A stretch of 64,000 nt of DNA from Salvelinus alpinus. Its lineage: Eukaryota > Chordata > Actinopteri > Salmoniformes > Salmonidae. The notes below the pieces were generated by a model. The model did no database searches, had not been told where the DNA came from, and worked only from the letters and a program-made list of their open reading frames with translations. Shown one piece after another: positions 1-64,000 of the stretch (position 1 is the first letter of the stretch; each line of letters begins with the position of its first letter). Position numbers and translations under genes: made by a program. The stretch is taken from NCBI RefSeq assembly GCF_045679555.1, contig NC_092087.1, forward strand, positions 89,329,920 through 89,393,919, read 5' to 3'.

Positions 1-228
1 CAACAATCACTTATTGAACAGATGTGTAGTACTGTAAACACATATTTCTACATTGATTGTTGTGAAGCTGTTTTATTCTCAGAACCCCAAATATAGGAGG
101 AATAATGTTCATTCCTCTACGGTCCATCAAGCTGTACAGCAGCCTAAAGACTGACCAATATGTTCAATGATAGCTCCTATCCCCAAGCTGTGAGGATAAA
201 CAGCAAGTGACTCTCTCTCTCACTAACT

Positions 229-249
229 CACACACACACACACACACAT

Positions 250-304
<55 letters not shown>

Positions 305-336
305 CACACGCACACACGCACACACGCACACACACC
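229..336. repeat. CA/CACG microsatellite
   Basis: A CA run passes into about 14 CACG tetranucleotides and then into CACACG units. A short open frame on the minus strand here is only repeated Cys/Val/Arg and is not a gene. Confidence 0.95.
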
Positions 337-407
337 ATCTGTAGTGAAGGTCCATAAGGCCCATGGAGTCTGTATCAAAGTCTAGAGAGCTGGTTGTTAT
401 GGATGTA

Positions 408-602
408 GAAAAGTTAAAACACACATCCTACACAGTATAGATGTCAACCCTACTCCCTATCAGTCTGGTCCTGAAGGGCCCTCAGTCTGAAGGGCCCTCA
501 GTCTGGTCCTGAAGGGCCCCTTATCTGAGGGCCCTTCAGGACCAGACTGATAGGGAGTAGGGTTGACATCTATACTGTGTAGGATGTGTGTTTTAACTTT
601 TC
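408..602. repeat. perfect 78-bp inverted repeat (hairpin)
   Basis: Bases 408-485 are the exact reverse complement of 525-602. The 39-base spacer 486-524 holds further partial copies of the GGTCCTGAAGGGCCC segment. No mismatch was found on base-by-base comparison, so the structure is young or maintained. It lies about 70 bp from the CACG microsatellite. No coding sequence overlaps it. Confidence 0.93.
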
Positions 603-1090
603 ACTTACTGCGTCATTCACACACACAGACACTCAACCACGCCGTGGGAGACACTTTATGAATACTGGCCCTGATGTGACAACCAAAACACAGCTCAAAA
701 CATAACAAGAAGTAAAATGATAGTATATGTATATGACTAATGACTAAAAACAAATAACCACAAACTATATTTCAAGATATTGTCAAGCGTACTTACAGAG
801 TGAAGTAAAGGGGAGAGGTGAAAACAAGAAGTAAGTGTTGACACATTATAAAGTCGTCAGAACACATGTAGCTGAATCAGAACTGTCCTTTTCCTTCCTC
901 TTTAAGACATTAACATGCATCATGACCAGACCAGTACGTCAGAAAAGGGCTGTGTCTGTATTTCAACAGACATTGTGAAAAAGACTGCAGCTCACACACT
1001 TTCCAGCTCACACTCTCAAACACATTGATCCCCTGAACGCAGCTCACTCTTCAGATCCCAATCACCTGAATTCTGATCACCTGTTCACAA
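603..1090. other. no gene seen
   Basis: AT-rich sequence with no coding exon or RNA gene that I can support. It includes fragments resembling the 4.2-kb MITE (the 'cactttatgaatactggccctgatg' type end near 652-676). Confidence 0.5.
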
Positions 1091-1560
1091 ACCTGTATGT
1101 CATTATCACACTATTTAGTTCAGTTCGTTGCACCCCATCATTGTGAGGTATTGTTTGTTTTGTGACACACTTCTTTCCTGTATTTAGTCCTGTGTATGAT
1201 AGTTTTTGCCTTCCTCACTAACGACGCCTTTTGCCTATTCCATGCATGTAACTTAGCCTATCGGATGTCCTGTTATCAACCTCTTGCCTGTTCTCCCAGA
1301 CTACGTTACTAGCCTTTTCCCTGCCTGTACTGTTGCCTTTTTGGTCTGGGTGTTCTAGGTGATGTGATGTTCTCTGGTGTTGGTCTGGGTGTTCTAGGTG
1401 ATCTGATGTTGGTCTGGGTGCCATTTTGGACCCCCTGTTTCTGACCTTCTGCCTGCCCCTGGACACAGCTTCCTGCCTCCTCCTGTGGTCTTTTAAAGAA
1501 ACACCTGCTGCGCCCTGCGCTTGAAACCAGCTCTCTGTCTCCCATCGTGTTCGTTACACA
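1091..1560. mobile_element. interspersed repeat, possibly solo LTR-like
   Basis: The stretch from 'acctgtatgtcattatcac' to 'catcgtgttcgttaca' resembles a dispersed salmonid repeat that I recognise only by its text. An internal 'ggtctgggtgttctaggtg' segment is repeated about three times. The class is uncertain. Minus-strand frames here have no recognisable domain. Confidence 0.35.
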
Positions 1561-2051
1561 TGTAAACAATGTGTTGACTATACTATTTATAACGTTAACA
1601 ATTTATTGTGTTGCCTTGCCCTTCTGAGTTCTGTATATACAGGTCAAAGGTCCATGATGTCATTCAATTAGAACCCATTCCATTTAACACCCATGTCCAT
1701 CACTCCTCATCAGCTGTACAAAATGATACTGAAGGTTCAGTGTTTTAGACTAGAGCTGCCCCTACTGGCATCTCAACATTACTGCACCATCCTAATAATA
1801 ATGTCCTCAGTAATGATGGGCTAATAACAACATAACAAACTGACAATACATCAGATAGAATGGTGAAACACAACTCTGGCTACTTGACAAAGTCACATTT
1901 AATCACATAAACACTGATGTCTGTAGTAGTACAAAATGTCACTATCATATTATGTTACACTGTTGACCCTTGTGTACAGTACTGGTAGTAGCATTAGTTA
2001 GCAGAGGAATCAGTATCATCATCACCATAGCCTGCTGTATTGACTGCTGTT

Positions 2052-3070
2052 GTCCATATACTGTACAATCTAATGTAGCCTGTTATCCATATATAGTCTA
2101 ATGTAGCCTGTTATCTATATACAGTCTAATGTAGCCTGTTATCCATATATAGTCTAATGTAGCCTGTTATCCATATATAGTCTAATGTAGCCTGTTATCC
2201 ATATATAGTCTAATGTACCTGATATCCATATATAGTCTAATGTAGCCTGTTATCCATATACATTCTAATGTAGCCTGTTATCCATATATAGTCTAATGTA
2301 GCCTGTTATCCATATATAGTCTAATGTAGCCTGTTGTCCATATATAGTCTAATGTAGCCTGTTACCCATATATAGTCTAATGTAGCCTGTTGTCCATATA
2401 CAGTCTAATGTAGCCTGTTATCCATATATAGTCTAATGTAGCATGTTATCCATATATAGTCTAATGTAGCCTGTTATCCATATAGTCTAATGTAGCCTGT
2501 TATCCATATATAGTCTAATGTAGCCTGTTATCCATATATAGTCTAATGTAGCCTGTTATCCATATATAGTCTAATGTAGCCTGTTATCCATATATAGTCG
2601 AATGTAGCCTGTTATCCATATATAGTCTAATGTAGCCTGTTATCTATATATAGTCTGATGTAGCCTGTTATCCATATATAGTCTAATGTAGCCTGTTATC
2701 CATATATAGTCTAATGTAGCCTGATATCCATATATAGACTAATGTAGCCTGTTATCCATATATAGTCTAATGTAGCCTGTTATCCATATAGAGTCTAATG
2801 TAGCCTGTTATCCATATATAGTCTAATGTAGCCTGTTATCCATATATAGTCTAATGTAGCCTGTTATCCATATATAGTCTAATGTAGCCTGTTATCCATA
2901 TATAGTCTAATGTAGCCTGATATCCATATATAGTCTAATGTAGCCTGCTATCCATATATAGTCTAATGTAGCCTGTTATCCATATATAATCTAATGTAGC
3001 CTGTTATCCATATACAGTCTAATGTTGCATGTTATCCATATATAGTCTATTGTAGCCTGTTATCCAGATA
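2052..3070. repeat. 28-bp minisatellite, about 36 copies
   Basis: Tandem unit 'gtctaatgtagcctgttat' + 'ccatatata' (28 bp) with scattered substitutions and a few 2-bp deletions. Not coding. Confidence 0.95.
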
Positions 3071-3242
3071 CTGTAAAGTGCATATAAAGAAGCATAGAAT
3101 GACATATTAGAACTACTAACTAGTAATTTAATAGGATCTCTGTGTAAAAAACTCTGATATGATTCAGGAGGCCTGTAATAGGTCCATCTAGGACAGGAAG
3201 GTAGAACAGGAGAGTGATGTTGAGTGTGTTCTAAACCAACAA

Positions 3243-3727
3243 AACTACAACCCACCATCACTGTGTCTCATGTTAATACTACTCCTAAACACAACCCACC
3301 TTCACTGTGTCTCATGTTAATACTACTCCTAAACACAACCCACCATCACTGTGTCTCATGTTAATACTACTCCTAAACACAACCCACCGTCACTGTGTCT
3401 CATGTTGATACTACTCCTAAACACAACCCACCATCACTGTGTCTCATGTTAATACTACTCCTAAACACAACCCACCATCACTGTGTCTCATGTTAATACT
3501 ACTCCTAAACACAACCCACCTTCACTGTGTCTCATGTTAATACTACTCCTAAACACAACCCACCATCACTGTGTCTCATGTTAATACTACTCCTAAACAC
3601 AACCCACCGTCACTGTGTCTCATGTTAATACTACTCCTAAACACAACCCACCATCACTGTGTCTCATGTTAATACTACTCCTAAACACAACCCACCATCA
3701 CTGTGTCTCATGTTAATACTACTCCTT
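3243..3727. repeat. 44-bp minisatellite, 11 copies
   Basis: Unit begins 'acaacccaccatcactgtgt' and ends 'tactactcctaaac'. Copies differ mainly at one base (A, T or G after CACC), and the order of these variants repeats, which suggests block duplication inside the array. Confidence 0.95.
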
Positions 3728-3975
3728 AACCTCTTATGAAGCATCCACTCAATCACTCTTACTCTTTCTGTCACTTCAAAATATCCACCACCACAATCTA
3801 TTGCACTCAGAGCTCTTAAAATAGCAAGCACACGTCTTTATGTGAAACCACATGTACAATGTACATCCCGTCTTTTGAAGCACACAATATAGTTCAGTAT
3901 TTGTCAAGGGTGACAATAATGTTGGTCGTGACTGTATATCCCACAATCAGATTAATATGTCAAAATACATTTATA

Positions 3976-3977
<2 letters not shown>

Positions 3978-4063
<86 letters not shown>
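3978..4063. repeat. (CA)n microsatellite
   Basis: About 43 uninterrupted CA dinucleotides. Confidence 0.98.
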
Positions 4064-4066
<3 letters not shown>

Positions 4067-4204
4067 ATACTTGACCCTGGTATACTTTGACAGTGAACAT
4101 GACCCTATTGAATGGAGATCTGGGTATTACTGGCAAACTTTACTGATCATGTTTTAAACATGTAAATGAATAAACTGAACTAAACTAAACACATGAAACC
4201 ACAG

Positions 4205-4318
4205 TCCAGGATCAGTATTCACAAAGTGTCTCAGAGTAGGAGAGCTGATCTGGGATCAGTTTAGCCTTTTAGATCATAATTGTATGGACCGTCTGAGACA
4301 CTTTATGAACAAAGGCCC
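4205..4318. mobile_element. MITE-like foldback element
   Basis: Contains 'aaagtgtctcagagtagga' and the opposed 'gtctgagacactttatgaa', with 'ccttttagatcataat' between. The same internal text borders the 39-bp array at 51.98 kb, so this is an unexpanded relative of that element. Confidence 0.55.
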
Positions 4319-4319
4319 T

Positions 4320-5880
4320 GATGTAACAACCAAAACACAGTTCAAAATAAACCAACAAGTACAAAGACACAGGAAGTCATGTGATGTACGGCTAAAAACA
4401 TCAAAACTAAAACTATATTTCAAGATATCGTCAAGTGTACTTACAGAGTGAAGTGAAGGGGAAGGTCTTGAACAGTGAGTCAACGTACTGTCACTGCGTG
4501 GAAACAAGAAGTAGTCTACTGTAAGTATTAGTAGAAGCAGGCATAGCCTAAGTGTGAGTTCTGTGGTTGACACATTTTAAAGTAGCCTAGTCAGGGCATT
4601 AACATGCAGCAACAGCATGTCACATAAGGGATGTTACTGTATCTAAATAGAAAATGGTCTAAAGTCAGAATACTGTAGTTACATTTCTTTATTTGAGGAG
4701 TGGACCTTCATGTTTTACAAGAGACACAATGTGACCCATTCCCATCACTCCTCATCAGCTGGTACTGAAGGTTCCAGAACAGATGAAAGGGGAGTATCTT
4801 TGGTACCAGTGTTCTAGACTAGAGCTCTCCCTACTGACATCTCAACATTACTGCAGCTTCCAGGCTTCATATGTCCCCACTAGTCCGATGAAAATATCTT
4901 AAATACAAGTTAGAAAATGTCAAAAATGTATATATAGAATAAAACAGTCACGTACATAAAAGTACTGTTATTGGGACTTATGTTGAACTGGCGTTTGAAT
5001 TGAGTGAACTGGTGATCTCAACTAGCTTGTTAGCTACATGAAGCTGCTGTTATTCAGTGATAAACAAGTGTTTTTGTGCATCACACAGCTACTCTGAATG
5101 GACTGGATTGTGAACAATATGATGTGCTGCCGCTGAATTACAACAAGACCCCATAGTTAGCTAGTGAGCTAACTAGTTAGCTAACATTTAGCTATTAACA
5201 TTAGCTAGCTAGAAACAACAGACAACAGTGAGCTGTCATTATGCCAAGGCCAAGGCAAGCTGCTCTGAGTTTCCAGTGTGTTCTTGTGTGAAAGAGATGT
5301 CTTCAGCTCACGGATCTTCAGAACAACGGACTCAAAGTGAACCCTGACATGCATATAACTAAGGCTATCTGTCTGTCTGGGATTATTGTGTCCTATTGTG
5401 TTTGTATGATGCGTGTTTTTTTAAATGACAATTAATAATCTTTCATGTAATTGTTTTATGCTGCTTCATTATTGTTATTTTATTGTGTGATTATTTTTTT
5501 TTCATTTTTATAATTTAAAAAATCTAATATTTTCTTGCATATTAACAACTGCATTGTTGCTTAAGGGCTTGTCAGTAACCATTTTACAGTAAGGTCTACA
5601 CCTGTTGTACTTATACAATTTGATGTGATTTGTGTGTCTAGGTGCTGGACATTGCTCCCTCTGACACTGGGTTTCTGAACCTCTAAAAGTCTGAGCCGTT
5701 TGGGGGGTTCTACTAGCTGACATATGGTATTGTTTTAAGGTGGTAATACCATGGATCATTTAGCTATTTGATTTTGAATTATAGTACCCCTTTAGGTAAA
5801 AAAGGAGAAGGACTAATGTTTGTGAGAGCAGGCAGGTGACTGCAATATAGTCTGCCTGGAACATGCCCCATATTCAACTG
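4320..5880. other. no gene seen, AT-rich intergenic sequence
   Basis: No exon, SINE or tandem array that I can support. 5150-5220 has many short 'agctagttagctaac' words. 'tttatttatcccctgttgg' near 5900 resembles the tail of a fish LINE but is too short to assign. Confidence 0.4.
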
Positions 5881-6369
5881 TAATTCAATTCAAAAATAGC
5901 ATTTATTTATCCCCTGTTGGGGCAATTACTAGGCACCCTATGGCATCAGGCTGGCAGTGAGTCTCACAGTGACATCACAAGGGGTCACATGTCCAGTCAC
6001 ATGACCATACATACATACACAGTAAAACATATGATAACAACAGATGTCAGCCCCCTTAGTGTCTACAACATGGTCATCATAGAGGCGTTCACTGGGCAAA
6101 GATCCCTTCAAAGTTCTAATGATGATGTAATTTCCATGTTTCACAGTTCAGGCCGAGGGAGAGGGGGAAGGAAATCAGAGGTGCACTCCTCTTCACTTTG
6201 ATTGACACTTCACACACTCATTCTATATGTCCAGTGTTCTGTCTGGGATCTGTGGTCTGTGCCAGAGGACTACAAACGGGGTGACCCCCCCCAAGCATCC
6301 TGTTCCCTTTTAAAGTAGGGACACAGTCCCTCATCCTCTTCCTTAATCTTCATCATTCTCCTCCCTCTC

Positions 6370-7561
6370 TCATATCCAGTCGCTGCGTGGTGGACAGGGT
6401 TGCCATGGTTTCCTGTCTCTTCCTCTCTGGTCAGGCTTGAAGCGACACTTGTCACCATAGAAACAGCCGGTGGTCCTCCAGAAGAAACACTCGTCACCAT
6501 TGATGGGAGCCATCCTCCTGGTCCTGGGAGAGAGAGAGACAAACTGTATGAAAACACAAACACCTGCACCAGTGCTCCTGCTTCCTCCTTCCATCACTTT
6601 GTACATTTCAAAAGTTTATATGAGTTGATTGGTAACACTTTAGAATACCTCATAATGATGTTTTGACTGCAGATGGATGTCCTTACCCTGTGGAGGCGTA
6701 CTGGGAGGCTGAGGAGGTGTTGAGGCCTATAGGGTTGGTCCTCTGAGGAGAGGAAGGGGTTCTCTGCATCTAGCGGTCTGGGTACCTGATCACCAGCCTG
6801 GTGCTCTCCAGCTCCACCCCCTGGACAGGAGGACAAACCGCAGGCGCAGTCCAAATACATATAATTGAACCAATAGCATTGTCCCAAAAGTACAATGGAA
6901 CTAATAGCATTGTCCAAAAAGTACAGTGAAACCAATAACATTGCATTGGATTTTATTACTGGCTTGTTTTTCATTTGCCGCCAGAAAATAGTTGAATCGT
7001 TGTACTTTTCTCTCTGTGTTGGATCAATGATGATACTATTTATGTGCAAGACTCAAGCTCTACACTGAAGGCTCTTGACTCTGTGTATCATGCAGAGACG
7101 TCTAACTCACCATTGTGATCTCTACAGTGCTGTCAGGTGGACATCAGTAGCAACACGCAGGCTCAAACACTGGTACATTCTTATTCAGAAGACCATTTAA
7201 TAAGGAAAACTGCCATTTTATATATCCTCTCTTCTAGCATGAAATGAGAACACATACAAACCCAATAGCATAGTCCCAAAAGTACAATAGAACCAATAGC
7301 ATAGTACTAAGCGTACAATGGAACCAATAGTATAGTCTCAAAAGTACAATGGAACCATTAGTCCCAAAAATACAATTGAACCAATAGCATGGTCCCAAGA
7401 GTACAAACTCCTTAAGTTCAAGCTAAAAAATTGAAAGCACATCTCACATAGTTAAATGCATATGACAGCATTATGTTTCATCCCACCTCTCACCTTTAGC
7501 CTCTCCAAGGTGCAAGTGGACATGTTGGGATTCTTGAAGTTGACAAAGGCACATAATCTCT
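6370..7561 (-). CDS. candidate gene end: RRM C-terminal half plus CCCH zinc finger
   Basis: Three minus-strand exons with compatible splice phases can be joined. 7494-7561 reads RLCAFVNFKNPN and then LERLK, with donor GTGAGA. 6786-6820 reads GVELESTRLVI, between a CAG acceptor and a GTACCC donor. 6370-6523 follows a CTCTCTCCCAG acceptor, reads MAPINGDECFFW and GCFYGDKCRF, and ends in a stop. The first two together resemble beta3-alpha2-beta4 of an RNA recognition motif (AFVNF as RNP1, then L-x-G-V-E-L-x-x-x-R-L-V-I). The last contains C-x7-C-x5-C as in CCCH fingers, but the expected final His is replaced (RFKPD). I cannot name the gene. The 5' exons are missing or lie beyond the 59-bp array, whose units run up to the first acceptor. 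It could be a real short gene end or a decayed copy. Confidence 0.42.
6858..7410. repeat. degenerate repeat with 'ccaatagcat' and 'aagtacaat' motifs
   Basis: The words 'aaccaatagcat', 'gtcccaaaagtacaat' and 'ggaacc' recur in two clusters (6860-6950 and 7260-7400). They interrupt the introns of the candidate CCCH gene. Confidence 0.6.
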
Positions 7562-8720
7562 CTTGTAGAACTCTGGTACTCTCTCTTTCCCCACACCAAC
7601 AGTACAGAACATATAATCAGAATGTAGAACTCTGATACTCTCTCTTTCCCCACACCTACAATACAGAACATATAATCAGAATGTAGAACTCTGGTACTCT
7701 CTCTTTCCCCACACCTACAATACAGAACATATAATCAGAATGTAGAACTCTGGTACTCTCTCTTTCCCCACACCTACAATACAGAACATATAATCAGAAT
7801 GTAGAACTCTGGTACTCTCTATCTCCCCACACCAACAGTACAGAACATATAATCAGAATGTAGAACTCTGATACTCTCTATCTCCCCACACCAACAGTAC
7901 AGAACATATAATCAGAATGTAGAACTCTGATACTCTCTATCTCCCCACACCAACAGTACAGAACATATAATCAGAATGTAGAACTCTGATACTCTCTCTC
8001 TCCCCACACCAACAGTACAGAACATATAATCAGAATGTAGAACTCTGATACTCTCTCTCTCCCCACACCAACAGTACAGAACATATAATCAGAATGTAGA
8101 ACTCTGATACTCTCTCTCTCCCCACACCAACAGTACAGAACATATAATCAGAATGTAGAACTCTGATACTCTCTATCTCCTCTCACCTACAGTACAGAAC
8201 ATATAATCAGAATGTAGAACTCTGATACTCTCTCTCTCCCCACACCAACAGTACAGAACATATAATCAGAATGTAGAACTCTGATACTCTCTCTCTCCCC
8301 ACACCAACAGTACAGAACATATAATCAGAATGTAGAACTCTGATACTCTCTATCTCCCCTCACCTACAATACATAACCTAGATCTAGAATGTAGAACTCT
8401 GATACTCTCTATCTCCCCACACCTACAGTACATAACCTAGATCTAGAATGTAGAACTCTGATACTCTCTCTCTCCCCACACCTACAGTACATAACCTAGA
8501 TCTAGAATGTAGAACTCTGATACTCTCTCTTTCCCCACACCTACAATACAGAACATAGAATCAGAATGTAGAACTCTGATACTCTCGATCTTCCCACACC
8601 TACAGTAAAGAACATAGAATTAGAATCAAGAACTTTGATACTCTCGATCTTCCCACACCTACATTACAGAACATATAAATAGAATGTAGAACTCTGACAC
8701 TCTCTATCTCACCAACAGTA
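7562..8720. repeat. 59-bp minisatellite, about 19 copies
   Basis: Unit 'gtagaactctgatactctct' + 'ctctccccacaccaacagta' + 'cagaacatataatcagaat'. Late copies carry the variant 'cataacctagatctagaat'. One edge coincides with the splice acceptor of the putative RRM exon on the minus strand. Confidence 0.95.
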
Positions 8721-8867
8721 CAGAATGTAGAAGGAGGAGAGGAAGGGAGGGAGATGACCACAGTCAAAATATAAGGAATATATGAACAGGGTGCTATTTG
8801 AGACAGCCTATAGAACCTATAACAGTAGAAATGTATACTGTGGAATAACCAGAATAAATATACTCAC

Positions 8868-9150
8868 CCACTGGAGTCCAGAGGGGAGGAGGGGTCCACC
8901 ACTGGAGTCCAGAGGAGAGGAGAGGTCCACCACTGGAGTCCAGAGGGGAGGAGAGATCCACCACTGGAGTCCAGAGGGGAGGAGAGGTCCACCACTGGAG
9001 TCCAGAGGGGAGGAGAGGTCCACCACTGGAGTCCAGAGGAGAGGAGAAGAGAGATACACCACTGGAGTCCAGAGGGGAGGAGAGATCCACCACTGGAGTC
9101 CAGAGGGGAGGAGAGGTCCACCACTGGAGTCCAGAGGGGAGGAGATAAGA
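8868..9150. repeat. 31-bp G-rich minisatellite
   Basis: Nine copies of 'ccactggagtccagagggga' + 'ggagaggtcca'. Frames on both strands are open only because the unit is short and lacks stops. Confidence 0.95.
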
Positions 9151-9537
9151 TGACATGGACAGGATGGGGTCATGGGGGGGTCTGATAAGATGACATGGAC
9201 GGGATGGGGTCAGGGGGGTCTGATAAGATGACATGGACAGGATGGGGTCAGGGGGGGTCTGATAAGATGACATGGACGGGATGGGGTCAGGGGGGGTCTG
9301 ATAAGATGACATTGACAGGATGGGGTCAGGGGGGGTCTGATAAGATGACATGGACGGGATGGGGTCAGGGGGGGTCTGATAAGATGACATGGACGGGATG
9401 GGGTCAGGGGGGGTCTGATAAGATGACATGGACGGGATGGGGTCAGGGGGGGTCTGATAAGATGACATGTACTGGGTGGGGTCAGGGGGGGTCTGATAAG
9501 ATGACATGGACGGGGTGGGGTCAGGGGGGGTCTGATA
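9142..9537. repeat. 39-bp minisatellite, locus 1
   Basis: Ten copies of 'gataagatgacatggacggg' + 'atggggtcagggggggtct'. The same unit forms an independent array at 51.98-52.44 kb. Confidence 0.95.
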
Positions 9538-9559
9538 AAACACCCTGAGGGTTGATTAT

Positions 9560-10087
9560 AAAAAACGTTTGACATGTTTCTGTGGACATTATAGATATAA
9601 TTTGGAATTTTTGTCTGCGTTGTCGTGACCGCTCTTTCCGGTGGATTCCTGGGCATAACGCACCAAACGAACGGAGGTATTTGGATATAAAAAATATCTT
9701 TATGGAACAAAAGGAACATTTGTTGTCTAACTGGGAGTCTCGTGAGTGAAAACATCCGAAGATCATCAAAGGTAAACGATTAATTTGATTGCTTTTCTGA
9801 TTTTCGTGACCAAGTTACCTGATGCTAAGTGTACTTAATGTTTTGTCGAGCGATCGATAAACTTACACAAACGCTTGTATTGCTTTCGCTGTAAAGCATA
9901 ATTTCAAAATCTGAGACGACAGGTGGATTAACAAAAGGCTAAGCTGTGTTTTGCAATATTGCACTTGTGATTTCATGAATATGAATATTTTCTAGTAATA
10001 TTATTTGACTGTGGCGCTATGCTATGCTATGCTATTCAGCGTTGCTGATGACAATTATCCCGGATCCGGGATGGGTAGTCCAGAAAG
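9560..10087. mobile_element. interspersed repeat typical of salmonid DNA
   Basis: Runs from 'gacatgtttctgtggacat' to 'cccggatccgggatgggtag'. I recognise it as a common salmonid dispersed repeat, class unknown. It contains no protein-coding exon that I can support. Confidence 0.4.
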
Positions 10088-11134
10088 GTTAATCTTTTCT
10101 TTTTATTGGCCAGTCTGAGATATGTCTTTTTCTTTGCAACTCTGCCTAGAAGGCCTACATCCCAGAGTCGCCTCTTCACTGTTGACGTTGAGACTGGTAT
10201 TTTGAAGGTACTATTTAATGAAGCTGCCAGTTGAGGACTTGTGAGGCATCTGTTTCTCAAACTAGACACTCTAATGTTCTTGTCCTCTTGCTCAGTTGTG
10301 CACCGGGGCCTCCCACTCCTCTTTCTATTCTGGTTAGTGCCAGTTTGTGCTGTTCTGTGAAGGGAGTACGAGCGCTGTACGAGATCTTCAGTTTCTTGTC
10401 AATTTCTCGCATGGAATGGCCTTCATTTCTTAGAACAAGAATAGACTGACAAGCTTTTGAAGAAAGGTCTTTGTTTCTGGCCATTTTGAGCCTGTAATCG
10501 AACTCACAAATGCCGATGCTCCAGACATTCAGCTAGTGTAAAGAAGGCCAGTTTTATTGCTTCTTTAGTCAGGACAACTGTTTTCAGCTGTGCTAATGTA
10601 ACAGTATAGCTTCCGTCCCTCTCCTCGCCCCTACCTGTGCTCAAACCAGGGACCCTCTGCACACATTAACAACTGCCTCCCACGAAGCATCGTTACCCAT
10701 CGCGCCACAAAAGCCATTGCAGAGCAAGGGGAACAACTACTTCAAGGTCCCAGAGCAAGTGACGTCACCCATTGAAACGATATTAGCGCGCACCCCGCTA
10801 ACTAGCTAGCCATTTCACATCGGTTACACTAACATAATTGCAAATAGGTTTTCTAATGATCAATTAGCCTTTTAAAATTATAAACTTGGATTAGCTAACA
10901 CAACGTGCCATTGGAACACAGGAATGATGGTTGCTGATAATGGGCCTCTGTATGCCTCTGTAGATATTCCATAAAAAATCAGCCGTTTCCAGCTACAATA
11001 GTCATTTACAATATTAACAATGTCTACACTGTATTTCTGATCAATTTGATGTTATTTTAATGGACAAAAATTGTGCGTTTCTTTCAAAAACCAGGACATT
11101 TCTGAGTGACCCCAAACTTTTGAACGGTAGTGTA
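10088..11134 (-). mobile_element. Tc1-like transposon, 5'-truncated, with nested 232-bp element
   Basis: Minus strand encodes the N-terminal part of a Tc1-type transposase: MARNKDLSSKACQSILVL, NEGHSMREI (first helix-turn-helix) and a second segment with VSTSTVKRRLWDVGLLGRVA. The outer end 'ccgttcaaaagtttggggtc' (reverse strand, 11090-11134) is the terminal repeat. The catalytic half is missing and frames are broken, so it is dead. A related copy begins at 62.8 kb and carries the same inner element at the same place. Confidence 0.8.
10597..10828 (-). mobile_element. 232-bp tRNA-like short element (SINE or MITE)
   Basis: Ends TGTAAC/GTTACA, flanked by CTAA (10593-10596 and 10829-10832) as a 4-bp target duplication. 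On the minus strand it has tRNA-promoter-like boxes ('gcgcgatgggtaacgatgc' and 'ctggtttgagc'). Its length equals that of the copy at 63100-63331. Confidence 0.65.
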
Positions 11135-11191
11135 TAGTGCACGACTTTTAGTTCAGAGCCCAGACGTTTTATGGGGGAATTGTTTTAGCAG

Positions 11192-11505
11192 GTATGGTTG
11201 GCTGTGGGGGCACACAGCCTCCAGTGGGAGGAGACTATATCAGTGTTGGTGGAACATCCTGCTGTGCAGACCCCTGCCAGCACTACACCGTACTTAATGA
11301 CGATTGGCGTGCCACCAACAACAATGCCAACGTTAATGGCGAGCACTGCGACACGGATGTCAACTGGCAGGGCTGGTATCGCCTGTTCCTGGGGAACACC
11401 AGTGTTCAGATGCCAGAGAGGTGTGTGGACAGTTACATGTGTGGGACGGAGATCCCCATGTGGCTCACGGATCCCCATCCCCAGCTGTTAGACGGGGTGG
11501 TTCAG
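11192..11505 (+). pseudogene. copy D: truncated D8C exon of uromodulin/GP2-like gene
   Basis: After a TTTTAGCAG acceptor the frame matches exon 2 of genes A-C ([43 protein letters not shown]). Homology stops after the codons for GVVQ, and the sequence passes directly into the 26-bp array. The last five cysteines of the domain (VCG..CC..KACYG..C..YC) are therefore absent. Two upstream cysteines are also changed (CPVGxDC in A and B is PPVGGDY here). There is no exon 1: intron sequence is cut by the Tc1-like element. I call it a pseudogene. Confidence 0.85.
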
Positions 11506-12075
11506 CTTATTCATGCTGTCTACTCCAACAGCTTATTCATGCTGTCTACTCCAACATCTTTTTCATTCTGTATACTCCAACAGCTTATTCAAGCTTACTC
11601 CAACATCTTATTCATGCTGTCTACTCCAACAGCTTATTCATGCTGTCAACTCCAACACCTTTTTCATTCTGTATACTCCAACAGCTTATTCATGCTGTCT
11701 TCTCCAACAGCTTATTCATGCTGTCTACTCCAACAGCTTATTATTGCTGTCTACTCCAACAGCTTATTCATGCTGTCAACTCTAACAGCTTATTCATGCT
11801 GTCTACTCCAACACCGTTTTCATGCTGTCTGCTCCAACAGCTTATTCATGCTGTCTTCTCCAACAGCTTATTCATGCTGTCTACTCCAACAGCTTATTAT
11901 TGCTGTCTACTCCAACAGCTTATTCATGCTGTCAACTCTAACAGCTTATTCATGCTGTCTACTCCAACACCGTTTTCATGCTGTCTGCTCCAACAGCTTA
12001 TTCATGCTGTCTACTCCAACAGCTTATTCATGCTGTCTACTCCAACATCTTATTCATGCTGTCTACTCCAACAGC
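11506..12075. repeat. 26-bp minisatellite derived from ZP exon 5, array D
   Basis: About 22 copies of 'attcatgctgtctactccaa' + 'cagctt'. This text is the exon 5 coding sequence for HAVYSNSLF in genes A, B and C. Because 26 is not a multiple of 3, the three frames alternate ([23 protein letters not shown]) without stops, giving a spurious 304-codon frame. Confidence 0.93.
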
Positions 12076-12300
12076 TGGCTAAACAGCTGGCTTGTTAAAG
12101 ACAAGTGAAATTCATGATACATATTTAGTCAATGTTCTGGACACTTCCAAGCTGTCTTACCAAAGCAGTACGACTATAAGTCATATTGGTGTAATGAAAT
12201 AGTGCTGTTTGAGTTCCACCGTAGAAGAACACAATAAAAGTCTTCAGAATGACCATGACAGTCTGAATATTAGTTTATGATGGTCTTTTTAATGACTCCA
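12076..12300 (+). pseudogene. copy D: 3' flank homologous to the 3' flanks of genes A and B
   Basis: 'ctggctaaac', 'gttaaagacaagtg', 'agaagaacacaat' and 'cagaatgaccatgacagtct' match, in order, the sequence after the poly(A) signals of gene A (26050-26240) and gene B (46565-46745). Copy D is thus a whole gene copy with its middle deleted. Confidence 0.8.
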
Positions 12301-13020
12301 CATGGGTAGTGCCTTTTAATATGAATGTGTTTATGCTTGTGTATGTACTATTGTTGTCTCTAGTTACCTAGACATCGATTATTTTTCACTGCAGGATCTT
12401 GCGCCATCATCATCGACTACCAAACAGAAGATTAGAATCCTGCCAACTGTCCTGTGTGTATCCTGTTGTTGGAGATGTTAGTTTAAGATTCATTACAGGA
12501 TCCTATACTCATGCCAACTGTCCTGTGTGTATCCTGTTGTTGGAGATGTTAGTTTAAGATTCATTACAGGATACTATACTCATGCCAACTGTCCTGTGCA
12601 CAAAATCTATGGTGTCTTGTTCATGTTCGTGTCAGCAGTCAACAGACTCTTTTTATTTTGATAGTGTAAAGATGAAACACAACTCATTGGTGAGAGGTGC
12701 CACCGCTAACAGTTTGTAGATGTTGGAACATACAGCCCCCCCCCCCATGTTATTCCTAAGGAAAAAACATTTAGATGCACATTCTAATAGTACATCATAC
12801 AACAACAAAAATTGGCCTGTTTCAATAGCCTGTTGAAGCAAATAAAGAATGACTATGAGGAAGTCATTTCCCTCCAGGTTGAGGAGAATGCAAGCTCATT
12901 GGAGAGGTTACGTCTGCCCCATTGCATCCCTCACATCCTTGCCACCTTATACAGGAGAAACCTAATCAAAAGAAATGAGCCAATTATATGTAACGCTGTC
13001 ACATCAATACTTATACTAAA
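12301..13020. other. intergenic, no gene seen
   Basis: Holds about 2.5 tandem copies of a 77-bp unit with 'caactgtcctgtg' and 'ggagatgttagtttaagatt' (12440-12600). A short non-ATG open frame is kept in both tandem copies of the region but resembles no known protein. Confidence 0.5.
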
Positions 13021-13292
13021 ACATGTTTGCAGTTGCGCAGCGGTCTAAGGCACTGCATCTCAGTGCAAGAGGTGTCACTGCAGTCCCTGGTTCAAATCCA
13101 GGCTGCATCACATCCGACCGTGATTGGGAGTCCCATAGGGTGACGCACAATTGGCTCAGCGTTGTCCGGGGTAGGCCGTCATTGTAAATAAGAATTTATT
13201 CTTAAGGCCATCATTGTAAATAAGAATTTGTTCTTAAGGCCATCAATGTAAATAAGAATTTGTTCTTAACTGACTTGCCTGGTTAAATAAAT
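13021..13292 (+). mobile_element. tRNA-derived SINE with three tail units
   Basis: tRNA-like head ('gcgcagcggtctaaggcac', 'tggttcaaatcc'), body 'gattgggagtcccataggg', then the salmonid tail. The tail segment 'ggccatcattgtaaataag' + 'aatttgttcttaa' is present three times, an early stage of the array at 15.9 kb. Confidence 0.88.
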
Positions 13293-14029
13293 TAAATATA
13301 TATTTTTAAAGACTCCTCAGACAAGGATGTTTCTCCACAAGCGTGGTCAGTGTGTGTGAGCGACTGCTTGGCAAGTCCAAACAATAGGTGTCCCCTACAC
13401 CTACACCTACACCTGGCTTTCTGCAGTGCTGAATGCTGAGTTGGGCTTGTGGATTCTTCATTCCAGATTTCTGAGGTAAAAAAAAAAAGAAGCATTAAAT
13501 AATGGGCCACTTACTAGAACTAAACAACATGCTAATGTGTGGTTTGAGACAGGGAGATGTCTGTCCCCTCAGTTTCAATGACACATGTATACTCAAAGTT
13601 ACCAATACATCAATCCAACAAAATAATTTCCCAAAGTTTTAGGCAAATGTTTTAAGAGAACTTTGAAAACAAAATGCTAAATTAGACATTTAAGCAAACA
13701 AAGATTAATATTTTGCAAGATATTTAATGGTCTACAAGGCTGAAAATGAACTTTGATAAATGTACCTTACGGTAGCACCCACTGAAAATCACACTTGCTG
13801 TTGTCTTTTCTCTGTCTTGAATCAACAGAGAGATTCTCAGACTATTGGTCTGCTGCATTCACCTACTTTTATCCACAAATAATCTCATTTAAACATCAAT
13901 TCTATACCTTTGCTTGTCGTTCACGCCTAATGGCACCACACCAGAGACGTCACTCTGATCTACTTCCCTTCCCAGACAAGGTGTGAAGATGTTTGCTCTT
14001 ATTTGAATTTCAAATATTAATTTTACCAT
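13293..14029. other. upstream region shared by promoters E and A
   Basis: Nearly identical to 16873-17600. It contains no coding exon that I can support and probably holds the distal promoter sequence of the D8C-ZP genes. Confidence 0.5.
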
Positions 14030-14119
14030 TTGAAACAGTCATTTCCCTCTTCGGCATATGTATATAAATCAAGCAGGCTTGGTTCCTTTCTACCACAAAC
14101 AAAGGCTCACTCCAGACTG
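14030..14119 (+). promoter_or_regulatory. duplicated TATA promoter and 5' UTR exon, copy E
   Basis: TATATAAA at 14061-14068 followed by the same leader as gene A (ending 'aggctcactccagactg'). In gene A this leader is followed by a GTAAGA donor. Here it is joined at 14119/14120 directly to the middle of a D8C exon, so no donor remains. Confidence 0.6.
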
Positions 14120-14288
14120 TGGCGAGCACTGCGACAAGGATGTCAACTGGCAGGGCTGGTATCGCCTGTTCCTGGGGAACACCAGTGTTCAGATGCCAGA
14201 GAGGTGTGTGGACAGTTACATGTGTGGGACGGAGATCCCCCTGTGGCTCACAGAGCCCCATCCCCAGCTGTTAGACGGGGTGGTTCAG
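14120..14288 (+). pseudogene. copy E: D8C exon fragment fused to promoter
   Basis: Starts inside the exon at the codons for [19 protein letters not shown] and ends, like copy D, after GVVQ, where the 26-bp array begins. It arose by tandem duplication of 11337-14119. The frame is open from an ATG within the TATA region through the array, but it has no signal peptide and lacks half of the domain, so I call it a chimeric pseudogene. Confidence 0.82.
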
Positions 14289-14780
14289 CTTATTCATGCT
14301 GTCTTCTCCAACAGCTTATTCATGCTGTCTACTCCAACATCTTTTTCATTCTGTATACTCCAACAGCTTATTCAAGCTTACTCCAACATCTTATTCATGC
14401 TGTCTACTCCAACAGCTTATTCATGCTGTCAACTCCAACACCTTTTTCATTCTGTATACTCCAACAGCTTATTCATGCTGTCTTCTCCAACAGCTTATTC
14501 ATGCTGTCTACTCCAACAGCTTATTATTGCTGTCTACTCCAACAGCTTATTCATGCTGTCAACTCTAACAGCTTATTCATGCTGTCTACTCCAACACCGT
14601 TTTCATGCTGTCTGCTCCAACAGCTTATTCATGCTGTCTACTCCAACAGCTTATTCATGCTGTCTACTCCAACATCTTATTCATGCTGTCTACTCCAACA
14701 GCATATTCTTGCTGTCTACTCCAACAGCATATTCTTGCTGTCTACTCCAACAGCTTATTCATGCTGTCTACTCCAACAGC
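14289..14780. repeat. 26-bp minisatellite derived from ZP exon 5, array E
   Basis: About 19 copies of the array D unit. Near the 3' end two copies carry 'agcatattcttgctgtc', absent from array D, so the arrays have diverged since duplication. Confidence 0.93.
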
Positions 14781-15726
14781 TGGCTAAACAGCTGGCTTGT
14801 TAAAGACAAGTGAAATTCATGATACATATTTAGTCAATGTTCTGGACACTTCCAAGCTGTCTTACCAAAGCAGTAGAACTATTAGTCATATTGGTGTATT
14901 GAAATAGTGCTGTTTGAGTTCCACCGTAGAAGAACACAATAAAAGTCTTCAGAATGACCATGACAGTCTGAATATTAGTTTATGATGGTCTTTTTAATGA
15001 CTCCACATGGGTAGTGCCTTTTAATATGAATGTGTTTATGTGTGTGTATGTACTATTGTTGTCTCTAGTTACCTAGACATCGATTATTTTTCACTGCAGG
15101 ATCTTGCGCCATCCTCATCGACTACCAAACAGAAGATTAGAATCCTGCCAACTGTCCTGTGTGTATCCTGTTGTTGGAGATGTTAGTTTAAGATTCATTA
15201 CAGGATCCTATACTCATGCCAACTGTCCTGTGTGTATCCTGTTGTTGGAGATGTTAGTTTAAGATTCATTACAGGATACTATACTCATGCCAACTGTCCT
15301 GTGCACAAAATCTATGGTGTCTTGTTCATGTTCGTGTCAGCAGTCAACAGGTCCCTTTTTTTTTTGATAGTGTAAAGATGAAACACAACTCATTGGTGAG
15401 AGGTGCCACCGCTAACAGTTTGTAGATGTTGGAACATACAGCCCCCCCCCCATGTTATTCCTAAGGAAAAACCATTTAGATGCACATTCTAATAGTACAT
15501 CATACAACAACAAAAATTGGCCTGTTTCAATAGCCTGTTGAAGCAAATAAAGAATGACTATGAGGAAGTCATTTCCCTCCAGGTTGAGGAGAATGCAAGC
15601 TCATTGGAGAGGTTACGTCTGCCCCATTGCATCCCTCACATCCTTGCCACCTTATACAGGAGAAACCTAATCAAAAGAAATGAGCCAATTATATGTAACG
15701 ATGTCACATCAATACTTATACTAAAA

Positions 15727-16872
15727 CGGCACTGCATCTCAGTGCAAGAGGCGTCACTGCAGTCCCTGGTTCAAATCCAGGCTGCATCACATCCGACCGT
15801 GATTGGGAGTCCCATAGGGTGACGCACAATTGGCTCAGCGTTGTCCGGGGTAGGCCGTCATTGTAAATAAGAATTTGTTCTTAAGGCCGTCATTGTAAAT
15901 AAGAATTTATTCTTAAGGCCGTCATTGTAAATAAGAATTTATTCTTAAGGCCGTCATTGTAAATAAGAATTTATTCTTAAGGCCGTCATTGTAAATAAGA
16001 ATTTGTTCTTAAGGCCGTCATTGTAAATAAGAATTTATTCTTAAGGCCGTCATTGTAAATAAGAATGTATTCTTAAGGCCATCATTGTAAATAAGAATTT
16101 ATTCTTAAGGCCGTCATTGTAAATAAGAATTTATTCTTAAGGCCGTCATTGTAAATAAGAATTTATTCTTAAGGCCGTCATTGTAAATAAGAATTTATTC
16201 TTAAGGCCGTCATTGTAAATAAGAATTTATTCTTAAGGCCGTCATTGTAAATAAGAATTTATTCTTAAGGCCGTCATTGTAAATAAGAATTTATTCTTAA
16301 GGCCGTCATTGTAAATAAGAATTTATTCTTAAGGCCGTCATTGTAAATAAGAATTTATTCTTAAGGCCGTCATTGTAAATAAGAATTTATTCTTAAGGCC
16401 GTCATTGTAAATAAGAATTTATTCTTAAGGCCGTCATTGTAAATAAGAATTTGTTCTTAAGGCCGTCATTGTAAATAAGAATTTGTTCTTAAGGCCGTCA
16501 TTGTAAATAATAATTTATTCTTAAGGCCGTCGTTGTAAATAATAATTTATTCTTAAGGCCGTCATTGTAAATAAGAATTTATTCTTAAGGCCGTCATTGT
16601 AAATAAGAATTTATTCTTAAGGCCGTCATTGTAAATAAGAATTTATTCTTAAGGCCGTCATTGTAAATAATAATTTGTTCTTAAGGCCGTCATTGTAAAT
16701 AAGAATTTATTCTTAAGGCCGTCATTGTAAATAAGAATTTATTCTTAAGGCCGTCATTGTAAATAAGAATTTATTCTTAAGGCCGTCATTGTAAATAAGA
16801 ATTTATTCTTAAGGCCATCATTGTAAATAAGAATTTGTTCTTAACTGACTTGCCTGGTTAAATAAATAAAAT
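15727..16872 (+). mobile_element. 5'-truncated SINE with tail expanded into a 32-bp minisatellite
   Basis: The head is shortened relative to unit 1 ('ctaaaac' joins 'ggcactgcatctcagtgc'). From 15856 to 16848 the segment 'ggccgtcattgtaaataag' + 'aatttattcttaa' (32 bp) is repeated about 31 times, then the normal SINE end 'ttaactgacttgcctggtt' follows. Confidence 0.93.
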
Positions 16873-17629
16873 ATATATTTTAAAGACTCCTCAGACAAGG
16901 ATGTTTCTCCACAAGCGTGGTCAGTGTGTGTGAGCAACTGCTTGGCAAGTCCAAACAACAGGTGTCCCCTACACCCACAGGCTCTGGCTTTCTGCAGTGC
17001 TGAATGCTGAGTTGGGCTTGTGGATTCTTCATTCCAGAATTCTGAGGTAAAAAAAAAGAAGCATTAAATAATGGGCCACTTACTAGAACTAAACAACATG
17101 CTAATGTGTGGTTTGAGACAGGGAGATGTCTGTCCCCTCAGTTTCAATGACACATGTATACTCAAAGTTACCAATACATCAATCCAACAAAATAATTTCC
17201 CAAAGTTTTAGGCAAATGTTTTAAGAGAACTTTGAAAACAAAATGATAAATTAGACATTTAAGCAAACAAAGATGAATATTTTGCAAGATATGTAATGGT
17301 CTACAAGGCTGAAAATGAACTTTGATAAATGTACCTTACAGTAGCACCCACTGAAAATCACACTTGCTGTTGTCTTTTCTCTGTCTTGAATCAACAGAGA
17401 GATTCTCTGACTATTGGTCTGCTGCATTCACCCACTTTTATCCACAAATAATCTCATTTAAACATCAATTCTATACCTTTGCTTGTCGTTCACGCCTAAT
17501 GGCACCACACCAGAGACGTCACTCTGATCTACTTCCCTTCCCAGACAAGGTGTGAAGATGTTTGCTCTTATTTGAATTTCAAATATTCGTTTTACCATTT
17601 GAAACAGTCATTTCCCTCTTCGGCATATG

Positions 17630-17688
17630 TATATAAATCAAGCAGGCTTGGTTCCTTTCTACCACAAACAAAGGCTCACTCCAGACTG
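17630..17688 (+). promoter_or_regulatory. TATA box and 5' UTR exon of gene A
   Basis: TATATAAA at 17630-17637. Transcription would start near 17660, and the leader ends at 17688 before a GTAAGA donor. The coding exon 1 at 19869 is preceded by a TTTCTTTCAG acceptor, so a 5' UTR intron of about 2.2 kb is likely. It contains a Tc1 element. Confidence 0.6.
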
Positions 17689-18220
17689 GTAAGATGTACT
17701 TTATTGTTTCTGAGATTGTGATGCGCTGTCCGTCAGGAAAGATATAAAGACTCCTCCGTCAACTCCAGAGAACAGAGAGCAGCGTTTCTACCAGCCCTGC
17801 GTTAGACATGCATTTCACGACTTCTGCTTTGAAGGCACCCAAATAGGAAATCTCTCCTGATTGACTGGGCCAGTTATATGGGGAAGATTTGACTGTTAAT
17901 AGTGAGTTATTAGCTAAATCAAACCCCTCTCTCCCCTTGCAATGTTGTACCACAGGTGTCCGTGGTAACCAAAATCATCACAAAAAGGTAGGTTTTATCA
18001 TTTCCTCAGTATTACAGTACTACAGTACTACAGCATGAATATCTGTGTCTGTATTTGGTTAATGCTGTATTGTATCTGTAGAGATATCTGAGAAGACAAT
18101 TAACAACCAATCAGTCACATCGAAGGTCACTGAAATCAGTTCACAGAGGTAAGTGCTCTCTCTCAACTAGAAGAATCCACTTTGTCCTAACCAAAATATG
18201 ATTTCAATAATATAATTAAG

Positions 18221-18546
18221 CAATAACGAGGAGGTGTGGTATATGGCCAATATACCACATCCAAGGGCTGTTGTTAAGCACGACGCAACACGGAGTGCCT
18301 GGACACAGCCCTTAGCCTTGGTGTATTGGCCAAATATCACAAACCCACGAGGTGGCTTATTGCTTTTATAAACTGGTTACCAACGTAATTAGAGCAGCAA
18401 AAATACATGTTTTGTCATACACGTGGTATAGCCATTTGTGACATCGGCTGATGTAAAAATGGCTTTATAAATGCTGATTGATTGATTGATATACCATGGC
18501 TTTCAGCCAATCAGAATTCAGGGTTCGAACCACCCGGTTTATAATG
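18221..18546. mobile_element. foldback MITE ('ggtatatggccaatatacc' family)
   Basis: Internal palindromes 'gtatatggccaatatac' and 'taaactggttaccaacgtaa', and a 'cagccaatcagaattcaggg' end. The same family recurs at 41.19-41.67, 42.84-43.10 and 49.39-49.66 kb. Confidence 0.7.
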
Positions 18547-18568
18547 TAGTTTATGTTTGCGTAACATA

Positions 18569-19664
<1,096 letters not shown>

Positions 19665-19901
19665 TATTACAATGGCTTTGGAGTGTGATGACGCTACTTA
19701 CTCAACCTGACTGTGTTTTAACCTTTGACAAGCTCTGAGAGTGATGCTGTTTATCACATTGTTGGTATATTCATCAATACTGTTTGAGACACGTTTCCAC
19801 TGCCCCCCTCACTTTGCTCCTCAGTGAATTCACATTTTTACACTTCTTCTTTGTATCATTTCTTTCAGTCGTGTGTCTGATCTGAAGAGAAGCTGAACAG
19901 A

Positions 19902-22900
19902 ATGATGTCATCGGGTGTTCTGATGATGCTCCTGTTCTTTAAGCATGTTACTGCAGACAACTCAGGTAAAGGGTTGATTGGCTTATTCCCGTTTAGGTAA
20001 CGGAATGAGAGCTTCACTCAGAATATTGTTGCTCCCCAGTGCTTTATTCCCGCAGCCAAAACAGCAACGTTCCGTGTGCAGGTCTCTCATTCCTTTATCT
20101 CACTGTATAAGGGCACAAGGCGAGACACAGATGCAGACACCGGTGGCAGATGGTTTAAGTCTTTGATATTTTTTTGAACAATCCAAAAGGGGTACAGAGT
20201 GGCAGGCAGGATCGAGGTCAGGGCAGGCAGAACGGTCAGGCAGGCAGGTACGGAGTCCAGAAAACAGGCAAGGGTCAAAACCGGGAGGACTAGAAAAAGG
20301 AGAATAGCAAAAGAAGTACGGGAACAACACATACAAGACGAACTGGCACAGAGAGACAGGAAACACAGGGATATATACACTGGCACAGAGAGACAGGAAA
20401 CACAGGATATATACACTGGTACAGAGAGACAGGAAACACAGGGATATATACACTGGTACAGAGAGACAGGAAACACAGGGATATATACACTGGCACAGAG
20501 AGACAGGAAACACAGGATATATACACTGGTACAGAGAGACAGGAAACACAGGGATATATACACTGGTACAGAGAGACAGGAAACACAGGGATATATACAC
20601 TGGCACAGAGAGACAGGAAACACAGGGATATATACACTGGTACAGAGAGACAGGAAACACAGGGATATATACACTGGCACAGAGAGACAGGAAACACAGG
20701 GATATATACACTGGTACAGAGAGACAGGAAACACAGGGATATATACACTGGTACAGAGAGACAGGAAACACAGGGATATATACACTGGTACAGAGAGACA
20801 GGAAACACAGGGATATATACACTGGTACAGAGAGACAGGAAACACAGGGATATATACACTGGTACAGAGAGACAGGAAACACAGGGATATATACACTGGC
20901 ACAGAGAGACAGGAAACACAGGGATATATACACTGGCACAGAGAGACAGGAAACACAGGGATATATACACTGGTACAGAGAGACAGGAAACACAGGGATA
21001 TATACACTGGTACAGAGAGACAGCAAACACAGGGATATATACACTGGTACAGAGAGACAGGAAACACAGGGATATATACACTGGTACAGAGAGACAGGAA
21101 ACACAGGGATATATACACTGGTACAGAGAGACAGGAAACACAGGGATATATACACTGGTACAGAGAGACAGGAAACACAGGGATATATACACTGGTACAG
21201 AGAGACAGGAAACACAGGGATATATACACTGGTACAGAGAGACAGGAAACACAGGGATATATACACTGGCACAGAGAGACAGGAAACACAGGGATATATA
21301 CACTGGTACAGAGAGACAGGAAACACAGGGATATATACACCAGGGATAATAAGCGACACCTGTTGGGGGTGGAGACAATCACAAGAACAGGTGAACCAGA
21401 TCAGGGTGTGACACACTGTATTCATTATTTTAGCCTTATTCTCAAGTTCAGGATGTAGATATCACCCTCGTTCTCTTTATTGCCAGAGTTTCAACTCTGG
21501 AGAGAGAGACATTGGGTTGCATGCAAAATGGCTTCCTAATGATTGTATAGTGCACTACCTTTGACCAGAGCCCAGGGATATCATACGTTTTCATGGGGGG
21601 GGGGGTTGTTTTCGCAGGTGTGATTGTTGCCAAATCTATCCAGTTTAGCTGTGGGGGCACACAGTGTCCAGTGGGACAGGACTGTATCAGTGTTGGTGGA
21701 ACACTTCGCTGTGCAGACCCCTGCCAGAACTACACCGCACTGAATGACGACTGGCGTTCCACCACCAACAACAACAACCAGGTTAATGGGGGCTTACACT
21801 GTGACCAGAGCATCAACTTTCAGGGCTGGTATCGCCTGTTCCTGGGGCACACCAGCGTTCAGATGCCAGAAAGGTGTGTGGAGATTAACATGTGTGGAAC
21901 CCACGCCCCCCTGTGGCTCACGGATCCCCATCCCCAGCTGTCAGACAGGGTGGTTCAGAGGGGTGTCTGTGGGAGCTGGTCTGGTAACTGCTGCTTCTTC
22001 AAAGAAACTCCCATCCATGTCAAAGCCTGCTATGGAAACTACTATGTCTACAAGTTGGTTCCTGCAACAGGCTGCCACTTGGCCTACTGTGCAGGTATGT
22101 ACCATCATAATGTCCTTGTCACTGTTTCTTAAAGACATTAAGAATGTTCCAAGGTGTCCAATTCACTCTCTGAACCCAGAACCAAGTCTCTGTATATATA
22201 TTGACAGTATGTCAAGAGAGACTTTAGACACTCCACAACGGTTGCGTAAACATTTTTGTGCAACTCAGCTGTGGTTTCACAACCGTAGTGTTGTACATCA
22301 GTCGTATAACCTGAGTGTGTCCTAGTCACAGCAAATCCATGAACCCTCCTCCCCTCTGCTGTTCCAGACGTCAACACCAAGGTGTGTTCTACCTGTAGAG
22401 ATGATGACACCTGTAGGAGTGAGGATAAGATCACCTGGAGGTGTGAGAGGAAAGGTGAGTGTTAAGAAAAACACATCGTACTCCTCAGTGATTGATTGAC
22501 TTATTGGGGAAAAGATGCACTGAGTTACAGACCGGGGGTCAAATCCATTTCCAACGTTTTCCAACTTCTGATGGAATACATACAACACTGAGAAAACAAC
22601 ACAGCATATAGTCAATAAATAACTACAACAAATAGATGCAGGAATATGAAAATACAGTCAACCTGTTCTGATCCGTTCATTTTGTCCTCATGGACATGAA
22701 TAAATCTATTATCATTATCAACAAAAACTCTAACAGCTAAGATGGCCTCGGGAGCCAGACCTGTGCCTTCACTTTTCTGATGTAGCAGAGGCATTAATGC
22801 AGTCACATTAAGAGCTACTCAACTTTGTCCAAAGATGAACTCTGACCTATCCTTTAACCCCCCGGGACTGGGACAGTTTGATAGGCAGTGGGAGACTATT

Positions 22901-25434
22901 CCACAACAGAATACCAGTGTAGTGGAGGAACGTGTTCCTGCAGCACTATTCGCTCTTGACACCTGGCTGACATCATTTTGTATTCTCTTGTTTTTCTCTC
23001 TTCCTCTCTTTCATTCTTTCTCTACTCCCCCTCTCTATCTACCTTTTATAACAGCCCCTACACCTACACCACCTCGGATAACTGTTACCACCACCAATCC
23101 TCCTATCATGGCCCCAGAGGTGGTGTGTGGGCAGAGCATGATACAGGTGGGTCTAAACAGGGCTAACCTGAGGGCCGCTGGTCTGAACGCTTCCACAGCT
23201 CACCTGGCCGACTCTAGGTGCTCCGCCCACGAGGATCGTAACGGCACGGTGTGGTACCAGGTGGAGCGCAGGGAGGGACGCTGTGGAAACACTCTGGAGG
23301 TGAGAACACGTTACCTCAATGTCTGACTGGAGGTTGTTCAACACTGGAAGAGTTTAGACTATAACTGATCCTTAATGTTAGTAGGTCTGTGTATAAGACC
23401 TTAATGTTAGTAGGTCTGTGTATAAGACCTTAATGTTAGTAGGTCTGTGTATAAGACCTTAATGTTAGTAGGTCTGTGTATAAGACCTTAATGTTAGTAG
23501 GTCTGTGTATAAGACCTTAATGTTAGTAGGTCTGTGTATAAGACCTGAGTATTAATTTAACTGTGAACACTTTTCTTCTATTTCAGACTAACACCACCCA
23601 TGCTGTCTACTCCAACAGCTTATTTGTTTATCCAGTAGATGGGAGGAACGACTCTCTCTCCCGACCCGTGAGCTTTCCTCTCTCCTGTGTCTATCCTCTG
23701 GGGACAGAGAGCAGTCTGAATGTGGCCATCAGACCCTACCTACTGTGAGAAAATACACAGAATGTTTATTAAGTTTATTCTGACAGAACAGTCATTACGA
23801 AATCAAACTGTTTTCGAATAATTCTGTCTTCTGGTTTCCAATTGAAGATATTGTTATACATGAAACACCTACATGAAGATATATAATAAGTGTTTGGAAG
23901 TCTTAAGGGGGGCTCCCGGGTGGAGCAGCGGTCTAAGCAGGGCTAGAGGCGTCACTGCAGACACCCTGTTTCAAATCCAGGCTGTATCACAACCGGCTGT
24001 GATTGGGAGTCCCATAGGGTGGCGCACAATTGTCCCAGCGTCGTCCGTGTTTGGCTGGTGTAGGCCGTCATTGTAAATAAGAATTTGTTCTTAACTGACT
24101 TGCCTAGTTAAATAAAGGTTCAATAATAAAAGATTTGTTCACACGTTTTTTTGTAATAACTTTGATATCTGAAGTTATCAAACTGTCTAATATCTGATGT
24201 CATTTGGCTTCATGTTCACCTCTTGATAGGAATAGTCGTGGAGCTGTTGGAGTCGGTGCCAAGGCCAGAGCCTCCATGTTTCTGTATCGTAACTCAAACT
24301 ACACAGAGTCTTACCCAGCTGGTGAAGTCCTCCTGCCGATTGGTTCCACTCTGCGCGTGGGCGTGTCCGTAGAGGAGTCCGGGATGGAGCGTTTTGTTGT
24401 TGTTCTAAGGGACTGCTATGCCAACCAATCCCCCAACCCTGATAATCTCCCGCGGACCTACATGATTCAGGACAGGTCCATGACTCTATTCATCAGCTGT
24501 TTGCATGTCTATGTGTGTTTGTTTTGTGTGTGAAGTATGGTATGTTTGTTGCTGTGTACGGTCTGTGTAGCCGTGCATGCCTTGAACCCTTTGCTGTTTC
24601 TTGGCTCTTCTCCCAGGTGTCCTACAAATCGTACCCAGGTGACCGTGGAGGAAAGCGGCTCGTCCCTCAGGGCTCGCTTCTCTGCTGCGTTGCAGGTGGA
24701 CTACCGTTACTTCTTCCTGCACTGCAGCCTCAGCCTGTGTGACCAGAGGAGCTCCTCCTGCACTCCAGTGAGTCCTCAACTCCTCCACAGTCTCTCTCTG
24801 ACTCTTTGACTTTTGTGTTTAGTCTCTATGATGCAGTGCTAGGTCTCTCTGACGTAGTGCTTGGTCTCTCTGACGTAGTGGTTGGTCTCTCTGACGTAGT
24901 GCTTGGTCTCTCTGACGTAGTGGTTGGTCTCTCTGACGTAGTGGTTGGTCTCTCTGACGTAGTGCTTGGTCTCTCTGACGTAGTGGTTGGTCTCTCTGAC
25001 GTAGTGCTTGGTCTCTCTGACGTAATGGTTGGTCTCTCTGACTTAGTGGTTGGTCTCTCTGACGTAGTGGTTGGTCTCTTTCTCTCTACAGGTGTGCTCT
25101 GGAAGGAAATCTCGCTCTGTGTCTGATACTGTCCTCCTCAAGCCCATAGCCATCGGGCCAATCAGCTGTGAGTATTTCATTCAAGTTTAGTTCATAAGGT
25201 AATATACCACCTAGGCTTTAGGCAATAAGTAGCTGACTGCTGTCGCCAAGCTGTGTTTTAGCGACCACCTGCTGGGTGCCAGAGAACGGTGGCTATTTCA
25301 CAGATTCAACATGTAGATTCTTTGGGAAATGATCAGGAAAATGATGGTCTGGTCAGAGGAACTGTCGTTCTGGTGTGTTTCCTCTCTAACAGTCAGATTC
25401 TCTTTGGCCCCCAGGGGCCCAGAGCCTGGAGTGA
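19902..25434 (+). CDS. gene A: uromodulin/GP2-like secreted D8C + ZP domain glycoprotein
   Basis: Nine exons join in frame to 507 codons: 19902-19965, 21618-22094, 22368-22454, 23055-23299, 23587-23744, 24230-24475, 24617-24767, 25092-25167 and 25415-25434. Exon 1 encodes a signal peptide ([13 protein letters not shown]). Exon 2 encodes the D8C module of uromodulin, GP2 and liver ZP proteins ([30 protein letters not shown]). Exon 3 is a short Cys-rich link. Exon 4 starts with a Pro/Thr linker. Exons 4-5 form ZP-N and exons 6-7 ZP-C. Exon 8 has the RKSR site (residues 481-484) followed by a hydrophobic patch. The end is WAQSLE. No anchor is seen, so it is probably secreted and polymerising. 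The exon 6 donor AG|GTCCAT is weak but is conserved in gene B. Orthology to a named gene is not settled. Confidence 0.87.
20105..21412. mobile_element. interspersed repeat in intron 1 of gene A, interior expanded
   Basis: Flanks such as 'caaggcgagacacagatgca', 'gtcaaaaccgggaggacta' and 'gatcagggtgtgaca' belong to a dispersed salmonid repeat that I recognise by text, with no coding capacity seen. Its middle has become the 37-bp array listed separately. Confidence 0.5.
20345..21340. repeat. 37-bp minisatellite, about 27 copies (intron 1 of gene A)
   Basis: Unit 'cagggatatatacactggta' + 'cagagagacaggaaaca'. Since 37 is not a multiple of 3 and the unit has no stop in several frames, frames of 362-441 codons open on both strands. 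They are artefacts. Confidence 0.96.
23373..23546. repeat. 29-bp minisatellite in intron 4 of gene A
   Basis: Six copies of 'ttagtaggtctgtgtataag' + 'accttaatg'. Confidence 0.95.
23909..24126 (+). mobile_element. tRNA-derived SINE in intron 5 of gene A
   Basis: Head 'ggtggagcagcggtctaag', body 'gattgggagtcccataggg', tail 'gaatttgttcttaactgac' and 'gttaaataaaggt'. Same family as the SINE at 13.0 kb, with a single tail unit. Confidence 0.88.
24826..25080 (+). repeat. 21-bp minisatellite in intron 7 of gene A
   Basis: About 12 copies of 'ggtctctctgacgtagtgc'-type units of 21 bp. The length is seven codons and the frame stays open (GLSDVVV repeats). Gene B has the same array in the same intron. 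Confidence 0.93.
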
Positions 25435-25887
25435 GCCTTGGGACCCCCAGCATATGACGGATGGCAGGGGGCCAGAGTCTGGAGTGAGCCTTGGGACCCC
25501 CAGCATATGAAGGATGGGTTCCCTCCTGCACTACTCCCCTGATCTCCATCCCAACCTACAGCCCAGTGTAACTTTCAAGGGCACAGAAATACTTTGATTC
25601 TAGTAATGAATTTCTGCACTACAGTGTGATTTCATTGTACTGTGTATGCTGTATACACATAGACTTGCATTGTTGTAGGACTGATCATTTCCTCAAATCA
25701 TTGCAAGTTCCAACCAAACCTGAGTTGCTGTGTGTGTATGTTCAGATTCTAAGTAATGAATTGATGCACTACAGTGTGATTTCATTGTACTGCGTATGTT
25801 GTATACACATAGACTTGCATTGTTTTAGGACTGATCATTTCCCCAAACCTGAGTTGCTGTGTGTGTATGCTGTGATTTGATGATGTC

Positions 25888-25893
25888 AATAAA
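25888..25893 (+). terminator. poly(A) signal of gene A
   Basis: AATAAA in 'gatgatgtcaataaataac', about 450 bp after the stop. The identical context occurs 3' of gene B. Confidence 0.7.
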
Positions 25894-26269
25894 TAACTCT
25901 GTATGATGATGCTCATTGTCTATTGATTGTCTATTTAACAGGTTGTAAACATAGAAATAAACATGTCTATATTTATTGTAAGGCAGGTTAAACACATATT
26001 TACAAAAGGCAGAACAACGGGGGACTAATTGACCATAGAGGATTTTGGGAAAACTGGCTAAACTTTTTAAAGACAAGTGACATTCATGATATGTATTTAG
26101 TTAATGTACTGAACACTTCCTAGGTTGTTTTACCAAAGCAGGAAGACTGATTGGTGTATTGAAATAGTGCTGTTTAAGTTCCGCTGTAGAAGAACACAAT
26201 GAAATACTTCAGAATGACCATGACAGTCTGAGTAGTAGTTTATGATGCTCCTTTCTTATGACTCCATTG

Positions 26270-28455
26270 TTACTGTTGGTTGAGGACCTTCCACCTCTCT
26301 CCATTGTTACTGTTGGTTGAGGACCTTCCACTTCTCTCCATTGTTACTGTTGGTTGAGGACCTTCCACTTCTCTCCATTGTTACTGTTGGTTGAGGACCT
26401 TCCACCTCTCTCCATTGTTACTGTTGGTTGAGGACCTTCCACCTCTCTCCATTGTTACTGTTGGTTGAGGACCTTCCTCCTCTCTCCATTGTTACTGTTG
26501 GTTGAGGACCTTCCACCTCTCTCCATTGTTACTGTTGGTTGAGGACCTTCCACTTCTCTTCATTGTTACTGTTGGTTGAGGACCTTCCACCTCTCTCCAT
26601 TGTTACTGTTGGTTGAGGACCTTCCACCTCTCTCCATTGTTACTGTTGGTTGAGGACCTTCCTCCTCTCTCCATTGTTACTGTTGGTTGAGGACCTTCCA
26701 CTTCTCTCCATTGTTACTGTTGGTTGAGGACCTTCCACCTCTCTCCATTGTTATTGTTGGTTGAGGACCTTCCTCCTCTCTCCATTGTTACTGTTGGTTG
26801 AGGACCTTCCACTTCTCTCCATTGTTACTGTTGGTTGAGGACCTTCCACCTCTCTCCATTGTTACTGTTGGTTGAGGACCTTCCACCTCTCTCCATTGTT
26901 ACTGTTGGTTGAGGACCTTCCACCTCTCTCCATTGTTACTGTTGGTTGAGGACCTTCCATTTCTCTCCATTGTTACTGTTGGTTGAGGACCTTCCACCTC
27001 TCTCCATTGTTACTGTTGGTTGAGGACCTTCCATTTCTCTCCATTGTTACTGTTGGTTGAGGACCTTCCACCTCTCTCCATTGTTACTGTTGGTTGAGGA
27101 CCTTCCACTTCTCTCCATTGTTACTGTTGGTTGAGGACCTTCCTCTTCTCTCCATTGTTACTGTTGGTTGAGGACCTTCCACCTCTCACCATTGTTACTG
27201 TTGGTTGAGGACCGTCCATGTCTCTCCATTGTTACTGTTGGTTGAGGACCTTCCACCTCTCTCCATTGTTACTGTTGGTTGAGGACCTTCCACCTCTCTC
27301 CATTGTTACTGTTGGTTGAGGACCTTCCACTTCTCTCCATTGTTACTGTTGGTTGAGGACCTTCCACCTCTCTTCATTGTAACTGTTGGTTGAGGACCTT
27401 CCACCTCTCTCCATTGTTACTGTTGGTTGAGGACCTTCCACCTCTCTCCATTGTTACTGTTGGTTGAGGACCTTCCACCTCTCTCCATTGTTACTGTTGG
27501 TTGAGGACCTTCCACCTCTCTCCATTGTTACTGTTGGTTGAGGACCTTCCACCTCTCTCCATTGTTACTGTTGGTTGAGGACCTTCCACCTCTCTCCATT
27601 GTTACTGTTGGTTGAGGACCTTCCACCTCTCTCCATTGTTACTGTTGGTTGAGGACCTTCCACCTCTCTCCATTGTTACTGTTGGTTGAGGACCTTCCAC
27701 CTCTCTCCATTGTTACTGTTGGTTGAGGACCTTCCACCTCTCTCCATTGTTACTGTTGGTTGAGGACCGTCCATGTCTCTCCATTGTTACTGTTGGTTGA
27801 GGACCTTCCACCTCTCTCCATTGTTACTGTTGGTTGAGGACCTTCCACCTCTCTCCATTGTTACTGTTGGTTGAGGACCTTCCACTTCTCTCCATTGTTA
27901 CTGTTGGTTGAGGACCTTCCACCTCTCTTCATTGTAACTGTTGGTTGAGGACCTTCCACCTCTCTCCATTGTTACTGTTGGTTGAGGACCTTCCACCTCT
28001 CTCCATTGTTACTGTTGGTTGAGGACCTTCCACCTCTCTCCATTGTTACTGTTGGTTGAGGACCTTCCACCTCTCTCCATTGTTACTGTTGGTTGAGGAC
28101 CTTCCACCTCTCTCCATTGTTACTGTTGGTTGAGGACCTTCCACCTCTCTCCATTGTTACTGTTGGTTGAGGACCTTCCACCTCTCTCCATTGTTACTGT
28201 TGGTTGAGGACCTTCCACCTCTCTCCATTGTTACTGTTGGTTGAGGACCTTCCACCTCTCTCCATTGTTACTGTTGGTTGAGGACCTTCCACCTCTCTCC
28301 ATTGTTATTGTTGGTTGAGGACCTTCCACTTCTCTCCATTGTTACTGTTGGTTGAGGACCTTCCACCTCTCTCCATTGTTACTGTTGGTTGAGGACCTTC
28401 CACTTCTCTTCATTGTTACTGTTGGTTGAGGACCTTCCATTTCTCTCCATTGTTA
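26270..28455. repeat. 37-bp minisatellite 3' of gene A, about 58 copies
   Basis: Unit 'tccattgttactgttggttg' + 'aggaccttccacctctc'. A 555-bp block (15 units) is repeated: the rare variant 'gaccgtccatgtctctcc' occurs at 27211 and 27766 with the same order of neighbouring variants. Related arrays follow genes B and C. Confidence 0.96.
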
Positions 28456-28574
28456 CAGTAAACTCAATGTGGGTGTTGCCTTCAGGCCCCTGTGCTGGGG
28501 CTGGGATTCAATCCAATTCAACACACGACAACATACATGAAAAGATAGCTGCTCTATAACACGCCTTGGACTGA

Positions 28575-28875
28575 ATCCAGGTGTGTGTGTGCGTGCGTGC
28601 GCGCGTGCTTATGGCAGAGTGTGTGTTTGTTTGTGTGTGTCCTATTTCCTAACTCAGTTGTGAATTTATTTAATCTGACCACTAAGATTAACCAGTAGGC
28701 TACATTTTATGAGGTTTTTGAGAATGGACCAGCGGATTGTTTGTACAGCATAAGATAAGAGTTGCTTGCGTAACTGACTAATGACAATTACACACGTTTA
28801 TAGACACTGTGTGTGTGTGAACGTGTGAGAGAAAGGGCGAGAGAGAGCCTGCGTGCCTGTGTGTGTGAGAGAGTG

Positions 28876-28907
<32 letters not shown>

Positions 28908-28926
28908 AGAGTGTGTGTGTGTTTGT
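28575..28926. repeat. GT/GA microsatellites
   Basis: GT-rich runs at 28580-28650 and 28805-28926 with GA-rich runs between. No gene. Confidence 0.85.
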
Positions 28927-29025
28927 GCGTAAATGGATTGTGAGCACAACTCAGAAGATTATCATGGGAAGATATTGAGTTCTCCAATAAAATGTAACTT
29001 GTTATCAGTGACAGCATCTTTCCAG

Positions 29026-31180
29026 GGGGTGTACTGGTACATCAAGCTGCCTCACCCTACAGAGACAGGAGACAGACTAGTGTCCTGTCCAGGGGGTGTA
29101 CTGGTACATCAAGCTGCCTCACACCACAGAAACAGGAGACAGACTATTGTCCTGTCCAGTGGGTGTACTGGTACATCAAGCTGCCTCACGCTACAGAAAC
29201 AGTGTCCTGTCCAGGGGGTGTACTGGTACATCAAGCTGCCTCACCCCACAGAAACAGGAGACAGACTAGTGTCCTGTCCAGTGGGTGTACTGGTACATCA
29301 AGCTGCCTCACCCTACAGAGACAGGAGATAGACTAGTGTCATGTCCAGGGGGTGTACTGATACATCAAGCTGCCTCACCCTACAGAAACAGGAGATAGAC
29401 TAGTGTCCTGTCCAGGGGTCATACTGGTACATCAAGCTGCCTCACCCTACAGAAACAGGAGACAGACTAGTGTCCTGTCCAGAGGGTGTACTGGTACATC
29501 AAGCTGCCTCACCCTACAGAAACAGGAGATAGACTAGTGTCCTGTCCAGGGGTCATACTGGTACATCAAGCTGCCTCACCCTACAGAAACAGGAGACAGA
29601 CTAGTGTCCTGTCCAGAGGGTGTACTGGTACATCAAGCTGCCTCACCCTACAGAGACAGGAGATAGACTAGTGTCCTGTCCAGGGGGTGTACTGATACAT
29701 CAAGCTGCCTCACCCTACAGAAACAGGAGATAGACTAGTGTCCTGTCCAGGGGTCATACTGGTACATCAAGCTGCCTCACCCTACAGAAACAGGAGATAG
29801 ACTAGTGTCCTGTCCAGGGGGTGTACTGTACATCAAGCTGCCTCACCATACAGAAACAGGAGATAGACTAGTGTCCTGTCCAGGGGGTGTACTGTACATC
29901 ATGCTGCCTCACCCTACAGTAACAGGAGATAGACTAGTGTCCTGTCCAGGGGGTGTACTGGTACATCAAGCTGCCTCACCATACAGAAACAGGAGATAGA
30001 CTAGTGTCCTGTCCAGGGGGTGTACTGTACATCAAGCTGCCTCACCATACAGAAACAGGAGATAGACTAGTGTCCTGTCCAGGGGGTGTACTGGTACATC
30101 AAGCTGCCTCACCCTACAGAGACAGGAGATAGACTAGTGTCCTGTCCAGGGGGTGTACTGGTACATCAAGCTGCCTCACCCTACAGAAACAGGAGATAGA
30201 CTAGTGTCCTGTCCAGGGGGTGTACTGATACATCAAGCTGCCTCACCCTACAGAAACAGGAGATAGACTAGTGTCCTGTCCAGAGGGTGTACTGGTACAT
30301 CAAGCTGCCTCACCTTACAGAAACAGGAGATAGACTAGTGTCCTGTCCAGGGGTCATACTGGTACATCAAGCTGCCTCACCCTACAGAAACAGGAGATAG
30401 ACTAGTGTCCTGTCCAGGGGTCATACTGGTACATCAAGCTGCCTCACCCTACAGAAACAGGAGATAGACTAGTGTCCTGTCCAGGGGTCATACTGGTACA
30501 TCAAGCTGCCTCACCCTACAGAGACAGGAGACAGACTAGTGTCCTGTCCAGTGGGTGTACTGGTACATCAAGCTGCCTCACCCTACAGAGACAGGAGATA
30601 GACTAGTGTCCTGTCCAGTGGGTGTACTGGTACATCAAGGTGCCTCACCCTACAGTAACAGGAGATAGACTAGTGTCCTGTCCAGGGGGTGTACTGGTAC
30701 ATCAAGGTGCCTCACCCTACAGAAACAGGAGATAGACTAGTGTCCTGTCCAGAGGGTGTACTGGTACATCAAGCTGCCTCACTACAGTAACAGGAGATAG
30801 ACCAGTGTCCTGTCCAGGGGGTGTGCTGGTACATCAAGCTGCCTCACTACAGTAACAGGAGATAGACTAGTGTCCTGTCCAGGGGGTGTACTGGTACATC
30901 AAGCTGCCTCACCCTACAGAAACAGGAGACAGACTAGTGTCCTGTCCAGTGGGTGTACTGGTACATCAAGGTGCCTCACCCTACAGTAACAGGAGATAGA
31001 CTAGTGTCCTGTCCAGGGGGTGTGCTGGTACATCAAGCTGCCTCACCCTACAGAAACAGGAGATAGACCAGTGTCCTGTCCAGGGGGTGTACTGGTACAT
31101 CAAGCTGCCTCACTACAGTAACAGGAGATAGACCAGTGTCCTGTCCAGGGGGTGTACTGGTACATCAAGCTGCCTCACAC
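29026..31180. repeat. 67-bp minisatellite, about 32 copies
   Basis: Unit 'ccagggggtgtactggtaca' + 'tcaagctgcctcaccctaca' + 'gaaacaggagatagactagt' + 'gtcctgt'. Copies vary by CCAGTGG/CCAGAGG/GGTCAT and by loss of a few bases. Frames such as YWYIKLPHPTETGDRLVSCP are repeat artefacts. Confidence 0.96.
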
Positions 31181-31183
31181 CAC

Positions 31184-31390
31184 TCATTGTTTCTCAATCC
31201 TGGTCCTGGGGACCAAAAGGGGTATACATTGTTGTGTTTACCGTAGCACTCACAACTTCATTCCACTAATCAACATCATCATCATCATTATCAAGCATTC
31301 GATTTCAGTCAGGTGTGTTAGTACAGGGGCGAAACCAAAAACGTGCCTCTCTTTGGATCCCTAAGACCAGGATTGGGAAACACCTGGGCT
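31184..31390. mobile_element. degenerate foldback MITE
   Basis: Opposed ends 'tgtttctcaatcctggtcct' and 'accaggattgggaaacacct'. Same family as 32361-32552. Confidence 0.65.
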
Positions 31391-31437
31391 ACAGAAAGAG
31401 GAAATCAAAATGGGCTTTTTGGTCTTCATTTAAAGTT

Positions 31438-31893
31438 ATGGTTAGGCATAAAGTAAGCAGTGTGGTTAAGGTTAGGGTTAGGGTTAGGCATAAAGTAAGC
31501 AGTGTGGTTAAGGTTAAGGTTAGGGTTAGGGTTAGGGTTAGGGTTAGGGTTAGGGTTAAGTTTAGGGTTAGGGTTAGGGTTAGGGTTAGGCTTTTTGGTC
31601 TTCATTTAAAGTTATGGTTAGGCATAAAGTAAGCAGTGTGGTTAAGGTTAGGCATAAAGTAAGCAGTGTGGTTAAGGTTAGGCATAAAGTAAGCAGTGTG
31701 GTTATGGTTAGGCACAAAGTAAGCAGTGTGGTTAAGGTTAGGCATAAAGTAAGCAGTGTGGTTATGGTTAGGCATAAAGTAAGCAGTGTGGTTAAGGTTA
31801 GGCATAAAGTAAGCAGTGTGGTTATGGTTAGGCATAAAGTAAGCAGTGTGGTTAAGGTTAGGCATAAAGTAAGCAGTGTGGTTAAGGTTAGGT
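31438..31893. repeat. interstitial telomere-type repeats and 30-bp minisatellite
   Basis: Runs of GGTTAG (the TTAGGG motif) at 31466-31490 and 31515-31590 alternate with the 30-bp unit 'gttaggcataaagtaagcag' + 'tgtggttaag', which continues about ten times to 31893. The 30-bp unit itself contains GGTTAGG. Confidence 0.9.
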
Positions 31894-32360
31894 TGAAAAT
31901 CAGATTATAAGAAGAAACATTTTTAAAATAGGCGGGGCTTCTGACTTTACCACTTGCCCACATAATAACGACCGATAGGCTCCTGCCCAATGGGCCCTTC
32001 TGGCTCCGACCAGTATGACCTATTATCATGACTTATTATCAATGACAGACCAACATAACACAATCTCTGAGTGATGAGCTCATTAGTTCAGCTCCATACA
32101 GTAAATAAAGAGGCATTACACTTTCAACTAAAATGTTTGTCAGACATTTTCAGTTTTCAGACTTCCAAAGTTAACTAATGTCAAGATGTAGATTCAGCTG
32201 TATGCCTCAACCCAAAGTGAATGGAAAAGATAAGCACGGAAGAAAACCCTTTGGGTTGAGGCATATGGCAAGATCTGCCCAACCGATGTGGTGGGTTTCA
32301 TCTTGACATTAGTCTACTTTTGAGGTCTGAAAGTCTTTCATTTATGAGTGAAATGTCCCT
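31894..32360. other. intergenic, no gene seen; one inverted repeat
   Basis: The words 'tctgacaga' and 'aatgtcaagatgtagattca' reappear inverted as 'tcatcttgacattagtctac' around 32168-32320, suggesting another old foldback element. Confidence 0.45.
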
Positions 32361-32552
32361 TTAAAGCAGTGTTTCCCAATCCTGGGCCTGGGGACCCAAA
32401 CGGGGACACATTTTTCCAATGTGCTAACATACCTGTTTCAGATCAAATTTGATTGATGGTGATTTGATTAGTTGAATCAAATGTGTTCGGTGCTAGGACG
32501 AAATGTATCCACCCCCCCACCCCCTTTTGGTATTGGGAAACACTGCTTTAAA
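32361..32552. mobile_element. MITE with 20-bp terminal inverted repeats
   Basis: Starts 'ttaaagcagtgtttcccaat' and ends 'ttgggaaacactgctttaa'. About 190 bp, no coding capacity. Confidence 0.85.
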
Positions 32553-33136
32553 CAATACACTTTATTCAGTTGTTCAATGTTTCAGTGTCATCACCATGGG
32601 CACATTGGCACAAGGCTAACTGGCATAGATTATATTTCTAATAGTTCATTAGTAACGATTAATATGTAACTCCGTTAAAAACAATATCCCTTTACTGTAG
32701 TCACATGATGCGCCCCACCACCCCCTCCTCCCCTGAAAAACTAGTGGATATATTCTCTAGCTCAATGGTCAAATCCATCATATGCTGATTGGTAAGTGAG
32801 CGATGTCTTTTTCCATAGTTTCAACTATAGCTTATTCATTCTGCATGAAAATACTTCACATTGTATTATTTGATTTTGACACAATTGAAGTGAAGGGGGA
32901 ATTCAGGAACTCTGGAAGTGGATAATTTGTTATTTGTAAACGCTTCTTCAATTATAAAACTAAAACTTGTTTGTTTCGCTCGTTAGCCTTTATCATGTTT
33001 TGACCCTGATGAAGACTATTAGGCCGAAACACGTTCGTTTTATGATTAAAGAAGCATTTTTCTGTCGGAAGTGCTCCCTTTGGCTATAATTGTACCAAAA
33101 AATAGATATATTATTTTTTTATTCTTTATTTTTCAG
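32553..33136. other. upstream region of gene B
   Basis: AT-rich. 32995-33085 has 'cctgatgaag' and 'ggccgaaacacgttcg', text common in vertebrate dispersed repeats. No TATA box comparable to that of gene A was found. Exon 1 is preceded by a TTATTTTTCAG acceptor, so the 5' UTR exon of gene B may lie elsewhere. Confidence 0.4.
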
Positions 33137-33169
33137 TCGTGTGTCTGATCTGAAGAGAAGCTGAACAGA

Positions 33170-36100
33170 ATGACGTCATCGGGTGTTCTGATGATGCTCC
33201 TGTTCTTTAAGCATGTTACTGCAGACAACTCAGGTAAAGGATTGATTGGCTTATTCCCGTTTAGGTAATGAGAGAATGTTGGTTGAGGACCTTCCACTTC
33301 TCTCCATTGTTACTGTTGGTTGAGGACCTTCCACCTCTATAGCCCCCAATGCAATACACTGTAATAGACTGTACATGGGATACATATTGACTTGTAGAGA
33401 GAGAACTTGTCTACCTGTCTCAGCTAAAGTGGTGTGGGAATTACTCAGTAGGGTGTCTACGTACTAAATATGGTAAGTTTTGAACAGGGACTGTGTCGCA
33501 CGATCTGATGCTTGGAGGGGGTATAGATAGGTATGGAGTGGGTAAAGAACAAAGTCCTGATGAATATGTACAACACAGTCCTCCTACAAAAGTGCATATA
33601 TTTGGTTAGTAGAGACCCTACTGAGTATTTCCCACCCCACTTTAGCTGAGACAGGTAGACAAGTTCTCTCTCTACAAGTCAATATGTATCCCATGTACAG
33701 TCTATTACAGTGTATTGCATTGGGGGCTATGGAGAGGGTGGAGAACAAAGTATTTCATATTCAGTCTACTGCAGTGAATGGAGTGGTTGGAGTAAGTATT
33801 CACCAGCACTCTATATTAAACCCATTGCCCAGCACAAGATACCAATTTTGTTTGGCAGACTCTATTGATTTATTCCAATAACCTAGATTTGTATTTCATT
33901 AAACGTGTATTTATTTAAATATAGCCTACTTTCAAAATACCAGTATTTGGGTAAACTTTCAAAATAAATGCTGGTGTAAATAATACAATATTACAAATAT
34001 AATACTTCATATTATCCACACCTTTTTTCAAAGGTGGTTGCAATGCTGTGAAAACCAGTTGTACTGAACAAAACAAAAATGCACCGACATTGGATGCCAA
34101 CCACCGAGAAACCCCACCAAAGAAGAAAGAGGTTGTTAGCTAGCTTGGGGACACCGGTACACAGTGTACTTCGCCCCCGCCTGCCGGGCACTGCTTTCCT
34201 GCAGTTCTGTTAACGTTACGACGAGGGAAATAGCTAGCTAGTGTAACCAACCAAACTCTTGAATGGGACTACTGGGTAGGGATTACCCCCCACTTTGACG
34301 TTAAAATAACTACAGGAAAGCAGTGCTAGGCAGGCGGGGGCAAAGGACACTGTGTGCCGATGTCCTAGCTAGCAACCTCAATAGCAGTGGGCGCGACATG
34401 TAGTAAGTGACAAGTGATGGGCGCGACATGTAGTGGGTGCCGCATGTAGTAAACATGGTCTGCAAATAGACCCTTCTCAGCAAGAGGGCACTGACTTTGC
34501 TGAGGCAATTGATCATCTTTGGCTGATGGAGAGACGTGGCGGAGGGACCTTTTAAGCGAGTTAATAAAGTTGCTGGTGGCAATCAGCTTTGAAATTAGCA
34601 TATTTTGCATTATGGTTTGGATATTACAAACAAAGTACTAGGGTAGTTAATTTATGTTAGCTTCAGCCAGGACCTGCCACCCTAAACAAGATAAATAAAT
34701 TGCTACCCTCCTATACACTGCAAAACTAGAATAGTCCCAGTAAGCAAAACAATGTTGAAAAGACGTCTAAGAACTTATTTTACAGATGTTGAAGTTAGGT
34801 TCATTTTAGATTCTGAATGAAAGGTGAAAATACGTATTTTCCGGATGTTTAAAATACTTATTTTCCAGAAGTTAAAAATTCATATTTTCCAGACATTGAA
34901 AACATCGTTTTTTCTGGACGTTGAAATCAGGTACATTTTCGGTTCTGAATGAAAGTAGAAAATATGTATTTTCTGGAGGTTGAAAATATGTATTTTCTGG
35001 ACGTTGAAGAAACGTATTTTCCGAACATTTAAATCTTGTTCATTTTCGGTTCTTAATTAAAGTTGAAAAGACATCATTTACAGACGTTTATGTTTGGACC
35101 AAGGCCGGTCCATACCAGACCAAATCTGAACAAAACAGACGGCCGGACCAAAAATCAATGTCCATGGATGTGGAACTCAAGGCTGGTCCAGACAGAACCA
35201 AATAAAGACGTCCAAAAGACGTCAGCATCGGTCTGTGATTACTGGACTGTAGCCTACAGTGTCAGCCAGAATGGAATTTTAGGAATGCCCATCCATATGG
35301 TAGGCCTACAGTTTGTAAAACAACCAGTTGCATTGAATTTATTAGTCCTGATTCCTGTGACTAATAAATGTGGTTATTTAATCTCTGAATATCAGCTGCC
35401 CAGTTATCCTGAGCCTACTTCCAATGAGAATTAATGTGTACACACCACCAAATGCAGAAGTATTTTATTTTTCGCTATGATCAGCTGGGTAAAAATGGAC
35501 AGATACAAACTTGAAATCTCTGATCATGACAATTTAGCCCACGGGGTGAAGCGCCTCTGATTTTGAAAAAAGTGACCACTACTTATCCCAAGACGGCATC
35601 AGTGCTCACTTAAAAATACTATATACAGTTGAAGTCGGAAGTTTACATACATTTATGTTGGAGTCATTAAAACAAATTTTTCAACCACCCCACAAATTTC
35701 TTGTTAACAAACTACAGTTTTGGCAAGACGGTTAGGACATCTACTTTGTGTATGACACAAGTCATTTTTCCAACAATTGTTTACAGACAGATTATTTCAC
35801 TTATAATTCACTGTATTACAATTCCAGTGGGTCAGAAGTTTACATCAAATCAAATCAAATCAAATCAAATTTTATTAGTCACATACACATGGTTAGCAGA
35901 TGTTAATGCGAGTGTAGCGAAATGCTTGTGCTTCTAGTTCCGACAATGCAGTAATAACCAACAAGTAATCTAACCTAACAATTCCACAACTACTACCTTA
36001 TACACACACACAAGTGTAAAGGGATAAAGAATATGTACATAAAGATATATGAATGAGTGGTGGTACAGAACGGCATGGCAAGATGCAGTAGATGGTATAG

Positions 36101-39100
36101 AGTACGCTATATACATATGAGATGAGTACTGTAGGGTATGTAAACATAAAGTGGCATAGTTTAAAGTGGCTAGTGGTACATGTATTACATAAGATGGCAA
36201 GATGCAGTAGATGATATAGAGTACAGTATATACATATGAGATGGGTAATGTAGGGTATGAAAACATTATTTTAAGTGGCATTGTTTAAAGTGGCTAGTGG
36301 TACATTTTTACATAATTTCCATCAATTCCCATTTTTAAAGTGGCTGGAGTTGAGTCAGTATGTTGGCAGCGGCCGCTAAATGTTAGTGGTGGCTGTTTAA
36401 CAGTCTGATGGCCTTGAGATAGAAGCTGTTTTTCAGTCTCTCGGTCCCTGCTTTGATGCACCTGTACTGACCTCGCCTTCTGGATGATAGCGGGGTGAAC
36501 AGGCAGTGGCTTGGGTGGTTGTTGTCCTTGATGATCTTTATGGCCTTCCTGTGACATCGGGTGGTGTAGGTGTCCTGTAGGGCAGGTAGTTTGCCCCCGG
36601 TGGTGCGTTCTGCAGACCTCACTACCCTCTGGAGAGCCTTACGGTTGTGGGCGGAGCAGTTGCCGTACCAGGCGGTGATACAGCCCGACAGGATGCTCTC
36701 GATTGTGCATCTGTAGAAGTTTGTGAGTGCTTTTGGTGACAAGCCGAATTTCTTCAGCCTCCTGAGGTTGAAGAGGCGCTGCTGCGCCTTCTTCACAACG
36801 CTGTCTGTGTGGGTGGACCAATTCAATTTGTCCGTGATGTGTACACCGAGGAACTTAAAACTTTCCACCTTCTCCACTACTGACCCGTCGATGTGGATAG
36901 GGGGGTGCTCCCTCTGCTGTTTCCTGAAGTCCACAATCATCTCCTTTGTTTTGTTGACGTTGAGTGTGAGGTTATTTTCCTGACACCACACTCCGAGGGC
37001 CCTCACCTCCTCCCTGTAGGCCGTCTCGTCGTTGTTGGTAATCAAGCCTACCACTGTAGTGTCATCCGCAAACTTGATGATTGAGTTGGAGGCGTGCATG
37101 GCCACGCAGTCGTGGGTGAACAGGGAGTACAGGAGAGGGCTCAGAACGCACCCTTGTGGGGCCCCAGTGTTGAGGATCAGCGGGGTGGAGATGTTGTTAC
37201 CTACCCTCACCACCTGGGGGCGGCCCGTCAGGAAGTCCAGGACCCAGTTGCACAGGGCGGGGTCGAGACCCAGGGTCTCGAGCTTGATGACGAGTTTGGA
37301 GGGTACTATGGGGTTAAATGCTGAGCTGTAATCGATGAACAGCATTCTCACATGGGTATTCCTCTTGTCCAGATGGGTTAGGGCAGTGTGCAGTGTGGTT
37401 GCGATTGCGTCGTCTGTGGACCTATTGGGTCGGTAAGCAAATTGGAGTGGGTCTAGGGTGTCCGGTAGGGTGGAGGTGATATGGTCCTTGACTAGTCTCT
37501 CAAAGCACTTCATGATGACGGAAGTGAGTGCTACGGGGCGGTAGTCGTTCAGCTCAGTTACCTTAGCTTTCTTGGGAACAGGAACAATGGTGGCCCTCTT
37601 GAAGCATGTGGGAACAGCAGACTGGGATAAGGATTGATTGAATATGTCCGTAAACACACCAGCCAGCTGGTCTGCGCATGCTCTGAGGACGCGGCTGGGA
37701 ATGCCGTCTGGGCCTGCAGCCTTGCGAGGGTTAACACGTTTAAATGTTTTACTCACCTCGGCTGCAGTGAAGGAGAGCCCGCAGGTTTTGGTAGGGGGCC
37801 GTGTCAGTGGCACTGTATTGTCCTCAAAGCGGGCAAAAAAGTTGTTTAGCCTGTCTGGGAGCAAGACATCCTGGTCCGCGACGGGGCTGGTTTTCTTTTT
37901 GTAATCCGTGATTGACTGTAGACCCTGCCACATACCTCTTGTGTCTGAGCTGTTGAATTGCGACTCGATTTTGTCTCTGTACTGGGACTTAGCCTGTTTG
38001 ATTGCCTTGCGGAGAGAATAGCTACACTGTTTGTATTCGGTCATGCTTCCGGTCACCTTGCCCTGGTTAAAAGCAGTGGTTCGTGCTTTCAGTTTCACGC
38101 GAATGCTGCCGTCAATCCACGGTTTCTGGTTTGGGAATGTTTTAATCGTTGCTGTGGGTACGACATCGTCAATGCACTTCCTAATGAACTCGCTCACCGA
38201 ATCAGCATATTCGTCAATATTGTTGTTGGACGCAATGCGGAACATATTCCAATCCGCGTGATCGAAGCAGTCTTGAAGCGTGGATTCAGATTGGTCGGAC
38301 CAGCGTTGAACAGACCTGAGCGCGGGAGCTTGTTGTTTTAGTTTCTGTTTGTAGGCTGGAATCAACAAAATGGAGTCGTGGTCAGCTTTTCCGAAAGGGG
38401 GGCGGGGGAGGGCCTTATATGCGTCGCGGAAATTAGTATAACAATGATGTAGGGTTTTCCCAGCCCTGGTAGCACAATCGATATGCTGATAGAATTTAGG
38501 GAGTTTTGTTTTTAGATTAGCCTTGTTAAAATCCCCAGCTACGATGAATGCAGCCTCAGGGTGTGTGGTTTCCAGTTTACAAAGAGTCAGATAAAGTTCG
38601 TTCAGGGCCATCGATGTGTCTGCTTGGGGGGGAATATATACGGCTGTGATTATGATTGAAGAGAATTCCCTTGGTAGATAATGCGGTCGACATTTGATTG
38701 TGAGGAGTTCTAGATCAGGTGAACAGAATGACTTGAGTTCCTGTGTGTTGTTATGATGATCACACCACGTCTCGTTAATCATAAGGCATACCCCCCCGCC
38801 CCTCTTCTTACCAGAAAGATGTTTGTTTCTGTCGGCGCGATGCATGAAGAAACCAGCTGGCTGCACCGACTCCGTTAACGTCTCTTGAGTTAGCCATGTT
38901 TCCGTGAAGCAGAGCACGTTGCAATCCCTGATGTCTCTCTGGAATGCTACCCGTGCTCGGATTTCATCAACCTTATTGTCAAGAGACTGGACATTGGCGA
39001 GTAGTATGCTAGGGAGTGGAGCGCGATGTGCCCGTCTCCGAAGCCTGACCACGAGACCGCCTCGTTTTCCCCTTTTACGGCGTCGCACAGGGTCGCCGGC

Positions 39101-42100
39101 TGGGATCAGATCCATTGTATTGGGTGGAAGGCAAAACACTGGATCCGTTTCGGGAAAGTCATATTCCTGGTAGGAACGATGATGAGTTGACGTTAATCGT
39201 ATATTCAGTAGTTCCTCCCGACTGTATGTAATGAAACCTAAGATTACCTGGGGTACCGATGTAAGAAATAACACATAAAAAAGCAAAATACTGCATATTT
39301 TCCAAGGAACGCGAAGCGAGGCGGCCATCTCTTTCCGGCGCCGGATGTTACATACACTAAATTGACTGTGCCTTTAAACAGCTTGGAAAATTCCAGGAAA
39401 TTATGTCATGGCTTTAGAAGCTTCTGAAAGGCTAATTGACATAATTTGAGTCAATTGGAGGTGTACCTGTGGATGTATTTCAAGGCCTACCTTCAAACTC
39501 AGTGCCTCTTTGCTTGACATCATGGGAAAATCTAAATAAATCAGCCATGACCTTAGAAAAAAAATTGTAGACCTCCACAATCTGGTTCATCATTGGGAGC
39601 AATTTCCAAACGACTGAAGGTACCACGTTCATCTGTACAAACAATAGTACGCAAGTATAAGCACCATGGGACCACGCAGCCGTCATACCGCTCAGGTAGG
39701 AGATGCGTTCTGTCTCCTAGAGATGAACGTACTTTGGTGAGAAAAGTGCAAATCATTCCCAGAACAACAGCAAAGGACCTTGTGACGATGCTGGAGGAAA
39801 CTGGTACAAAAGTATCTATATCCACAGTAAAACGAGTCCTATATCGACATAACCTGAAATACCGCTCAGCAAGGAAGAAGCCACTGCTCCAAAACAGCCA
39901 TAAAAAAGCCAGACTACGGTTTGCAACTGCACATGGAGACAAAGATCGTACTTTTTGGAGAAATGTCCTCTGGTCTGATGAAACAAAAATATAACTGTTT
40001 GGCCATAATGACCATCGTTATGTTTGCAGGATAAAGGGGGAGGCTTGCAAGCCGAAGAACATCATCCCAACTGTGACACACGGGTGTGGCAGCATCATGT
40101 TGTGAGGGTGCTTTGCTGCAGGAGGGATTGGTGCACTTCACAAAATAGATGGCATCATGAGGGAGGAAATTATGTGGATACATTGAAGCAACATCTCAAG
40201 ACATCAGTCAGGAAGTTAAAGCTTGGTCGCAAATGGGTCTTCCAAATAAACAATGACCCCAAGCATACTTCCAAAGTTGTGGCAAAATGGCTTCAGGACA
40301 ACAAAGTCAAGGTATTGGAGTGGCCATCACAAGCCCTGACCTCAATCCTATAGAAAATGTGTGGGCAGAACTGAAAAAGTGTGTGCGAGCAAGGAGGCCT
40401 ACAAACCTGACTCAGTTACACCAGCTCTGTCAGGAGGAATGGGCCAAAATTCACCCAACTTATTGTGGAAGGCTACCCAAAACGTTTGACCCAAGTTAAA
40501 CAATTTAAAGGCAATGCTACCAAATACTAATTGAGTGTATGTAAACTTCTGACCCACTGGGAATGTGATGAAAGAAATAAAAGCTGAAATAAATCATTCT
40601 CTCTACTATTATTCTGACATTTCTGTCATGCCCTGACCTTAGAGAGCCGTTTTATTTCTCTATTTGGTTAGGTCAGGGTGTGATGTGGGGTGGGCATTGT
40701 GTTTTCTGTTTCTATGTTTTGGCGGGGTATGGTTCTCAATCAGGGACAGCTGTCTATCGTTGTCTCTGATTGGGAATCATACTTAGGCAGCCTGTTTTTC
40801 CACCTTAGTTGTGGGTAGTTGTCTTTGTTAGTGGCCAGTATAGCCCTAGTAAGCTTCACGTTCGTTTTTGTTGATTCTTGTTTTGTTGGCGACATTTATA
40901 ATAAAGTAAAATGTACGCTCACCACGCTGCACCTTGGTCCGGTCATTTCCAAGACGACGTTCGTGACAATTTCACATTCTTAAAATAAAGTGGCGATCCT
41001 AACTGACCTAAGACAGGGAATTCTTTACTAAGTTTAAATGTCAGGAATTGTGAAAAACTGATTTTAAATGTATTTGGCTGAGGTGTATGTAAACTAATGA
41101 CTTCAACTGTACCACTGGATGAGATAAATTGTAATAGTTTTTTAGCAGAATTATGTGAGGTTTTATGTGTTGTTGTTCTTAGGCACGATGTGAAGGGGTG
41201 TGCCTGGATACAGCCCTTAGCAGTGACATATTGGCCATATACCACAAACCCCCGATGTGCATTATTGCTATTATAAACTGGTTACCAACGTAATTAGAAC
41301 AGTAAACAAGTAATTTTACATCATACTTGTGGTATATTTAAGGCACGAGGGGGTGTGGTATACGGCCAATATACCACGGCTAAGGGCTGTTCTTAGCCTG
41401 TGGTATATTGGCCATATAACACAAATCTTCAAGGTGCCTTATTGCTATTATAAACTGTTTACCAACGTATTTAGAGCAGTAATTATAAATGTTTTTTCAT
41501 ACCTGTGATATACGGTCTGATATACCACGGCTGTCAGCCAATCAGCATTCAGGGCTCTAACCAACCAGTTTATAATGTCTGATATTCCACAGCTTTCAAC
41601 CAATCAGCATCCAGGACCCAAACTACCCAGTTTATAACGGCCAATATATCACACCTCCTCGGGCGTTATTGATTAAATTGAATGTAGTGTCTTGTCATAA
41701 GCTTTATGGGGGAATTGTTTTCTCAGGTACGGTTGTTACCAGTTGTGAGGCGTGTCATGACCAAGCCACCTGCCTAGACTCACCTGTGGAACGTGAGAGG
41801 GGAGATGCTTTCCAAACCTGGTCCGTCACTTGCACCTGTCAAGATGGCTTCGTTGGCGACGGCATCACATGCTACGACCTTGAATTCTGCGCTAAAGGCT
41901 CCTGCTGTCGTCAAGGTTACGGCTGGTCCTCGGAGCTGGGCTGTGTGGACGTTGACGAGTGTTCCCTCCCAGACCAACCCTGCAGCCCTCCTCAGGTCTG
42001 TGAGAACACCCCCGGATCCTTCAACTGCCTGGTGCCTCCTGAAGACGACCTCCACTCCAGTCCTGGTTCTGACTCCCGTTCAGTGCAGTTTCAGTGCGGG

Positions 42101-45100
42101 GGGAGACGGTGTCCAGTGGGAGAGGACTGTATCAGTGTTGGTGGAACATCCCTCTGTGCAGACCCCTGCCTGCACTACTCTGTACTGAATGACGACTGGC
42201 GTTCCACCACCAACTACGGTCCAGCTAACGGCTACCACTGTGACTCGTCTGTCAACTGGCAGGGCTGGTATCGCCTGTTCCTGGGAAACACCAGTGTTCA
42301 GATGCCAGAGAGGTGTGTGGAAAAGTACATGTGTGGGACGGAGATCCCCTTGTGGCTTCCATTAGCGCATCCCCAGCTGTTAGACGGGGTGGTTCAGAGG
42401 AGCGTCTGTGGACACTATTACTATGACTGCTGCTACAGGAGGCAAAATCCCATCCATGTCAAAGCCTGCTATGGAAACTACTATGTCTACAAGTTGGTCC
42501 CTACAACAACATGCAACATGGCCTACTGTGCAGGTATATTGCTATCGTAAAGGGATTATCCCTGATTCTTAGAGACACAAAGAATGTTCAAGTAACTAGA
42601 CATAACAAAGCCATTTAACACTACCTCTGTCTCTTCCAGATGTCAACACCACGGTGTGTTCTACATGTGGAGTGTTTGATGCCTGCGTGAGCGACAATGA
42701 GACCAACTGGAGATGTGAGACGAAAGGTGAGTGTATAAACTGCATTGTCACATCTGTATTTTTTCAAACACTATGAAACGCAGAGATTTAGGGTTGAAAT
42801 TATGCATCTTTAAGATGCGTATCTTTTAACCAATAAGGGCAGAGGAGGCGTGGTATATTGGCCATATATCACAAACCCCCAAGGTGCCTTACTGCTATTA
42901 TAAACTGATTACCAACGGAATTAGAACAGTAAAAATACATGTTTTCTCATACCCGTGGTATATGGTCTCAGATACCACGGCTTTCAGCCAATCAACATTC
43001 AGGGTCCCAGCCCTGAATGATGATTGGTTGATAAGGCAGCTTGGGTGTTTGTGGTATATGGCCAATATACCACGGCTGAGGGATCTCAGGGATCTCAGTC
43101 TCACACATGTACCAGTTCACACCTTATTGCTTAAATAACCTTCTGAGTTGTTAACTTAGCTCCAGAGCTGGTGTGTGGGCGGAGCCTCCTGAAGGTGGGC
43201 CTTCCAAATGTTTACCTGGAGGCTGCTGGTCTGGATGCTTCCTCTGCTCACCTGGCCGACCACCGCTGCTCCGCCCACGAGGATCGTAACGGCACGGTGT
43301 GGTACCAGGTGGAGCGCAGGGAGGGACGCTGTGGGAACACTCTGGAGGTGAGAAATATTTTCACTTTATGTTCAAGAAGGTTCTATATTGCTGTCCCATC
43401 CCCAATATTTTCCCTGGAGAAGTTTTATGAATTATTACTAAACATACACTTTAGTTGGTTTGCATCTTACTTTTTAAATGTATTAAATGTTTTTATTTCA
43501 CCTTTATTTAACCAGGTAGGCTAGTTGAGAACAAGTTCTCATTTACAACTGAGCTACACGGGATGCAATGGTGCCTTTCGGACAGTTCAGATTGTTGGTG
43601 GAGGAACCTCTGCTTGTTTTTTCAATTGTGTTTTTGTATTTTTGTGTTTTCTATGCTCCTGCCTTGATTTAAGTATGTGTGTCTCTAACATTTAATGTGT
43701 AGTAGCTGCTGGTCTTGTCATGAGACCTTGGTCTCAATAGGACTCCCTGCTTTAAATCAAGGTTAAGTAAATAAACAGGGCTGAAGACGAATATGACATC
43801 AGTGTTAACGGTGGTTAATTGTCAAACACATCACTGTGATTTCACGGTAGTCTACCCATCACTGTGATTTCACGGTAGTCTACACATCACTGTGATTTCA
43901 CGGCAGTCTACACATCACTGTGATTTCACGGTCGTCTACACATCACTGTGATTTCACGGTAGTCTACACATCACTGTGATTTCACGGTAGTCTACACATC
44001 ACTGTGATTTCACGGCAGTCTACACATCACTGTGATTTCACGGTAGTCTACACATCACTGTGATTTCACGGTAGTCTACACATCACTGTGATTTCACGGT
44101 AGTCTACACATCACTGTGATTTCACGGCAGTCTACATATCACTGTGATTTCACGGTCGTCTACACATCACTAATGCAAGCAGGCCTAATAAATGCATGAA
44201 TATGGCATATTTCTTAACCCCCCTCCTTTTCCCAGACAAACGCCACCCATGCTGTCTACTCCAACAGCTTATTCGTTTATCCAGTAGATGGGAGGAACGA
44301 CTCCCAACCCTTCGGCTTTCCCTTCTCCTGTGTCTATCCTCTGGAGACAGAGAGCAGTCTGGATGTGGCCATCAGACCTCTCCCACTGTGAGAAAATATG
44401 CAGAAACTCCATTCTGTTTATTCTGTTGTCTTTGTGCAAACTACACTATTAGAAAAAATGTGCCATTTAGAACCTAAATGGATTCTTCGGCTGTCCCCAT
44501 AGGAGAACCCTTTGAAGAACACCTTTTGGTTCCAGGCAGAAAACTTTTGGATCCAGATATAATTATTTTGAGTTCCATGTAGAATGCTCTCCACAGAGGG
44601 TTCTACCTAGAACCAAAACAGGTTCAACCTGGAACCAAAAAGGGTTCTCCTATGGGGACAGCCAAAGAACCCTTTTGGAACTGTTTTTTCTAACAGTGTC
44701 ATCATTATGAACATTCAACTGTTATTTAAATGTTCATAAAGTTTGATTTGATTTGTAGCTTCACCTCTTTGTACCTTTGTACCTCTTCACAGAACGGATC
44801 ATAAAGTTGTCAGAGTCGGTGCCAAGGCCAAGGCCTCCATGTCTCTGTACCGCGACACCAACTACACACAGCCTTACCCAGCTGGTCAGCCAGTCACCCT
44901 GATTGCGGGTTCCTCCCTGTACGTGGGCGTGTCCGTAGAGGAGTCCGAGGCAGAACGTTTTGTCGTTGTTCTGGAAGACTGCTACACCACGGAATCACCC
45001 AGCCCTGATAATCCCCCACAGATCTACATGATTCAGGACAGGTCCATGACTCTATTCATCAGCTGTTTGCATGTCTATGTGTGTTTGTTTTGTGTGTGAA

Positions 45101-46090
45101 GTATGGTATGTTTGTTGCTGTGTACGGTCTGTGTAGCCGTGCATGCCTTGAACCCTTTGTTGTTTCTTGGCTCTTCTCCCAGGTGTCCTACAAATCGTAC
45201 CCAGGTGACAGTGGAGGAAAGCGGCTCGTCCCTCAGGGCTCGCTTCTCTGCTCTACTGCAGGGGGACTACCGTTACATCTTCCTGCACTGCAGCCTCAGC
45301 CTGTGTGACCAGAGGAGCTCCTCCTGCACTCCAGTGAGTCCTGATGTTCTTCTCAGACTCATTAACTCTCTCCATGGGCTTTCAGGTTTCGTTGTGTTTG
45401 GTCTCTCTGACTTAGTGTTTGGTCTCTCTGACTTAGTGTTTGGTCTCTCTGACTTAGTGTTTGGTCTCTCTGACTTAGTGTTTGGTCTCTCTGACTTAGT
45501 GTTTGGTCTCTCTGACTTAGTGTTTGGTCTCTCTGACTTAGTGGTTGGTCTCTCTGACTTAGTGTTTGGCCTCTCTGACTTAGTGGTTGGTCTCTCTGAC
45601 TTAGTGTTTGGTCTCTCTGACTTTGTTTGGTCTCTCTGACTTAGTGTTTGGTCTCTCTGACTTAGTGTTTGGTCTCTCTGACTTAGTGTTTGGTCTCTCT
45701 GACTTAGTGTTTGGTCTCTCTGACTTAGTGTTTGGTCTCTCTGACTTAGTGTTTGGTCTCTCTGAGTTAGTGGTTGGTCTCTCTGACTGTTTGGTTTCTC
45801 TCTCTACAGGTGTGTTCCAGGAGGAGATCCCGCTCTGTGTCCAAGTCCATCCGCCTCAAGCCCCTCACCATCGGGCCAATCACCTGTAAATATTTTACTT
45901 TAGTAATGACTTACATAGTTTATGAGCTAATATATTGTATAGGCTTTGGACCTAAATGTAGAATAGTCGTGAAATTAACAAAAATGAGTGTCCGATATTC
46001 TGGTCAGAAGCACCCGGCCGTCGTGCTGGTTTGTTTCCTCTCTAACAGTCAGATTCTCTTTGGCCCCCAGGGGCCCAGAGTCTGGAGTGA
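33170..46090 (+). CDS. gene B: uromodulin/GP2-like protein with EGF-like, D8C and ZP domains
   Basis: Nine exons join in frame to 597 codons: 33170-33233, 41727-42533, 42640-42726, 43160-43347, 44236-44387, 44793-45041, 45183-45333, 45810-45885 and 46071-46090. Exon 1 repeats the signal peptide of gene A. Exon 2 is longer than in A and C. It first encodes EGF-like modules ([14 protein letters not shown], then [12 protein letters not shown]...[10 protein letters not shown], calcium-binding type), then D8C ([34 protein letters not shown]). Exon 3 has the Cys-rich link, exons 4-5 ZP-N and exons 6-7 ZP-C. The cleavage site RRRSR is near residues 570-574 and the end is WAQSLE. The exon 8 donor GTAAAT is weak. 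Intron 1 is about 8.5 kb because of nested transposons. A secreted, polymerising glycoprotein is likely. Domain order matches uromodulin and liver ZP proteins better than GP2. Confidence 0.87.
33339..33730. mobile_element. foldback element with 116-bp arms in intron 1 of gene B
   Basis: Left arm 33339-33454 and right arm 33615-33730 are inverted copies with only about two mismatches, separated by 160 bp. It sits directly after two copies of the 37-bp unit (33275-33338). Confidence 0.85.
34129..34378. mobile_element. foldback element, about 75-bp arms
   Basis: 'cgcccccgcctgccgggcac' with 'gctttcctgcagtt' on the left is matched by 'aactacaggaaagcagtgct' with 'ggcaggcgggggc' on the right, and the outer 'ttagctagcttggggacacc' by 'gatgtcctagctagcaac'. 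Arms have several mismatches, so it is older than the 33.3-kb element. Confidence 0.7.
34379..35625. other. intron 1 of gene B, degenerate repeats, no exon seen
   Basis: 34780-35090 holds a weak repeat of about 33 bp with 'tattttc' and 'ggacgttgaa' motifs. 'gaccaaggccggtccatacc' near 35098 and 'aaggctggtccagacagaac' near 35179 are further copies of a dispersed repeat. Confidence 0.45.
35846..39347 (-). mobile_element. non-LTR retrotransposon (CR1/L2/Rex1-like), near full length
   Basis: Inserted in minus orientation. The 3' end is at 35846 with five TTTGA units, the 5' end near 39347. TTACAT at 35840-35845 and 39348-39353 is the target duplication. Between the stop at 36383 and the tail lies a 3' UTR of about 540 bp whose text is among the most common salmonid repeats. 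Confidence 0.92.
36383..39328 (-). CDS. LINE ORF: endonuclease and reverse transcriptase, 981 aa
   Basis: One uninterrupted frame. Residues about 107-335 are an APE-type endonuclease ([34 protein letters not shown]), which nicks target DNA. Residues about 500-770 are the reverse transcriptase ([35 protein letters not shown] and the catalytic FADDTTVV). A C-terminal Cys/His-poor region follows. The motif after the first catalytic Asp reads AFNPIVP where relatives I remember have AFNTIVP, a possible damaging change. The ATG lies 19 bases from the element's 5' end, so the true start and any upstream ORF are uncertain. It looks young. The clade assignment is by motif only. Confidence 0.88.
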   Translation of the reverse strand: MAASLRVPWKICSILLFYVLFLTSVPQVILGFITYSREELLNIRLTSTHHRSYQEYDFPETDPVFCLPPNTMDLIPAGDPVRRRKRGKRGGLVVRLRRRAHRAPLPSILLANVQSLDNKVDEIRARVAFQRDIRDCNVLCFTETWLTQETLTESVQPAGFFMHRADRNKHLSGKKRGGGVCLMINETWCDHHNNTQELKSFCSPDLELLTIKCRPHYLPREFSSIIITAVYIPPQADTSMALNELYLTLCKLETTHPEAAFIVAGDFNKANLKTKLPKFYQHIDCATRAGKTLHHCYTNFRDAYKALPRPPFGKADHDSILLIPAYKQKLKQQAPALRSVQRWSDQSESTLQDCFDHADWNMFRIASNNNIDEYADSVSEFIRKCIDDVVPTATIKTFPNQKPWIDGSIRVKLKARTTAFNQGKVTGSMTEYKQCSYSLRKAIKQAKSQYRDKIESQFNSSDTRGMWQGLQSITDYKKKTSPVADQDVLLPDRLNNFFARFEDNTVPLTRPPTKTCGLSFTAAEVSKTFKRVNPRKAAGPDGIPSRVLRACADQLAGVFTDIFNQSLSQSAVPTCFKRATIVPVPKKAKVTELNDYRPVALTSVIMKCFERLVKDHITSTLPDTLDPLQFAYRPNRSTDDAIATTLHTALTHLDKRNTHVRMLFIDYSSAFNPIVPSKLVIKLETLGLDPALCNWVLDFLTGRPQVVRVGNNISTPLILNTGAPQGCVLSPLLYSLFTHDCVAMHASNSIIKFADDTTVVGLITNNDETAYREEVRALGVWCQENNLTLNVNKTKEMIVDFRKQQREHPPIHIDGSVVEKVESFKFLGVHITDKLNWSTHTDSVVKKAQQRLFNLRRLKKFGLSPKALTNFYRCTIESILSGCITAWYGNCSAHNRKALQRVVRSAERTTGGKLPALQDTYTTRCHRKAIKIIKDNNHPSHCLFTPLSSRRRGQYRCIKAGTERLKNSFYLKAIRLLNSHH
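39522..40499 (+). pseudogene. Tc1 (Sleeping Beauty-like) transposase pseudogene
   Basis: Starts MGKSK and then stops (TAA). Further on: [20 protein letters not shown] and [19 protein letters not shown] (paired-like DNA-binding domain), WSDETKI (first catalytic Asp region), [16 protein letters not shown] (second Asp) and [10 protein letters not shown] (final Glu). Stops and frameshifts near 39995, 40025 and 40106 break it. All three catalytic positions survive in separate frames, so the element is dead but recently so. Confidence 0.9.
40624..40968 (+). mobile_element. solo LTR, 345 bp
   Basis: Begins TGTCATGCCCTGACC and ends CGTTCGTGACA, with ATTTC at 40619-40623 and 40969-40973 as a 5-bp target duplication. 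An AATAAA is present near its 3' end. The pattern fits a solo LTR of a retrotransposon. It interrupts the right end of the Tc1 element. Confidence 0.85.
41190..41668. mobile_element. tandem/nested foldback MITEs ('ggtatattggcc' family)
   Basis: Two or more opposed copies of the 18.2-kb family ('tacggccaatataccacg', 'taaactggttaccaacgta', 'cagccaatcagcattcaggg'). It ends about 60 bp before exon 2 of gene B. Confidence 0.7.
42838..43104. mobile_element. foldback MITE in intron 3 of gene B
   Basis: 'ggcgtggtatattggccata' to 'atggccaatataccacggct'. The same insertion is present in gene C at 49394-49662, so it predates the B/C duplication. Confidence 0.75.
43490..43560 (+). mobile_element. short dispersed repeat tail in intron 4 of gene B
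   Basis: 'atttcacctttatttaacca' with 'gagaacaagttctcatttac' resembles the tail of a fish retroposon. A shorter copy is at 50050-50103 in gene C. Confidence 0.5.
43835..44170. repeat. 28-bp minisatellite in intron 4 of gene B
   Basis: Twelve copies of 'cacatcactgtgatttcacg' + 'gtagtcta'. Gene C has only a remnant ('ctacacatcactaatgcaag'), so the array grew in B or collapsed in C. Confidence 0.95.
44443..44699. mobile_element. foldback MITE in intron 5 of gene B
   Basis: 'acactattagaaaaaatg' and 'ttttttctaacagtgt' ends, with 'ttctcctatggggacagcc' opposed to 'ggctgtccccataggagaa'. The copy in gene C (50393-about 50633) lost its right end at the deletion breakpoint. Confidence 0.82.
45395..45790 (+). 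repeat. 21-bp minisatellite in intron 7 of gene B
   Basis: About 19 copies of 'ggtctctctgacttagtgt' + 'tt'. Seven codons long and open in frame after exon 7 (GLSDLVF repeats). Confidence 0.95.
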
Positions 46091-46398
46091 GCCTTGGGAA
46101 CCCCCAGCATATGAAGGATGGCAGGGGCCCAGAGTCTGGAGTGAGCCTTGGGACCCCCAGCATATGAAGGATGGGTCCCTCCTGCACTACTCCCCTGATC
46201 TCCATCCCAACCTACAGCCCAGTGTAACTTTCAAGGGCACAGAAATACTCGTTTAGATTCTAAGTAATGAATTGATGCACTACAGTGTGATTTCATTGTA
46301 CTGTGTATGTTGTATACACATAGACTTGCATTGTTTTAGGGCTGATCATTTCCCCAAACCTGAGTTGATGTGTGTGTAAGCTGTGATTTGATGATGTC

Positions 46399-46404
46399 AA
46401 TAAA
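46399..46404 (+). terminator. poly(A) signal of gene B
   Basis: AATAAA in the same context as 3' of gene A, about 310 bp after the stop. Confidence 0.7.
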
Positions 46405-46769
46405 TAACTCTGTATGATGATGCTCATTGTCTAATGATTGTCTATTTAACAGGTTGTAAACATAGAAATAAACATGTCTATATTTATTGTAAGGCAGGTT
46501 AAACACATATTTACAAAAGGCAGAACAACAGAGGACTAAATGACCATAGAGGATTTTAGGAAAACTGGCTAAACTTGTTAAAGACAAGTGACATTCATGA
46601 TATGTATTTAGTCAATGTACTGAACACTTCCTAGGTTGTTTTACCAAAGCAGGAAGACTGATTGGTGTATTGAAATAGTGCTGTTTAAGTTCCACTGTAG
46701 AAGAACACAATGAAAGACTTCAGAATGACCATGACAGTCTGAGTAGTAGTTTATGATGCTCCTTTCTTA

Positions 46770-47485
46770 TGGCTCCATTGTTACTGTTGGTTGAGGACCT
46801 TCCACCTCTCTCCATTGTTACTGTTGGTTGAGGACCTTCCACTTCTCTCCATTGTTACTGTTGGTTGAGGACCTTCCACCTCTCTCCATTGTTACTGTTG
46901 GTTGAGGACCTTCCACTTCTCTCCATTGTTACTGTTGGTTGAGGACCTTCCACTTCTCTCCATTGTTACTGTTGGTTGAGGACCTTCCACTTCTCTCCAT
47001 TGTTACTGTTGGTTGAGGACCTTCCACCTCTCTCCATTGTTACTGTTGGTTGAGGACCTTCCACCTCTCTCCATTGTTACTGTTGGTTGAGGACCTTCCA
47101 CTTCTCTTCATTGTTACTGATGGTTGAGGACCTTCCACCTCTCTCCATTGTTACTGTTGGTTGAGGACCTTCCACTTCTCTCCATTGTTACTGTTGGTTG
47201 AGGATCTTCCACCTTTCTCCATTGTTACTGTTGGTTGAGGACCTTCCTCCTCTCTTCATTGTTACTGTTGGTTGAGGACCTTCCACCTCTCTTCATTGTT
47301 ACTGTTGGTTGAGGACCTTCCTCTTCTCTTCATTGTTACTGTTGATTGAGGACCTTCCTCCTCTCTTCATTGTTACTGTTGGTTGAGGACCTTCCACCTC
47401 TCTCCATTGTTACTGTTGGTTGAGGACCTTCCACCTCTCTCCATTGTTACTGTTGGTTGAGGACCTACCACTTCTTTCCATTGTT
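46770..47485. repeat. 37-bp minisatellite 3' of gene B, about 19 copies
   Basis: Same unit as 26270-28455, ending with the same 'cattgttacagtaaactcaa' boundary. Confidence 0.96.
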
Positions 47486-47517
47486 ACAGTAAACTCAATG
47501 TGGGTGGTGCCTTCAGG

Positions 47518-47657
<140 letters not shown>

Positions 47658-47659
47658 CA

Positions 47660-48217
47660 TATTTCCTTGCTCAGACCATCATGTACCCAAATCAGTTGTG
47701 AATGTATGTAATCAAACCAATGACCATCAAGGTTAACCAGTATGTTTGATGGAAGAACAATCTGGAATACAAACAACCTCACGCGGACTCAAACTGGAGC
47801 AAGGTCACTAAAAGTGTTAACGAATAGCCCAGGTGGGAGTTGTGTAGCCTAGGAAACGATGTGATCATAATCAAAACGTTAAAAGCACTGTTATCTTAAA
47901 TATATTGTTATCCTTTCTCAAACCCTCTAATCAGTCATCAGGAAATAATGACTCTTTATTCTAATAGTCACACGTCTTCCACTGCCCTTCTACCATTGTG
48001 TATTGAAAGCCCACTGCTCCACTCTGATATTGGTCCTCTGTGAACGGTACGTTCATTCAGCTTGATGTAAGTAATGCATGGCTGTTGTCGTGGAGAGTCC
48101 ACAGAGATAGTATTGGTTGGATTAAATGATGTCTTAATAATGTTGAGGTTTCAACTAAATCGAAACTTAAAATCTATTCTGTACCAAATAGCATGTGAAA
48201 GAAAGTAACCCTTTAAA
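47660..48217. other. intergenic, upstream of gene C
   Basis: No coding exon or repeat that I can support. Confidence 0.45.
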
Positions 48218-48220
48218 ACA

Positions 48221-48230
48221 TATATTTTAA
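48221..48230 (+). promoter_or_regulatory. possible TATA box of gene C
   Basis: TATATTTTAA lies 38 bp before the ATG at 48268. The spacing would give a very short leader. Unlike A and B, the ATG is preceded by 'ttctgtgcag', which could instead be a splice acceptor. Confidence 0.3.
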
Positions 48231-48267
48231 GGTTCTTGCACGCTTGAGCCGAAGACTTCTGTGCAGA

Positions 48268-50341
48268 ATGATGACAGCAAACTGGTTGTTTCTTCTCTTG
48301 GTGATCATCTCAGGTAGAGAAGAATGGTATTTTACATGCTGTAGATGATAAGATGGTCTGAGGTTAATAGGGATACTAGTAGGGACGTATGTGGGATCGA
48401 GGAGATGATGATAAGATGGTCTGAGGTTAATAGGGATACTTGTAGGGACATATGTGGGATCGAGGAGATGATGGAAGGTGCAGGCATTCAAAACGACTTG
48501 TGTATCGATACAGATTTTGTAATAAGGATAATCTTGTTCTTGTTTGTTGGCATTCAATGCATTTGACATACTGTATTTAGGGTGAATTGTAATGCATACG
48601 TTTTCAACCTAATATATTAACTCACAGTTTTTTTGGTGCAGGATTGGTTGTAACCAGCTGTGGTGTGTGTAATGTGGGGGAGGACTGTATCAGTGTTGGT
48701 GGAACATCCTGCTGTGCAGACCCCTGCCTGCACTACACCGTGCTGAATGACGACTGGCGTGCCACCAACAACAATGCCAACGTTAATGGCGAGCACTGCG
48801 ACCAGAGCATCAACTGGCAGGGCTGGTATCGCCTGTTCCTGGGGAACACCAGTGTTCAGATGCCAGAGAGGTGTGTGGACAGTTACATGTGTGGGACCGC
48901 CTTCCCCATGTGGCTCTCGGATCCCCATCCCCAGCTGTTAGATGGGGTGGTTCAGAGGGGTGTTTGTGGGAGCTGGTATGGTACCTGCTGCTACTGGAGG
49001 CAAAATCCCATCCATGTCAAAGCCTGCTATGGAAACTACTATGTCTACAAGTTTGTCCCTGCAACAACATGCAACATGGCCTACTGTGCAGGTATATTGC
49101 TATCGTAAAGGGATTATCCCTGATTCTTAAAGACACAAAGAATGTTCAAGTAACTAGACATAACAAAGCCATTTAACACTACCTCTGGCTCTTCCAGATG
49201 TCAGCACCACGGTGTGTTCTACATGTGGAGTGTTTGATGCCTGCGTGAGCGACAATGAGACCAACTGGAGATGTGAGACGAAAGGTGAGTGTATAAACTG
49301 CATTGTCACATCTGTATTTTTTCAAACACTATGAAACGCAGAGATTTAGGGGTGAAATGATGCATCTTTAAGATGCGTATCTTTTAACCAATAAGGGCAG
49401 AGGAGGCGTGGTATATTGGCCATATATCACAAACCCCCAAGGTGCCTTACTGCTATTATAAACTGATTACCAACGGAATTAGAACAGTAAAAATACATGT
49501 TTTCTCATACCCGTGGTATATGGTCTCAGATACCACGGCTTTCAGCCAATCAACATTCAGGGTCCAAGCCCTGAATGATGATTGGTTGATAAGGCAGCTT
49601 GGGTGTTTGTGGTATATGGCCAATATACCACGGCTGAGGGATCTCAGGGATCTCAGTCTCACACATGTACCAGTTCACACCTTATTGCTTAAATAACCTC
49701 CTGAGTTGTTTACTTAGCTCCAGAGCTGGTGTGTGGGCGGAGCCTCCTGAAGGTGGGCCTTCCAAATGTTTACCTGGAGGCTGCTGGTCTGGATGCTTCC
49801 TCTGCTCACCTGGCCGACCACCGCTGCTCCGCCCACGAGGATCGTAACGGCACGGTGTGGTACCAGGTGGAGCGCAGGGAGGGACGCTGTGGGAACACTC
49901 TGGAGGTGAGAAATATTTTCACTTTATGTTCAAGAAGGTTCTATATTGCTGTCCCATCCCCAATATTTTCCCTGGAGAAGTTTTATGAATTATTACTAAA
50001 CATACACTTTAGTTGGTTTGCATCTTACTTTTTAAATGTATTAAATGTTTTTATTTCACCTTTATTTAACCAGGTAGGCTAGTTGAGGACAAGTTCTGAT
50101 TTACTACACATCACTAATGCAAGCAGGCCTAATAAATGCATGAATATGACATATTTCTTAACCCCCCCCCCCCCCCCTTTCCCAGACAAACGCCACCCAT
50201 GCTGTCTACTCCAACAGCTTATTAGTTTATCCAGTAGATGGGAGGAACGACTCCCGACCCTTCGGCTTTCCCTTCTCCTGTGTCTATCCTCTGGAGACAG
50301 AGAGCAGTCTGGATGTGGCCATCAGACCTCTCCCACTGTGA
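48268..50341 (+). pseudogene. gene C: uromodulin/GP2-like copy lacking ZP-C
   Basis: Exons 48268-48313, 48642-49091, 49198-49284, 49718-49905 and 50186-50337 join in frame. Exon 1 gives a different signal peptide (MMTANWLFLLLVIIS). Exon 2 has a full D8C module but no EGF part: VVTSC is followed at once by GVCNVGEDC. Exons 3 and 4 are almost identical to gene B. Exon 5 ([19 protein letters not shown]) completes ZP-N. No exons 6-9 follow: intron 5 breaks at about 50633 into the 37-bp array. If intron 5 is not spliced, the frame ends CTG TGA after 308 aa, a secreted D8C + ZP-N protein. ZP-N alone is known to fold in this family, so function is possible, but ZP polymerisation normally needs ZP-C. 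I call it a truncated copy. Confidence 0.8.
49394..49662. mobile_element. foldback MITE in intron 3 of gene C
   Basis: Almost identical to 42838-43104 in gene B, at the same place in the intron. Confidence 0.75.
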
Positions 50342-50392
50342 GAAAATATGCAGAAAGTCCATTCTGTTTATTCTGTTGTCTTTGTTTCAGAC

Positions 50393-50633
50393 TACACTAT
50401 TAGAAAAAATGTGCCATTTAGAACCTAAAAAGATTCTCCGGCTGTCCCTATAGGAGAACCCTTTGAATAACCCCTTTTGGTTCCAGGCAGAAAACTTTTG
50501 GATCCAGATATAATTATTTTGAGTTCCATGTAGAATGCTCTCCACAGAGGGTTCTACCTAGAACCAAAACAGGTTCAACCTGGAACCAAAAAGGGTTATC
50601 CTATGGGGACAGCCAAAGACCCCTTTTGGAACT
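50393..50633. mobile_element. MITE in intron 5 of gene C, right end deleted
   Basis: Matches 44443-about 44683 of gene B up to 'ccccttttggaact', then changes to 'cctctctccattgtt' of the 37-bp array. Confidence 0.8.
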
Positions 50634-50762
50634 CCTCTCTCCATTGTTACTGTTGGTTGAGGACCTTCCACCTCTCTCAATTGTTACTGTTGGTTGAGGA
50701 CCTTCCACCTCTCTTCATTGTTACTGTTGGTTGAGGACCTTCCTACTCTTTCCATTGTTACA
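50634..50762. repeat. 37-bp minisatellite after gene C, 3-4 copies
   Basis: Same unit and same closing boundary ('cattgttacagtaaactcaa') as the arrays after genes A and B. Confidence 0.93.
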
Positions 50763-50799
50763 GTAAACTCAATGTGGGTTGTGCCTTCAGGCCTCGTGT

Positions 50800-51221
50800 G
50801 TGTGTTTATTACAAAGAGCTCATTAACACAGGGTCAAGCTAAAGTCTGTAAAACAGTTACTGTTATCAAGATGACAGTTTCATTTAATACCCTCTAAACC
50901 TCAACAGAGCTGTCTGTAAAGCACCAAGGTGCTGCTGGTTTGGGGAAAGTTTTAAGAGGTAGCAGTTCTCCAGTCTTTCCACCGGGTGGAGATGTTGAGC
51001 TGTGGTGAGAGAACGGTTGGCTGTTGGCCCATTCCTGAATCAATCCCTAGCAGTGGAACTTGCTGAGGGGAGGACGGCTCATAATAATGTCTGGAACGGA
51101 GCAAATGGAATGGCATCAAACAACTGGAAACCATGTGTGCCACCAACGTCCTGTGATCCCTAGACTCTAGTCCAGTGTTTCCCAAACCCCTCCTGGATCA
51201 CTCTAGTCTTTCCACTTGTTT
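50800..51221. other. intergenic, no gene seen
   Basis: 'ggagcaaatggaatggcatc' and 'cagtgtttcccaaacccctc' are fragments of dispersed repeats. No exon was found. Confidence 0.45.
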
Positions 51222-51710
51222 GATGTATTCCAGTAGCAGCACCAGCTAGTCTAGTCAACTTGTGTAGATCGCTGATAGAATGGGATAACAATATGGTTGT
51301 AGTAGCACCAGCTAGTCTAGTCAACTTGTGTAGATCTAATAGAATGGGATAGATAACAATATGGTGGTAGTAGCACCAGCTAGTCTAGTCAACTTGTGTA
51401 GATCTGAGAGAATGGGATAACAATATGGTGGTAGTAGCACCAGCTAGTCTAGTCAACTTGTGTAGATCTGATAGAATGGGATAGATAAGAATATGGTGGT
51501 AGTAGAACCAGCTAGTCTAGTCAACTTGTGTAGATCTGATAGAATGGGATAGATAACATTATGGTGGTAGCAGCACCAGCTAGTCTAGTCAACTTGTGTA
51601 GATCTGATAGAATGGGATAGATAACATTATGGTGGTAGTAGCACCAGCCAGTCTAGTCAACTTGTGTAGATCTGATAGAATGGGATAGATAACAATATGA
51701 TGGTAGGTCA
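51222..51710. repeat. about 67-bp minisatellite, 7 copies
   Basis: Unit 'agtagcaccagctagtctag' + 'tcaacttgtgtagatctgat' + 'agaatgggatagataacaat' + 'atggtgg'. Confidence 0.95.
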
Positions 51711-51792
51711 ACTCTGCCCTCTGATAGGCCAGGAGTTTTCACCATATTGCTTTCCTATCCAATCCTTTCAGGGACCGTATGTATTTTTGGGT

Positions 51793-51945
51793 CGACAGGT
51801 AGCCTAGTGGTTAGTGCATCGGGCCAGTTATCGAAGGGTTGCTGGATCAAATCCCAGAGCTGTTCTCCCCGGTGGGCCATCATTGTAAACAAGAATTTGT
51901 TGTTAACTGACTTGTCTAGTTAAATAAAGGTAAAATATATAAATG
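51793..51945 (+). mobile_element. HpaI-type tRNA SINE
   Basis: 'acaggtagcctagtggttag' head, 'atcaaatcccagagctg' and tail 'aagaatttgttgttaactga' + 'cttgtctagttaaataaagg'. The middle is shortened. Confidence 0.85.
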
Positions 51946-51967
51946 TACCAAGCAGCTCTGAATAGGA

Positions 51968-52458
51968 GTGATTTATAATAGCCTTTTAGATCATAATGAA
52001 TAAGATGGCATGGACGAGATGGGGTCAGGGGGGTCTGATAAGATGACGTGGGGTCAGAGGGGGTCTGATAAGATGACATGGACGGGGTGGGGTCAGGGGG
52101 GATCTGATAAGATGACATGGACGGGGTGGGGTCAGGGGGGATCTGATAAGATGACATGGACGGGATGGGGTCAGGGGGGGATCTGATAAGATGACATGGA
52201 CGGGGTGGGGTCAGGGGGGGGATCTGATAAGATGACATGTACTGGGTGGGGTCAGGGGGGATCTGATAAGATGACATGTACTGGGTGGGGTCAGGGGGGA
52301 TCTGATAAGATGACATGGACGGGATGGGGTCAGGGGGGGGCTGATAAGATGACATGCACGAGGTGGGGTCAGGGGTGGTCTGATAGGATGACATGTGGGT
52401 TCGGGGGGGATCTAATAAGATGACATGGACAGGGGGGGATCTGATCCTAGATCTGCAC
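51968..52458. repeat. 39-bp minisatellite, locus 2, inside a MITE
   Basis: About 11 copies of the 9.14-kb unit. The flanks 'ccttttagatcataatgaat' and 'gatctgatcctagatctgca' are the two halves of the MITE seen at 4.2 kb, so the array is an internal expansion of that element. Confidence 0.93.
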
Positions 52459-52462
52459 TCTT

Positions 52463-52957
52463 GATACAGTACCTTGACACAGTACCTTAATACAGTACCT
52501 TAACACAGTACCTTGACACAGTACCTTGACACAGTACCTTGACACAGTACCCTGATACAGTACCTTGACACAGTACCTTGATACAGTACCCTGATACAGT
52601 ACCTTAATACAGTACCTTGATACAGTACCTTGACACAGTACCTTGATACAGTACCTTGACACAGTACCTTGATACAGTACCTTGACACAGTACCTTGACA
52701 CAGTACCTTGATACAGTACCTTGATACAGTACCTTGACACAGTACCTTGATACAGTACCTTGACACAGTACCTTGATACAGTACCTTGATACAGTACCTT
52801 GACACATTACCTTGATACAGTACCTTAATACAGTACCTTGACACAGTACCTTGATACAGTACCTTGATACAGTACTTTGACACAGTACCTTGACACAGTA
52901 CCTTGACACAGTACCTTGACACAGTACCTTGACACAGTACCTTGATACAGTTTTCAT
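52463..52957. repeat. 13-bp minisatellite, about 38 copies
   Basis: Unit 'acagtaccttgac' or 'acagtaccttgat'. It abuts the left end of the Tc1-like element that follows. Its unit resembles the outer 11-13 bp of that element's terminal repeat. Confidence 0.96.
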
Positions 52958-54369
52958 ACCCCTTTGATTACTTCACATTTTATTATCTTACAACGTGGAA
53001 GTAAAATGTAATTTTTGGTCAATAACCTACTGAAATAACTCTGTAATGTCAAAGTGGAAGAAAAAATTGAGTTAAAAAAATAATAATATAAAAAATGTCA
53101 AAACTCAAATCTAGTCCCTGCATAATTATTCAGCCCCTTTGTTTATAAGGCCTAATATGCCTTATAAGTTACATGGACTCACTCTGTGTGAAATAACAGC
53201 GGTTGAATGACTAACCCATCCTATGACCCGCATTCATACAGCATCTGTATTGTCCCTCAGTCAAGACTCAACTACAAAGACCAGGGAGCTTTGAGAAAGC
53301 CTCATGAAGAAGGGCAGTGATTGGTAGATGGGTAACAATAACAAATCAGACATTGAATATCTCTTTAAGCATCAAGTTCATAATGATACTGTGGATGATG
53401 TATTAAACCACCCAGACACATCAAAGATACAGTCGTCCTTCTGAACTGAGCTGCAGGACAGGAAGGAACCTGCTCAGCGATGTTACCATGAGGCCATTGG
53501 TGATTTTAAAACAGTTACAGAGTTCTGTGACTGTGATAGGAGAAAACTGAGGATGGATCAACAACATTGTAGTGACTCCACAATGATTACTTAAATGTGT
53601 GAAAAGAAGAATACAAGTATATAGAATACAAATGTTCCAAAACATGCATGTATGCAACAAGTCACTGAAGTAATACTGCAAAACATTACTGAAAAGGAAT
53701 ACACTTTTTGGCCTAAATGCAAAGCCTTATGTTTGGGGCAAATCCAACACACCACATCACTGAGTAACTGCCTTCTTATTTTCAACCATGGTGGTGGCTG
53801 CATCATGGTATGGGTATGCTTGTCATAGGCAAATACTAGGGTGTTTTTCAGGATAAAATGAAAAGGGGTGGAGCTAAGCACAGGCAAAATCCTAGAGGAA
53901 AACCTGCTTTACACCACACTCTACACTGGTCAGCTCTACACTGGAGTTTCTTACAAAGAAGACAGTGAATGTTCCTGAGTGGCCTAGTTACAGTTTTGAT
54001 TTAAATCTGTTTGACAATCCAACATCTTGACAGAGCTTGAAGAATTCTGAAAGGAATAATGGGCTAATATTGCACAACCCAGGTGTGTAAAGCTCTAAGA
54101 GACTAACCCAAGAAGACTCACAGCTGAAATCACTGCCAAAGGTGTTTCTAACATGTATTAACTCAGAGAGCTGAATACTTTTGCAACAACTAGATTGATG
54201 TATTTTCCCTTTAGAAATAATTCACCTTTTTCTTCCACTTTGACATTACAGAGTATTTTGTGTAGATTGGAGATATGTTTTTAAACAATTAAATCCATTT
54301 TTATCCTACTTTGTAACAATACAATGTAAATAAATCCAAGGGGTAGGACTACTTTTGCAAGGCAGTGTA
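52953..54369. mobile_element. degenerate Tc1-like transposon
   Basis: Left end 'ttttcatacccctttgatta' and right end 'aaggggtaggactacttttg' + 'caaggcagtgta' are inverted, and subterminal 'ttccactttgacattacaga' repeats the left 'tctgtaatgtcaaagtggaa'. Inside are decayed transposase traces ('tggtggctgcatcatggtat'). Many stops. Confidence 0.8.
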
Positions 54370-54454
54370 CATACAGCCCTCATCTACACAAGTGCCTAGG
54401 CTTGGAGACAGGAGCTGTGGACTGTTTCTAGACCACGTCATCCTCTTTTCTTCA

Positions 54455-54950
54455 CTTTGAGTTGAGTCGTTCATATGTGAACTTTGAGTTGAGTCGTTCA
54501 TATGTGAACTTTGAGTTGAGTCATTCATATCTGAACTTTGAGTTGAGTCGTTCATATGCGAACTTTGAGTTGAGTCGTTCATATGTGAACTTTGAGTTGA
54601 GGCGTTCATATGTGAACTTTGAGTTGAGTCATTCATATCTGAACTTTGAGTTGAGTCGTTCATATGTGACCTTTGAGTTGAGTCGTTCATATGTGAATTT
54701 TGAGTTGAGTCATTCATATCTGAACTTTGAGTTGAGTCGTTCATATGCGAACTTTGAGTTGAGTCGTTCATATGCGAACTTTGAGTTGAGTCCTTCATAT
54801 GTGAACTTTGAGTTGAGTCGTTCATATGTGAACTTTGAGTTGAGTCCTTCATATGCAACTTTGAGTTGAGTCGTTCATATGTGAACTTTGAGTTGATTCG
54901 TTCATATGCAACTTTGAGTTGAGTCGTTCATATGTGAACTTTGAGTGAAG
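54455..54950. repeat. 27-bp minisatellite, about 18 copies
   Basis: Unit 'tttgagttgagtcgttcata' + 'tgtgaac'. Being 9 codons long it keeps frames open on both strands (SRSYVNFEL and MNDSTQSSH). No start context or splice signals support coding. Confidence 0.95.
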
Positions 54951-55661
54951 TTGAATCATGAAGACATACAGAACACTATTTTAAGGTTTTATTTTTTTAC
55001 CACATGGTTAAAGTGAGCTTAAAGTTAAGTTTATAATGGAGGATTTTTCCATCATCTTCATTAAACAAAGGCTTGTGTGGGAACATGAAATCCTTTAAGA
55101 CGTTTTATACCAGTGCTAAGTCTCAATAATGAGGCTATTGACATTTAAAGACCCCAACATCTCTTTAAAAACTATGGTGGTGATGTCATTATTTCTACAG
55201 TGGGCTGGCTGAGCCCCTCCCCCTTTTTACAGGCACGCTATGATGATGTCACAGAGGGCAAATGACAATCCCATTTAAAACATTGAAAAATGATTTATAG
55301 AATACACTTGACCGCTGAAAGCACTCAATACAGAATTACCACATTCTTAGGCCCAATCACAAATCGCTCCCTAAACCTAATGCCCTATGCACTTGTGGAG
55401 ATATGAGAGGATTTGATTGGTATAAGCAATATGGTTGAAACTTCCACCCCTAGCCTATCAGAGGGCAAGGCCTACCACCATAGTTTTAGCTACACCTGTG
55501 GATAGGGCTTAGGGGTCCATTTGGGACAGGACCTTCACATGTTGAATGGAGATGATGTTTATTTACGTCAACAACAAGACATGTGAGTGGATCACAGAGA
55601 GAATGGTTTCACTCAGGTACAGGAAAAGAAACACAGTGAAGTCGGAAGTGATTGAAAAATC
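54951..55661. other. no gene seen
   Basis: AT-rich intergenic sequence. 'tccctaaacctaatgccctat' near 55369 and 'gatagggcttaggggtcca' near 55502 suggest an old foldback element. Confidence 0.4.
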
Positions 55662-55761
55662 ATTGTGATTTATATGAATGGACACAAGCAGCTTCTCAGA
55701 GGCCTTCTTGTTGTCCATGAACTGGCCCTCGGGGATGACGCTGGCGTTCAGTACTTTGTAC
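55662..55761 (-). pseudogene. orphan exon of a sarcomeric myosin heavy chain
   Basis: On the minus strand, after a CTCATTCAG acceptor, the frame reads [20 protein letters not shown] and SEKLLVSI. This matches the vertebrate muscle myosin heavy chain motor segment Y-R-V-L-N-A-S-A-I-P-E-G-Q-F with S-E-K-L-L-x-S-I. Homology ends after about 33 residues (HINHN) without a donor, and no neighbouring myosin exons were found. A captured or leftover fragment. Confidence 0.75.
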
Positions 55762-55811
55762 CTGAATGAGGAGACAGTTTTAAGACAATCCCAGTTGTAA
55801 TAGGTTGGTTA

Positions 55812-57214
55812 TACAGTGAGGTCCAAAATGATTGACACCCTTGATAAAGATGAGCAATAATGACTGTATAAAATAAATAATTGAAATACTGAGCTATATT
55901 GTGTGCTACAAAAAATGAGGAACTTATATTATTTTATACTAATACAATTGCCAGAGAAAGAGATCTTGTTTAACAAGTAATACGTTTTTCCTCAAAAGGT
56001 AGAGGTCAAAATAATTGACACCCCTAATGACTCTTGTAAATAAAGTAGTCTTAGTTGTGTTTTATGTAGTTGTGGTCTGCTTCGTTGTGTTGTGGATACA
56101 GTAGCTAAGTTAAACAGTAGGCCTCAGCTCAGTTCCAATGTTTTAGCTTATAGTTAATATTGGATATAAACAATCGTAGTAGTCTTCCATTGTTTGCTGT
56201 AAAACATTTTGATTCATGTGCATTTGTAACGTTCCATATGAATGCCCCATTGTCTCCAAGGTTACCATTGTTTGCATTGTGTGTGTGTTCACAACCTCTG
56301 TGTGACACTCTCCAGACAGGAAGTTCAGGCTGGCCTTTTCCTTGTAGTAGAGTGTATTGTTTTACAGTAGTCAGACACTGTCGCTGACTATCAAATAAAT
56401 AACTCTACTTCTACTTTTCATATGCTTTTATTATAATACATTTTTGTTGTTATATGTTTTTTATTTGTTTCTTGTGTTATTATTATGATCATTATTGTTG
56501 TTATTATTATATTATTATTTTTATTATTATTATTATTATTGTAGTTTTTGTTATTATTATTATTATTGTTATTATTATTTATGTTTAAGACTGGTTTGTT
56601 ATGATTTGTCTGCTCTTTACCTGGTCAAGTGGAAGAGATGGGTGGGGGGAGGGTAGGGTTGTGGGTGGGGGGGTAGATGTAAAATTGGGTGAGAGGTGGG
56701 GTTAAAAGTGGGTGGGCAAGAAAATGCATATTCCTGTTGTATGAATTACTGTTGTGAAAATATCATACCCCCTAGACATGCTAACCTGTTATTGACAATG
56801 GTGAGAAGTTAGCATGTCTTGCGGTATGATCATTGACCCTCTGTAACCTTCTCACTCATCAAAATTCATGATTCATTCAGGATTATCCGTAATCATGTTA
56901 GCATCCACATTAATGTAGAAGTGTTTAGAAACATATTCTATTCTTATTTACTGTGTAATAAAAATTACTCCCTTAGGACACAAAACATTATTTACCATCC
57001 ATTTCTAACGGACACAAAATAATCTAAATTACAAGCAAAACGAACTGCAAATGCATCCAACAATTTTATAAATTCACAAGCTTGTGTTAGTACAAAATAA
57101 TATAATTTCCCCTTTTTTTGTTTCATACAATATATCTTAGTATTTTAATGATTTATTTTATACAGTCATTATTGATCATCTTCATCAAGGGTGTCAATCA
57201 TTTGGGACCCCACA
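55812..57214. mobile_element. DNA transposon with about 67-bp terminal inverted repeats
   Basis: Left 'aaaatgattgacacccttga' and right 'tcaagggtgtcaatcatttg', each followed inward by 'taatgactgtataaaataaa' or its inverse. A second 'aataattgacacccctaatg' lies at 56012. The 1.4-kb interior is AT-rich (TTA/ATT runs at 56480-56580) with no transposase recognised. Confidence 0.8.
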
Positions 57215-57339
57215 TCTGTTATCTCTTCCTATATAGAATAAACACTGTGCCTTAAACAAAGTTCCTGACATTTCTGTTAAGTAACTTTCTGGCCTTACAC
57301 AAGTGAGTAGGGCAGGGAAGTTACAAAACAGAGTTACAA

Positions 57340-57480
57340 AAGAGAGAGAGCAGGAGAGAGAGAGAGGGAGAGGGAGAGGGAGAGGGAGAGGGAGAGGGAG
57401 AGAGAGAGGGAGAGGGAGAGGGAGAGAAAGAGAGAGAGCAAGATATAGAGAGAGAGCGAGAGAGAGGGAGAGGGAGAAAG
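57340..57480. repeat. purine-rich GA repeat
   Basis: GAGAGG/GGGAGA repeats. Possible triplex-forming tract. Confidence 0.9.
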
Positions 57481-57649
57481 AAACGACAGAGAGAATAAAT
57501 TGACAGATATAAATAGTGAAAGAAAATGAAAAAGGGAAAGAGGGAGGAGCAACAGTTTTCAACAGGTTATTGCTGAAGTGCATGTATTTATTTCACTGCA
57601 CCACTAATTGTGGGTGTTGGTTTGAGCCCAGGATCCTTCTGTACAATTA

Positions 57650-57945
57650 GACCGAGAGAGAGGGGGGGGGGGTGTAGAGAGAGAGGGGGAGGTGGAGACA
57701 GAGAGAGAGAGGGGAGAGAGACAGAGAGAGAGGGGGGAGAGGGAGACAGAGAGAGAAGGGGGGAGAGAGACAGAGAGAGAGAGAGAGGGAGACAGAGAGA
57801 GAGGGGGGAGACAGAGAGAGAGAGAGGGGGAGACAGAGAGAGAGTGGGGGGAGACAGAGAGAGAGAGAGATAGAGAGTGGGGGGGGCAGAGAGAGAGGGG
57901 GGAACAGAGAGAGAGAGAGGGGGGGGCAGAGAGAGAGAGAGATTT
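57650..57945. repeat. purine-rich GA/GGGG repeat
   Basis: Variants of 'gagacagagagagagagggg' for about 300 bp with almost no pyrimidines. Frames on either strand are artefacts. Confidence 0.92.
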
Positions 57946-57998
57946 GGGGCTCCTGGTTGGGTGGGCAGAGGGGGTAAGAGTAGGTAGGTGGATTTGTG

Positions 57999-58182
57999 GC
58001 GGCAGGTAGTCTAATGGTTAGAGCTAGGCTACCTCGAATCCCTGAGCTGACAAGGTAAAAATCTGTCGCTCTGCCCCTGAACAAGGCAGTTAACCCACTG
58101 TTCCCTGGTAGGCCGTCATTGTAAATAAGAATTTGTTCTTAACTGACTTGCCTAGTTAAATAAAGGTTAAATAAATAAAAAC
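57999..58182 (+). mobile_element. HpaI-type tRNA SINE
   Basis: 'ggcggcaggtagtctaatgg' head, 'gagctgacaaggtaaaaatc' and 'ctgcccctgaacaaggcagt' body, salmonid tail and A-rich end. Confidence 0.9.
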
Positions 58183-58389
58183 ATTGTTTTAAGGGTAACA
58201 GGTGTGAGTGGAGGTTAGGGGTTCAAGTGAAAGGACCAGCATATGAAAAGGACTAAATGGAGAAAAAATAACTTTTACATAATGGAGAAAAAATGGGAGG
58301 GATGGAGAAAGTGACTAAAACGAGGGAGTGACAGAGAAAGAGGGAGGGAGAGAACAGAGAGAGCCAGACAAGTCTTCATGCCCTCTTTC

Positions 58390-58459
58390 TTTCATTCACT
58401 CACCCACTCCGTCCCAGCGAGAGAGACCCGGTGACTCCGAGACAGAGCCCAACTGACAG
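58390..58459 (+). other. possible 5' UTR exon of the LOXL gene
   Basis: 'agcccaactgacag' followed by GTGAGT at 58460 is a good donor on the plus strand 2.2 kb before the coding exon. The exon start is not defined and no TATA box was seen. Inference only. Confidence 0.35.
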
Positions 58460-58639
58460 GTGAGTTATGAATTTATTTAGTTCACTTTTATTCATCCCAT
58501 CCCTTCTTCATTTTCTCTCTCCTCACTCTTTTAATTTGTTCTTTCTCTCATCTTTATTTTATCTTTATATCTATTTATCTCCATCCTATCCATCTCTGTC
58601 ATATACCTCCATCTCTTCTGTCTTCACTCTTCACTTCTC

Positions 58640-59370
58640 TTCTCTCCAGTCCTCTCCTCCTATCTTCTTCTCTTCTCTCCAGTCCTCTTCTCCTCCTATC
58701 TTCTTCTCTTCTCTCCAGTCCTCTTCTCCTATCTTCTTCTCTTCTCTCCAGTCCTCTTCTCCTCCTATCTTCTTCTCTTCTCTCCAGTCCTCTTCTCCTC
58801 CTATCTTCTTCTCTTCTCTCCAGTCCTCTTCTCCTCCTATCTTCTTCTCTTCTCTCCAGTCCTCTTCTCCTCCTATCTTCTTCTCTTCTCTCCAGTCCTC
58901 TTCTCCTCCTATCTTCTTCTCTTCTCTCCAGTCCTCTTCTCCTCCTATCTTCTTTCATCTCTCCATCCCTCGCTGGGTCTCACTCCCCCCCACACTTTTC
59001 TTCTCTCCTTTTTTGTTCCCCTCCTCTCTCCCACCTCTCCTCTCCTCCTGCGTTCTCTTCTCCTCCTTTCTCCTCCTTTCTCCTCTTCTCCTCTCTCCCA
59101 CCTCTCTCTTCCTCTTCTCCTCTTCTCCTCTCCACCTCTCTCCTCCGCTCTCCTCTCCTCCACCTCTCTCCTCCGTTCTCCTCTTCTCCTCTCCTCCTCT
59201 TCTCCTCTCCTCCACCTCTCTCCTCCTCTCCTCTTCTCCTCTCCACCTCTCTCCTCCGTTCTCCTCTTCTCCTCTCCCCCTCCTCTCCTCCTCTCTCCTC
59301 CGTTCTCCTCTTCTCCTCTCCCCCTCCTCTCCTCCTCTCTCCCCCTCTTCTCTCTCCTCTCTACCTTCAT
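58640..59370. repeat. pyrimidine-rich minisatellite and CT tract
   Basis: 58640-58955 has about nine 36-bp units with 'tcttctcttctctccagtcc'. 58990-59370 is irregular TCTCCTC sequence. Open frames on both strands result from composition. Confidence 0.93.
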
Positions 59371-59895
59371 GGTTACAGCATTTAGATTCTCCGGTGTCGT
59401 GCTTCCCTTGTCTTGTCTTGTCTAGAACCAAATGTTACCCAACACTGTAACCTTCCACTAATTTGACTGTGGATGTGTCTCAATACTCTACAGTGGATTT
59501 CTCCCTCCTCTTCTCCTTTCCTGTCTTTGTCTCCTTCCCTTCATCTGTACTGATGTAAACGTGATGTGAAAGCACCGGACAGATGAAAGGGCAGTCATCC
59601 ATACTCTCACCTGTTCTGGATCTTCATATTAGTGCAGATGAAGGCAAGGAGACGAGGAGAGGAAGCCATTAGTCAGAGTATTGAGATGCAGCTCATCTTA
59701 CACACAGTAGCAGCCTGATACTCCGTTGTTTGTGTGTGTAGGCATTTTTAAGGCCCTGTTTATTTGCCTGCCTGGCTGTCTCAGTATAACTAGCGATGTT
59801 TGAGGGTTTGTGGACGGGCCTCTGCGGTGTGGCCTGGCTAGCCGTGCTGATTTTAGCTTTGGTCGGTCGCTACTCTCTTCCCCTCTCTGGTTAAC

Positions 59896-59991
59896 TCCCT
59901 AATGGCACCTTATTCCCTATATAGTGCACTATGGGCCCATGGGGCTCTGGTCTAAAGTAGTGCACTATGTAGGGAATAGGGTGCCATTTGG
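59896..59991. mobile_element. foldback MITE
   Basis: 'aatggcaccttattccctat' and 'agggaatagggtgccattt' are inverted around 'tagtgcactatgggcccatg'. Half-copies ('atagtgcactacctttgacc') occur near 21545 and 11133, just before D8C exons. Confidence 0.85.
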
Positions 59992-60300
59992 ATGCATAGT
60001 GAGACACTGAGTGCTTCTGTGCGTCTCTTATCAGTGTTATTTCCACTGTGCTTCGGGGTGTGACTGTTCTCTAAAGCTGTTGGATAAATGGAGGTATGTG
60101 CATGGCTAATGACATGTTTCCACAGTGGAATGTTTCCATGTGAACTGAGGGTTCTACTGGGGGTTTGTGCACAAAAAAAATATCATTTCAAAAGGCTTCT
60201 CATGTTGGTAGTTTACAATAGTGTTTATTGTTTTTATGGGATTTTCACAAGTGTCTGAGAAACAATGTATTTCTTGTCCGTGATTTTAAGTAATATGCTC

Positions 60301-60615
60301 TGTCTCTATGTCTCTCTCTGTCTCTTTCTCTCCCTCCCTCCCTCTCCCTCTCTCGCTGTCTCTCCCTCTGTCTCTCTATCTCCCTCTTTGTCTCTCTCTG
60401 TCTCTCTGTCGCTCTCTTTCTCTCTGTCTCTGTCGCGCTCTCTCTCTCTGTCGCTCTCTCTCTCTGTCTCTCTCTCTGTCGCTCTCTCTCTGTCTGTCAC
60501 TCTCTCTGTCGCTCTGTCTCTCTATCTCTCTCTTTGTCTCTCTATCTCTCTCTTTGTCTCTCTATATCTCCCTCTTTGTCTCTCTCTCTTGCTCTCTGTC
60601 TCTCTCTGTCTCTCT
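60301..60615. repeat. CT-rich microsatellite in the LOXL intron
   Basis: TCTCTCTGTC-type repeats ending about 20 bp before the exon acceptor, so they form an extended polypyrimidine tract. Confidence 0.92.
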
Positions 60616-60645
60616 CGTGATCTCTCCGTTCCAGACTGAGTAAGG

Positions 60646-61866
60646 ATGTTGGGCCTCCTCCTGTGTGTGAGTTCCCTCCTCTTCCCCCTCCTCCCCCCCT
60701 CCCTCGCCCAGGGATCAGGGCCGAGGGTGCGCCTGGCAGGTGAGAGGCGGGGCCCCAACGAGGGTCGCGTAGAGGTGTTCTATAACGGGGCGTGGGGGAC
60801 GGTGTGTGATGACGAGGTGGATATTAACCTTGCCAACGTGGTGTGTCGAGAGCTGGGCTTCTCACGCAGTCTCACCTGGGCTCACAGCTCTAAGTTTGGA
60901 GAAGGACAAGGTATGGTAACACCTTTATTCAATCAATCAATCCATTAATTAATCAAACGTATTTTATAAAGCCTTTTATATTTTATTTTTATTTTGGGGA
61001 GGATTGGGCTAGGACAAGGTACAGTAACACCTTTATTCATTTGCTTACTTCCTTAATAATCCTCTTCGTTGCTGGAACATAAGGCTTTCACAAGAGAGCG
61101 CCACTGTTGCCTATCTTCTGCCTGTCTGGAGATTGAGTTTCGTGACATCGGTTCAACCTTTACTTATGTGGGCTGGTCAATCAGTTGTATCTTATTGATC
61201 GCTCTTGATTGGCTGCTAACGAGGAAGTGTGCTCTTCTTCTCCCATTAGGTCTGATCTGGTTGGATAACGTGAACTGCATGGGGACGGAACTCTTCCTGT
61301 CTGACTGTCACTCCAACGGCTGGGGGATAAATGACTGCACCCACTCTGAGGACCTGGGGGTCGTCTGTAGCACCCAGAGGAGGGTCGACTACTCCCCTAA
61401 CCAGGTAGAGGGCTCCCCCGCATCCCTGTCCGTCCCAGTGGCCTCGGCCCGACCACAGAGGATCCCCAACCTCTCCACGCTGCCACGTCTATCCACAGTC
61501 CAAGACAGGGTGGCCCCACCTCCCCCTGCTCACATCACATCCCCCGGGAGAAGGGGTCATGAGATCGCCCTCCACCGCAGCACCCCCAGAGGTCAGGGTC
61601 AAAGTTCACGGCAACAGCGTCGGGGTCATGATATCCACTTGCGTACCCGGAGCGGCCAGAGTCAGGCGGGAGGGGAGGCCAGGACGAGACAGGAGAACCC
61701 GGCCGTGCCCCAGGGGCATCAGATCCCCCCCCGGCTGGGGAATGGTGCAGCCTACAGGCAGGCCCAGGAGGTGGTGCGGACCGGACCACAGGCGGCCAGA
61801 TGGGAGGCAGAGATCACCAGGCAGCCCAGTGGGAACCATGTTGAACCAGACATCACAGACGGACAG
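60646..61866 (+). CDS. lysyl oxidase-like (LOXL) protein, 5' part with first SRCR domain
   Basis: Coding exons 60646-60910 and 61250-61866 join in frame (CAA G|GT CTG). Residues 1-22 are a signal peptide ([18 protein letters not shown]). Residues about 28-129 are an SRCR domain: [77 protein letters not shown] and the SNGWG...DC pattern resemble LOXL4 most, LOXL2 and LOXL3 less. LOXL enzymes are secreted copper amine oxidases that crosslink collagen and elastin. After the domain comes an unusual linker of about 165 residues rich in Arg, Gln, Ser and Pro, ending at a GTGAGG donor (61867). A further exon may lie near 62090-62230, where the frame is open but no acceptor convinces. Later SRCR and catalytic exons are not in the window. 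Start: first ATG after the TTCCAG acceptor. Confidence 0.82.
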
Positions 61867-61959
61867 GTGAGGAAAAACACTTTCTCTCATTCTCTCTGTC
61901 TTGCTCTGCCTCTCTCTTTCTTCCCCTTTCTCTCTGTCACATTCACAAACACACACTCA

Positions 61960-62030
61960 ACCCCCCCCCCCCCCCACACACACACACATACTCGACATCC
62001 CCCACACACACACCCCCCACACACAACACC
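61960..62030. repeat. poly(C) and CA/CCCACA microsatellite
   Basis: Run of C followed by CACACA and CCCACACACA in the intron after the LOXL linker exon. Confidence 0.9.
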
Positions 62031-62396
62031 CCAACACTACTGTACTGTACCCTACCCACGGTCGCCGCAAGTAGCCCCATGGCGACTCCCGGGGTACAGG
62101 AAGCTGATTGGTGGAGCCAGGAGCCCACAGCCCGATAGGCACGCCGTAATTACAGACGGCCCTAAAACCAGGCCTTTTCCGGATCCAATTCATAATGGGC
62201 AGTATCCCTCACGTTCAGGCCTCAACCTCTAGTAGTTAAACAGACCCAACTCCCTAAACACAGGGCTATTTCCAGAGCCTCCACAGAGGAAAGACCAGTC
62301 CATCTATCACCCCTGTTAGACCTCGTAACATGGTATCTACTGAGGCTAAGTTCACCACCTTACGACTGTTTTGGAATGTAATACACGCGCATATGT

Positions 62397-62800
62397 ATGC
62401 GCGTACACACACATATACACACACATTATACACACATTATACACACATATATAGATACACACACACATATACACACACATATACACACACATTATACACA
62501 CATTATACACACATATATAGATACACACACACATATACACATACATATACACACATTATACACACATTATACACACATATATAGATACACACATACATAT
62601 ACACATACATATACACACATTATACACACACATATATACACATTATACACACACATATATACACATTATACACACACATATATAGATAAACACACATTAT
62701 ACACACACATTCTACACACATTATACACACACATATATAGATACACACACATATACACATACATATACACACATTATACACACATACTGTATATACACAA
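62397..62800. repeat. CA/TA microsatellite
   Basis: 'acacattatacacacatata' and 'tagatacacacacacatata' words repeated for 400 bp. Confidence 0.95.
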
Positions 62801-64000
62801 CCGTTCAAAAGTTTGGGATCACTTAGAAATGTCCTTGTTTTTGAAAGAAAAGCACAATTTTTGTCCATTAAAATAACATCAAATTGATCAGAAATACAGT
62901 GTAGACATTGTTAATGTTGTAAATGACTATTGTAGCGGGAAACGGCTGATTTTTTATGGAATATCTACATAGGCGTACAGAGGCCCATTATCAGCAACCA
63001 TCATTCCTGTGTTCCAATGGCACGTTGTGTTAGCTAATCCAAGTTTATCATTTTAAAAGGCTAATTGATCATTAGAAAACCCATTTGCAATTATGTTAGT
63101 GTAACCGATGTGAAATGGCTAGCTAGTTAGCGGGGTGCACGCTAAGATCGTTTCAATGGGTGACGTCACTTGCTCTGAGACCTTGAAGCAGTTGTTCCCC
63201 TTGCTCTGCAATGGCTTTTGTGGCACGATGGGTAACGATGCTTCGTGGTAGGCAGTTGTTAATGTGTGCAGAGGGTCCCTGGTTTGAGCCCAGGTAGGGG
63301 CGAGGAGAGGGACGGAAGCTATACTGTTACATTAGCACAGCTGAAAACTGTTGTCCTGACTAAAGAAGCAATAAAACTGGCCTTCTTTAGACTAGCTGAA
63401 TATCTGGAGCATCAGCATTTGTGGGTTTGATTACAGGCTCAAAATGGCCAGAAACAAAGGCCTTTCTTCTGAAACTCGTCAGTCTATTCTTGTTCTGAGA
63501 AATGAAGGCTTTTCAATGCGAGAAATTGCCAAGAAACTGAAGATCTCGTACGCAAACTGTACAGCGCAAACTGGCTCTAATCAGAATAGAAAGAGGAGTG
63601 GGAGGCCCCGGTGCACAACTGAGCAAGAGGACAAGTACATTAGAGACGCCTCACAAGTCCTCAACAAAACACCAGTCTCAACGTCAACAGTGAAGAGGCG
63701 ACTCCGGGATGCTGGCCTTCTAGGCAGAGTTCCTCTGTCCAGTGTCTGTGTTCATTTGCCCATCTTAATCTTTTCTTTTTATTGGCCAGTCTGAGATATG
63801 GCTTTTTCTTTGCAACTCTGCAACTCTGCCTAGAAGGCCAGACGTCTGGTGTCACCTCTTCACTGTTGACGTTGAGATTGGTGTTTTGCGGGTACTTTTT
63901 AATTAAGCTGTTGTAGCCGTTTCCCGCTACAATAGTAATTTACAACATTAACACTGTCTACACTGTATTTCTGATCAATTTGATGTTATTTTAATGGGCA
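62796..64000 (+). mobile_element. Tc1-like element rearranged as a foldback, cut by window end
   Basis: Starts 'accgttcaaaagtttgggat'. At 63444 it encodes MARNKGLSSETRQSILVLRN, GFSMREIAKKLKISY and VSTSTVKRRLRDAGLLGRV, then the sequence turns back: 63730-64000 is the reverse complement of the transposase and of 62870-62955 ('ccgtttcccgctacaatag'). It carries the 232-bp element at 63100-63331. Not functional. Confidence 0.82.
63100..63331 (+). mobile_element. 232-bp tRNA-like short element, second copy
   Basis: TGTAAC...GTTACA with TTAG on both sides (63096-63099 and 63332-63335). Same length and same position in its host as 10597-10828. Confidence 0.65.

Follow-up and report, generated by a model that had tools for sequence, protein, structure and literature searches.

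Two tandem arrays of a 26-bp unit lie near a cluster of D8C-ZP genes in Salvelinus alpinus, each running on directly from a truncated D8C exon, and the locus raises the question of how a short piece of a protein-coding exon comes to be a minisatellite, in what order the steps took place and whether the long reading frame that crosses the repeat belongs to a gene. The parent of a minisatellite is, to our knowledge, seldom known. Here it is known to the base, it is present nearby in three exons, and both joints of the array can be read, such that the steps of its birth, namely deletion, local copying, block growth and segment duplication, become traceable. In other words, the array preserves a clear fossil record of coding DNA giving birth to a tandem repeat.

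The arrays and their parent exon

The window, by which is meant the whole 64,000-bp stretch of DNA that was analysed (C2:89,329,920-89,393,919 in a 2.37-Gb assembly), holds three recognisable D8C-ZP genes, all on the + strand. These are gene A (exons 21618-25435, with a putative signal-peptide exon at 19902-19966), gene B (41727-46091, with a homologous signal exon at 33170-33234 that is probably its own) and gene C (48642-50337), which is without ZP-C exons. The spliced forms of A and B are open as far as a stop codon common to both. A Pfam scan of A, C, D and E matches gene A to D8C_UMOD, ZP-N and ZP-C and gene C to D8C and ZP-N. The ZP part of A further matches solved uromodulin and GP2 chains (six distinct sequences; best E 4.4e-39), and in this alignment the segment HAVYSNSLF of A pairs with HATYSNTLY of uromodulin.

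The arrays belong to two further copies, D and E. As delimited by TRF, the array of D spans 11503-12076 (period 26, 22.2 copies) and that of E 14286-14781 (19.2 copies); a table of the individual units places them at 11506-12074 (+ strand; 22 units, 21 of 26 bp and one of 23 bp) and 14289-14779 (+ strand; 19 units, 18 of 26 bp and one of 23 bp), respectively. Both are thus head-to-tail arrays whose period falls within the 10-100 bp of a minisatellite. In the register of the array, six of the 22 units of D and five of the 19 of E are identical to the reference unit, and unit 4 has a 3-bp deletion. The block formed by units 8-13 of D is present a second time as units 14-19, a six-unit duplication; in E this block is found once. 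Otherwise the order of the units in E is that of D, except for a net three extra units towards the 3' end, of which two (units 17-18) are a variant absent from D. In this one assembly, therefore, the lengths of the two arrays differ by blocks of six and three units.

The ZP-N exons of A (at 23599), B (44248) and C (50198) each contain a perfect match to the 20-base core of the array. When up to three mismatches are allowed, the core has 42 matches in the window, whereas 100 shuffles gave 0.00 on average. In each gene the progenitor is single-copy: in A at 23599-23624, within the exon 23587-23744, where it encodes HAVYSNSLF of ZP-N; in B at 44248-44273, within 44236-44387; and in C at 50198-50223, within 50186-50337 (all + strand). 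Array and exon are identical over 26 bases for A and C and over 27 for B, in which the array matches the next base too, as had been expected from the original prediction that the unit is sequence of the neighbouring D8C-ZP exons. In the register of the exon the exact 26-mer, CATGCTGTCTACTCCAACAGCTTATT, is found 11 times in the 2.37-Gb assembly, with five occurrences in D, three in E and one in each of A, B and C.

The direction of the relationship, from exon to array, follows from the conservation of the exon as protein and from the state of the segment at two other loci, in both of which it is single-copy. One of these is an intronless relative at C4:74.5 Mb (L025), where the segment has two mismatches, and the other a distant paralog at C2:90.8 Mb (L027), where the one near match, with six mismatches, lies in the ZP-N exon. 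The derivation of the array unit from the ZP-N exon is, accordingly, as certain as one assembly allows. The intronless relative (C4:74,500,000-74,509,900, also covered by L024) is a D8C-ZP copy with stop codons, the D8C part of which is split by ~4.3 kb of other DNA, and it is probably a processed pseudogene.

Joints, deletion and order of events

Copy D retains the 5' part of a D8C exon (11192-11505, + strand), with a splice acceptor just before 11192, and is cut in the middle of the domain after the GVVQ codons. In the aligned parts this piece is 93% identical to C, 85% to B and 83% to A. Alignment to A-C bears out that the exon stops after GVVQ and runs straight into the array, since homology ends at 11505 (14288 in E) and the array starts at the next base. 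At this 5' joint the exon runs to 11505 (GGTTCAG) and is followed by CTTATTCATG, while the parent exon has AACAG before CTTATT; the microhomology is CAG (3 bp), and the D8C exon enters the array in frame.

At the 3' joint (12075-12108, + strand, inclusive of the stop codon TGA of the open frame at 12106-12108) the last unit reads CAACAGCT and then GGCTAAAC, as compared with AAAACT and then GGCTAAAC in the flank of B, such that CT (2 bp) is common to the two. A 7-bp insertion after this CT, AGCTGGC, is a local duplication which repeats the joint. The DNA that follows (12091-12300, + strand) is homologous to DNA 3' of A (26063-26266) and of B (46574-46777), with blastn identities of 83-85%. The array had been said to run into the normal 3' flank of the gene and, while homologous downstream DNA is indeed what it meets, that DNA is intergenic: in A it starts at 26054 and in B at 46565, which is 620 and 475 bp, respectively, beyond the stop codon and in both cases past two AATAAA motifs. 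The span from the D8C exon to this downstream DNA, which amounts to 4,095 bp relative to A and 4,167 bp relative to B (~4.1 kb), is missing from D. In its place stand the 22 units of D and, in E, 19, which accords with the proposal that a gene copy was collapsed and one ZP exon segment amplified some 20-fold.

Three features of the array bear on how this came about. No exon bases from outside the 26-mer are left at either end. The array is permuted with respect to the exon, in that CTTATT comes ahead of CATG, which means that a step of tandem copying predated or accompanied the joints. Lastly, both joints lie at the identical CAG/CT phase of the unit: the array ends with the CAG and CT of one further unit, and the same end doubles as the joint of the deletion. 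This identity of phase speaks for a single copying event rather than for an older array trimmed in two separate steps, and it is a moderate argument for a single repair event with repeated local copying.

It is very likely, then, that D is a pseudogene fragment whose minisatellite arose from D8C-ZP exon DNA by deletion and local copying. In this reading a gene copy of the uromodulin/GP2-like D8C-ZP type would have lost ~4.1 kb, from the middle of its D8C exon to intergenic DNA beyond the gene, and tandem copies of 26 bp from its ZP-N exon would have come to fill the place of the deleted span. The joints were presumably made through microhomology-mediated repair with template switching, and the array may then have grown by slippage or unequal exchange, with the six-unit block duplication in D and the 2.78-kb tandem duplication that gave E as later steps which the sequence itself shows. 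A retroposed cDNA was considered as the source of the joint between D8C and the array and set aside, since the joint falls within the D8C exon rather than at an exon boundary; an intronless relative, L025, does exist elsewhere, albeit without an array.

A different order of the same events is possible, if somewhat doubtful. Here the array would have grown first within an intact ZP-N exon, to be trimmed afterwards on each side by two deletions; the difference is one of event order only, and the probability of this order sits within that of the reading just given. The permuted register is in keeping with it, since at least one tandem duplication came before or with the joints, as are the short arrays and duplications found in introns and in the final coding exon of both A and B. 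What it has to accommodate, however, is that both ends lie at the CAG/CT phase, a coincidence estimated by eye at about 1 in 10 to 1 in 26, and that exon sequence outside the 26-mer is absent at both ends.

Copy E provides the means of placing the collapse in relative time. The segment 11337-14119 (+ strand; 2.78 kb) is duplicated in tandem, with the joint at 14119/14120, and matches 14120-17688 piecewise at 94-98% outside the arrays. The D8C exon fragment of E (14120-14288, + strand; 98% to D) is without the exon start or acceptor: it begins at TGGCGAGCAC within the exon, and there is no homologous acceptor. An independent origin of the two copies was therefore rejected, E being a tandem copy of D, and the joints and unit order that they have in common mean that the collapse is older than the duplication. 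Over three segments outside the arrays, D and E differ at 4/166, 13/1069 and 17/844 sites (1.2-2.4%), as compared with 24/191 sites between D and A and 20/191 between D and B in the downstream flank. The collapse thus occurred once and is younger than the split from A and B, this being a relative order within one genome.

The same comparison makes it very improbable that the joints and copy numbers are an artefact of collapsed or misjoined reads. Arrays of this type are indeed hard to assemble, but D and E have the same joints and yet each has its own unit gains, together with the divergence outside the arrays, and the window is without any N.

An in-window parallel to the exon array is found ~1.1 kb from the array of D, where a 32-bp array made from the tail of a SINE-like element, which we take to be a SINE, has three copies in D (13173-13269) and 31 in E (15852-16844, + strand). 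The tail is single-copy at 24062, 51875 and 58110. From the numbers in D and E, the copy number of this array changed after the duplication.

The reading frame of copy D

The frame of D is open from the acceptor at 11192 to the stop codon at 12106-12108, and that of E is open too, as foreseen in the claim that a 26-bp unit produces a long frame of novel peptide. The frame itself is real; the new protein is not supported, given the cut D8C domain, the lack of a signal-exon homolog and the likelihood of such openness by chance.

With regard to the domain, Pfam finds in D and E positions 1-62 of the 88 of D8C_UMOD alone (in E, in the read-through frame), without the order of D8C_UMOD, ZP-N and ZP-C that marks the family. 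According to the part of the literature consulted on D10C, its disulfides pair C1-C8, C2-C9, C3-C6, C4-C10 and C5-C7 (PMC8930769). Mapping of the cysteines by spacing gives C1-C4 in D and C2-C4 in E, with C5-C10 gone from both, such that no D10C disulfide pair survives in D. The hairpin cysteine, which stands as QDC in A, is GDY in D. D and E are, in short, remnants of the family and not working members.

With regard to the start, a search for relatives of the signal exons of A and B found none upstream of D in 11.2 kb of the window and 30 kb beyond it, only short matches at the level of chance, the strongest of which was a 15-bp minus-strand match in the adjoining sequence (L028; E 0.004). 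Within these 41 kb, in other words, no homolog of the A/B signal exons is available as the secretory start of the repeat frame, such as an antifreeze-like gene birth would have. A mechanical scan of 4500-11190 put forward a signal-exon candidate at 10024, which is not homologous to the A/B exon and was judged to be a chance occurrence.

With regard to the frame, its openness with a 26-residue period is explained by a unit that is stop-free in all three forward frames. Of 234 single substitutions in the unit 12 make a stop, and in simulations the frame remains open with P 0.55, 0.48, 0.41 and 0.30 after 12, 15, 18 and 25 events, respectively, as compared with ~14 distinct unit changes counted by eye from the unit table. 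One of the three frames of the array does carry stops (two in D, one in E), and a second frame through it is open as well. More generally, 1418 of the 2786 26-mers that can be drawn from the A/B coding exons would yield an open array, which makes a long open frame across such an array poor evidence of a gene, and among the other arrays tested 8/19 have at least one stop-free frame among the six. The 37-bp array at 20342-21340 (27 copies), stop-free in all six frames and over up to 333 codons, is in itself a warning against taking array frames for genes. The open frame of D and E is thus compatible with chance expectation. On the other hand, neither the 5' joint nor the 3-bp deletion of unit 4 disturbs the frame, and the differences of +6 and net -3 units between D and E also keep it; taken together these features are mildly unusual under neutrality.

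Such frame-keeping changes would be the product of selection if D were transcribed from a start exon as a chimeric gene, with a D8C start and a 26-residue repeat tail running through three frames, which the sequence makes highly unlikely. The open frame, the plausible splice acceptor kept before the D exon, the frame-preserving joint and unit differences, and an AATAAA at 12233 (14938 in E) where A and B have AATGAA would all suit a gene of this kind. All five D10C disulfides are, however, without a partner, E has neither exon start nor acceptor, and relatives of the A/B start exons were not found upstream, although an unrelated start exon would escape this search. The second open frame of the array and the stop-free frames of other arrays tell likewise against it. 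The coding differences between D and E, one synonymous and three non-synonymous over 55 codons, have no power to decide the matter, and neither they nor the openness of the frame lend support to selection. Most likely, to judge from the sequence, the array gives no useful product and is silent. If a transcript were found, the locus would offer an uncommon look at a repeat protein in its first stage.

Known systems and the surrounding cluster

The closest precedent, in outcome, is the antifreeze glycoprotein of notothenioids, which arose from trypsinogen (Chen et al. 1997), as outlined in the part of PMC8622921 that deals with it. In both cases a gene copy had a very small part of itself tandemly amplified, which gave a repetitive open frame, and shed the coding sequence that went unused. 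As described in that source, however, the antifreeze unit is of 9 nt, a multiple of three, lies across an intron-exon junction and encodes a selected protein, whereas the unit of D and E is of 26 nt, lies inside one exon and rotates through three frames; a start exon was not found for it, nor any sign of function.

Among models for the birth of minisatellites, in the summary of them given in PMC3389668, one starts from noncontiguous repeats at which slippage occurs (Taylor and Breden 2000) and another from direct repeats of 5-10 bp that flank the progenitor (Haber and Louis 1998). The slippage type has an incomplete terminal unit as its mark; here the end of the array, after the CAG and CT of a further unit, is at once the deletion joint. 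As in these models, unique local sequence has become a tandem array, and D reduced to one unit would sit between two copies of CAGCT. The exon progenitor, by contrast with the models as summarised there, has no such flanking repeat: the flanks of the exon in B, ACGCCACC and CGTTTATCCA, have at best 1 bp in common at the boundary, and the CAGCT flanks exist in the rearranged copy only. A second difference is that the birth took place with, or before, a 4.1-kb deletion. The same source, in the portion concerned, puts at least 23% of human minisatellites and satellites down to transposable elements (PMC3389668). These share with the present case an identifiable parent of which a part was amplified, and the 32-bp SINE-tail arrays of the window are of this kind; for the 26-bp arrays, as distinct from the cases described there, the parent is a protein-coding exon.

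That the unit is instead a dispersed satellite which came to insert at this locus and resembles the exon secondarily or by chance can hardly be entertained, since all 11 exact copies of the 26-mer fall inside the window with none elsewhere in the assembly, a 195-bp array query against the assembly matched arrays D and E alone (counts that are lower bounds), and the homologous exon pieces at L025 and L027 are single-copy. At the level of exact matches in this assembly, then, the multiple loci of a dispersed satellite are absent, and the better match to such a satellite that would have undone the original prediction did not appear. A comparison of the array with viral contigs, a weak control for fish sequence, gave 0 matches.

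Among fish, the nearest comparison for the cluster itself is zebrafish omcin1-15, a teleost uromodulin/GP2-like cluster (PMC11415648), in which according to the account there D10C/ZP genes likewise stand close together, stem from recent duplications and include some short outliers. The main text of that paper is without the words 'tandem' and 'pseudogene', and an exon-derived array is not among the descriptions in the relevant part. In Atlantic cod, as reported in the relevant part of PMC5241972, some annotated genes are made up largely of tandem repeats; they have an open frame and a degree of supporting evidence, yet no known relatives. This indicates that array-like frames occur in other fish too. 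In the openly licensed literature, neither this locus nor a minisatellite from a D8C-ZP exon was found in the titles and abstract openings among the matches listed.

Arrays are plentiful at this locus, with 21 tested arrays, hand-picked among 77 TRF rows, spanning 14,870 of the 64,000 bases. Short local duplications are common in the region, and the exon array is one instance among them, with a parent that is, as it happens, coding sequence. In both A and B the terminal short coding exon, together with its acceptor and stop codon, is doubled as a tandem pair of 53-54 bp (25412-25517 and 46068-46174). A 28-bp array in the intron of B, at 43826-44171 and directly before the progenitor exon, has at most one partial copy at the same site in C and is another recent birth or loss. 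In gene C the intron after the ZP-N exon passes, at 50338-50761, into the 37-bp array that is found downstream of A and B, the ZP-C exons having been lost by a deletion that ends at this array. GGTTAG telomere-like repeats at 31435-31892 adjoin a related 30-bp array.

Mobile and duplicated DNA is also present. A 996-codon open frame on the - strand (36383-39373), between the probable signal exon and the D8C exon of B, resembles the polyprotein of a non-LTR retrotransposon, and an element directly upstream of the D exon (10138-11128), with an inverted relative at 62800-63731, is assumed by us to be of a Tc1-like family. The opening ~8.9 kb of the window (about 650-8867) is for the most part repeated, in pieces of 74-97% identity, ~27-30 kb upstream (L029-L030).
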